Below, piece after piece: positions 1 to 64,000 of a DNA stretch of 64,000 bases. Origin of the DNA: Opisthocomus hoazin (lineage: Eukaryota; Chordata; Aves; Opisthocomiformes; Opisthocomidae); contig NC_134440.1 of the NCBI RefSeq assembly GCF_030867145.1, positions 3,596,001-3,660,000 on the forward strand, in the 5' to 3' direction. The notes under the pieces were generated by a model, which saw only the letters and a list, made by a program, of their open reading frames with translations, searched no databases and was not told where the DNA came from. Every line of letters starts with the position of its first letter. Position 1 is the stretch's first letter. The position numbers were made by a program, and so were the translations under genes.

Positions 1-2400
1 TTTCTTGCCAACCCACGTCTGGACGCGCGGGAGGCAAGCGTGGGCACGAGGACGCGACCCGCCGCGGACGCGTGGTCCCCCATGCCCTCGCCGCTGGCCG
101 TGGGATGGAGGGTGCGATTCTGCCGGGGGCTGGCTTGCCCGTTGCTCTTCTCTTCGCCGATGGGGCCACACACCGCGAATTTTGCTTCACCCGTGAAAAA
201 ATAAAACAGGGAACGAGAAGGAAAAGGCGTCGGATGGAAAACCCCCCGGCTGCCTGCTGGGGGGAGTGGAACCAGCTAATTTCATGCGTCTCCTTCTGGT
301 TGGAGTGGGGTCCCTCCTCACCTGCTCCTGGGCACGGTTTCCTGCACCCCGAGCCAGCAGCAAGGAATCTGACTCCAGTTTCAAGGCGAGGAGCTTGTCC
401 ACGGTTCGTAGCCCGGCTCCCATCCCAGGAGGGGACCCGCTCGGAGCCGCTGCCCGCGGCGGGCAGGGTTTACCAGCTGTCCGCACCGATCTTGCGCCCT
501 GCCACCTCCCTCTGCACCAGCCCGTGGCGGGGGGACGCAGAGAGCCCTGTGCTGGGGGTCTCAGCACCATCCCGGGGTTTCCCTGTTTGCTCCCGCTTGC
601 ACCCAACCACCGCTCCGTCGCCGCAGGGTGTCTGGGGTCGAGCGTCTGCAGGACCCCGACTCAGCGCTGAGGCCCTGGGCTCCGGATGGAAAATGCCGGA
701 GGAAGGCACCCCCTGACACGCCGGCCGGGGGGCACTCGGTGGCTTGGCCCTGGCCTGGGGGGGTCTTGCCTCTCAGTCAGCAGCTTGTGCCTACCCCAGC
801 GGCTGCTCAGCGCTGGGCTCCCATCTCTCAGCCCGTCCCTCTTGTCCTGCCGGCCCCCGACATCCCTCTGCCCACCCTGGGACCCCGAGGCGCCCAGCTG
901 ATGGCTGAGGACACCCCGCAAGCCCCCAGGTCCCACCGCCCGGGCGACGCAGCCACGGCACGCACTCTGCCTCCCGCACCGGCCCCGCACAGAGCATCCT
1001 CTGCACGGGCAGGGCTGGCAGCAAGCTGGAAACACCATCCCTGTCCCCTCCGTTTGGCCAGCCCAGCCCAGCCCGCAGAGCGCAGCGTCTCCCTCCGGCA
1101 CCCGGCATCGCCATGCTGTGTGGGGGTGACATCGCACCCCCGATTCAGGGACAGGCGGGGGCTCCGCTCCGGCAGCGGGGGCTGCTGGCAGGCAGCGGAG
1201 CAGGCTCTGCATCCACAGAATCACAGAATCACAGCATGGTCGGGGTTGGAAGGGACCTCTGGGGGTCACCCAGCCCAACCCCCTGCCCAAGCAGGGTCAC
1301 CCAGAGCAGGCTGCACAGGACCTTGTCCAGGCGGGGCTGGAATATCTCCAGAGAAGGAGACTCCGCAGCCTCCCTGGGCAGCCTGGGCCAGGGCTCCATC
1401 ACCCTCAGAGGGAAGAAGTTCTTCCTCATCTTCAGCTGGAGCTTCCTCTGCTCCAGTTTGTGCCCGTTGCCCCTTGTCCTGTCGCTGGGCACCACTGAAC
1501 AGAGTCTCCCCTTTGGAGATCCTTCTTTGGCCGTGACTCGCCTCGAGCACCCCAGCACCCATCCGCAGCCCTCCCCGGGGTCGGGCAGCACCTCCTTGTC
1601 CCCAGCTCTGCATCCTGGGGAAAACAAGCGGCTGAGTCCAGCACCAGCCCCGGCTCCTCGGGGGCCCCGCGCTGCTGCTGGCTCCGAGGACGGGACCCCG
1701 CTGAGCTACTGGAGTGCTGAAAACGAGCCTCCAGGCCCCCGCGTGAGCTTTCGTGCCGTGCTTGGCATGGGGACAGAGCTCGACGATGGCGTGGACGCAG
1801 GCGCCGCGCCAGGAAAAACACACGCCGCGGGGGAAAGGTGGGCGCACGCACGTGCGAGCGTGCCCCAGCCCTCCAGCCCGGGCGGCCGCTGCGTGTTCCG
1901 CTGACGTGTCGCGCGTGGGCACGACCCCATTTACGCTTTCCCTCCTCGAAATGGGCACCTGGGTGCCGGTGGGAGATTTCCAGCGGGAAAAGCCCTCCTT
2001 CTCCAGCCCTTCTTTCTGTGCACACGCAAGCACGCGTACGTAATCCCCCCAGCTGCCGCGTCTCAGCGTCCTCATCCTCCTCCTCCTCGCAGCTGATGGG
2101 TGCACGGGCTGGGGTGCGCAGCCCCCTGCCCACCCCGCACCCCCCCAGCACCCAGCGAGCCCACGGGCGCTGGCACCAGCTCCCCAGGGAACGCAGCGTC
2201 TCCTGGTGCGCTTGGTGCTGAATCCCTCGATCCGGCGAACCCGCAGCCCGCGGCGGAGAGGAGCATCGCTCCGCGGCCGCGCGAAGCAGCCCAAGCAGGG
2301 GATCCCTCTCGTTTGCCGGAGGTTTCATCCTGGCTCACCTGGCAAAGCCAGGATGGCGACAGGCACCCCGTGAAGCCACCGACTCATCCAGGTCCGGTAC
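1..2400. other. Intergenic, left edge
   Basis: GC-rich DNA with no exon I can recognise on either strand. Open frames here are long only because stop codons are rare in such GC-rich sequence; none shows a family motif, and none matches KLHL26, the gene that follows TMEM59L in human. The only clear element is a CR1 fragment at about 1214-1505. Confidence 0.6.
1214..1505 (-). mobile_element. CR1 LINE, 5'-truncated 3' end
   Basis: On the plus strand it begins with the reversed CR1 tail (repeats of CAGAATCA), then GGTTGGAAGGGACCTCT and the typical block ending near CTGGGCACCACTGAACAGAG, so the LINE reads on the minus strand. About 290 bp, heavily 5'-truncated. It closely resembles the copies at 5.7, 34.5, 35.3, 41.5 and 43.1 kb. 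No target duplication could be fixed by eye. Confidence 0.93.
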
Positions 2401-2406
2401 AAACCT

Positions 2407-2412
2407 TTTATT
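2407..2412 (-). terminator. TMEM59L: Candidate polyadenylation signal of TMEM59L
   Basis: AATAAA on the minus strand, about 1.64 kb after the TMEM59L stop codon. It is the first canonical signal I found downstream of that stop. The 3' UTR would then cover about 2,390-4,051. Inferred from position only. Confidence 0.4.
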
Positions 2413-4051
2413 TCCCCCGTGCCCGCACTGCCCAGCCAGCTTGGGGCTGGGTTTGCCCTTTGGAAGTGAAGCCGGAGGGGGGGGTCTGCGGCCGCTCTCC
2501 TCCCCGAGCTCGCTGCCCAGCGCGGTCGCACCCCGGGGACGGGGAGAGCCACCACGGCGGGGACACCACCACAGACTCCACCGAGCTTTACACCGAGCTG
2601 AGCGGCCAAAAAGCAATAAGTGCACCCCGAAACAGACACGAGACCCCCCTGCATCCCCCCAAACCCAGACATGTTCCACGGGTGAAAGGGATACGGAGCA
2701 GCACAAAACCGGCGGGGATGGGGACCAGAGCCCCCCGCCCCACCACGCCATGGCCCCCCGAGACCGCTCAGCGCTGGGGAGCAGCCGGCGCACGGTGAGA
2801 GCCTAAAAACCCAAGGGTGGGGAGTCACAGGTAATAAGTTAATCTGTACAGACGCGTTAGGTGGACGTGGGGACGGCCGGGGCCGCCGCCGAGCCGTCCC
2901 TCCCGAACGCAGGGGTGTCCCCGTGGGGCACGGGGGGCCGAGGAACCACATGCCGACGCAAATCAAACCACAAAACGACGCACGAAGTCAAGTGATGGAG
3001 AACGGCGGGGAGAAGGGGAGATGCGCCGGAGCGCGGTGAGGCCGGCTGCGGGAGCAGGGGGAGGGAGGGGACCCCTCCACGTCGAGGGGCTGTGCCGGGG
3101 TGAGCCAAGGGGGTCCCTGCTTGGCCGGGAGACCCCAGGGCTGCACCCCGGTTCCAGAGCAGCGCGGCAAGCCCGAGGACCCGGAGGCCAGCTGCCGCTG
3201 GGTCCTGCCATCAGCTGCAGCACCGCAGGCTGAGCCGCTCCCGGCATCGGGCAGGGACGCCGAGCCCAGGGCGAGGAGTCCCAGCAGCTCCCACCTCCTG
3301 CCCGAGCTCGACCTCGTCCCCTGCTCTGTCCCACCAGCACCCCATCGGCATCGGGGCCAGCCGCCCCGAAGGCATCACGGAGCAGGGAGGGGAAGGAGCC
3401 ATCCCGGAGCCCCTCGGCAGCTCCGGGAAGGGGCCGGCTGGGTCCTCGCGTGGGCACGGAGGCTGCGAGCTCCACTCCTCTCTCCGGCTGCCAACGCCAA
3501 ATCCATTCGCCACGTTTCGGCTCCCCAAGGCAATCGGCTCCGGCCGGCGGAAGGGAGTTCCCAGGGCCGGAGACGGCGCCTTGGAGGCTCAGCCCAAGGT
3601 GGGAGGCCGGGGATGTGCCGAGCCAAAGCCCCGCTCGCTGCAGACGCTCTCCATCCCCCACCGCAGCCGGCTCCCTCCTGCCCAGCGCTGGACCCATGCC
3701 CGGAGGGCTGCGGGGCCCCGGGGGCTCCGGTCGGGAGGAGACCGACCGCCCCGCTCCGAGGACGGGATCCCCCCAGCCTCCCGGCTCCGGCAGCTCCTCT
3801 CTTGGCTCTCGAGCACTGGAAACCAGGATCCCAGCAAACGGAGCATCTACGGAGGAGGCAGAGCCATGGCCCAGCTCCTCCGCAGCGGCCGTGCCCGGGG
3901 AGCAGAGCGGGACTGAGCCAGATCACAGCCCCGGTCCCCGCCGCGACGCCGCTCCAGGAGCCGGGGACATGAAGCAGTCGGAGCGGGGCCGGGGACGATG
4001 CCGCGGGGACGGGGACAGGGAGGTGGCGTGGAGATGACAGGAAGGGATGGT

Positions 4052-11073
<7,022 letters not shown>

Positions 11074-11325
11074 GGCGGAGCGGAGCGGAGCCGAGCCCAG
11101 CGCACCCACCGCGGCCGGGCCCGCCGTGACGCGCCGGGCGCCGGGCGGGGGCGGCGGGGGGGGCCGGGGGCGGGGGGAGCCGCCGCAGCCTGCCGCAGCT
11201 CCGCCGGCACCGGCACCGGCAGCGCGGGGGGGGATGCGGGGAGCGGCGGGGGGACGGGGGGGGCGCGGGCACCGGGGGGGGCGCGGGTACCCCGGGGTGC
11301 CGGGGGGGGGGGCGATGGAGACCGC
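11074..11325 (-). promoter_or_regulatory. TMEM59L: CpG-rich promoter region of TMEM59L
   Basis: Dense CG dinucleotides and GC boxes directly upstream of the TMEM59L start codon, with no TATA box seen. The transcription start could not be placed. The region also marks a switch of G/C strand bias between the two flanking repeat arrays. Confidence 0.5.
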
Positions 11326-11880
11326 GGGGGATGCAGGGGGCCAGGAAGGCGCAGGGGAGCACTGGGGGATGCAGGGGGGTCTGGGGGATGCAGGGAGACC
11401 GGGGGCATGCAGGGGGGTCGGGGGGATGCAGGGGGGTCGGGGGGATGCAGGGGCACTGGGGATGCAGGGGGACCGAGGGGATGCAGGGGATGCAAGGGGA
11501 CCGGGGGGTGTGGGGGCACTGGGGATGCAGGGGGACCAGGGGGATACAGGGGGACTGGGGGGTGCAGGGGGACCAAAGGACGCAGGGGCACTGGGGGTGC
11601 AGGGGGACTGGGGGTGCAGGGGGACTGGGGGATGCAGGAGATGCAGGGGCATCAGGGGGATGCAGGGCACTGGGGGGCACAGGGGGATTGGGGGATGCAG
11701 GGGGACCGGGGGGATGCAGGGGGACTGGGGGGGTGCACGGGAACTGGGGGATGCAGAGGCACTGGGGAGCACTGGGGATGCAGGGGGACTGGGGGATTCC
11801 CAGGGATCAAAGGGGCACAGCAGGACTGGGGGATGCAGAGGGACGGGGGGAACAGCGGGACCGGTGGCCACGCTGACACC
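11326..11880. repeat. G-rich minisatellite upstream of TMEM59L
   Basis: Variable 17-30 bp units around GATGCAGGGGGACTGGGG, more than twenty copies, G-rich on the plus strand. Open frames through it are repeat artefacts. Confidence 0.92.
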
Positions 11881-12345
11881 AGCAGCACAGAGGGCCTGGG
11901 AAGAGCAGGGGGGCTGGGGGGGACATGGGGACCAGGGCGCATGCTGGCACTGGTGGCACACAGAGAGTGGGGGGCCGAGGGATGGGGCTGCGCTGGCGTG
12001 GGGGGCACCCCAGCTCCAGGGAAGGGCAGCAGCAGCAGCAGAGCACCCCCAAGGGACTGCCCCCCGGGAGGGGACGGGCCCCTTGTCCCCAGCCAGCGTC
12101 TGACCCAGGCGTGCCACCCTCCACGGCCCTCGGGGCCTCCCCAAGACCCCTCCGGCCACCCCACCCGCACCCTCGCCCCTCCTCGCCCTCCCCAGCCGGG
12201 GCGCTGGGCTCTCCCTGACACCCCAGATTTACAGCTTCGATTTCCCAGGGTTTAACAGACACAAAAGGCGCAGGCTTGGCCCCGCGCTCGCCGCTGCCCT
12301 GCCCATTAGCCGTGTTTATGGCAGCACCCCAAAGCGGGCCCGGGG

Positions 12346-12377
12346 GGAGGAGGAGGAGGAGGAGGAGGAGGAGGAGG
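12346..12377. repeat. (AGG)n triplet microsatellite
   Basis: About ten uninterrupted AGG units in intergenic DNA. Confidence 0.95.
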
Positions 12378-14106
12378 GCTGGGGGCTTCGCTAACCTCCA
12401 GCCCTAATGGGGAACACATGGCAGGACCCCGGCGTGGGACGGGGAGGCCTCCCGCTCCCAGCTCCGGGTTGAGGGGTGCTCTGCGCCCTGGGGCAGGGAG
12501 AGAGGGGTTGGGGTGGCCGGATCCCAGCGGGGACGGAGCCCCGTGCCCCCCCCCCGGGAGCAGGGAGCGGGGCCTCTCCTCGCCCCGCTGCGCTCCGCCA
12601 GCTTATTCATCTTGTTAATCAAACCAGGGCCGGGAGAAAATGTGCTCGGGCCGGGCTGGCGGGGCTGCCAGGTCGGCTGCGCTCCCGCCTCCCCGCTCCT
12701 GGAGCCCGGCCAGCCCCTCGGCCTCGCGTCCGGCACCGGTGACTGATGGCCAAGTAAATGGGGTAGATTGGGGGCCGTCACCGTAAATCACGGCGCGCCG
12801 CGACGCAGGTGAGGTTTCCGTCGGCCGGGAGGGACGGAGCCGGAGCCCGGAGCCCCAGAGGGATGGAAGCCCACCGGGTCGAGAGGCAGGGGCTGGGTGG
12901 GTGGTGGGCGACGCTCCCTCCGCACCTGCCCGCGCGACGCCTGGCGCCGGCCCATGCTCCGTCCGCTCACCTTTTATCAGAAAAATCCCTTTCCCAGGCA
13001 AGAATACTCAAGTTGGCAAATATTTACCGCCTCTCCCCGCCCCTCTCCAGAAACACTCGATGCCTTCTGCGTTTATCACTGCTGACCGACATTTTTTTGT
13101 GTGTGTGCTGGAGCCTTTCATGAAGCCGCCGGCTCCCCCCGCACCGGCCGGGGCGTCCCCGCGGTCCCCCCACGGCCAGGGCACCCGTCGCCCCGGGTCC
13201 CGACCCCGCGGAGCCCATCCCTCCTGCTCAAGCACCCCCTCGGCACCCTCCACGTTTTTTTTCCCCCCCCCCAGAGATCAGCAAACTCCGTCGTGGGACG
13301 CTTTGTGCTTCGACGGAGGCGGGAAGGCGCGGCCGCCCGCTGCGGGGATGCTCTCGAGCGAGGGGGTCGTGCCGGGGGGGTGGCAGGGAAGGGGTTAAGC
13401 GGGTTATAAATTACCCAGGGATGTGGAAACGCGATGGAGAGGAATAGAAAGCGAGCTCTGACTGCTGGATTCTTCGCATTTCTAGCCTCTTTATTTCTCC
13501 CCCAGGTCACTTTAAAAGGATGCAGGCGGTCGGAGGCAGCTCCGCCGCGCCTCTCCTCCCGCTTTTGCTGGGGTTTGGGGTTTTTTTGGTTGTTTGTTTT
13601 TTACACCCTGGCCCCGGAGCCAGATGCCGGCTCTGTCCAAGGACTTTATGGAGCAAGCTCTGCCTGGGAAATCGAGTAATTAGATTAACTCGGGGTAGAT
13701 GTGCTGGGCCCGGCCCGGGTGACAGATGATGGAGGGCTGGCAGGAGGGCGGTGGCTGGTGGGGAGCCGGACCAAGGATGCTCAGCCTGGGGTTGGGGACG
13801 TCACCAGGGCCACCCCGGCGTCTGGGATCCATGCGGGGGGAGCTGCCTCCTGCCCGGGCAGAGCTGGGCCCCACGGCCAGACCCCGCACCGCAACAGGGC
13901 AGAGAGGCCCTGGGAACGGGGCCACGCCGCGGGGTGGCCGGACCGCGCTGGCCCCGGGGGACCACCGCGCTGACGCCGACAGCCCGGTCCGGGGGTCAGA
14001 GGGGGCTACCGGGCCGCATCCTGCCTCCCGGCCGTCATCCGGAGACCGGCCGGTGCCCGTGAGCTGGTGGGCAGGAGGCGGCAGCGCTTTAAAGGTCGCT
14101 GTCAAA

Positions 14107-14206
14107 GGGCAGCGCTGACCACAGCGCCTGCCTGCTGACCACATCTGCCTGCTGACCACATCTGCCCGCTGACCACATCTGGCTGCTGACCACATCTGGC
14201 TGCTGA
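14107..14206. repeat. Tandem array of ~18-bp units with TGACCACA cores
   Basis: Units of the type CTGCTGACCACATCTGCC repeat about five times and end in a variant, CTGCTGACTCAGCG. Each full unit carries ACCACA, the core recognised by RUNX factors. Confidence 0.85.
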
Positions 14207-14213
14207 CTCAGCG
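14201..14213. promoter_or_regulatory. MARE/AP-1-like site
   Basis: TGCTGACTCAGCG matches the 13-bp T-MARE (TGCTGACTCAGCA) at 12 positions and contains a perfect AP-1 core, TGACTCA. It is the last, altered unit of the tandem array, about 2.25 kb before the 16,468 start codon. Function not shown. Confidence 0.4.
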
Positions 14214-16467
14214 GGCGGGAGAGCGGCTCCAACACCTCCGGCTGCTCCCTGCCGCCGGCCCGATCCTGCCTCCGCCCCGGTGCTGCGCGGGTTCGGGGAC
14301 CGAGGGCACGGCGGGGCTGGCTCTGTCCCCCCGGGGTGTCCCCATTCTGCAGCATCAGGTCCGGGAGGGGAGGGTGAAGGTCCCCGAGCCACCCCGGGGT
14401 GAGACCCCGGCCACGTCCCAGGTGACACCAGTGGGCACCGATGGTCCCCTCTCCTCCCACTGTCCCCCCACCTTGCCCCTGACCCCCCAGCGCAGCCTCA
14501 AGCCACCCTCAGATGGTGCCTTTGCCAGAGCTGGCCGTGTCCCCTCTGCCAGCGCCAGGACGGGTGTCTGTCCCCCCCCCGGGAGCCCACCCGTCCCTGC
14601 GTCCCAAAAAGAGCCGCGCTGAATCCCGCTTTATCCCTGGCTCCGGGTGGGAGCCGAGGGGCTTGGCCGGGGGAAGGAGCGGGCAGAGGGACGGGCAGGT
14701 GGGCAGCCGGGGCGGCTGCAGGGGGGCGATTCCTCCTTCCCCCCCCAGCACCCACCGCTGGCTCCTGCCCCGGGGGAGCTTCCTGGGGGGGGATCTGGGA
14801 AGCCAGGGGGGATGCGGGCGGTGGGTCGGGAGCGCGGGCGGCCGCCGGCCCCCGGGCCAGCCGTGATTCACTCGGCCGGACCGCGGCCGCTGGGGCTGAA
14901 TTTTCTCAGGCTGGGTGGCTCCCGGCGCCTGACATTTTTGGGAAATTTCAACAAAAACAGTTCAGAAGCTTCCAAAAAACAGGACGATGGGAACAGGCAT
15001 TGTTTTGTCTCCCTCCTGCTCTCTTTTTTTTCTTTTCTTTTCTGATCCGTGCAGTCGCTTCGGCCGGGTGCCCGACACCTCGGAGCCCCACGCAGCGTCA
15101 CCCCCCTGTCCCCGCGTGGCCCCGGGGCACAGCCCCCCAGGGCTATGGGGCAGGGGCTGACTCGTGGTGTCACCCCCCTTGGGAGGGGCACCCTGGGCCC
15201 CCCAGGTGTCCCCTGCCACCCCCAGCTCTGTCCCCCCACATTCCATCCCCTGCAGGGAGCGATGTCCCCGTCCTCGCGGCCGAGGGGCTGCAGAGCTGGG
15301 ACAGGGATTAAGGGGACACGGAAAGCCACCGAATGATGTCCCCACGGGCTAGAAACGGCCCCCCCCCAGCTCTGAGCCCCCGAAGTCACCCACAAACCCC
15401 AGCCACGGCAGCAGTGCCATGGCCCGGGGGCTCCCAGCCCCATCCCAACCTCAAGATCGAGACCACCGGGTCCCTCCGTGTCCCCTCTGCTGGAGGGGGA
15501 CATGACCCAGGCACCCCCCTGGCATGGGGAGCTCTCAGGGCACCCCAATTTGTCCCATCCTGCACCCCAAGTCTCCAGCAGACCGAAAGGACACCCAGCC
15601 AGGGACCGGCCACACTCGGGGACGGTGGCCTTGCCACAGCCGGGACCTGCTGTCCCAGGGCTGAGCCCCCCGCCCCAGGGTCTGCAGAGCTCGTGGTGGC
15701 ACCGAGTCTCGGGCGGGGGGACGGGAGGGGGTCCCAGATGGGGCCACGGTGCCCGGGCAGGCGGCTTCGCCGTGGTGCCAGTGGCACAACCGGACACGTC
15801 ACTGCTGCCGGGCTGCCTGGGACCCCCGGGGACGGACATGGCCCGGAGCTGGTGGGGGCTTGGGGCACTTTTCCCACCTTTTTGGAGTTTTTTTTGGGGG
15901 GGAAAACCAGAGGTGTTGAGCTCGACAGCAAACGTCGGGGTTTAGGGGAAGATATTCCCGTTTTCACCTCCCCCCCCCCCCAAAAAAAAGGCGATAACGG
16001 GATGTTGGTCTCCTGCAGACCCTTCTGATGGAGGGGCGGGGGGGGGGGGGGACCCGGGCGCGGCCCCCGGGGCACGGGAGGGTCCGTAGCGGCCGGGCGT
16101 GAGTCACCCGTGGGAAGGCGGCCCGGGACGGCCCGTTTGCACCCACGGGGGGCTCGGGGGGGAGCGGGACACCGGGGGGGGGGGCGGGGAGAGCATCCCG
16201 CAGCAGCACCGGCCGCCGGCGGGCAGGCACCGCGCCTCGGGGGGTCAGCACCGGGGCCGGTACCGGAGCTGGGCGGCGGGGCCCGGGGGACCGGTGGCTT
16301 TCTGCCCCCCCGGGGGCGGGCCCGGGCCGGGCGGGGCGGGGCCAGGGCGGCATTTAGGGCTTTGGTAACCGGGGGGTGGGGGGGGATTGCTCAGACTTGC
16401 TCGGGACTTCCCCGGACGTGCCGGTGCGTTCCGCCGCCCCGGGCACCGACGGGCACCGGAGCCGGCC

Positions 16468-16534
16468 ATGCCGCCGCTGCTCCCCCCCCTGCTCCTGCTC
16501 TGCCTTCGCCTCCTCCGGGCCGAGCCCCTCGCCT
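16468..16534 (+). CDS. CRLF1: Signal-peptide exon, probably cytokine receptor-like factor 1 exon 1 (partial gene)
   Basis: ATG opens 22 codons of a clear signal peptide (MPPLLPPLLLLCLRLLRAEP) and then meets a strong donor, T|GTGAGT, leaving phase 1. Phase-1 signal exons are usual in type I cytokine receptors. The exon lies in a CpG island head to head with TMEM59L, exactly where human CRLF1 starts. CRLF1 is secreted with CLCF1 and signals through CNTFR. No exon 2 (expected to begin with a stretch like HTAVISPQDP) was found before the N gap, so the identity rests on position and signal sequence only. Another secreted-protein gene cannot be excluded. Confidence 0.45.
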
Positions 16535-18728
16535 GTGAGTACCGGGAACACCGGGAGGACCGGGCGGCTCCAGCAAGGTGGGCGCGGGGGGTCCCGTCGG
16601 GGCCGGGCGCGGCGCGGAGCACCCCCCCCCCGCCCCCCCGGGGATCCCCGGTTCGGTGCGGGCCGGGCGGTGCCGGTCCATGGGGTGGGGGTCGTGTGGC
16701 CGTGTGTGTGCCCCCCCCCCCGTTTCCCCCGGTTCCCCGGGATGCGGAGCGGGGGCAGCGGCGGGCGCACCTCGGGGCTGCGCGTTGCGGGGTAAGCGGG
16801 ACCCCCCCCACTGAGGGGACCCCCCCATCTCCCCTCGGCAGGCGGCCGGGACCCCCCCCTCCCTCCCTGGCCCTGCAGCCCAGCAGCCCAGCCGGGACCC
16901 CCCCCCTTCTCCCCGCAGAGAACAATAGAGGAGCCTTTTCTGTTCCCCCCATCCCCAAGCGCAGCAGGGACCCCCCCTCCTCCCTCGGGAGCAGCGAGGG
17001 ACCCCTCTCCCCATGGAGAAGGAGGATCCCCCTCCCCGAGAAGGGTCGGTTCCCCCCTGTCCCCCCCCCCCCCCCGCCGTGCAGCCCCCCCCTCCCGGAG
17101 AACAATGCGGCTCCGTTCCCCACCCAGGACAATGGAAACCCCCGTCCGGAGAACAATAGCGAGCCCCTTCCCCACCCGACCCCCTCCCACCCCTGGAGCT
17201 GTGACCCCCCCTTTCCCCCCCTCAGAGCCTCTGAGCCCCCCCCTGCTCTTGCTGAGAACAACGGGGACCCCCCCGTTCCCCCCAGAGAGCCGTGCCCCCC
17301 CCCCCCCCCCGGTCCCAGAGAACAATGAATCCCCTTTTCCCCACCCAGAACCACAGGGAGCTCCCTCCCCCCACGGAGAACAACGAATCCCCCCCAAAAG
17401 ACCCCCCCGGGGGGGCTCCGTGCTGGTGCCCGTTTGGGGGTCCCACCGGGTGGTGGCAGGGACAGGAGGTGCCACCTGTGGGCTGAGCTGCGGGCGGCCT
17501 CAGCCCTGGGGGGATCGGGGTCCCCCTTCACATTGGGGGGGGGAGGACACAGACACAGGAGGGGTCCCCCTACTCCGTGCAGAGCCCCAAACCACATTTG
17601 CCCCCCATCCCACGCGTCGCCTCGTCGCTCCCGCTCCGGCCCGGGCCAAGGGGAGGCGAGATCCCGTTCCCGGGCCGCGGGAAGCTTGGCTTCCTCCCGG
17701 TGATGGGAATTTCTCAGGGCGATGGATGTTCGCTTCCGACGCGCTAACGGGTCCCGCCAAGAAAAGCCACTGCTCGGCAGCTCCCGTGTCCCCGGCGACG
17801 CTGTGGGGTCCCGGCCACCCAACTCCCGTACCCCCCCCCAAAACCCATACGCGTCGGTAACGGGGGGAGTCTCAAGGAGCCCGAATTGGGGCAGGAATTG
17901 CAGAGGGGTGAGGAAAAATGTTCCAGAAATCCCTTTCGGAGGCGTTAGCCAGAGGCTCTGAGCGGAGGTGGGTTTCGGCGTGGGGCAGTGCCCACCCCAG
18001 TGCCCCTCCCGGGGGTCACAGGGGTTAATCCCACCAGGGACGATGTGGGGCCGTGGCCGGACCCCCGTGGGGCTGACCCCACGCCTCTCGGCTCACCCCG
18101 CTAAGGGAATGCCCGGTGCCACCCGGTGCCACTGGCAGCCGGTTCCCCATCCCAGGGACCCCCATTCCCCCCCCCACGGGGGTCCGGTGCAGGCGCCTGG
18201 GGCGAGCGCTCGCCCCGCGGCCCCTCGACGTGCGGCGCTGGGGAAAGGCGAAGCCAAATCTCCTTTTAGAGAGCGAAAGTTTCCCCTCGGTGCGGCTCGG
18301 TCGCGCTCGCTGGAATGCCTGGGCTTTTTATAAATCCCTCCTCGAGCTGAGGGATGGGCACGAGAAACGCCGGTCGGGAGAAGAGAAAGGGAAAAAGATC
18401 ATGGAAAGGGGGGATAAAGAGTTTTCGGGTGCCGTGTCCGCCTGCAAACCTTGCTGCTTGAGCTTTAGAAGAGCTCTAAATATATATTTATTTTTTTTAA
18501 ATTTATTTTTCTTGCAGAATTCAGGGCTGCCCAAATTTCCTTTTGTTCTCCAGGGCAATTATTTATATTATTTTTTCCTTAAGCCCCTGCACATCTATAA
18601 TAATCTTTTTTAACTGCGTGATCCTCCGACACTTAATCGGAGGGTTTTTTTCCTTTTCTTTCCCAACCCCTTAAAACACTGATGTAAAATAAAATGAAAC
18701 CCGGCCCTTCGGAAGAAAAGCATAAACA
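16535..18728. other. Presumed CRLF1 intron 1, cut by the gap
   Basis: GC-rich with long C runs to about 17.4 kb, then more mixed, ending in AT-rich sequence (18.48-18.73 kb) at the gap. A polypyrimidine tract and TTGCAG near 18,510-18,517 look like an acceptor, but what follows does not match any CRLF1 exon I know. No exon called. Confidence 0.5.
16918..17395 (+). repeat. Degenerate minisatellite with GAGAACAA motif
   Basis: GAGAACAAT or GAGAACAAC recurs at 16918, 17098, 17149, 17254, 17318 and 17376 inside C-rich spacers of uneven length. It gives a spurious Glu-Asn-Asn pattern in one open frame that continues from the 16,468 start codon past the splice donor. Confidence 0.75.
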
Positions 18729-18928
18729 NNNNNNNNNNNNNNNNNNNNNNNNNNNNNNNNNNNNNNNNNNNNNNNNNNNNNNNNNNNNNNNNNNNNNNNN
18801 NNNNNNNNNNNNNNNNNNNNNNNNNNNNNNNNNNNNNNNNNNNNNNNNNNNNNNNNNNNNNNNNNNNNNNNNNNNNNNNNNNNNNNNNNNNNNNNNNNNN
18901 NNNNNNNNNNNNNNNNNNNNNNNNNNNN
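18729..18928. other. Assembly gap, 200 N
   Basis: Exactly 200 unknown bases, a typical placeholder length for a scaffolding join of unknown size. The flanks belong to different syntenic places (CRLF1 side on the left, SSBP4 side on the right). Confidence 0.97.
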
Positions 18929-21564
18929 TCCACCACGGTGCCCACCCCACCCTCGCCCACCCCGGCATGGCCCCTGCCCCAGGGGGGTCCGTCTCCGTCC
19001 CAGCGTCACACCATGAGCTGCCCCTCGGATGGCCGGGCAGCCTGTGCCTGGGGGGGGGCACGGGGCCTGTCCCCCCCCAGAGACAGAGCCAAGGCAGGGG
19101 GGGGGGGTGCAAGCCCTGTCCACCCCTGGGGACCCCCCACAGTGCACAGACCCCCCCAGCCCGGAGTGGGGCCAGCACTGCCCCCCCAGCTCCAGCCCCC
19201 TAGGGGGGATGGTGCAGCCCCCCCCCCCCCCCTCCATGGCAGGGACCAAATTGGGACCCCCCCAGCGCCCCCCCCATCAGTGATGCAAAGCAGAGTTGCC
19301 ATGGCAACAGGTTGGGGAGGTTTCGGCTCCTCCTGCAGCCTCAAGGTCAGGAGGGAGAAAAGGCGGGGGGGGGGCACATGGGGGGCGCGGGCTGGGGGCT
19401 CCCCACACCACTGCCCCCCCCCGGGGGGGACCCCAGACCCCACTGCGGCACCGGCTGCTGCCACTGCTCGTCCTCACTGCCTCGCACACGTCAGACCCCC
19501 CCCCAGTGATGCGGGGTCCCTGTCCCCCACGATGCTGGGGGGGGTCCCCAATGCCCCCTGGGGGGGGGCCGGGCCAGCAGCACCCATGGGGAGGGTGAGG
19601 GGCACCCACTCCACGCCGGGGAGCCCTGATTCATCCCTGCGGGTGCTGGTTTGGCCGCGGTGGGCACCGGGATGGGGACGCAGCCGTGCTGGGGGGCGGC
19701 AAGGGGGGGCCCCCCGGGGGTCCCCCCCCAGCGCCCCGGCTCTGCCTGCCAGGCGGCACTGCCATGGCAACGCTGCCTGACCCGCGCCGCGTCCCCTCCG
19801 TCACCGCACCCGCAGCCTCATTAATTCCAGCATGGAAATCAGCTCCGCGCCGGGGGCTGGGGGCGGCGAGGCAGGGGGGGGTCGGGGGGGGGGGGCCCTG
19901 CTGCAGCCCCGGCAGCCCCCCGCGGGTGCCAGCGCCGGGCACACGCGTGTCCACGCGTGCCCACGGGACCACGCTGTGCCCGCAGCGGTGACGGGCGGGA
20001 TGGAGGGCAGCGTGGTCACCCCCCCCCCCTCCACCAAAGGGCTGGGTGCTGCGGCGGGGGGCTGAGCACCCGGGGGGGGGGCAGGGGGAGCGGCACCCGC
20101 CCCGCTCCAGCGGGATGGGGAGGGAACGGGGGGCAACGTGTGCCCCGCGGCCTCCTGCATCCCACCGCAGCCTGCGCGCCCGGGCACCCCCCGGCACAGG
20201 GGGACGCGCAGCACCCCCCAGCCCTGGGTACCACGGGTACCACAGCATCCTGCATCCCTGGGTAACGTGGGTACCACAGCATCCCACATCCCTGGGTACC
20301 GCGGGCACCGCAGCATCCCGCATCCCAGGGTACCACGGGCACCACAGCATCCCGCATCCCAGGGTACCACGGGCACCATGGCATCCTGTATCCCATGGTA
20401 CCACGGGTACCGCAGCATCCCCCAGCCCAGGGCACCGCGGGTGCCGCAGGATCCCGCGTCCCCCAGCACCCCTCGGCCCGGAGCATCCCCCCTCGCACAG
20501 CTCCACGCACCCCCGCAGCGTCCCACACGGCCCGGGCCTCGTCTGTCCCGCAGGATCCCGCATCCCCCGGCCTTCTGCATCCCGCAGGATCCTTGCAGCA
20601 TCCCGCAGCACCCCGTATCCCATGGCCTTCTGCATCCCCCGGCATCCCGAATCCCCCGGCATCCCCCCGCCTTCTGCATCCCGTGGCCTCCCGCAGCATC
20701 CCGCATCCCGCAGCATCCCGGACCCCACAGCATCCCACACCCCCCAGCATCCCCCCGCCTTCTGCATCCCACAGCATCCCACCCCCCCCCAGCATCCCCC
20801 CACGTTCTGCATCCCGCAGGATCCCACCCCCCCCAGCATCCCCCCACGTTCTGCATCCCGCAGGATCCCGCATCCCCCGGCTTTCCACATCCCCCAGCAT
20901 CCCGGACCCCGCAGCATCCCACAGCGCCGTGGACCCCGCAGCAGCCCCCACCCCGGGCCCACGCCCTGTCCCCCATCCCAAAGCACGGAGCCCCCCCCCT
21001 CCCAGCCCCCCCAGCGGGTCTCCCCCCCCCCGCGGGCCCCGGCTCCCCTCCTGCCTCCCCCCGGCTGTTGACTCTGGGCCAATCATTAACTCGGCGCGGG
21101 CTGGCGGTGATAACGAGCGGAGCTGCCGGTGGCAAGGGGGGGTCCCTCCGGTGTCGGGGGGGAGGGGGTGCCTCGAGCCCCACGACCGTGGCCCCCCAGG
21201 TCACCGAGACGGGGGGGGTGGCACCCCCCAACCCAGCTGGGTCCCCCCGCGTGGGAAGCGAGAGCCCGGCGCTTTGCCCACGCTGCGGGATGGGGATGGA
21301 GCCGGGGATCCCTGTCCCCGGGGGGGGCGGGGGGGGGCACGCCGGGGTCCCTGGAGGCGGGGGGGGGCTGAGCTAGGCCCCCAGGGATTACCCCCCCCCA
21401 TGCCACCCTGCAAAATAGGTCAGGCTGCGCCGGCGAGGCCGGGGCTGGCAGAGCCGGCGTTAACCCCCGGGACCCCGAGGGGCTCGGAATGGGGGTCTCA
21501 CGGCGGGGGGGGGCAGCGGGGGGGGCAGCGGGGCTCAGAGCCCCCCCCAGCCCGCGGTACTCAC
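18929..21564. other. Presumed SSBP4 intron 4, right side of the gap
   Basis: No SSBP exon 5 or later exon could be found on the minus strand; a search by eye for codons of the Pro/Gly-rich region (for example GFFQ) found nothing. Contains G/C homopolymers and a compound minisatellite at 20.2-20.9 kb. Confidence 0.5.
20222..20935. repeat. Compound minisatellite (34-bp units, then short GCATCCC units)
   Basis: From 20222 to about 20460 there are about seven 34-bp units of the type CCCAGGGTACCACGGGCACC followed by a GCATCC segment. From about 20540 to 20935 the array becomes 9-11 bp GCATCCCGCA-like units with a longer repeat containing CCTTCTGCATCCCGCAGGAT. It lies in the presumed SSBP4 intron and produces long false frames. 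Confidence 0.9.
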
Positions 21565-23948
21565 GTAGTCGTGGAAGGCTTTGGCCTCGCTGGAGTGCTC
21601 ACAGGTTTCCCGGCGGTCGGGAGCGGCGCAGTAGAGGTCCCAGAAGACGCTGGAGTTTGGGGGGGGGACACACAGGGGGTCAGGACCCCCCCGAGACGCC
21701 TCCCCATCCCCCCCCAACACCACCCTCACCCACAGCGCCCCACGGCGCAGCCCCCACCGCCATGGGGCACAGCCCCCACCACCAGCTGAGCCCGGCCACG
21801 CTCGTGTCACCGATGGCCGGCGGGGTGGGGGGGGGCCGGTGAAGGGACCCCCCCCCCCGGCCCCCCCCCCCCCCGGCGTGGCGGGGGCCTCCCGGCGCTG
21901 CCGCCTGTTTTCCCTGGAAACGGTCGCTACGGCCGGAGCCCAAATTCCTGGGACTTTACATCAGGGCTGCAGCATCCCGGGGCGGGATGGGGGGGTCCAG
22001 CCGCCTGCCCCCCGCCCCGGCGGGGCACGGGGACCTGGAGGGGCCGGTGGTGCGTGACCCCCCCTCCCCCCCAGCGCTGCTTCTGGGACCCCCTCCCAGA
22101 TTTGCGGGTGCGGGGGCTGGCAGCGGGAGGGTTAAGGGCCTGGAAAATGCTTTGCCCCCCCCCCCCCTCGCTGCCCCCCGCCCCTCATAAATCACCAATT
22201 AATCGTTTATTGGAAATGGGTAAACGCGGCGGCAGCGCGGCGCCCGGCACGGCCGCATCCTGCACCCCGCTGAGCCCCCCCCCCAGACCCCGGGGCGAGA
22301 CCCCCCAACACCCCCTCCTTTCCACGCCGGGGAGAGACCCCCAGCACCCCCCCCCTCCACACCGGGGTGAGATCCCCCAGCATCCCCCCCTCCACGCCAG
22401 GGTGAGACCCCCAGAATCCCCCGCCCCCCCACTGGGGTGCTCTGCTGGGGCCCCCCCCGGTGCGGGGGGGCCAGCCCCGGGTTGGGGCCCCCCCCTCACC
22501 CCTTGCCCGGTGCCAAATTGGATCCATCTGGAGGGAGGGGGGCGGGGGGGGCCGGGGTGCAGCCAGGGTACGACGCAGGGGGGCTCCCCCCCCCCCAAAA
22601 TCGCTGATGGGGAAAGCAGAGCGGCTGTCGGGTACGAGGTGACGTGCAGCGGGGGGGGAGCAGCCCCCAGCCCCAATCCCAGCCCCACCGCTGCAGAGGG
22701 GGGGTCCAGCCCCCCCCAACACCCCCCCCCCCCCCCACTCACCACCACCAGGAGTGCAGGAAGCCGGGGGGCTCGCCCAGCGTGATGTTCTTCTCCCATC
22801 GGATCTGCGGAGTGGGGGGGGGTGTCAAGGCGGGGGGGGGTCAGGCAGCCCCTCACCAGGCCCGACGCCCCGCAGTGGGCTCGGGGGAGCTGGGGGGGGG
22901 GGCTGCAGTGCCCCCAGCCCGCGGGATGGGGGGGGTCAGGGGGTGCTGCCCCCCCCCCTCACCTCCGACAGGAAGGTCTGCGCCGATTTCTGGGCCCCCA
23001 CGTGCAGCAGGTACTCGTAGACGTACAGCGCCAGCCTGGGGGGGGGACACGGGGATGGGGGGGGGACACGGGGATGGGGGGGTCAGGGCAGAGCCCCCCC
23101 ACCCCCAGGGGTGCCCCCCAGGCCACGGTCACCCCCCCCAGCCGAGAGACCCCGCGTGACGACCCCGTTAACCCAGGGCAGGATTCCCGGGGGGGGGGAG
23201 GTTGATGTCACCTCCCTGAGAGGTGACACCGCGCCCCCCGCCCCCGGTGACACCGGGCAGTCGCTCCCATCACCGGGGGGGGGGGACGCCCCCGCTCCCC
23301 ACCGTCGGGGTGAGCCAGGGACGGGTGACACGACCCGGGGGGGGGACGAGGGGGGTCACCGCGGGGGTCCCCTGCCAAGGGACCCCTCCCCGGGGTATCC
23401 CGGCGCCGCGTCCCCGGGGCTCCATCCCAACCCCGCCCCGGCACGGCGGGACGGGACCCCGGGGGGGCGGCCCGGGCTCGGGGGGGTGGGGGGGACCCCG
23501 TCGTGGGGTGCTGTGCCCCGGGGACAGCGGCGGCCCCGACCACCGGGACACAGCGGGGACGGCCCGGGATGCCGGGGGACGGCAGGGACCGGGGGTGGGG
23601 GGGGGGTGTGTCACCGCGGCTCCCTGGGGCTGACGGGGACCGGGGGGGGGCGGGGGGGGGGGGGGGGGTCACCGCGGCTGCCGGTGCCCAGCTGAGCCCC
23701 GACGGCTCCCGCTGCCCCGCGGCGGCTGCCGGTGCCTCCCGGCGGGGCGGGGCCGCGGGGGTCCGCCCGCCTCCCGCTCCCCCCCCCCCCCCTTCCCGCT
23801 TCGCTCCCGTCCCCGCTCCCCCGGCTGCCGCCCCGGCAAAACTTCCGCGCCCCCCGGGCCGCTGCCGCCCCGGCCGCCGCCGCTGCACTCACTTCTCGCG
23901 GGCCTGGCCGTCCGAGGGCACGCCGGAGCCCTTGCCCTTGGCGTACAT
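21565..23948 (-). CDS. SSBP4: Single-stranded DNA-binding protein 4, first four coding exons
   Basis: Coding exons (minus): 23948-23893, 23035-22963, 22804-22743, 21649-21565. All have GT-AG borders and matching phases, giving 92 residues. They start [19 protein letters not shown], followed by a LisH-type segment ([20 protein letters not shown]), then [20 protein letters not shown] and [20 protein letters not shown]. This is the highly conserved LUFS/LisH N-terminus of SSBP2/3/4, which binds LDB1 in nuclear LIM-homeodomain complexes. The SSBP4 choice rests on neighbours (LRRC25, GDF15, PGPEP1, as in human); the N-terminus alone would also fit SSBP2 or SSBP3. The remaining two thirds, the Pro/Gly/Met-rich activation region, is absent before the N gap. 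Confidence 0.92.
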
Positions 23949-24180
23949 GCTGGGGCGGCGGCGAGGCACCGGCTGTCAGCGGCCCCGGCCCCGGTTCCCC
24001 GCCGCCATCCCGGCCCCCCCCCGGCCCCCGGCCCCGGCGGCTCCGGCCGCGCCGCCCGCGGGGGAGCTTGAAACCGCCGCGCCGGGCCGGGGTCCCCGCG
24101 CCGCCGCCGTCTCCCCCCCCGCGCGGCTGTTCCAGCAACGCCTCCCCCCCCCTCCCCTCCCCGCCCGCTCTTAAAAGGGC
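23949..24180 (-). promoter_or_regulatory. SSBP4: CpG island promoter and 5' UTR of SSBP4
   Basis: Dense CG content directly 5' of the SSBP4 start codon. No TATA box in a convincing place. Typical of a broadly expressed gene. Confidence 0.5.
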
Positions 24181-24279
24181 GATGGCAGCGCGGTGGTGGT
24201 GGGGGGGGGACAAGCGGGGTTGGAAGAGGGGGGAGCGCGGAGGGGGGGGAAGGGAAACGAGAGGTGGGGTGGGCGCGGG

Positions 24280-24665
24280 GGACGCGGACGCGAAGGGGTG
24301 GGAATGGAGGGGACGCGGAGGCGGGGGGGCGTGGGCACGGAGATGGGGGGCACGAGGGGACACGGGCACGAAGGGGTGGGACATGGATGGACACGGGCAC
24401 GAGGGGGTGGCCGTATGGCGGCACGGACGTGGGTGGGGGGGACATGAGGGGACGTGGAGGCGAGGGTTGGACGTGCCTGGACACGGACACGAGGGGGTGG
24501 GCACGGGCACGAGAGGGGCCACGCGGGGACGCGGACACGAGGGGGCGGGCGCGGGCACGGAGGGACACGGACGGACGGACGGGGGAGTTGCGTGAGCGGC
24601 GGACACGGGGGCGCGGAGGGGGGGACACAGACACTGGGGGGGGGTTCACGGACACGGGGAGCACC
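24280..24665 (+). repeat. G-rich minisatellite upstream of SSBP4
   Basis: About a dozen diverged units of roughly 28-32 bp around GGACACGGGCACGAGGGGGTG. G-rich on the plus strand; lies about 0.35-0.7 kb 5' of the SSBP4 start codon. Confidence 0.85.
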
Positions 24666-24988
24666 GGGACGGGGACCCCAACCCTGCCCGGGGGACACGG
24701 AGCCCTCCCGCCCCAGCCCTGGGGTCCCCTCGCAAGTGGGGCGTGGGGGGGGGATCCCCCCACGGGAGAACCAGAGCAGAGCCCACGGGGGACCCCGCGC
24801 GGAGCCGAGACCCCAGAGGGGCCCGATCCTGCCCGCACGCCCTCTGTGTTAATTACACAGAAGCATCATTAAGACCCTGACGCCCCCCCCCCCCCAACCT
24901 CCTCCCGTGGCCGCGTGTCCGTGCTGTCGGTGGGCACACGCGTGTGCAAGCGTGTGCCCATGCATGTGCCTGGGGGGGGGACGCTGGG

Positions 24989-25444
24989 TCGGGGGTCCCC
25001 CAGCCGAGGAGGCCGTGGGGATGCTCAGCACCCAGCTGGGCCCTCTCCAACCCAGAGATCCCCCCCGGAGATGCCCAGGCAGGGAGCAGCGCCCGAGGTC
25101 AGAGCCCCGCAGCACCCCGGGAAAGGGCCGGGGGATCCGGCAGTGGTTGGGGGGTGCTGAGCAGGGGGTGCTGCCCCCCATTCTCCCCCCCCCCGGGACC
25201 GGCTACGCCCTGGCAGGGTGACCGGGGACGGCGGGACCCGCCTGTTCCTCTTCCCGTGCCCAGGCAGAGCGACGGCCGGAGCGCAGGCGAGTCGGGGTGC
25301 TGGGGCTTGGGGGGCACGGAAAAGCACCCGCCGGGACCCCCGGGTGCTGCCCTGCTCGGGGATCTCCAGGGGGGTCTCTGGGTTGGGGGGGGCCCAGCTG
25401 GGCGCTAAGCATCCCCACGGCCTCCTCGGCTGGGGGACCCCCGA
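24989..25444. repeat. Long inverted repeat, arms ~100 bp, between SSBP4 and LRRC25
   Basis: Left arm 24989-25092 begins TCGGGGGTCCCCCAGCCGAG. Right arm 25343-25444 is its near-perfect reverse complement, ending CTCGGCTGGGGGACCCCCGA. A few mismatches and one C-run length difference are visible. The arms flank about 250 bp, so a transcript from either strand could fold into a long hairpin. Confidence 0.9.
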
Positions 25445-25580
25445 GAGGGAGCGGGGTGGGTGCCAGACTGGTCTGCACTGGTCAGCACTGGGAGGGGGGA
25501 AGCGGGAGTGGGGGTCCGCTCCAGCGGCTCTCGCTGACCCCCCCGTTTCCCACCCAGGTGCCCGTCGCGGTGGAGCGGCC

Positions 25581-27489
25581 ATGGGGCACCCTGCAGCCCC
25601 CCTAATGCTGCTGCTCCTGCTGCTCCTGCTCCTGCGCCCCGCGGCCCCCTCGACCCCCTGCTTCGCCGTCCCCCCGGACCCCCCAGCCCAGCTGGATTTC
25701 ACCAACAGCACCCAGCAGTGCGCCGAGCTGGACTGGGGCCCCTTCCAGCGGCAGAGCCGGCTGCTGCTGAGCCACAACGGCATCGGCGCCCTGAGCCCCT
25801 CGTCGCGCGTCGGGCCGGCGCTGGAGGAGCTGGACCTGTCGCACAACGCGCTGCGGGCGCTGCCGCCCGCCTTCCTGGGCCACGCGCGGGGCTTGCGGCA
25901 CCTCCGGCTGCAGCACAACCGGCTGCGGGAGCTGCCCGACGCCTTCTTCGCCAACGCCACGGCTCTGCAGACCCTGCGGCTGGAGGGCAACCCGCTGCCC
26001 GCCGTGCCGCCCACCGCCTTCCACGCCAACCTGCGCCGGCTCGCCGTGCCGTGCCGCTGCGACGTGGTGGCCAGCGTCCTGGCACCCTGCGCCTGCTCCC
26101 GGCCCGACTGCGTCGCCCCGCAGTGCCGCTGCGTCGCGTCCAACGACGACTCCTTCAACGTCACCGATTTTCACGCCCGGGAATGCCAGGGCGGCGTGGG
26201 GCTGGCGATCGGCTTGGCCGGGGCCGCCGTCGGCGTGGCCGTGCTGCTGGCGGTCACCGGCGCGGTTTGGTGCCGGCGGAGGAAATCGGGCACCGCTGCT
26301 GCCGGCGCGGGGTGGGGTAAGCGGGAGCCCTCCGTGGCCCACGGGCAGCCCCGCTACACCAGCCGGGCCGCCGAGATGGGCACCGCCGACGGCGCTGCTG
26401 CCGCGCCGGACTATGAGAACGTCTTTGTGAACCCCTGCTCCGCCGCGGCTGCGGCGCGGGGCTGGACGCCGGGGAGGCGGGAGGAACGGTACAGGTGAGG
26501 CTTGTCCCATCCCCTCCCCTGCTGTGCTGCACCGTGCTGCATCATCCCATGCCATCCTGTGCCATGCTGTGCCATCCCCATTCCCATCCCATCCCATCCT
26601 ATGCTGTCACATCCCATCCCATCCCCAACCCCATGCCATCCCATCCCATTCATCCCATCCTCATCCATCCCATCCCATCATGTGCCATGATGTGCCACCC
26701 CATCCCATCCCATCCCATCCCCATCCCATCCCATCCCATCCCATCCCATCCCATCCCATCCCATCCCATCCCATCCTATCCCCATCCCATCCCATCCCAT
26801 CCCATCCCATCCCACCCCATCCCCATTCCCATCCCGTCCCATCCCATCCCATTCCATCCCATCCTGTCCCATGATGTGCCTTCCTTTCCCATCCCATCCC
26901 ATCCCATCCCATCCCATCCCATCCCATCCCATCCCATCCCATCCCATCCCATCCCATCCCATCCCCATCCCATCCCCATCCATCCATCCATCCATCCCAT
27001 CCCATTCCATCCCATCCCCATCCCCATCCCATCCCCATCCCATCCCCATCCATCCATCCATCCATCCATCCATCCCATCCCATCCCATCCCATCCCGTCC
27101 CGTCCCGTCCCGTCCCGTCCCATCCCATCCCATCCCATCCCATCCCATTCCCATCCCCATCTCCATCCCATCCCCATCCATCCATCCCATCCCATCCCAT
27201 CCCATCCCATCCCATCCCATCCCATCCCGTCCCATCCCACCATCCCCAGGGCCCGGCGCTTGCCAGGGCTGAGCCCCCCACCCACCACCCCCTGAGCTCC
27301 CTGCCCGGGCGCAGTCACCCCGCCATGGCCTGGCCTCGGTGCGGCCGGTGCCACCTCTGTCCCCCCAGCCCCCAGGTCCCGGCGGATGACGATTACTTCC
27401 TGGAGAGCGAGGCCGTCGCCGGGGACCAGCCCATCTACGCCAACACGCCAGGCCCCGGCGAGGACATCTACATCACCCCCGACCAGTGA
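25581..27489 (+). CDS. LRRC25: Leucine-rich repeat-containing protein 25, two coding exons
   Basis: Coding exons 25581-26494 and 27369-27489, GT-AG, phase 2, 344 residues (human about 305). Signal peptide 1-23 with a poly-Leu core; LRRs at about 58-150 ([47 protein letters not shown]); a Cys-rich cap 158-202; a membrane span about 206-230 followed by CRRRK. The tail has tyrosines Y278 (YENV), Y314, Y328 (YANT) and Y339 (IYITP). LRRC25 is a leukocyte type I protein reported in mammals to restrain NF-kB and RIG-I signalling. An acceptor (CCCAG, AG at 25556-25557) lies 23 bp before the ATG, so a 5' non-coding exon is likely upstream. The start was chosen because it opens the signal peptide. The exceptional length of intron repeats is described separately. 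Confidence 0.92.
26515..27247 (+). repeat. (CCCAT)n pentanucleotide array in LRRC25 intron
   Basis: About 730 bp, nearly the whole 874-bp intron. Mostly CCCAT/ATCCC units, with blocks of the tetramer ATCC (around 26978-26996, 27047-27075 and 27178-27186), CCCGT variants (27095-27120) and scattered CCCC insertions. Plus-strand transcription gives a C-rich RNA. Both strands stay open in frames that are repeat artefacts. Confidence 0.97.
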
Positions 27490-28160
27490 GGGGCTGGCGG
27501 GGCCGGGGAGGGGGGAAGCTCGGACTCCCCCCGACGCTTCTCCCCGGGGTGACCCCAGCCCGGAGGGGACGGGGATGGCCGCTCCCCGTGGGTGGGGGCT
27601 CCGCGGTCTCCCCACGGCTGGCACGGGGACACGCGTGGTCCCCACGCACGCATCCTGCCAGGGACGCCTTTCTCAGGGGGGGTTGTTTTGAACCCCGGCC
27701 CCTTCCTTCGCCCCAGTTCCTCAGTAGCCGCCGACCACCGGCACGGTGGAGCCTTCCCGGCCGGGGACACGCGTGGGGCCCCCCCGGGGCCCCCCGGCAG
27801 AGCGGGGCCGTGGGGCGACCGCAGCGCGCGGTTCCTCTTCCCCTTTCGGCTGCCGATGGAGAGCGTCGGGGCACACGCGTGCTTGGGGACACGCCGGCAC
27901 TTGGGGACATCTGGGCACCGGGACCAGCCCCGCTCTTGCCTGCACCCCCCCTTCTCCTGCTAAATCTGCCAATTTGGGGAACAGAGGATAAAAAAAACCC
28001 CTTTTTTTAACGCTCCTGGTGAGAGCGCTGCCGGGCTGTGCGTCCCGAGGGGACCGGCAGCCTGGGGACGTGGGGACCCCACGGCTTCTCCGTGTGCCCC
28101 CCCCCAGCTCTGTGCGGGTTCCCCTGAGCTCCGGCCCTTGTGACGCTCCACCGCGCGCCC

Positions 28161-28166
28161 ATTAAA
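28161..28166 (+). terminator. LRRC25: Candidate variant polyadenylation signal of LRRC25
   Basis: ATTAAA about 670 bp after the LRRC25 stop codon, in a short AT-rich island within GC-rich DNA. The 3' UTR would cover 27,490 to about 28,185. Inferred. Confidence 0.4.
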
Positions 28167-28442
28167 CGATTTAATTATCGTCCATGACCTGCGCCGCTCG
28201 TGGTCTGCTGGGAGCTGCGGGCAGGACGCGGGGTGGGTGTCCCAAGGGTGACCCCCTGCCCGGTGCCGTGCCCGGGTCGGGTCCGTCCCTTGGCAGCAGC
28301 AGGGTGGCACCGGCCGAGCAGAGCGGGGTTCGTTATCGGTTAACGGCGCGCTGACGGCCCCGGTACGGCTGTCGGTAGCACAGGGGTGGCTGCAAACATT
28401 AACCCGAGGGAGCTGCCCGAGGCGGGAGGTCCCTGGGGAAAG

Positions 28443-29272
28443 TCCCCGGAGCCCCCAGAGTCCCTGTCCCCAGAGCCCTTGTCCTCCAGAGCCCCCTTGT
28501 CCCCAGTCCCAAGGGACCAGGACTCTCAAGGACAGGTCCCCAGAGCCGTGTCCCCAGAGCAGGGGTCCCAAGGTGCCATGACCTTCAAGGACAGGTCCTC
28601 AGACCCCCTGTCCCCAGAGCAGGGGTTGCGAGGGACCAGGACGCTCATGGACAGGTCCCCAGACCCTCTGTTCCCAGAGCAGGGGTCCCAAGGGACCAGG
28701 ACTCTCGAGGACAGGTCCCCAGACCCCCTGTCCCCATAGCAGGGGTCCCAAGGGACCAGGACCTTCAAGGATGGGTCCCCAGAGCACATGTCTGCAGAGC
28801 AGGGGTCCCAAGGGACCATCACCCTCACAGACATGTCCCCAGACCCTCTGTTCCCAGAGCAGTGGTCGCAAGGGACCAGGACCCTCACGGACAGGTCCCC
28901 AGAACCCCTGTCCCCAGAGCAGTGGTCGCAAGGGACCAGGACCTTCAAGGACAGGTCCCCAGAGTCCCTGTCCCCGGAGCAGGGGTCCCAAGGGACCAGG
29001 ACCTTCAAGGACAGGTCCCCAGAGCTGATGTCACTTTGGCCCAGGTCTCCAGAGTGGAGGTCGCTGAAGCTCAGCTCCCTCCAGTCCACGCCTTCAGAGT
29101 GGAGGTCCCCATAGCTTGTGTCTCTCAAGCCCTGGTCCCCAAAGACCCCCATCCCCAGAGTGGATGTCCCCATCTCCCATGTCCCTCAAGTCCTGGTCCC
29201 CAGACCCCACATCCGCAGACTGGAGGGCCCCAGATCCCATGTTCCTCAAGCCCAGGTCCCCACCGGGAGCTG
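28443..29272. repeat. 60-bp-period minisatellite between LRRC25 and GDF15
   Basis: From 28501 to 29040 there are nine units of exactly 60 bp (core AGGGGTCCCAAGGGACCAGG and GACAGGTCCCCAGA). Diverged units with a similar ~60 bp spacing continue to about 29272, and a shorter degenerate part precedes 28501. The period is a multiple of 3, so several frames stay open with 20-residue repeats. Located between two convergent gene ends. Confidence 0.95.
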
Positions 29273-29796
29273 CCAAGGGGCCGAGCAGCCCCGGATACCC
29301 CCGGGACGGAGCAGAGAGGAGCTGTGACCAGCAGAGCCACACCATCCAGCTGAGGCGAGACACAGCGCGTGCCACCACCCTCCGCGGTGGCAGAGCCCGG
29401 GGAAGCCGGGGTTTCCCCCATCTCTTGGTGTCTGCGGGGTCCCGCGGCCGGAGGTACCTGGAAATCAGGCAGCGGCCGCATCCTGGCTGGATGTCCTGCC
29501 CGGGGGGTCAAGGCTGTGCCCAGCAGGACCCATCTCAAGGACACAAACAACTCAAAGGTCTCCGGGAGCGTCGCCCAGGCATTACTCACACGCTACGGCG
29601 GCCGCTGGCAGAGTGGGAAGGAGCTGGTCTGGCCCTGGAAAGCCAGGAGGATTTACCAGCAAATCCGTACGGAGCCAGCTTCTGGCGGGACGCCTGGGGA
29701 GGGGGGCGGAGGGGCTGAGCCGTGGGACCACCGGCTGAAGCTGGCCCGCTGCGGGGCTTCGGTTGGAGACCAGAACAGCATCCCTGCTCCCTTCAC

Positions 29797-29802
29797 TTTA
29801 TT
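29797..29802 (-). terminator. GDF15: Candidate polyadenylation signal of GDF15
   Basis: AATAAA on the minus strand, 476 bp after the GDF15 stop codon, at the far end of an AT-rich stretch (29.79-30.07 kb). Confidence 0.65.
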
Positions 29803-30277
29803 CATTTACATTATTACATTATTTCTGTTTTATAGAAATGTATAAAATACACCAAAAAAAAACCCCTTTCCCAAAAAGGCATTTTGCTATAAAATACAAT
29901 AAGTTAGCAATAAATAAGAGGGTTGTATAAATAAGTCTCTAAGCAGAGAATGATCAGACACGGGGTGGGCTGCGGCCACGCGGGGACAGACGCACCCCGG
30001 CCCGTTCGGGCTCTCCCGGCTGGGAAGGATCCACCTACCAAATAAAATATGGTTTTAAATAAGGGAAGAGAGGGAGGAATAGGTCACTGTGGCCTGTGGA
30101 GGGGGGGTCACAACCAGGGACCCCGGGGCTGAGCCGGATGGCAGAGCCGGGGCTGGCACGGAAGCATTTCGTGCCACGGGGTCTGTTTTTTGGGGAACAC
30201 TGGAGCTGCCGGGGGGTGGGCAGGCTCTGCCCCATCCCGGCGGTGCCGGGCGCCGGTCTGAGGCGGAGGCGATGCCG
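29803..30277 (-). promoter_or_regulatory. GDF15: GDF15 3' UTR with AU-rich elements
   Basis: On the minus strand ATTTA pentamers occur at 30060-30056, 29932-29928 and 29915-29911, the last two inside TTATTTAT-type contexts. AU-rich elements of this kind destabilise stress-response mRNAs, which would suit GDF15. The surrounding DNA is GC-rich, so the AT island stands out. Confidence 0.55.
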
Positions 30278-32091
30278 TCAGGCACAGTGGCACCTGGTGA
30301 CCAACATGTCCTCGAAGAGCGTGGAGACCAGCCTGCCCTCGCCGTCGTAGTGCATCAGCACCATGGGGTCGTAGCCGGCGGGGACGCAGCAGGGCGGCGG
30401 GGTGGCTTTGGAGAGGGAGTGCATGCGGGCTTTGATCTGGGCGTGCATGCTGGCCGGCTTGTAGTTGTGGGGACAGGAACCTTCGCAGAACCTCATGTAG
30501 TAGCTGTTGGGGGCGATGATCCAGTCCGACCAGCCGATGTCCTGGAAGGAGACCTTGAGCGACTTGAGGCAACACTTCCCATCGCTCTTCCTGCACTCCT
30601 CCTCCAGCCCCCGGGCTCTCCTGGCCCCCCGGCCCGCGGTCTCACGGGTTTCCACCTCCAGCACCAGGCTCTCGCCCACCGAGGTGGCCAAGGAGGCTGA
30701 GACGTCGGCCGTGAAGGCCAGCTCCAGACACAGCGTGTCCTCAGGACCGGCAGCCCAGGGCTGGATGGCCGCCGTGAGATCCAGGCTCAGGGCATCGCGG
30801 TCCAGCTCTTGGCTATGCAGGAGCCGGGGGGTCCCGTGACCCCCCCCGAGCATGTAGATGCTGACGCGGGGGGGCACCGGGGTGCCAAGCGGGGATGTGC
30901 CAGCGGATGCCAGCGACTGCTTGAAGAGCTTCAGCTCTGCCTGCAGCACCTGGAGCTGCCGGTGGAACGCCGCGGTGCGGGCAAGGAGGAGGTGGTAGCG
31001 GTAGGGACCACGGGGGTCCTGGTCGCCCTGGGGGTCCTGGTCGCCCTGGGGGTCCTGGTCTCCTCGGGGGCCGGCCGGCCGGCGCAGCACTGTGGGGACA
31101 GCGAGGACAGCTGATGTAAGAGCTGGCAATCCACCTCGCCAGCTCGTGACCAGCTCCTGTCAGGCGGCCAAACCGCCACCTCCGGGGAATCACCCAGATC
31201 CCGAGGGATGCCGAGACCAATCCGGCACCATCCTCATCCCCACCTCACCCGGGACCCACCATCCCCGGGGAGCCCACGCCGGAGGGTCTTGCCGAGGGGC
31301 TGCACGTTGTGCCGGAGCAGGTACCCCGGGACCCATGGGGTGACCCCCACCCCGCGCCCTGGCCGGCCCCCCCAGCCCAAGCAGCACGAGCCGAATATTT
31401 CCCTAAATCACCCCAGATTTGGATAAAACCCCAAACCGGGGCTCGAGCTGGGGCTCGAGGGACGACACCTCTCCTCCTCCCCTCCGCTCGCCCCAAGCCG
31501 GCCGGAACCCCGCTCCCGGCCCCCGCAGCTGCCCCCGCGCAGCTGATCAAAGCTTTCATCCCAAATTTCCCCAGCTTTGTGTTTTTAAGCAAAAAAGCTC
31601 AAAACAGGAAGCCGCCGGGATAAGGATGACCGGCGCGGTTCATGCCCGCTCATGTCCCGGCACACGCTGAGGCAGCCGGGCTGGCACGCCCGAGCGGGGA
31701 CGCGGTGGGGGACACACGCGTGTGCCCGCCCGCGGGGACGAGGGTCGTGGGACGGCACGCGGAGCCACGGCCACTTACACGTGGGGGTCAGGCGATGCAG
31801 GCGCCGCGTCCCGGGCACGGGTCCCTCCTCCTCCCGGCTCCGGTTCCTCGCCAGCTCGGCCACTTTCTGCTGGTAGAGCCGCTGCGCTCTGCGGATGCTC
31901 TCCTGGTCCAGCCGGTGCCGGATGACGGGGGGAGCGGGCATCCCCAGCCGCTCCAGGATCCCCTTTTTGATGGCTTCCAGCTGGAACCCGTCCTCGTCCC
32001 ACGCGCGGGGCCTCGGCTCCACGCCGGCGAGCAGCAGCAGGAGCTGGAGGCAGGTGAGGGCGGCCCCGACGTCCCGCAGCACCCTCGGCAT
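30278..32091 (-). CDS. GDF15: Growth/differentiation factor 15, two exons, complete
   Basis: Exons (minus) 32091-31779 and 31089-30278, GT-AG, phase 1, 374 residues (human 308). Signal peptide 1-24 (MPRVLRDVGAALTCLQLLLL). The prodomain has a glycosylation sequon, N83-R-S, and an 18-bp coding repeat (GDQDPQ x3, about residues 114-131). A furin-type site RRAR at about 261-264 releases a mature domain of about 110 residues with nine cysteines: EEEC, KCC, FC, GSC, PPPCC, and RCHC at the end. FQDIGWSDWIIAPNSYYMRF and SMHAQIKARMHSL are typical of the TGF-beta superfamily. GDF15 is a secreted stress cytokine acting through GFRAL/RET in mammals. Neighbours LRRC25 and PGPEP1 fit the human order. The longer size comes from the prodomain. 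A TATA box lies 133 bp upstream of the ATG. Confidence 0.96.
31015..31075 (-). repeat. GDF15: 18-bp tandem repeat inside GDF15 exon 2
   Basis: Three copies of GACCAGGACCCCCAGGGC-type units near the start of exon 2, encoding GDQDPQ repeats in the prodomain. In frame, so copy-number change would alter the protein by six residues per unit. Confidence 0.9.
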
Positions 32092-32223
32092 CGCGCAGGC
32101 GGCCGGCCGGCCCGCGGCGGGGGAGGATTTATTAATTATTTGTGAAAACCTCCTGCACCGAGGCTGGAGGTGCAGCTCCCGGCGATGCTGCCAGGGGAAA
32201 TGAATGAAGTGGACCAGAGCTGA

Positions 32224-32230
32224 CTTTATA
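32224..32230 (-). promoter_or_regulatory. GDF15: TATA box of GDF15
   Basis: TATAAAG on the minus strand, 133 bp 5' of the GDF15 start codon, predicting a start of transcription near 32,195-32,200 and a 5' UTR of about 105 bp. A TATA promoter fits an inducible gene. Confidence 0.7.
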
Positions 32231-34017
32231 GGAGCCGAACTTTGCCCGCCCTCCGTCCCCCCTCCCCGTCCCGGGCTGCCGGCGGGTAAACACCCAGCAG
32301 GAATCGCTCCTCTCCGCCCGGGATCTCGTACGGGAGATCTGACAGCGCAGCAATCGAGCGATTCGCAAGCTGTGGAGATGAAAAATATGTCATACTTATA
32401 ACAGACACCAAATTTTCCCTTCCACCTCCTGTTTTCCCCGCGGATTGCCACGCCAGCTCGCGGCCGGGGGGATCCCCCTCCCCTCCCCTGGCCGGCTGGC
32501 GAGGGGCGAGCGGCCGCGGGCGACGTCCGACGGCTGCGGAGGTGGCAGAGCGGGTGGCGGGGGCCGATGGCGAGAGGACGATGCGCAGGCAGGGCTTGTC
32601 CATCGCTGCGTCCTCGGCCATCTTCTCCATCCTCCGCCTCGCGCCAGTCCCCTTTGGCCCACGGGTCCCCGCGCGGGGCCGAGCCGGGCACGCAGCCCAT
32701 TCCCCGAGGCCCCGCCGAGCAGCGGAGCGGTGAAGCGGCGACCCGGCAGTGCGGATCGTGCCAGCACATGCATGGAGGAGGGAGTGGATCCACGTTGGAC
32801 CTTGTTCTACAAAACCAGCTGATGACACCGCAGCCGGGCTTGCCGCAGCGGCTCCTCGGCGCAGCCGGTGGCAGGTGTGGCCGGGGGACAGAGCTGCCCC
32901 GCATCCAGTCCCTCCTGAAGCAACCGCTGCCGGGGTTACATCATCCCCGGGCAGCCCCAAGATGGTGGGGATGGAGCCGGCCACGCCGGGATGGCTGGAA
33001 GCAACCGCGCCGGCCTGGGGCTGCCCACACAGCGGCGAAGAGAAAACCCACGGCGGGAACGAGCCGCCGAGGCGGGCACGGGACCACCCACCTCTCGCCT
33101 CCTCCGAGGGATGCTTTGACCAAAAAACATGAGCAGAGGGATGAGAAACCCCCGGTGGGACGAGGCACCGGGCAGTTCCCCCCCGGCGCTGGGAATGCCA
33201 GGGCCATTCCCAAATGTCCCGCAGAGGAGCCAAGCGCCTGGTCTTGGGCTGCGCTCCCGCCACGGGATGAAGGTTCTTCCAGGAATCCCGTGGTTTACGG
33301 CTGTTTACCCTCCGCTCCTCCTCGGGAGCCGGCCCCAGCGTTGCTCCCGCCTTCCTCACCCGGTTTCGCGAGGGGTTGCCTGAGGCGAAACCGAGAACGA
33401 ACGTTTCGCCCTAAAACACGTGAAGGAGAAGTTTGCCAGCACAAGCGGCTGTCACGCGGACGGGATCGCCCCGGCTCCGGCCCCTCTGCCCTGCTCCGGC
33501 TCCGTCCCTGCAGAGGGGTGGATGAAGAGGGGGCACGCGGAGCCCACCCAGAGACCTCTGACCTTTTCACGCTGCCTTTCTCTGCCCGGAGCCTCCAGCT
33601 TGGAGCGAAACCCGGTGTGTGGCTGGCAGGGAAACCTCCGGGCCGGGATTATCTCGAGTGCTTCGTTCCACTGCTGCCGTTGCGGGTGGCACGGCACCCG
33701 TCCTGCCGGCAGCCGGGCAGGGAACGCGCTCAGATGAGCCCCCCCGGAGCATCGTCCCGCAGGGAGCTGGTCCAGGCGCTGGCTCCTCAGTGGGTCCTTT
33801 TGATCCCGCTGGAGCTGCGGGATCCTTAGGGAGCTCCTGGGAGCACCAAGGAACCGCTGTGATCCCCCCTCCTGGGGGTTTTATCAGCCTGGGTTGCTGC
33901 AACCCTTTGCCCCCCCAGCTCCAGGAGGGAGGGAGAGGGAGCATTGCCTCAGGAGGATCAGAAACTCCCGGGTAACGGCCAGGGTGGAACCGCCACACCA
34001 CCCGGCGTTGGTACCAC
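32231..34017. other. GDF15 upstream region and intergenic DNA
   Basis: GC-rich, no exon recognised. A short near-palindrome (GCAATCGAGCGATTCGC) lies at 32350-32366 in the GDF15 proximal promoter. The PDE4 fragment begins at the right edge. Confidence 0.5.
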
Positions 34018-34357
<340 letters not shown>

Positions 34358-34395
34358 CTAGGAATGGCGGAAAAAGGCATTGCAGATAGGGGCAT

Positions 34396-34653
34396 TTCAA
34401 GGGGCAATGGGCACAAACTGAAGCAGAGGAAGTTCTGTCTGAACGTGAGGAAGAACTTCTTCCCTCTGAGGGTGACGGAGCCCTGGCCCAGGCTGCCCAG
34501 GGAGGCTGTGGAGTCTCCTTCTCTGGAGATATTCCAGCCCCGCCTGGCCGCGGTGCTGTGCAGCCTGCTCTGGGTGACCCTGCTTGGACAGGGGTTGGGC
34601 TGGGTGACCCACAGAGGGCCCTGCCAACCCCGACCACTCTGTGATTCTGTGAT
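34396..34653 (+). mobile_element. CR1 LINE, 5'-truncated
   Basis: Reads in plus sense from AAGGGGCAATGGGCACAAAC to the tail TCTGTGATTCTGTGATAG. About 258 bp. Antisense to the PDE4C-like fragment it adjoins. Confidence 0.93.
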
Positions 34654-35190
34654 AGGCTCGGGGTCCCCAAGCCGCCAGCACCCCCCACCATCTGCACGGT
34701 GCCGAACGCCCTCGTCCGAAGCCGAATGGGAGCCGCGCGGCGTATCCGGGCGCAGGAAGGGGCCCTGACCCACCGGCCGTGACACTGCCCGGCCCTTGAG
34801 CAAGACACAGGAAAATCCTAAATCCTGAGGTTCTGCTTTTGCAACGCGTTTTCTGACCGTGGGCGCGTTGCGTGGTGCGAGCCCCATCCACGAGTGACGC
34901 ACGGCGGCTCGCGCTCGGAGAGCATCAAAGCTTGCCGGAGCCGGATGTTTTCCCCCGAAAGGCGCCAGCCATGGAAGTCGGAGATTTACAGTCCAAAAAC
35001 AGCCATAAAAGTCGTGTTTTAAGAGCGGTGGTTGCAAACGTCCAGTGACCTGTTGTGAAACGTCCCCGCGTGTCCTCACCAGCCTTGCAAGTCGCGATTG
35101 CGCGGCCGCGGCGCCGTGCGTCAGCAGCGGCCCACGTTTCCTCCAGTCCTTGCTGGGCCCTCCGCGCATCGTCTTTGGGCATCGGAAGGA

Positions 35191-35627
35191 CACAGAATCA
35201 CAGAGTGGTCGGGGTTGGCAGGGCCCTCTGTGGGTCACCCAGCCCAACCCCCTGCCCAAGCAGGGTCACCCAGACCAGGCTGCACAGCACCGCGTCCAGG
35301 CGGGTCTTGAACATCTCCAGAGAAGGAGACTCCACAGCCTCCCTGGGCAGCCTGGGCCAGGGCTCCGTCACCCTCAGAGGGAAGAAGTTCTTCCTCATGT
35401 TCAGCTGGAGCTTCCTCTGCTCCAGTTTGTGCCCGTTGCCCCTTGTCCTGTCACTGGGCACCACTGAACAGAGTCTGGCCCCATCCTCCTGACACCCACC
35501 CTGCAGATATTTAGAGGCATTTCTAAGGTCCCCTCGCAGCCTTCTCTTCTCCAGGCTGAACAAGCCCAGCTCCCTCAGCCTCTCCTCGTAGGAGAGATGC
35601 TCCAGTCCCCTCCTCATCCTCATAGCC
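35191..35627 (-). mobile_element. CR1 LINE, 5'-truncated
   Basis: Plus strand begins CACAGAATCACAGAGTGGTC (reversed tail) and ends near GGAGAGATGCTCCAGTCCCC. About 437 bp, including the end of ORF2 (GLEHLSYEERLRELGLFSLE on the minus strand). Confidence 0.94.
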
Positions 35628-37147
35628 CTTAAGGCCGGGTTCATCCATCGCCTCTTCCCGGCGGGATGCAGGCTCCTCTCCAGCAAACGCATCCCGCGGC
35701 GCCTGGCACGGCTCTGGAGCGGCGATTGACGGGAGCGCTTGGCCGTGGGGTTGCTGGTGGCCGGGGACTCCTGGAGACCTCGGAGGGGCTGAGGGTGAGG
35801 AGAAGCCGCTGCCCCGGTGCCATCGCTCCTCCGCGCACAGCGAGCGGGAGAGAAACGGGGAGTTTTGGTGATCAGAGCGTTGCACCGGGGCCAGCAGCTG
35901 CAAAGGCTGCTAGAAAGCCCCGTGAAAGTTCAGAGCGTGCACTGCTGAGCCTGGAAAGATGTCAATAATCTTTTTTTGCCTTCTCTCCCCTCCAGACGAG
36001 AGGTGGTGGGCAGGGAGCGTGGTGGGGGACGCAGCAGGTGCCTGCTGCCATCCCCGGAGCCACCCACAGCTCCCAGCTGAGCCAGCGCCGGCGAAAGAAG
36101 CCGCACTGCAAACGCTGAGATCAGACACCAAAAGGAACGAGAAGGGGAACACAAACATGAGTCACTTCCACATGAAACGCAAGCTGGCTGCACCCTTGAA
36201 CTTGATTCAGCTTGAGCAGGGCTCGGAGCGGGGCTGGAGAAGCTCCCGGAGCCGCGCGGGGCTGAGGGACGAGCCCCAAACTGGCCACGAGCAACTGGGG
36301 CTTCGCGGGAGCACGAACCTCCCCAGCGTGGTGCGACCGCGGCCGGGGGACGGCCCCGCTCTGCTCCCCCCAGCCCAGGTGACAGGAGGCTGACGGGAGG
36401 GGGACGCAGGCGAGGGGGCTCTGGGGAGCTCCGATTCCCCGAAAAGCCTGAAACTTCCTCACGGGGTTGCAGAAACCGCGGTCCCTTTTTGCAGCCTTCG
36501 TTACTGTAAGTGGCAGGAGGGGAAGTGCTGCCCTCCAGATTTCAGCTCCACCGGTTCCTCGCAGCCGTCGAGCAAGCGGCTCCCAACAAGGTGCCGAGAG
36601 CTGGCGACAAAAGCCAGACCCCCCCGGGTCCGGGTGCGCGTCAGCCATCACCCCAGGACCAACGGAGCGAGGTTACAGCACCCCATCATCCGGAGCATCC
36701 CTCCGCCAAACGGCGTGGGACCGTGTGCACCCCGGGACCCCACGTGCACCCCGAAACCACTCGCGTTGAGCAAGGTGGATGCTGGGGGGGGGGATATTTC
36801 CTGCAAGCCGCGGCGAGCGAGGTAGATGACGCTTTCCCATGGCGCAGCGCTCAGCCAAGGGCTAAGACGGGCAGAGCAGCGCGGCTTCCCCTTCCCGCTG
36901 CCACCACGTGAAGCTCCAAGCAGCCCTCGGGGCTCGGTCTTTAGGGAAGCTGGTGGCTGGAGGCGGCTTCAGAGCTTCCAGGAGTAATTTCGGGGTGAGA
37001 AAACCCTCGGCGGAGGGGAGGAACCCAGCCAGGCCCCGAGGCGTCCCTCGGTCACACCACGGACACGGTTTGTTCCGTCCCGTCTCGTTCCAGGTCCGGA
37101 GATGGGCGTGGGGGGATGGGAGACGAGGGCTCTCGCTCCACTGCCAG

Positions 37148-37915
37148 CGTGGCATGTTTCTTTCTCTCTTTCTTGAACTGGGGAGCCCAGAACTGGACAC
37201 AGGACTCCAGATGGGGCCTCCCCAGGGCAGAGCAGAGGGGAAGGAGAACCTCCCTCGCCCTGCTGCCCACCCTCCTCCTCATGCACCCCAGGATCCCGCT
37301 GGCCTTCTTGGCAGCCAGGGCACGCTGCTGGCTCATGGTCACCCTGTCGTCCCCCAGCACTCCCAGTCCCTCTCCGCAGAGCTGCTCTCCAGCAGGTCCG
37401 CCCCAAGCCTGTACTGGTGCCTGGGGTTGTTCCTCCCCAGGTGCAGGACCCTGCATTTGCCTTTGTTGAACCTCATCAGGTTCCTCTCTGCCCAACTCTC
37501 CAGCCTGGCCAGGTCACGCTGAATGGCAGCACAGCCTGCTGGTGTATCCACCACTCCTCCCAGTTTGGTGCCATCAGCAAACTTGCTGAGGGTACGCTCT
37601 AACTCTTCATCCAGGTCGTTGATGAAGAAGTTAAACAAGGCTGGGCCCAGTACTGATCCCTGAGGGACGCCCCTAGTTATCGGCCTCCAACCAGACTCAG
37701 CGCCGCTGATGACAACCCCCTGAGCTCTGCCATTCAGCCAGTTCTCAATCCACCCCACCGACCACTCATCCAGCCCACACTGCCTGAGCTTCCCTAGGAG
37801 GATGTGATGGGAGACCGTGTCCAAAGCCTTGCTGAAGTCGAGGTAGACAACATCCCTTGTTTTCCCAGCGCTGGCCACTGCCACGGTGAACTGGCAGAGG
37901 AGCTGCCTCGACCTT
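37148..37915 (-). mobile_element. CR1 LINE ORF2 fragment (reverse transcriptase C-terminal half)
   Basis: Minus strand encodes RT blocks [40 protein letters not shown] and FADGTKLGG, then after a frame break [20 protein letters not shown] and [13 protein letters not shown]. The catalytic FADD is changed to FADG, and at least one frameshift is present. It lacks the 3' tail, so it is an internal fragment. About 770 bp. Confidence 0.92.
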
Positions 37916-38702
37916 TAGACATTTCTAAATAAAAGCCAAACAGGATGGGTCAGGTGAGCAAAAACCAGCTCTTTCCTGATCACGGCAAGAGTCGTGGTTC
38001 GTTCTTTTTTCCTTTGCTGCAGGTTTACAGCATCTGCCAAAAATGAGACTTCTGCTCCACTTGGACAAAGACGTTTCTGCCTTGACTGTGCCCGCGGTTG
38101 ATGATTAACTGTAACTCCCAGCCCCCTCGGCCCGGGCAGCGCAGGAAACTGCTCCAACCCCATCGCCAAAAATGGAAACCTCGCTGGAGAGGTCCTCGCT
38201 CACCGTCCCAACCGCCTCCCTCGCGGCGACGCTTGCGGCACGAGGACGGTCTCCGCTCACCACCAGCGCCTGTTCTGGAAGGGACTCCCCGGACAGGTGG
38301 TTCACAGGTAGGGTCTGGCCTCCAGTTAGGGTGCTTTACGGCTTGTGAGCGTATTTTTCCCCTTCGGCGGACGTAAATACGGTGTAACGCCCCGAGAGCA
38401 TCGACTGCACCAGCAGCAGGCAACGAGCTCAGCCTGGGCAGGATCGAAGCGACAGTTAGTGAGGAGTAGATTAAAAAAGCAGCCTTCCCACGGCGTGAGC
38501 CTCTTTCTTTTCGGAGGGGGATGCGTCTCGCCCCTCGGACGCGCCGAGGCAGCCCTTCCCTTTGCTTTTTAGTGCGCACCCACGGGGAGCCCAGGCCGGG
38601 GCATTCGGGAGCGTCGCGCTCCCTCGGGACGGCCGAGCCCCGATGCGAAGCACAAGGCAGCGGCAGGGCGAAAGCCGCGGCTCTGACCGGGGACCCGACT
38701 TC

Positions 38703-38800
38703 ACAGAATAACAGAATCTCAGAGTCACGGAGGTTGGAAAAGACCTCTACGACCATCAAGTCCAACCATCTTTGTGCAGGCTCCAAGCCACGCTCAGGAG
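38703..38800 (-). mobile_element. Short CR1 3' end
   Basis: CACAGAATAACAGAATCTCA then GGAGGTTGGAAAAGACCTCT and ATCAAGTCCAACC, the 3' end of a different CR1 subfamily read on the minus strand. The 5' border is unclear. Confidence 0.8.
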
Positions 38801-41483
38801 GGACCCAGATGAGCTCCACATCTTTCCTCCAAAAAGCTTTCCAATACAGAGCAGGGGGGGAAACAGACGAAGGGAAGCAAATCCGACCTAGGCACATCCC
38901 AGAGAAGCATCTCTTTTCCCAAGGAAAGCCTCAAGAGACCCCACAGGGGAAGGACAACCCAGAAAGTTCCTTAAAACCACCGGATTTGAAGTCTGGATGC
39001 TTTTTTAAGCGCCAGGCACAATTTTGGGTGAGGCATGAGAACGGAAGCTGCTGAAGAATTAGGTGAGGTTGCTGTTAGTCTAACCTCCGACAGAAATAAT
39101 TTTATTTATTTGTGGAACCGGGCTTCATGCGCCCATCACGAGGGAATGAGTTACTGGCACATGACTCGGGGAAGGGCTGTGTACACAGGGCACGCTGCCC
39201 CGGCACCGGTGCATCCACCGCAGCGGGAAGCAGCTGGCGAGGAGCAGCAAAAAGAGACTTTCACCCGGGCCTGAGCTGCGATGCGGGTTGGGAATGGGCC
39301 AAGAAAACCCCAGCCCGCAGCAGAGGTAGGTGGTGAATGTCCATTTCTATCTCCAGGCAGGCTGGAGCCAGGTGAGGAGGTACCTCCAAGCAGCAGGGAA
39401 AGAAAAGCGTGGTTGAAATGCCACGGCAAGGAGCTCCAGCGCTGCGAAATGCTCAGCCAGAGCATCATCCCCGGCGCAGAAAGCACATACTGGGAATTCT
39501 CTGCTGCTCTGGGAGCCTGTCCATCCCTGGTGACCCAACCCAGGGTGTGAGAGGCAGCGAACCCTGACCTGGGACCTGCCCACGTGTGCCTGCCCTGAAG
39601 GCAGCGAGGGCTGCTCCGAGCGGGGCAGGAAATTCCAGCCATTCCCCTGCACCAGATCCGCAGCTGCGAGTTTCTGCTTGAAGCTCCGGGGAGCCCTTCG
39701 GCAGCGGCCGCCAGAGCGAGCGGGCTCTCCAGCACCTTCGCTTCAGGTCAGCTTTGATTTGCGAGCCGGGAAAACGCGGAGGGTGAGCAGCCTGCCAGCT
39801 GGACGCTGCCCAAAAATCCCACCTCGTTTAGGAAGGGTTTGGAGGGCTCGAGGAGTGGGGGAGGAAGAGAGGGAACAGCCCGGGCTGCTACAAGCAAGAA
39901 GGAAGATGAAGATCTACGAGGAGCCAGGCCACCAAGGAGATCTCCTCCCCAGGTCTCCGGACCTGCAGCCAAGGAACCCAAGCGAGATGCTCTACGAGCT
40001 TCCTGGCTGCCAACCGGCGAAACCTTCAAATCTCTCCCTCTGGAGAGTCCTGGTTGCAGAACGACCTCATTGACACGCGGCTTACCCAACAGCATGACAT
40101 CACTCTGGAAACGCTGCCTTGCAGGAAAAGCTTATCACCCTATAAAGCGAATTAAAACGAGAGTGATTTCATCAGGGTTTGGCTCGCAGGAGAGCCCGTG
40201 CCCTCTCTGGGGAGCACGCGTCCTGACTCACCTTTGCGGAGGATCTCACATCTCCCCGGTGCCCGTCGCACGCTGGGCATCAGCGACCGTAATAAAAGCA
40301 GAACGACGGAGCGCTCCAACAAAAAGGCTGGAGAACTCGCCGGGATTGCCACAGCAGCCCAGGAAAAAATAACATTCCCAGAGCTAGGACATCAAAAAAA
40401 ATGTCAGAAAAAGCAGAGATTCAAAAAGAACCAGGAAGTTTTTTGTTTCTGACCCCCCCTCCAGTCACAAACCACCGTTAGCTCTCCGGACCGGGGGCAC
40501 AGCCAGCCATCACAGCGTGACCCCCCCGAGCCCCGTCCCACCCCGGCACGCTGGCCTGGCTCTGGGCTTTACCAGGGGCAGCCTTGAGCCCCCGCGCTTC
40601 GCAAAGCCGAGCCTTGCGGTGATAAAGACGACCCCAGCCCGCCCGATCTGCGGCCCGCGGGCGAACGCCGAGTCGCCAACCCCTCGCTGCAGTCGCCACT
40701 GGTGTCCTGGGGACCTGATGCTGTCCCTTCACCGGTGACGCCTCGTTCCCTCCCTTCTCTGCAACATCGGCGACGGGGAGAGCCAGGACCGCAAGAAGCC
40801 CCCAGGACCAAGCTGAAGCTGCTGAATTGTCCTACCTGTGCCAGGCTGTCCCGGTCCAGCGCACCGGGTGAAGCTGTGCACGGTCCAGCTGTCTGGCAGC
40901 ACCATCTGGTGGCACCAGTCCTTCCCACTAACCCAGTTTGCTCCCAGTCAGGACCAGTGGTGGCAGGATCAGGGTAGCAGCCTGAAAGCAGCCATCACAG
41001 GGCTTCCGCCTGGCCGAAGCTGGGTTGCATCACATCACAGCAGGAGCAGCCCCCAGTGCTGAAGCAGCCCGGCAAGGCACGAAGACGCTCTTGGAGGAGA
41101 CAGGGAGAGCTCCAGGGGGAAAAATTTGCTCTCAAGGAAAGCAGCACGCGATGACGCTCAAGTTCGCGGCACCCCGGCAGCTTCCAGGCACGCTGCTCGT
41201 CTTCCCACGATCCTCGAGGGAGCTCTTCCTCCGGAAGAGGAGCGTGGCAGAAGAAATCTGGCTAGAAAATGACTGGCTGGGGGTTCCCGAGCGGTTTAGG
41301 AAGCCTGCGAGGGATTTGCAGCCTGCAGAGCAAAGCCAACTGTGGAATGACAGCAGCGTCTGCTGCCGCGGTCACCATCCAAGTGGCTGCATCCCCCCCT
41401 AAGGCCTCCGTGCTCAAACCCACGTTGGTCAAGACTGTGTCTACGGAGAGGGGGAGAACCTCTGCTGCTTCCAAGCCCACATG

Positions 41484-41915
41484 AGAATCACAGAATGGTA
41501 GGAGTTGGAAGGGACCTCTGTGGGTCACCCAGTCCAACCCCCTGCCCAAGCAGGGTCACCCAGAGCAGGCTGCACAGGACCTTGTCCAGGCGGGGCTGGA
41601 ATATCTCCAGAGAAGGAGACTCCACAGCCTCCCTGGGCAGCCTGGGCCAGGGCTCCGTCACCCTCAGAGGGAAGAAGTTCTTCCTCGGGTTCAGCTGGAG
41701 CTTCCTCTGCTCCAGTTTGTGCCCGTTGCCCCTTGTCCTGTCGCTGGGCACCACTGGAAAGAGCCTGGCCCCATCCTCCTGACCCCCACCCTGCAGATAT
41801 TTAGAGGCATTTCTAAGGTCCCCTCTCAGCCTTCTCTTCTCCAGGCTGAACAAGGCCAGCTCGCTCAGCCTCTCCTCGTAGGGGAGATGTTCCAGTCCCC
41901 TCACCATCCTGGTAA
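41484..41915 (-). mobile_element. CR1 LINE, 5'-truncated
   Basis: Plus strand begins GAGAATCACAGAATGGTAGG and runs to GGGGAGATGTTCCAGTCCCC. About 430 bp, very similar to the 35.2 kb copy. Confidence 0.94.
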
Positions 41916-42564
41916 TGGTGAAAATGGAGAAGAGTAAAGGGTGTGCGAACAGAAATATTTTATTAACTGACAGACCTGGAAAAGACCAAAAAGCATTAGG
42001 GTTCGGACTTTGCATGACATGGCTGCGAAACTCGAGCTAAAAGGAAACCGAAGAAGGCAGCTGTGATCGGCAGCTCCTCACCCATCGGCCGTTGGCATGC
42101 CCCAAGGTTTGACCAGACTTTAACCCCTTCCCCCGGGAAAGCGAGCGTCTGTCGGGCCCTGTAGCACTCCGGTGTCTCCCGAGAGGATTTGGGAAGCTCT
42201 GAACCCTGCCATTCCCCTTCTTGTCTGCTGAACTCGCGGGCAGGTCTCCCACCCCACTCAGCGTCGCTCCGCAGCGACGCGCAGACCGTACCCCTGACGC
42301 TCGTGCTCCAGCCGCTGCGGATCCCAGAGGCACTAACGAGCGCAGGCTGGGCCACACAGACACCTCATCTAAGAGCAAGGAAGGAAGAGTTATTTTCTGT
42401 TTGTTTAAAGTAATGCCATGGGGGGGGGAAACCCAGAGTCAGTCTTGTCCCGACTCCAGCTTAGAGGCAACTCCAGTCGCTGGAGGACCACGGCTCCAAA
42501 CTCTGCTCTCCAAGACCCAGGGCGAGGTTTTATCAAACTTCTCCTCATGAATAACAAAAATTGG

Positions 42565-42584
42565 AAAAAAAAAAAAAAAAAAAA
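42565..42584 (+). repeat. Poly-A run
   Basis: About 20 A. No retroposed gene could be recognised 5' of it. Confidence 0.9.
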
Positions 42585-43055
42585 TCTGACCAGAACTGGT
42601 GTTTTCGATGTGAGAAACATACAAGGGGGGTTATTAATCAGAGCTTTTCACCACCGCCTCCTGGCACCATCCAGCGCAGAGTGACACGGGCAAGTCTCGT
42701 ACTCGCAAAGAAACAGTCCTGTAGCTTTTTCTTCCCGACGCCTTTCAGGATTGCAAGCTCTCAAGGACCAACCGTGCTGCTGCGTGCTTGAAAGACTTCA
42801 TCAAATCAGGGGAAGGACAGACTCCCCGGGCTGGACAACTTACCTCAAGGTACAAGGAAAGAACCTAACAGATAAAAGAAACACACATACATAATAGATG
42901 ATGGCCAGATAAAACCCCCAAATACTCTTCCGAATAAAACGACACAAACATCCAAGATATGCAGCTGAGGTCTAAGAGCATGACCCCAGATACCACCTGT
43001 TCCCACGCCAAAAACCAGCCACGCAGGCCAGGGCAGCGGATGCACAGCCCAGGGG

Positions 43056-43459
43056 CTGAGGCTGAGGGAGCTGGGCTTGTTCAGCCTGGAGAAGAGAAGG
43101 CTGAGAGGGGACCTTAGAAATGCCTCTAAATATCTGCAGGGGGCGGGTCAGGAGGACGGGGCCAGACTCTTTCCAGTGGTGCCCAGTGACAGGACAAGGG
43201 GCAACGGGCACAAACTGAAGCAGAGGAAGCTCCAGCTGAACATGAGGAAGAACTTCTTCCCTCTGAGGGTGACGGAGCCCTGGCCCAGGCTGCCCAGGGA
43301 GGCTGTGGAGTCTCCTTCTCTGGAGATATTCCAGCCCCGCCTGGACGCGGTGCTGTGCAGCCTGCTCTGGGTGACCCTGCTTGGGCAGGGGGTTGGGCTG
43401 CGTGACCCACAGAGGTCCCTCCCAACCCCCAACATTCTGTGATTCTGTGATTCTGTAAT
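43056..43459 (+). mobile_element. CR1 LINE, 5'-truncated
   Basis: Plus sense, from GAGGCTGAGGGAGCTGGGCT to the tail CATTCTGTGATTCTGTGATT. About 400 bp. Confidence 0.94.
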
Positions 43460-43539
43460 TACCACCCTACAAAAAGTCAGCTTCAAAAACGACTTCTTCC
43501 GGCGATTGCTAAAGACGACCAGGAGTCAGAGTTAAACTC

Positions 43540-43545
43540 TTTATT
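43540..43545 (-). terminator. PGPEP1: Candidate distal polyadenylation signal of PGPEP1
   Basis: AATAAA on the minus strand, with a second one at 43624-43629. They would end a 3' UTR of about 6 kb. I know of no exon in between, and long 3' UTRs are known for mammalian PGPEP1. A shorter 3' UTR using a nearer signal is possible. Confidence 0.35.
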
Positions 43546-46500
43546 TACTTTGAAACATGGGTTTAAATTTTCAGTTACAAAGTCCAGTCTAGCCATAGCA
43601 AGCTGAAGGTATGTTAACGGTTCTTTATTACACAGCCCTTTCGTGACACGCTAGATTGTTTGGTTTTACAAGGCACTGCAAGAACACACTGAGAAAAACA
43701 GAAGCCCCAACAGATGGAGAATCGTAGCTCCAAGAGTCCTGGTAAGCATGAGACTGGCAACACCTGAGATACCCAGACAGACAACGGCTTGTTCCACCAC
43801 CGCTAACGAACGGGGACGCGAGAGGCTGCGGGGTGCTGTAACGCGCGCGACCGAATCCGAACAAAACACCTCACCTCAACGAGGAGACAGAGCGACCTTC
43901 ATGCATTTGGCCAACCTAACCAAGAGTGACAAGGGAGCAGCAAACGCTCCGTTTTCTCCTGAGTCAGGTCCGAGCGCGTGTCGGAAAACCTCGAGAACTC
44001 CACTCAGCGCAGTTTCTGAAGAGCACCCTTGGGTCAAGGGGACGGTGAACAAGTTCAGCAGTTTCTCCCAGCGCTGAAAGCCCAGTCTCTCCACCCACCT
44101 CACCTGTCCCCATCGCCACCACTCTGCTTTCCAAAAGTGAGCCCAGCACAGGACAAGGCACTCCCTGTTTAATCAAAGTAAACATTTGCGATTTAAGAAG
44201 CTGGTGCAATAGAAAACCTGAACGTGTAGTTAAGTAGCACAGAGTTTCATTTAAGGGCAGTGTATAGTTTCATTTCCTATATTTAATTCCTATCTACGGG
44301 GAGGCATTTTCTTCTCTACTTTGTCTTAAAAAAGACTGAGCAGAAGCGGATCTCAGGTTTCAATTAATACGATGAAGAATTAACGATATCCTCAGCTTTG
44401 GAGGTTTGGCAGAATATCACTTTCATCACATAAGACACTAATCAGACATGAATACAAGTTTTTATAAGAAAAAGTGCACTTTATACCGCAAAACATTAGG
44501 GATTCTGGTGCGAAAACAACAAATCCAGCTACGTCAAGATGTATCCTCACGGTATCAACTAGGGGTATTTTATCCAAGCCAACAAATCTGAATGAAAGCC
44601 TTCGCAACTCTGAAATCTCTCTCATTAAAATATTATCGGATAGCATATTAAAGTAAGCAAAGGAGACCACAGGAAGGAAGTTACTTTGTGAAAGTACGAA
44701 TTAATTGCCGACAATTTTAGTATCTGCACTGCGGGATGAAATCTGAAAATCTTAATTAAAAAACCCACACAAGTGTACTTTCTACGTCTAAACATACCGG
44801 TTTCCAGCCAGCTTTCAAACACTGCCACTCCCTTGTAAAGCAGCTTAGTGTCCGAGCATCAGCTGCCAGGTTCGAGGGTTAGAAATACACGACAGGTTAA
44901 AAAGGATGCACGAGTCACAACAAGTTAAACCGTGTCATACCACGGTCAGACCACAACTGCGGCTTCAGCCTAGCGCTAGCTCTCGTGTTAGCGGGGAGCT
45001 ACCGACTCCACTCACTGGCATGGGTTTCCCAGTTTTGGATTGAAGAAGCTCCTCCTACTGCAATTCCTTTTATGCGTCTCATAAGAAAGCGGTCAACGAA
45101 TCCTGCACTCGGTCAAATGAAGATTATTTGAGGAACAGAAGAACCTTTTTTTAGCCTTTTCATGAACACAAGTAACAACACTGGGAGTCTGCGCTGCCCA
45201 TTTGCGTGTCTGCAGGCCTGGAAGCTCTTGGGCTCTTATTCCAGGCATGGCATTGCGTGACAGTGGCCCGGAATAACGCACTTTGGCAGCTGGCTGAGGC
45301 ACGGAAAGGTTAAATATTGCCCGCACAACTGGCAGAACAGCGAGGGACACACCGGAGATTGAACGCTACATCTAAGCGTGACTGTCTGGGGAGGTAAATA
45401 CAAACGGTACGGTTTCCTACCTGACGTACGATCAGTACAAACCCTATGGAGACAAAGACAAGCTGGCACTTTAGATCAGAGCCCCGGCACAAGAAGTCTG
45501 CTTTCCTGCTGCGGGCAGCACCCAACGCATCGGGCTACACTTTACTACACGATGCTGCGTGCAAATGCCTTCTTGATTTCTGCAAGGAGTCAGCCGGGAA
45601 GCATTCATCTCAAATTTACGCTCGATGCCTCACCTTCGAATTTCCCCTCCTCTTCGGGGTGAAAGCAGAGCAGCCGTTTAGTTTTCACGAAGCCTGAAAC
45701 GTTTGAACGCCCTCAGTCAGGTCCCTCCTGGAAGGACTCTTGCAGCTCAGCGGTTCTCGGCTGCAGTCTCACGTCACAACCACACTCCACACCTCTGACC
45801 ATCTTCATGACCTTTTCATCCTTTCCCACTACCATCACGTTTAGGAAGCAATCAGGTTGGGGAACACTCCAGGTAAGCGTGAACTGCTCCGTACGATCTT
45901 ACCGATTTCGACACCCTTTCCAAAAGCTGCCAAAAAAGTACAAACAGCTTCTGGACAACGGCGTTTACCTTCAACCGACATCAGAGAATATCTCAAGCTC
46001 GAAGAGCCCCATAAGGATCATCAAGTCCCCCACGAGTCTTTAAGGTAAAGAAACTTTCAAGTTCACCGTTTCTTTTTGTCGTGTTTTATAAAGCAGATCA
46101 CCATGTTTGAGTCAAAGGAAATATCTCCTGACATTACAGTCACCAAATTACGAAGGAGTTCAGGAGTATCTGGAGTTCCTCAAAACCCTCCGCAGCACTT
46201 CACAACAGAAACAATTCAACTGTCGCCAACAAACTTCACCAACACGTTGGCCAGTTCCTGCTCCAAGCTGTTGGCGAGCAGACAAAAGGACATCAGACCC
46301 GACACAGTGGAACCTCCCCAATTCTCTCTTCCGCACAAAATCTTCTCACCTCCGTTTCTCAGTGAAGCGCATCCCCAGAGACAATTTTGCAGTCACGGGA
46401 TTCTAAAGCTTTACCAGCTTTTACGTTTTACAAATTGCAGGCACAGCAATTAACACTGAACCTGAACTTCCTACACCTACTCACTAGCAAGGAATTATCT

Positions 46501-49500
46501 ATGGTTGGCAACAGGTCTCCCAGTCAGTGCAAATGAGCGAATTCTATTTACGGATGATCTGGAAGAGACAGCATCACACAAAACATCAGCTCTTCGAAGC
46601 TCTGCGTCAGTCTGATGTCATATTTCAAAGGAAAATATGCACCTATGGGAAAGGCATTATGAGTTAATGAGTTTAACAAAAAGCTTTTCAAAAAACCAAA
46701 AGTATTTAATTTAGGTCAGATTAAATAAAATTAGTTTAATGCCATTTTTTTAAAGTTTCACTATACAAAAAGTCTCTACCACCAAGACACCTTTTACAAA
46801 TACAATCTCTGAGGACTAATTCTCAAAAACCCCAAAAGATTATAAAATAAATTATGTTTTCTAAGAAACCGATCACATGGAAGCTTCACAAAAACAGATG
46901 ATGAGGAAACGCACAGCTCGAAGCGACACTCAAAGCATAGTATTTCCAAAAATGAGATTTTTAACAGCGACATGTAGGAGGTCAACCGCTGCAGTCTTTA
47001 GACGAACAGCAGTCACAGAAACCGGCTCAGGATTTTCCCCTGGAACAGCAGAGCGGACCCAAGAAAGAATACCTCCCGGTGTCGGACCGGACGCACTCCC
47101 CAGGCTGCATAACCCAAGGTGGGAAGCCGCCCTCCCCACGCAGCCGCCACAGTCTGCCTTCGCCAAGGGTGAATGTGGAGCCACTGCTCCTCACCCACGG
47201 CCCGGGGGGATCTCCAAGGCTGCCCACTCGGACGCTCCGGGGAGGCACGAACGTCGGGCAGACACGGACGGACAGGGCACACCTTGTTTACCCTCACCAG
47301 AGCCCCAGCAGTGACCTGCCTCCAAACCTTCCCCGCAGCCCTCCAAGCGCGGCGTCCACGGGCACTGCTGGTCCCACCAGCCCTTCCTACGGCCACTTCG
47401 ATTCCACGCTCTTTTTTCTGTTATCGCCTCACTACACTGTTAATCTTCCGCTCCCATTTTATTCACAACTACATTACAAGTAAATTAAATAGCATCACTG
47501 AAAATTACCTAAATCAATTGCAAAACTTAGCAGAATACGTGAATTACTCCTCTTTCAAAAGTTTAGCAGCTAAGATACACCAAAGACAAAAACTTCTTAC
47601 CAGAGAAAGGAATCAACCTACAAGATAAGCAGCTCAACTATTCGCAAAAATGCGTCAGACCACAAATATTTAAACAAAATATTAAATACAATAAATTACT
47701 AATCAGAAAGTCTGCCTGCCTGCTGACAATCTGACAAGTGCTACTTCGTTTCCAAATGCAAAAGAGAACACTTACTTCGAAGGCAAACTCGTTTGATCAG
47801 GAAAGCCTGTATAGTAAATACAGCGGTAATTTCCTCGGTAAACCAGAAGTCTATGCAAAAATCTTCACACAGAGGTCCCCTTAGCAAAGTTACTACAGCT
47901 GCAGAAGTCCTTGTCCTCTCTCCAGGGTTACAAGGAGAAGTGGCAGTTCCTTTGTCACTAGACTTCTACCGGGAAACAGCACGTTAATGACAGCTCTCAC
48001 TGAGAGATACTATAGCAGAATCATTCATAATTAGAAAAATTAAAATAATGGTATTCTAAAACATTTCAAAATGTTGTTTTATATATATATATATATATTT
48101 GTAAAAGTATTAGAAGCAAATCACAGACCTCTTCATTTAAATGGCTCCTCAATGAGACCCACCGGCCATCAACTACCAGTTTCATGTCTGTTCCCACTGT
48201 ACCATCTTCTGCCTCCATCGGTCACTGGAGCCTCGTCATCCGGAAGCAAACCCGCACGCACGGCTACCAGCGACCACTTTTAACGTCCTGCTTAGAACCT
48301 GCACGTGCACTTCCCCAAAATTACTTACTGGGAAAGTTCACACAAGAAGCAGCACTTCATACCCTCCCATTGGGAGGGGGACACTAATAAACTGCCCAGA
48401 ATACTCATTCTAAGGAAAATTCCTAGTTTTCAAATAATCACCTCTGGTTTACAGACAGTGGGAATAAGTTTAAGATTTTAGACTCGATTTGGCAGAATGT
48501 CTCTGAATCGGCACGTTCACATATTTATGCCCATAATAAATCAAGGTGGCAACTTAGAATTTAAGTTAAAACATCACTCTTCACCTAATCTTTAATGAGA
48601 ACGAAAATTTATAACTAAGGAAGTTATAAATTACTCAACCTTCACCTTAAAAATAACAGCTAGCACCAAGAGTCTAGGAAAAAGATCTCCCGCGGAGAAT
48701 GTGGCCTTTAGCAAAGCTCTTTAACCGCTAATGATTTGCTGTATACACACACGAAACAACGTCTTTTGTACAGGAGGTATATGGTTGACTTGAGTGAGGA
48801 AGGTGGCATCGAGAGCAGAATAAAAAAAGACATTTGGAAATATTTGGTGCCCGTTAGGCTCATACTGTGTACAAAAATAAAAGCTATCTCTTGCTCCACA
48901 ACAAGAACTCAAAACGCATCCCTTCCATCTGCAGCTGTCAGATATCCAATACACCACAGAGGACCCTACAAACACTGGGACAATGTGGGGTGAGAAATCC
49001 GTGCCTAAAATATTTTACCATTTCAGCAAAGCAATTTCGAAGACCCCTCGTCTGCACCAAGCGATGTTTTACAACAGGCAAAGCCACGCTGTTCCAACTC
49101 TTTTACACTACAACCTATCCTTTGGGCCAAAGAGGAAAAAACCAAAACTAAGTGAAAGCAAACCTTTCATCTTAAGAACTAGTCGTTAGAAGACTGGGTT
49201 ATCAATTCCCTGCACCTGAACGCCAAGTCCAGATGAGGAACTTTCCATCTGCGCTGTAGCAGACGGGTCAGTAGCTGTCACCTGGCTTACGGATAAGCTC
49301 TGGATAAAGCACAGCACACACACACTTCAGTCACTTCAGAAATTAGTAGCTGCAGGTGTTTTAAAGAAGAGATTTCGAATCCTTTGTTGCCTAGGCTGAA
49401 ATGCACACATTTGACAAAAACAGTCGATTTCTAGAAGTGGAATTTTCCTTTCTGAAGTCTCCAGTTCTGGGTCTGTAGGTTTCAGACCGTTTCCCCCAGT

Positions 49501-49558
49501 ACTTCAGTAGCAGGGGGGAATTTTGGAAGTGCAATACTAGGATAGCTTCTGCCCACTT
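43546..49558 (-). other. Probable PGPEP1 3' UTR / downstream DNA
   Basis: AT-richer than the left half of the window, no exon seen on either strand, no clear young repeats. A worn CR1-like tail may lie at about 45,980-46,035 (GGATCATCAAGTCC), and a short TA run at about 48,080-48,099. Whether it is all one UTR is inference. Confidence 0.4.
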
Positions 49559-52500
49559 TCAGTGTTCATGCTGACAATTGATTTTGTCTTCAGAATGCTC
49601 CAAAACATCCAGCATTTCTTCTATTATAGCCTGCAGTGCCCGACCCAGCTGTTCTGCGGTATACGGTTTTCCCAGCGGAGGCACATGAACAAAAGCCGAC
49701 CTCCCGCGGCTCTGGTATAAGGAAGTGTAGTAAGTGAAGTCACAGAGGTATCTGAAACACAAGAACAGAACTTATTTAGCAACCAGTGACAAATACAGCG
49801 CGCAGACTGTAGGACGGGACGAACTGCCTTCTGCTCGGTCAGCATTGCAGCAACCTCCCGCGATAACGAGCGGAACACAAGGCAGGTGCGAGCCTGCGCG
49901 ACTGCTTTAATCAAACCTGCAACAACGAAACGTAAAGATCTCTCTGGTTTCCCCCGATGACTGGGTGACCACTGGAAAATAGCTGGTATTGTCAGCCCCG
50001 GGAGCGGTGAAAAGCGTGTGAATTGTACGGGTCTCATGAGTTGAGCACGAAGGGAACTCGTGCTGCAGGACGAGATTATTTTCCCCAGCGATCATCCCAT
50101 ACCTGCCGGCATCCTTCGATATAGTGACCGTGACGTCCAGCCCCAGCGCTGAGACTCTCTTGCAAACCGTGTCCATGTCAATAACGGAATCGATGCACTC
50201 CGGGCCACCTTCTACGCAGCACTGAGAGCCCGGGCAGAAACGGCAGTTGTCCAAGCCTTTATAGCCTACGTTATGGCCACACTTCTCCAGAGTCACGGTC
50301 GTAGCCATACCCGAAACACCAACATGAACCACCAACTACAAGAGAAAAGAAATGAGTTAGATCAACCAAAAGACGGAAAATCAACAGCCCACTATTCCCA
50401 GTTAAAGACTGATGGAGTTGCTACAGGAGCTCTTGCCTGAATATCACAGTAACAAGTCATTTTCTCAATGAACTCGTGGGTCCAGTACAGAACAAGTCTT
50501 GTTTCACCGCCTCCTGGCCTGCATTGTAGTTTACTCGGGGTAAAAACGAACACTGGCACCTCCACAGCCGAGCCCACCGCCGGAGCGGCCCAGGTGGCAC
50601 AGACTAACTGTGAGCTGTCTAGACAGCCCTTTGCGGCGGCCTCTTCACACCGACTGCTCCCGTTAATTGGAGCACGCTATTCTGAGCAATAAAATTCTAC
50701 AAATTCACACGTTCTCAGGACAAAAGAGGAAAAGATCTAGCAAGGGACTACCAGTCTGAACATATATTAAAAATGGGACTTCACATTATGCCCGTTGCTG
50801 TAAGCACGACAGGTATCAACCATTTGCTGTGCCTTTTCTCCTCCTCCCTTTACTCACTCACTTGTGGACTGTGTTTTTTCCATAAGGCAGGAATGAGTCT
50901 TTGCACTGTCTGGTACTCAACTGGGACTTCATAGACGTGCAGGTCCACGTCATCTCGCAGTCCTAGCTTCTCCAACTCCTAAGAACATCAGGAAATAAAC
51001 AAACCCAAGATGGTCAGACACAAGCTCAGCAGAGGATATACTTCTGCAGAGTTTATTAGTGGAGCGAGTCTGCTGTGAGGGACTAACATCAGCTTACACC
51101 ATGGCTGTATAACCTTGTAAACAGCACCGTGGAAAAAAAAAAAAAAAAAAGACCAGAATAGGGAACAACAAAGGCATCTCTCCACCTGTGTTAACAGTCT
51201 TCAGCCACAGGACCGTTTGCTTTGCTCTGATGTGTGTATAACAAAGAAATCAACGTTTAACTGACAATAGTTATCAACAACACCCACGCTCAAAAGAAAG
51301 GCTGGCTGCCATTAGTTCTGTAGCCATATTCACTTCTTGAAAGAACTAGATATTGTAGAGAAAGTAGAACTGGGAGGATTATATTTATCGTTTAATTTGT
51401 CCTCTCTCAGGATCGCTGGTCTGGAGAGCAAATTCACATCTGTCTGCAGATAGACAAGCAAGAGGTAGGTGACAGTACCAGCAGGCTGCGGTTCTGGGTC
51501 TGCGAGTCTCCACAAATATCAGCAAACACTCCTCCGATCAGAAACTGGAGCACCATCGGCGCACCCTCCTCAACATATTTGTTTTACTTTTGTTTTGGCG
51601 GGATCTGGAATACAGCACTCCCAAAATGTAAAATGGGTTCCCACCGCTACCTTTACCTATACCTAATATACTGTACTTCATTTTGCAACATGAGCTGTTA
51701 CCATTGTAGCGATTCAACAAATGCAGTAAATTGTTTCTCCTTCTATAACCTTAACTAAAGCCATGCCTGGAAAACATCCCAAACATCCAGGCAATAAACG
51801 TAGCCAATTTCCTTTAAACCTTTTAAAACACAATGTGTCAGTTAAACACCTTGCAAGGACTTTGTTAAAACCAGAGGGAAGAGGAAAGATCTCTTTTTTT
51901 CTTCCCCAGTATACCTGACTGGAAAGCACACTGTTTCATCCCAACACTGCGAGTTCCCTCCCAGTACAGCCCTGGACACTTCTCCCTTGCTCTTCTTTGG
52001 TCTCCATCTCCACATGCTCCAGTCTCACCAGTAAGGCTTCAGTTCGAGGCTCATTTGGTACTTCAGAATTTACCAGTCTAGCCCAGAACAGGACTTCATC
52101 AGAACTGAAACCTTCCAGAGCCATCAAACCCAAACTTTCAAGAAATCAAGGAAAAGATACCTCTGAAAAAAAACTTCCTAGACAAAATCATCAGCTGAGC
52201 TCAAACCCTGGAGCCTTGTGAAAGTCTGTGAGGCACTTTTCCAGCGGCTGAAGCGACTTCAGCTATCATGTTCAATGAGTTCCACCAGCATCTAGCCCGG
52301 ATCAAGCTCCCCTCTGATAAACACAACATTTTTTGGCACTCTGAAAAACTTTACAGCTGCTTTTCAAGACCGGTAAGTGACCGCACATGCCATAAGGCCA
52401 ACAGCCCTTGTCACAGTCCTCCCATCCCTCCGTCTCTGCTGGAAAGAAGCTGCGAGCGCATCCTTCTCTGCAGGCAGAAGGAGCCGTGCGCTCTTGCATC

Positions 52501-55500
52501 CCTGTCCCTGTATTTCAGCTAGAAGAATCAACTCCAGCTTGTCACAAGTTAACACACAGCCGAAGCTTGTCGCCTGGTGCTGCTCCTCTCCTCCGAGATA
52601 CATGTCAGTTGACAAACGCAAGCTTACTCGTGCCAAAAGCCTGAAATGATTACTTGTTCCAACATCAAAGGGGCCGCGTGCATAGCAAGAAAATAACCTG
52701 CGACTCTCGCGTCCATGTACCAGCGCAGCCGTTCGCATGGATCTGAGGTAGAAACAGCATCGTAAGAAGCCATCAAACTATCAAAAGACATTTTAAAATA
52801 TTTTTGAATTATTAAGTTATCTCTATTTCAGGTTTGGAGTCAGTGATCGGAGCCAAGAGCTGCTCTTTCAGGTAATTGTTACGCTTTATTTTCCTGTGCA
52901 CAGAGATTATACTTGCAAACTGCAGGCTAAGAAGCGCAGATTAGCTGTTCTCAATGAAGCTCACTCAATTTCAGATCTTGTATTTCCCTAGGTTTAAAAT
53001 TCTTTCAAATTAAAGACAGCTGAAACGAGAAGAGAAGTTGAGGTTCTTGGACTCCCCCATTACACTCGTCCCTCCTCTATATAAACGTGAGCAGTACCTC
53101 AGCACCCTTTTTCTGTAGTTATCAGTGCGAGTCGTTTCTTTACTGAGGAAAAAAAAAAAACCCTTTCACGCTCGTACGGACAGACCACAGACAGTAGAAC
53201 AGGATTTAAGGTAACCAAAACACGCAGCAAAGGCAAGAGTAAGACTTTCACGGACCAGCAGATATGAGCAACAACAATGATAAATCACTTGCTCTGGCTC
53301 TGAGGGCAAGTCTGATATTAAAGCCTCGCTGTATTGATCAGCGTCTGGCGCACACAGACGTTCATTACCAGAGATGGATGCTAAGTGATCTTTCATCACA
53401 TCTTCTTTACATAAATCTGCCTTCAAAACGTTCGCTGGTTTATGTGGTGCACTAATAAAGTAAGTAGTTTACGAATGAAGAGTATCCAAACACAAGTCAG
53501 TCTCTTTAGGAAGCTCTCCAGAGCGTTAATTGGTGGCAATTCATCGTTGCTTCTCTAAAGAGCATGAAACAGCTCCTACAGATGAATCTGATCACAGAAA
53601 GTTTTACCAGCTGCACAGAACGAGCGTGCGCAGCGAGCAAGAAACCTCGGGCCGTGTGAGCCGCCCCATGGCAGTGACAGCTACCTTCTCCAAACGCAGG
53701 CACGTTAAACCTTAGCTTTACAAATTCACAACTTTCTTTTAACCAAACACCGCGTTCGCCTGCTTCCATTCAGTGATAAAGATGTACGCTGGCCCCCAGA
53801 CAACTTATTACCCACAGCCTTGTATACCTGACAAACACAGAAAAACGAACGTGTCTGACCGATTCCCTGACCCCTCAACAATGGTCGCCTTTGTGAGCCT
53901 TTAATATCCTTATCAGGTCTGTCTAGACACCCTGACAGCAATTGTCCTTCATAATGTCAAAGCGCACTCTGACCTCGCTGCTCCTCCTCCTCCGGCTCAG
54001 CCAGAAGCACTGCGGGGGGATGAAGGCAGGAGCCCATCAGCTTCACCGTCCACGGGGCACACCTGGGTCTGCACCTAACTCAGGGCAGGGAGAGCCAGAC
54101 AACGCGCTGGACAAAAAGCCCGTTTCAGTGACGACTTCTTGAAAGGGAGGTCTCTCCAAGCAGAAAGTGCAGCTGAAAAAATTCCTCACATGAAATATTA
54201 AAACATGGAAGAGCAAATCCACATGAACACAGGATATTTTTACTCTAAGCCTCGAGAAAGAAAGCAGAAAGAAGTTTACTCTTCACTCTGAATTTACAGG
54301 AAATCTCTCCTCCATGCATAAAAATCTCCAAACATTTAATCTCCGCAGTGTTAGAGTGCTACTGCCACTATTTAAGATACTAGCTTGTAAGTCATTTAGC
54401 TTTCAAAAACACATAACTATACTAGAAATTCACTGCAGTCAGAGGGAAAAGACACACCGTATCCGTGTTCTATATAAAAAGCCAAATAAAACCAAAGAGA
54501 GGACTGGAAAGCAAAGCGGAGAATTTTATCCTCGGGATGCAGGATAATAAAAGATGTAATAAACCAGAACTAGCTTAGCCCTAAAGCTAGGAAGGATTTA
54601 CCAAGATTGTTTAATTGATTTTTCTTCTATTAAAATGCAGATCACACCGTCTGGGATTCAGAAACTCAGACACGCCTTTGTGTCCACTCAGCTCCATGAA
54701 GTCCCCTGTCTGAAACTCGCACAATGCCCAACTTGCATGTGCTCAAAGACATGCTGTTCCTTTTTGTCTGGGCCTCTCGGGGCTGAGACGGGGGACGGAA
54801 AGGCAAATCCTCCCCACTGCCTGAAAGTTTATGTTTTCAGCTGGAAGCTAGCGCGAGGTATTGAACAGGACTCGGAGGAAGACGGGTTCCGACGCAGCAG
54901 ACCGCGCACCGCCAACTGTAGTTTTAGACTCTCCAAACACCCCCAAGCCCATAAAACGGATTTAGATGAAGCAATCGCGTGCATTTTATCAGCCACACAG
55001 CTGAGCGGCCATCAGTGCCTCGCGCTGGAGGAACGACACGCCGTTCCTCTTTACAGGAATTCTGCGCTAGGTTTGTTTTTGTAAGCAACATCAGAACGCC
55101 CACCGCTCTTCCTGTCCCAGAAGCACAAAGTGGTTTTGTCCATCTCCTCTAGAATAAAAGCAGCTTGTTTACAATGACTGACATTACACGAGTAAGAACA
55201 AACCAAATCAATTCGCCTCGCTGCTGAATTTCGGTAACGTGCAATTTTATTCCCCCCCCTCCCCAGCTCGTATTTTTCCCCAAACTTAAACCGAGCAAAC
55301 CCTAACTCAAATATATTCATTTCCAAAAGGTTCCTGGAGGCAAAGGTTTCGACTTCTCATAGCAGCCAACACATTAGACATCTGGACATTAGTTGACTGT
55401 AATTGATTAGAGTTTGTGATTTAATTTAAAAGCATTCTGAAGAAGATATTAATCTCAGAGCTCTGAAGGGAAGAGAGATGTGTTGGGGAGAAAAATAGAT

Positions 55501-58500
55501 TTAATTCCCTGGGCAACTGTACTAAAAGGTACCCTTGAATTCCCAGTAGCTTTGTCACAAACCACATCCAGAAGTGACAAATAAGGCAGAATAGGATAAT
55601 GTGGCAGCACTGTCCCTCGCTAATGTTTTTACAGCAAGCGACCTTAATTCCTTAGTTTAGCTGGGCACCTCGCAAGAGTTCGATTTCTCCTTCTCGCCTC
55701 ATTTATGAGCATAGCAGCGTGTTACACAGCCTGCACGTTCACGCAGCTACAAGTGGCATAAACGTCATCTGCCCGAGCGCACACAATCTGCTGGAGCAAT
55801 GATCCTCCACGAGCACTCCTGCCTCCAGCCAGGTCCAGCTCCCTCAGCCAAGCATCACTGGCCGCTGCTTCCGGAGCAGCGAACACTGCCCGACCCCCCC
55901 GTGCCTCCTGCGTCGCCCACCGCAGCCCACGGGGACAGGAGGCAGCGGCGGCTGCTTTGCGGTCAGAGTCCTGATGTTCAGACCCACGTCGGACCGCTCC
56001 GCAGCACGCCTGACGCCACAAGACTGCCAGGTGGAAGTCTCATAACGGATGAGACTTGGCTTACAGGTTAACCAACTTCCCCAGATTCAAGCTAGAGCTG
56101 AGAGCAAAACACAAAAATTCTTCTTGGTTTGTTTATTTGTTTTGAATTCTCTGTGGCAGAGGAAGATTCCAGGCTCCCTGCCCCATTTAACGTCTTTCAA
56201 ACCTACGAATTCCTTACTTGCCTTTGCCACACTAACTCAATCTCATTAAATTCTACTAGCTAAGGGATTGTTTTCCGAGGAGTGAATAAAACATTATCCA
56301 GCTGACCATCTGGATATCTGGAGCGAGCTGGTCTCAGTTAATAAACCGGGAAGGCAAGTTATAAAAGAGATGCAAACTAAAATTTGTACAGATACGCTAT
56401 CGGCACGGCGCTCTGTTTTAACCTGTTAAGAACGAAGTTACCGTGTTACCTGAACTGCAATCCAACTGGCGTTAACAGCGTGCTCTCCAAACGGGCCAAA
56501 CCCTGGAAGAGAAGTGAAAATCCACAGTGATGAAGTCATCCTTACAGGTTTGACTAAGCCTCAAGCTGCAAAGCGGCCTGCGCTTTCCTGCTTCACGTAC
56601 CCTGAAAGAAAACCCACTTCTTCTAACATCCAGCCCTTATTTACTTTACATCCAAGTACTAAATAAGAGACCTTCACAGAAATGTTTGAACTGCACACCT
56701 TTTACTGTGAAGGAAAACAACAGCTTGCCTCAAAAGAAACTCTTTTTTTTTCCCCACAGACACCGGGGAAGCATATTTCTTCCCTCCTGACCAGGTTAGA
56801 AAAACTTGTTATTAATAAGTTGACTGATGTCACAGAATGAGAATCTTTATTGGATTTTCTATTCCTGACTGTTTTAGCCCACAGCAGATGCTTCCACAAA
56901 CGCGAACGGGGCCGTCTCAAATACTTCTTCTCTGCTCAGGTCTTCACCAAGGGCGCTGTTAGCATTAGTTATGCTTTACGAGGAAATAAACAAAACGCTG
57001 CTGACAACCCACCCACACCAAGCAGCAAAGGTTATGATAGCATTATCAAAAATACTTACTCACCGCATCTAAATTTCCTAATGAATAACCGAGAGTTAAC
57101 TAGTAACCCATAACATCTTTTCCTGAGCAAGCACGCAAAGGTTAGGCAATTCATCTGGGTGCAACGTCAATGTGCTTTAATTTAAAATGTCAGCGTTCCC
57201 CTCTGAGCCTAATGCAATTAGGAGACATAAATTTTGTCTAACTCGTGAAAGGACTTGAGAGGGACTACAAATATTCTGTGACACTTTAATGGAAACACTC
57301 TATTTGCTATCAACAGTAAGTCCGAGGTTACACTGCACACGACGACGGAGGGAATCTGCGCAGCGTGGGCTCGTCCACACCGATGGATCTCGTACAATCC
57401 AACCAACGTCGATAACCCCCCCAAAAGAAATCTCCTGCAGGCTTCCACAAAATCAAAACGTAGGCGCGCTTTCCTGTGAGCAAACCTCCAGTGTCACCAC
57501 GACCAGCTACAACCGCGGCGCAGGCGAACAAGTCCAATAATCGAGTCCCTTTCCAGACGCTCCTGCAATTCGGGGATGTCCTACACAGCTCTCTGGAAAC
57601 AACCAACCGCGACCCGCCAGGCTTCGTTCCTGAAGAAACCATAACAGTCTTTTTACAAAAGAACTAAAATACATCTATTTCTTTTTAACAATTCAGCCAG
57701 TGGAAGGCTGAAATCCTTCAGGTGCCCACGCACATAACGTAACCCTCTCCCTCTGCAGCCAAACCCGAACAGGCACGAGCACAACCGCGGGCTCTTGCTC
57801 CTCTGACTCATCTCCCGCACAGATCCCTCGTGTTAGCGCTTTCGCAGAAGACAAGCAACTTTGTTGGCAGCATCAAACTCCAGCGAGCATGCCCCGGAGT
57901 TCCTCCGCATCCACAACAGGAATGAGCCCTCCAAGGCTCATTAGCAGCAAACCAGCTGCAGAGACCTTTACGGGATTATCTCCTTAAACAGTTCTAAGAA
58001 AGAAACTGCGCACAAATCATACTTCTCCTCAGCCAGCACATGCTCAGAACGGGAACACAACGCTGTTGCTGATTTTTAAAAGGAATTTAGGGTGACAACA
58101 ACGACAGATTATTAAAAACGGGCAGACCTGACAAGATCACCATTGCATTTCAGAAACAAACCTCCCTGAAAACAAGAGGGGGAAGATAGACCGGAGAAGC
58201 ACCGCAAGCAGCAGAGTATTCCCCAAGGCAAGTTTTCTGTTTAGTCACTGCCGAGCGCGGCCGCTCGGCACTAGAGATGGGTTCGGGAAAGCCAGAATTT
58301 GCCACCTGCTTCTTCGCCGGCCGCAACCGTTCCCTGCAAAGACACTCGCCTCCAATTAAAACCGCTCCAGCGCACCGGCGACAACGAACCCCTCGCCCCC
58401 GCTATTCAGACAGCCGCGACTTCAGCTGCCGGGGGGAGCCCAGGACACTTTCGCCGAGTTCTCTGTTGTCACAGAGCCGCCTTCGCCACAAATCAAGCCC

Positions 58501-59189
58501 GGCGGCCTTTGTACCCCGGGGGAAAGGAGCCTGCCAAGCTCTCGCCGGCGACGCCGGGGCCTTTCATTCCCTCGCTCATTCCTTCCCGTGGCGCTCGGCT
58601 CTGCCGTGCTGCGTGGGTTATGCTGATAACGGCTTCGACGGCTCGGGCTGGGGGGGTCAGTGGGGAAATGACCCCCCTCCATGCTCCGGCTGGTTTTCCC
58701 ACTCCTTGGGAGACTCAGTCCCCAACCAGCCAGGGATTCAGGGATGGAAGAAGAGGGGGATCCCAAAGACCCCACCCCCCTACACAGCCAAGCGTTAGGG
58801 GCTGCCAAGCCCCTCACCCAACAATGCTGCGTGCCCCCCAGCTCCCGACACACCCCCCCCTGCTCCCCGAAGCCCCCCAGCCCCTGCCCTCCCCCCCCAG
58901 CGCTCCCATCTGTCGCCTCACACAGGGGACAGCCCCCCCCCGGGGACAGCCCCCCCATCCATCCCCTCCTCAGCCACCCCCTGAGGGGACAGCCCCCCCC
59001 TCACCTCAGGGAAGGGGTCCCCATTGCCCCCACACACCCGGACCCCGCCATTTACCCCCTCCCCGCGTCCTCGGACAGTCCCCGCGTCCTCGGACAGCCC
59101 CCCCGCCCCCGGACAGCCCCCCTCGGGATCTCCCCCCCCCCTCTCCGCCCCGTACCCGTCACCACCACCGCCCGCCGCGGCTTCTCCAT
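49559..59189 (-). CDS. PGPEP1: Pyroglutamyl-peptidase I, five exons, complete
   Basis: Coding exons (minus): 59189-59156, 56502-56450, 50978-50862, 50335-50103, 49751-49559. All borders are GT-AG with matching phases. The protein has 209 residues, the same length as human. It is a cytosolic cysteine peptidase (family C15) that removes N-terminal pyroglutamate from peptides. The catalytic triad sits at the human positions: E85 (TTVTLEKCGHN), C149 (YLCDFTYY) and H168 (SAFVHVPPLG). Substrate-side blocks FGPFGEHAVNASW and KGLDNCRFCPGSQCC are also present. Start MEKPRRAVVVTG follows the human MEQPRKAVVVTG. The first two introns (2.65 and 5.5 kb) are much longer than those of the genes to the left. 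Divergent from LSM4 across a shared 770-bp CpG region. Confidence 0.98.
50979..56449 (-). other. PGPEP1 intron 2
   Basis: 5.5 kb, AT-rich for this window. A 19-20 bp poly-A run lies at about 51,127-51,145. No other gene or structured RNA recognised. Confidence 0.6.
56503..59155 (-). other. PGPEP1 intron 1
   Basis: 2.65 kb; AT-rich to about 58.25 kb, then rising sharply in G/C with C runs as it approaches the promoter island. Nothing else recognised. Confidence 0.6.
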
Positions 59190-59239
59190 CGCGGCTCCGG
59201 CCCGGCCCGGCCCGGCCCGCCGCCGCCCGGCACTGAGGG

Positions 59240-59428
59240 CGCGGCCCCGCCCCGCCACCGATCGCGCTCCGCCCCGCCGCCTAGAGCGGCCCCCCGCCAC
59301 CACCGAGCGCGCTCCGCCCCGTCGCCTAGAGCGGCCCCGCACAACCACAGAGCACCGCTCCGCCCGGCCGTCTAGAGCGGCCCCCCGCGACCACAGAGCG
59401 CCGCTGCGCCCGCCCGCCTAGAGCGGCC
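59240..59428. repeat. 45-46 bp tandem repeat in the PGPEP1/LSM4 promoter
   Basis: About four copies, recognised by CTAGAGCGGCCC at 59281, 59326, 59372 and 59418 and by CCACAGAGCGCCGCT-like middles. Begins about 50 bp upstream of the PGPEP1 start codon. Confidence 0.9.
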
Positions 59429-59859
59429 CAATCCCGCCCGCTTCCGCCGCCGGGGCGGAAGTCGCTCGGCGGGGAGGGGCGGCGGGGCCGGACCCGCAGC
59501 CGCTTCGCCGTTAAGCGGCGTCCTCCGGGCCTGGCGGGGGCCTGTAAGGGGCTCCGGCCTGGCCGCCTCCGCCCGAGCCCCAGTGGGAGTTGGTTCAAAC
59601 CGTTACAAAACGCTCAGCCTGATCCGCGCGCGGGACTCTCCTCACTCCGGGGCGGCCCGGAGACGGCACGAACCGCGGCCTGGATCCGCGGGTACCGGGA
59701 GGGGCCGCAGAGGACGCCGGGAAGCCGGCTCAGCGCGCCGCGGGGCACTGTGGGCGCGCCACCTCTTCCCGCCCCGCTCTTCAATTTACGGCGCTGTCGT
59801 AAAGGCGCGGACCGGGCGCCGCGGCGTCGCTTTACGGCCGAGACCGTGTTCGGCGCTCT

Positions 59860-59896
59860 GATTGGCTTCGCCGGGGCCGCGCCGCGCTCTGATTGG
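59860..59896 (+). promoter_or_regulatory. LSM4: Twin inverted CCAAT boxes of LSM4
   Basis: GCTCTGATTGG occurs twice, with ATTGG at 59861-59865 and 59892-59896, 31 bp apart and 63-98 bp before the LSM4 ATG. The CTCTGATTGG context is the NF-Y preferred site, and 31-33 bp spacing is typical of paired NF-Y sites in growth-related promoters. Confidence 0.65.
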
Positions 59897-59958
59897 CCCC
59901 GCGCGGGACCGGGGGCGGTTTGAGCGGCAGCGCCCGGCGCGGCGGCGGCTCCAGCACG

Positions 59959-62900
59959 ATGGTGAGTGGCGGTGGGGAGGGCCCGGGGTCCCGGGGAGGG
60001 CCTGGAACCCCGGGGACGGCCCGGAGCCCTGGGGAAGGCCCGGAGCCCTGGGGAAGGCCCGGCTCGCCTCTCCTTGGGGCAGTGGGGCCGGCGTCCCGGT
60101 CCGTGTCGCGATCGGTGTCGGTATCGCGGTCGGTGTCCCGGTGCCCGGCGGTGCCTGAGGCCTCTCTGTTCTCTTTCCTCTGGCAGCTGCCCCTGTCCCT
60201 GCTGAAGACGGCGCAGAACCACCCCATGGTGAGTACCGGCAGCACGGCCCAGCCCCGGCCTCGCCGTGCGGGTGGTACCAGGGGCGGGTCCCGGTACCGG
60301 GGCTGGGCCGGCGCCCCGTGACTCCCGTCTCTTGCAGCTGGTGGAGCTGAAGAACGGGGAGACATACAACGGGCACCTGGTCAGCTGCGACAACTGGATG
60401 AACATCAACCTGCGGGAGGTGATCTGCACGTCCCGGGTAAGGCCTGGTCCCCGGGCAGCCGGTGGGGGTCACCCCTCCCCCCCCCGCCCCGGGGAGCCCT
60501 CGAGGGTCCCCGACCCTGCAGCCGGGCCGGCTCTGCTCCGGCTCGGAGCCCATCGCTCCTGTGTTCGCCTGAAAGGCAGTTGCAATCCAGTTATCTATAA
60601 CATCCGTGAGGAAGGAGCGTGCTCGGGGCGGCTTTCCGCGCCGAGACGCCGGGCGAGCGTTTCCCCCCGCTGCGAGAGGCTCCTCGGCCCCGAGGGCTGT
60701 TGGGATGCGGTGCTGAGCTGGGTGTCCCGAGAACGGAGCCTTCATCTGTCGCATGCTGCCCGAGGAGCGAGGTCTGCTCCAGGCGCTGCGCTGACGTCTG
60801 TTAACTTCCTCGTCTCTCACCCTCTCCACATCAAAACGGAGGAGCCTGTTGTTTACCCGCGCCGGGGATCTGCGCCATCTGGTGCTTTTGCCCTTGGCCA
60901 AAGTCGCCCCAGAAGATTGTGATCTGTGTTTCGGGCTTTGAGCTTGCTCAGAAGCGTCTGGTCTCGTCCCTCCCGGCTGGGCGCGGTGGGAAGCGGCAGC
61001 CGGGTGGGTGTCGGCTGTTGCTGCGCCTTTCTCTGCCTCCCAACATCAGAGCTGCGCGGGAGAGGCTGGCAGAGATCCTCCCTCTGCCAGAAATCTCTCC
61101 GCAAAGCCCCGGTGCCTGTTGTCTCCTCACCAGGGAAGTTCTGAGCGATGCCGCTGGGGCGCGGAGGCACGTTTGCACGCCGGCGTGACAGAGTTGATGC
61201 CTTGAGCGAGGTTTGGGAGGGACCTCGGGGCGGAGCAGCAGGGCTGAGAGGTTTGTGGGCAAACCTTGGCTTCTGGGGGTGCAGACGGGAAGGAACCGCT
61301 GTCAAATCTCGCAGGAGGGGGCCCTACGAGGAGGTAACGGAGAGCAAAGCCTTATCCATGCGCACGGCACGGGGGATACCGGCCTTCTCCGTGGGAAGCC
61401 GCTTCCCGCGGCTGCGGAGGAACGGGAGCTCGGGTTTTATTCCCCGTGAGCGATCCGGAGGGGTCCTGTCACGCAGCAAAGCAGCCGGGCTCGTCAGCTC
61501 TGCCTCTGGCCCGCCTTAAAAGACCTCAACGCCTCCCAAGCCCGGGTGAAAGCGGAGCCGCTGTACTGGTGGCACTGGTGGGGACTGGCCGCTAGATGGC
61601 ACGGGGAGGCGGCGGACCGGTGGCCCCGGCCCCCGGGGGCCGGTTGTTTACTCCGGGGAGGCCGGAACGAGGAAGCGAGGGAGCCTGGCTCCGTCCCTCC
61701 CCGCACCCCGAGCCAAGCAGCAGGCGGATCCAAGGCAGGGTGGGGTTTGCTGGGTGGCTTTTGGAAGAGGGCCGCAGCGCTCTGTCTCGTCTTGCGCGCG
61801 AAGGACTTGCCTGTACAGGCAGAGTTGCCCCAAATAACTCCTGGGCTGGGGTGTGGGGGGGGAAGAATCCGACTTATTTTATCCCAGGAGAGGAGGAACG
61901 AGGCGTTCTTGTTTAACCCCCTCTCCTGGGACGTTACAGGCGCCTCATCCGCACGCTGCCTGCTTGAGAATCGCTGGGCTCGAGCGATCGCATCCGCAGC
62001 CAAACCCTGATGGAGCGGCTGCCGAGCCGGGGCTGCGGTGGCGAAGCGGGGCGAGGCGGGTCCCCGTCCCTCCTCCCGGTTACATCATGGGCAGCCCAGT
62101 TGTTGTTCAGCTTCGACGCTGGGTTCCTTTTCCCACAGCCGCCCTCGGCTCGCGGGAGGCAAAGCCCTGGTAGGCTGCGTCCTAGAAAAGGCCTGAAACT
62201 GTGTTAAACAACTAACAAACTGTATGTAGAGATGGCTGCTCCGTCACTGGGCACCTGAAGATTGTATTTTTATATATATATATATGATCTGTCAGGTCCT
62301 TACTTCTCACAGCCGCCGTTTCAACGCGCTGGTGGCAGACTCCCAGCCGGCTCTGGACCTGCCTCCCTGCTCCGTCCACACCCCGGAGCAGTGGGGGAGC
62401 GAGGCGGCTCCCAGCTGAGGCTGCTGGAGAAGAAACCCGGCCGTGCCTTCGCCGCAGCTGCGTTTTCCTTGCCAGAGTCGGTCGGTCGCAGCCGTTGCGT
62501 GTAACTCGCCACCCTTGCCTCTCTCGTCCCGCTTTCGATTCGCTCCTTAACATGAGAAGGGAAGGTGCTTGTGTCCTCAGCCTCTTCCTTCATTTTCTGC
62601 AGGGGTTTGAGGCCGTTGTGGAACACAGTGAAACTGCTCAGCTCATGGCTGAGAGCCCTCCCCTCCCCATGTTTTGGAGGGAAAACCCAGCCCTTTTTTG
62701 TGGCTAATTACAGATAATGCTTTCAGAAAAGATTGGCGGAGCTGTGGCACCCCCCAGAAGTGATGGAAATACTCAAATGGCCCAAAAAGTAACGCAAAAG
62801 CACCAGGTTTTGTTTGTAGCCTAACGCCTTGCTCCCCAACAGGATGGAGACAAGTTCTGGAGGATGCCAGAGTGCTACATTCGTGGCAGCACGATTAAAT

Positions 62901-63026
62901 ACCTGCGTATCCCCGATGAAATCATTGACATGGTGAAAGAAGAGGTGGTGTCCAAGGGCAGAGGCCGTGGCGGGATGCAACAGCAGAAGCAGCAGAAGGG
63001 CCGTGGCGTTGGAGGTGCTGGACGAG
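59959..63026 (+). CDS. LSM4: U6 snRNA-associated Sm-like protein LSm4, first four exons
   Basis: Exons 59959-59961 (start codon only), 60187-60228, 60338-60436, 62843-63026, all GT-AG. They give 109 residues plus one base; the final RG-rich exon (human protein 139 residues) lies beyond the window. Sm motif 1 is in [20 protein letters not shown] (16-35) with MNINLREV; Sm motif 2 is in [16 protein letters not shown] (59-74). The tail starts [20 protein letters not shown], an RG-rich region as in human LSM4. LSm4 is part of the LSm2-8 ring on U6 snRNA in the nucleus and the LSm1-7 ring in cytoplasmic mRNA decay bodies. The initiator ATG is directly followed by the GTGAGT donor, so exon 1 supplies only Met. 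Confidence 0.98.
60437..62842 (+). other. LSM4 intron 3
   Basis: 2.4 kb without recognised exon, snoRNA boxes or other gene. A (TA)n run lies at about 62,270-62,285. Confidence 0.6.
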
Positions 63027-64000
63027 GTAAGAGTCCCGTTCATTTTTCAGCTCGGAGAGGGGGTGAGCGGGATCCCTGCCTTTAAATTTCACCTCTCGCC
63101 CAAGGAACGGCTCTTGCTGCTCGGCTTTAAACCCAGGGCTGCTTGTCTGGGGGAAGCTGGAGCCGCTCCTGGGCGAGATCTCAGCGAGCGAGCGCGTTGC
63201 CTCGCTCGCAAGGCAGCCTCTGCCAAAGAGCAGAGAAGATTCGTGCCAGGGATGTGCCTCCCTCCGTACTGGGGTTGGGCAGGAGCTTGGGAGAGTCTGG
63301 ACTTGACCGTTTCGGCCCCTCCTGGCTGGTTCGGGAGCGTGGCCCTACAAAACGGGGGTCTGTTAGCTTAGCAAGTCTGGGAGGGAAACAAATGGCTATT
63401 CTGTTTGAAAATAGACTGGGCTCTGAGCGTGGCAGCGAGAGGAAAACATCATCTTTTCTCCCATTATAATGGGGCTTTTGATCTCCTGGCTTGTTGGTTT
63501 ATTTATTTAAAGAAAAAACTACATAAAAATCTGAGGGTCTGTGTTCCTCCTGCTCGACCTGAATAATTCATGGTTCTGATAAAAGGGGAGGTTGCCACTT
63601 TAGAAGAAATAGGTCACCAAAACAACTGTGCGTTGCCTGCCCCACTTCACGGGGCGAGGTGATCTCGGAGCACTTCAGCTGCGGGACGTGTTTGCTCTTT
63701 TCACCCCCAACTGTCCTGCTGGAAGGCCCAGAGCCATTTCTCCCCTTTCCTGCTCACCCCTCCTGCCACGTACCTGCGATTCGCTTTCTGGTCGCCTCGC
63801 TTGGCCCCGGGGTTGCTCTCGGTTCAGGCTCTGCCTGCAGCAGGAGCTCAAAATCCCGAGTGCGCTCAACGAAACCGGGTCTGGCCTGGGAAATGCGACG
63901 TTTTAAAAGCAGCCCTGGGGACTGGGACAGCGCCAGGCGCAGCCTCTGCAGAGCACCCTGAAGGAGCTCCCGCGTTTTGCCTATGCAAGGAATCCCAGTA
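63027..64000 (+). other. LSM4 intron 4 to the window edge
   Basis: Opens with the GTAAGA donor. I searched for the last LSM4 exon (GVFGGRGRGG-type) and did not see it, so it should be to the right. Confidence 0.7.

Follow-up and report, generated by a model that had tools for sequence, protein, structure and literature searches.

The window that we analysed, that is, the whole 64-kb stretch of DNA, is broken at one point by a placeholder of 200 N, and on each side of it a gene is cut short. Taken at face value, the genes expected between these two have been lost; this apparent gene loss is most likely an assembly artefact. The placeholder very probably stands for sequence that was left unplaced, and the block from CRLF1 to SSBP4 is very probably absent by assembly and not by biology. 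The case for missing sequence rests on two things, the N placeholder and the gene order of the chicken, and the features on which the argument draws are the following, with the evidence for each in brackets.

4459..8401, minus strand: TMEM59L exons, the left anchor (Pfam BSMAP in three frames, best E 1.8e-26; tblastn)
16468..16534, plus strand: candidate CRLF1 coding exon 1, signal peptide (translation and donor; name from position)
16535..18728, plus strand: left flank, presumed 5' part of CRLF1 intron 1 (exon 2 search negative, Pfam 0 families)
18729..18928, no strand: 200-N placeholder gap between two contigs (sole N run in the window)
18929..21564, minus strand: right flank, presumed 5' part of SSBP4 intron 4 (exon 5 search negative, Pfam 0 families)
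21565..21649, minus strand: SSBP4 exon 4 (tblastn, splice sites, PDB match of the joined product)
22743..22804, minus strand: SSBP4 exon 3 (masked tblastn, splice sites, PDB match of the joined product)
22963..23035, minus strand: SSBP4 exon 2 (tblastn, splice sites, PDB match of the joined product)
23893..23948, minus strand: SSBP4 coding exon 1 (tblastn, splice sites, PDB match of the joined product)
between SSBP4 and GDF15, plus strand: a leucine-rich repeat (LRR) gene in LRRC25's place (Pfam)
30284..30601, minus strand: GDF15 mature domain (PDB GDF15, E 6.5e-28; Pfam TGF_beta)
49562..56503, minus strand: PGPEP1 exons, the right anchor (tblastn, four pieces, 84-94% identity)
60187..63028, plus strand: LSM4 exons (tblastn; PDB LSm4, E 1.6e-18 for one exon)

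The single N run of the 64-kb window, at 18,729-18,928, is exactly 200 bases long, a conventional round length as expected of a placeholder assembly gap. A skink assembly scaffolded with YaHS is described as having 54 gaps of 200 N apiece (PMC12134992), and for this reason the 200 N seen here probably carry no size information. Our case resembles these fixed-size scaffolding gaps in its one 200-N run and in the consistent order of its contigs, and differs from them in that the example described there is a skink and that a single gap is visible in this window (PMC12134992). Comparison of the left contig with the right one revealed no overlap at the gap edges; apart from a single 50-bp match, what the two have in common is a dispersed repeat of about 400 bp, which accounts for 8 rows of the comparison. 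Searched against the window, the two 1-kb contig edges gave, besides themselves, one 18-bp and one 36-bp match, and the matches of the left contig's last kilobase elsewhere in the window are short and at chance level. A tRNA scan and an Rfam scan at gathering thresholds returned no matches. As a separate observation, the window contains six copies, 89-96% alike, of a dispersed repeat that is at most about 400 bp long and resembles the 3' end of CR1 elements of birds.

1210-1507, 5667-6074, 34398-34653, 35191-35620, 41484-41910 and 43058-43456: copies of the dispersed repeat

The better documented of the two interrupted genes lies to the right of the gap. Its four exons, the edges of which were counted by hand on the sequence, have AG/GT splice sites at every internal edge and, spliced together, encode a 92-aa sequence that aligns to SSBP2 chains of the PDB with 198 bits (E 1.3e-58); exons 1-4 therefore belong, as judged from their sequence, with certainty to the SSBP family, within which the member SSBP4 is assigned from the neighbouring genes. 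Beyond exon 4 the gene could not be followed towards the gap. In the 2.6 kb between the gap and exon 4, an SSBP exon-5 peptide scored at best 38, a value reached by 18 of 60 mononucleotide shuffles, and an SSBP C-terminal peptide scored 25, reached by 14 of 60, whereas the positive controls in the same peptide search, SSBP exon 4 (156) and exon 2 (121), were each equalled by none of their 60 shuffles. Unmasked tblastn produced many spurious matches, mostly to the proline-rich SSBP C-terminus, and was repeated with masking and with shuffled controls. Pfam at E 0.01 reported no family for the SSBP N-terminus, and Pfam-negative gap flanks therefore say little about SSBP exons.

On the left, the sequence-only reading had recognized a signal exon in the place of CRLF1 exon 1 with no further exon behind it, and the exon as such stands: it is a 67-nt ATG exon, MPPLLPPLLLLCLRLLRAEPLA, with a GTGAGT donor in phase 1, and encodes a hydrophobic signal sequence. 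Its name is another matter. Against human CRLF1 the exon matches at noise level (26 bits, E 0.11), other chance matches of CRLF1 reaching up to 30 bits, and it is named CRLF1 because it adjoins TMEM59L, which has the opposite orientation; the CRLF1 identity of 16468-16534 is thus one that we infer from position and not from similarity. Two CRLF1 exon-2 peptides, searched for in the 2.2 kb before the gap, gave best scores that were reached by 10 of 60 and 6 of 60 shuffles. For an intron, 2.2 or 2.6 kb without an exon is nothing unusual; from the two flanks, in which no further exon was found, it can be concluded that the gap interrupts both introns, but no more than that. Some 4 kb from the candidate exon and head to head with it, a leucine-rich, signal-like stretch on the minus strand at 12308-12388, known only from a noise-level CRLF1 tblastn match, may be exon 1 of TMEM59L. 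The earlier claim of a 200-N gap with two interrupted genes is borne out by the sole N run, by the presence of SSBP4 exons 1-4 only and by the negative search for exon 5.

The genes said to be absent were sought by masked tblastn, in which the best seven matches per query were considered. Over the whole window, the best matches were at E 0.40 for UBA52, E 2.1 for FKBP8 and E 0.11 for ISYNA1, and the best match of ELL was at E 1.9e-4 (35.8 bits, 26% identity, 20,623-21,027, plus strand). The last of these was rejected: although it lies on the expected strand, it is one of 112 such ELL matches in the window, and we read it as spurious, a low-complexity ELL linker paired with minisatellite sequence. 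UBA52, FKBP8, ISYNA1 and ELL are accordingly without a credible tblastn match in the window, as the sequence-only reading had proposed, and the same masked search found LSM4, PGPEP1, TMEM59L and GDF15, all with strong matches. Queries with JUND and CRTC1 found no gene in the window, which is expected if both genes lie outside it. KXD1 and REX1BD were covered by the Pfam scans only and had no tblastn query of their own. Over the six frames of both gap flanks, these scans detected 0 families in 12 translations, a result that short exons could escape. Elsewhere, Pfam was run on the window apart from the plus strand of 1-16,300 and of 21,598-24,000 and two of the three minus-strand frames of 21,596-24,000, and its coverage of 33,901-64,000 consisted of four single exons; two of the PGPEP1 exons gave no pyroglutamyl-peptidase family, one of them yielding a sub-threshold DUF3060 match. 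The absence of the tested genes holds for this place in the window, and the piece that carries them may sit on an unplaced contig.

The genes that are present run in the order TMEM59L (minus), CRLF1 candidate (plus), gap, SSBP4 (minus), LRR gene (plus), GDF15 (minus), PGPEP1 (minus) and LSM4 (plus), which we take to be the order of human 19p13.11, inverted. The claim that the other genes of the window keep the inverted human order can be upheld on this footing, with TMEM59L, the LRR gene, GDF15, PGPEP1 and LSM4 all fitting the human order. Both SSBP4 and the CRLF1 candidate point into the gap, as they should if the stretch between them is missing. The PGPEP1 exons at 49,562-56,503 lie within a stretch of about 14 kb (44001-58000) that has 40-50% GC, the window elsewhere being mostly above 55%.

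The best outside evidence for such a block comes from the chicken. On chromosome 28 of GRCg6a, an association study places SNPs inside TMEM59L at 3,971,928, KXD1 at 3,990,564, ELL at 3,999,772 and 4,003,865, and PGPEP1 at 4,059,366, from which it follows that TMEM59L and PGPEP1 enclose KXD1 and ELL in the chicken; the chromosome 28 list of the same study has CRLF1, REX1BD (as C19orf60), UBA52, KXD1, FKBP8, ELL, ISYNA1 and SSBP4 (PMC7379350). By these SNPs, TMEM59L and PGPEP1 are 87.4 kb apart in the chicken (PMC7379350), as against 37.0-54.5 kb retained in the window, a range that depends on the measuring point within each gene and for which the outer ends used (TMEM59L at 12,388 and PGPEP1 at 59,189) are weak candidates, the PGPEP1 first exon being a weak tblastn match at 59,139-59,189 (E 0.03). 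If the spacing matches that of the chicken, 32.9-50.5 kb would be missing here. The earlier suggestion that tens of kilobases are missing at the placeholder gains support from this order, and the spacing, although that of another species, would predict about 33-50 kb, as far as the SNP positions given for chicken can show (PMC7379350).

That the CRLF1-to-SSBP4 block was truly moved to another chromosome or lost, with both border genes broken while the chicken keeps the ancestral order, is very unlikely. One form of this, a real translocation or inversion that moved everything from CRLF1 exon 2 to SSBP4 exon 5 and left the gap at its breakpoint, would account for the failure to find the tested genes in the window and for the cutting of both flanking genes; it would, however, split two conserved genes, its break would coincide with a placeholder gap, and the chicken, by the SNP positions listed, has KXD1 and ELL inside the interval that these anchors bound (PMC7379350), all of which makes us regard it as highly improbable. 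Little probability likewise attaches to a wrong scaffold join, in which the two contigs would not be neighbours at all: joins of 200 N can be false, and in the skink assembly three scaffolds were split at joins judged false (PMC12134992). Against this, gene order and orientation on both sides of the gap continue one synteny block, which contigs joined at random would not do. If about 40 kb had really been deleted, in the individual or the species, the gene content would be the same, but a plain deletion gives a continuous contig and not a 200-N gap, and it would take out UBA52, FKBP8 and ELL, which are broadly needed genes, so that its probability verges on the negligible. Rearrangement had already been called less likely on the ground that it would have to break two genes, each within an intron, at the same point; we retain the conclusion but consider the argument weak, since a true deletion whose two breakpoints fell one per intron would leave the same picture.

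Under the favoured reading, unplaced sequence at the placeholder, there remains the question of what caused the break, for which a GC-rich sequence had been put forward. The two edges differ: the last 1 kb left of the gap has 57% GC and 2 long G/C runs, the first 1 kb to its right 75% GC and 18 G/C runs. Of the window's 200 G/C runs of at least 7, 105 fall within the 8 kb of 16,001-24,000, the densest in the window, and minisatellites occupy about 20,200-20,950 in the right flank. Coverage by G4 motifs, on the other hand, is 0.147 and 0.227 in the gap flanks against a window maximum of 0.518 at 10,001-12,000, and that stretch was assembled without a gap. Of the GC-rich cause the idea that dropout operated here survives as plausible; it is weakened by the left edge, of which GC dropout is not an obvious explanation because of its 57% GC and its 2 runs only, and by the denser G4 stretch at 10,001-12,000 that was assembled through. 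The alternative, a short contig left unanchored, may fit as well as GC dropout. Other tandem repeats seen in the window are a CATCC array of about 138 copies (26543-27239), a 60-bp minisatellite (28506-29023) and a GGAT array (7153-7354).

The literature on bird assemblies, in the sections that bear on gaps, points in more than one direction. In a bird-of-paradise assembly, the sequence added at gaps is described as GC-rich, with a mean of 58% vs 40% (PMC7757076, section 3.7), and the gaps of PacBio assemblies are blamed there mainly on LTR retrotransposons, then on satellites, and not on GC (PMC7757076); for earlier bird assemblies, false gene loss has been linked to GC-rich sequence in the relevant part of another study (PMC9516821). 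Our case shares with the falsely missing genes discussed in those sections (PMC9516821; PMC7757076) a GC-rich, gene-dense, syntenic cluster that is absent at a gap. It differs from them, so far as the same sections describe their material, in that they concern other species and, in PMC9516821, older Sanger or Illumina assemblies, whereas in our case the left edge has no extreme GC content, and in that the PacBio gaps of PMC7757076 are attributed mainly to LTR elements.

In the sequence of events that we propose, a Hi-C scaffolder or a curator would have put a fixed 200 N between two contigs that are correctly ordered and oriented neighbours, with a stretch between them that neither reaches into. 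The chromosome itself would have some 33-50 kb at this point, holding the rest of CRLF1, REX1BD, UBA52, KXD1, FKBP8, ELL, ISYNA1 and the remaining 3' portion of SSBP4. Either this sequence would be unassembled, perhaps through read dropout in GC-rich sequence with long G/C runs and minisatellites, or it would have ended up in a short contig that lacked an anchor. What we infer rather than observe is how the scaffolding was done, why the assembly broke here, how much sequence is missing in this species, that the signal exon belongs to CRLF1 and what became of the missing sequence.

As biology, the missing block at the gap is ordinary, and its value is that of a warning. Annotated automatically, this stretch could be credited with some six lost genes and two truncated ones, an error that surveys of gene loss could then repeat.
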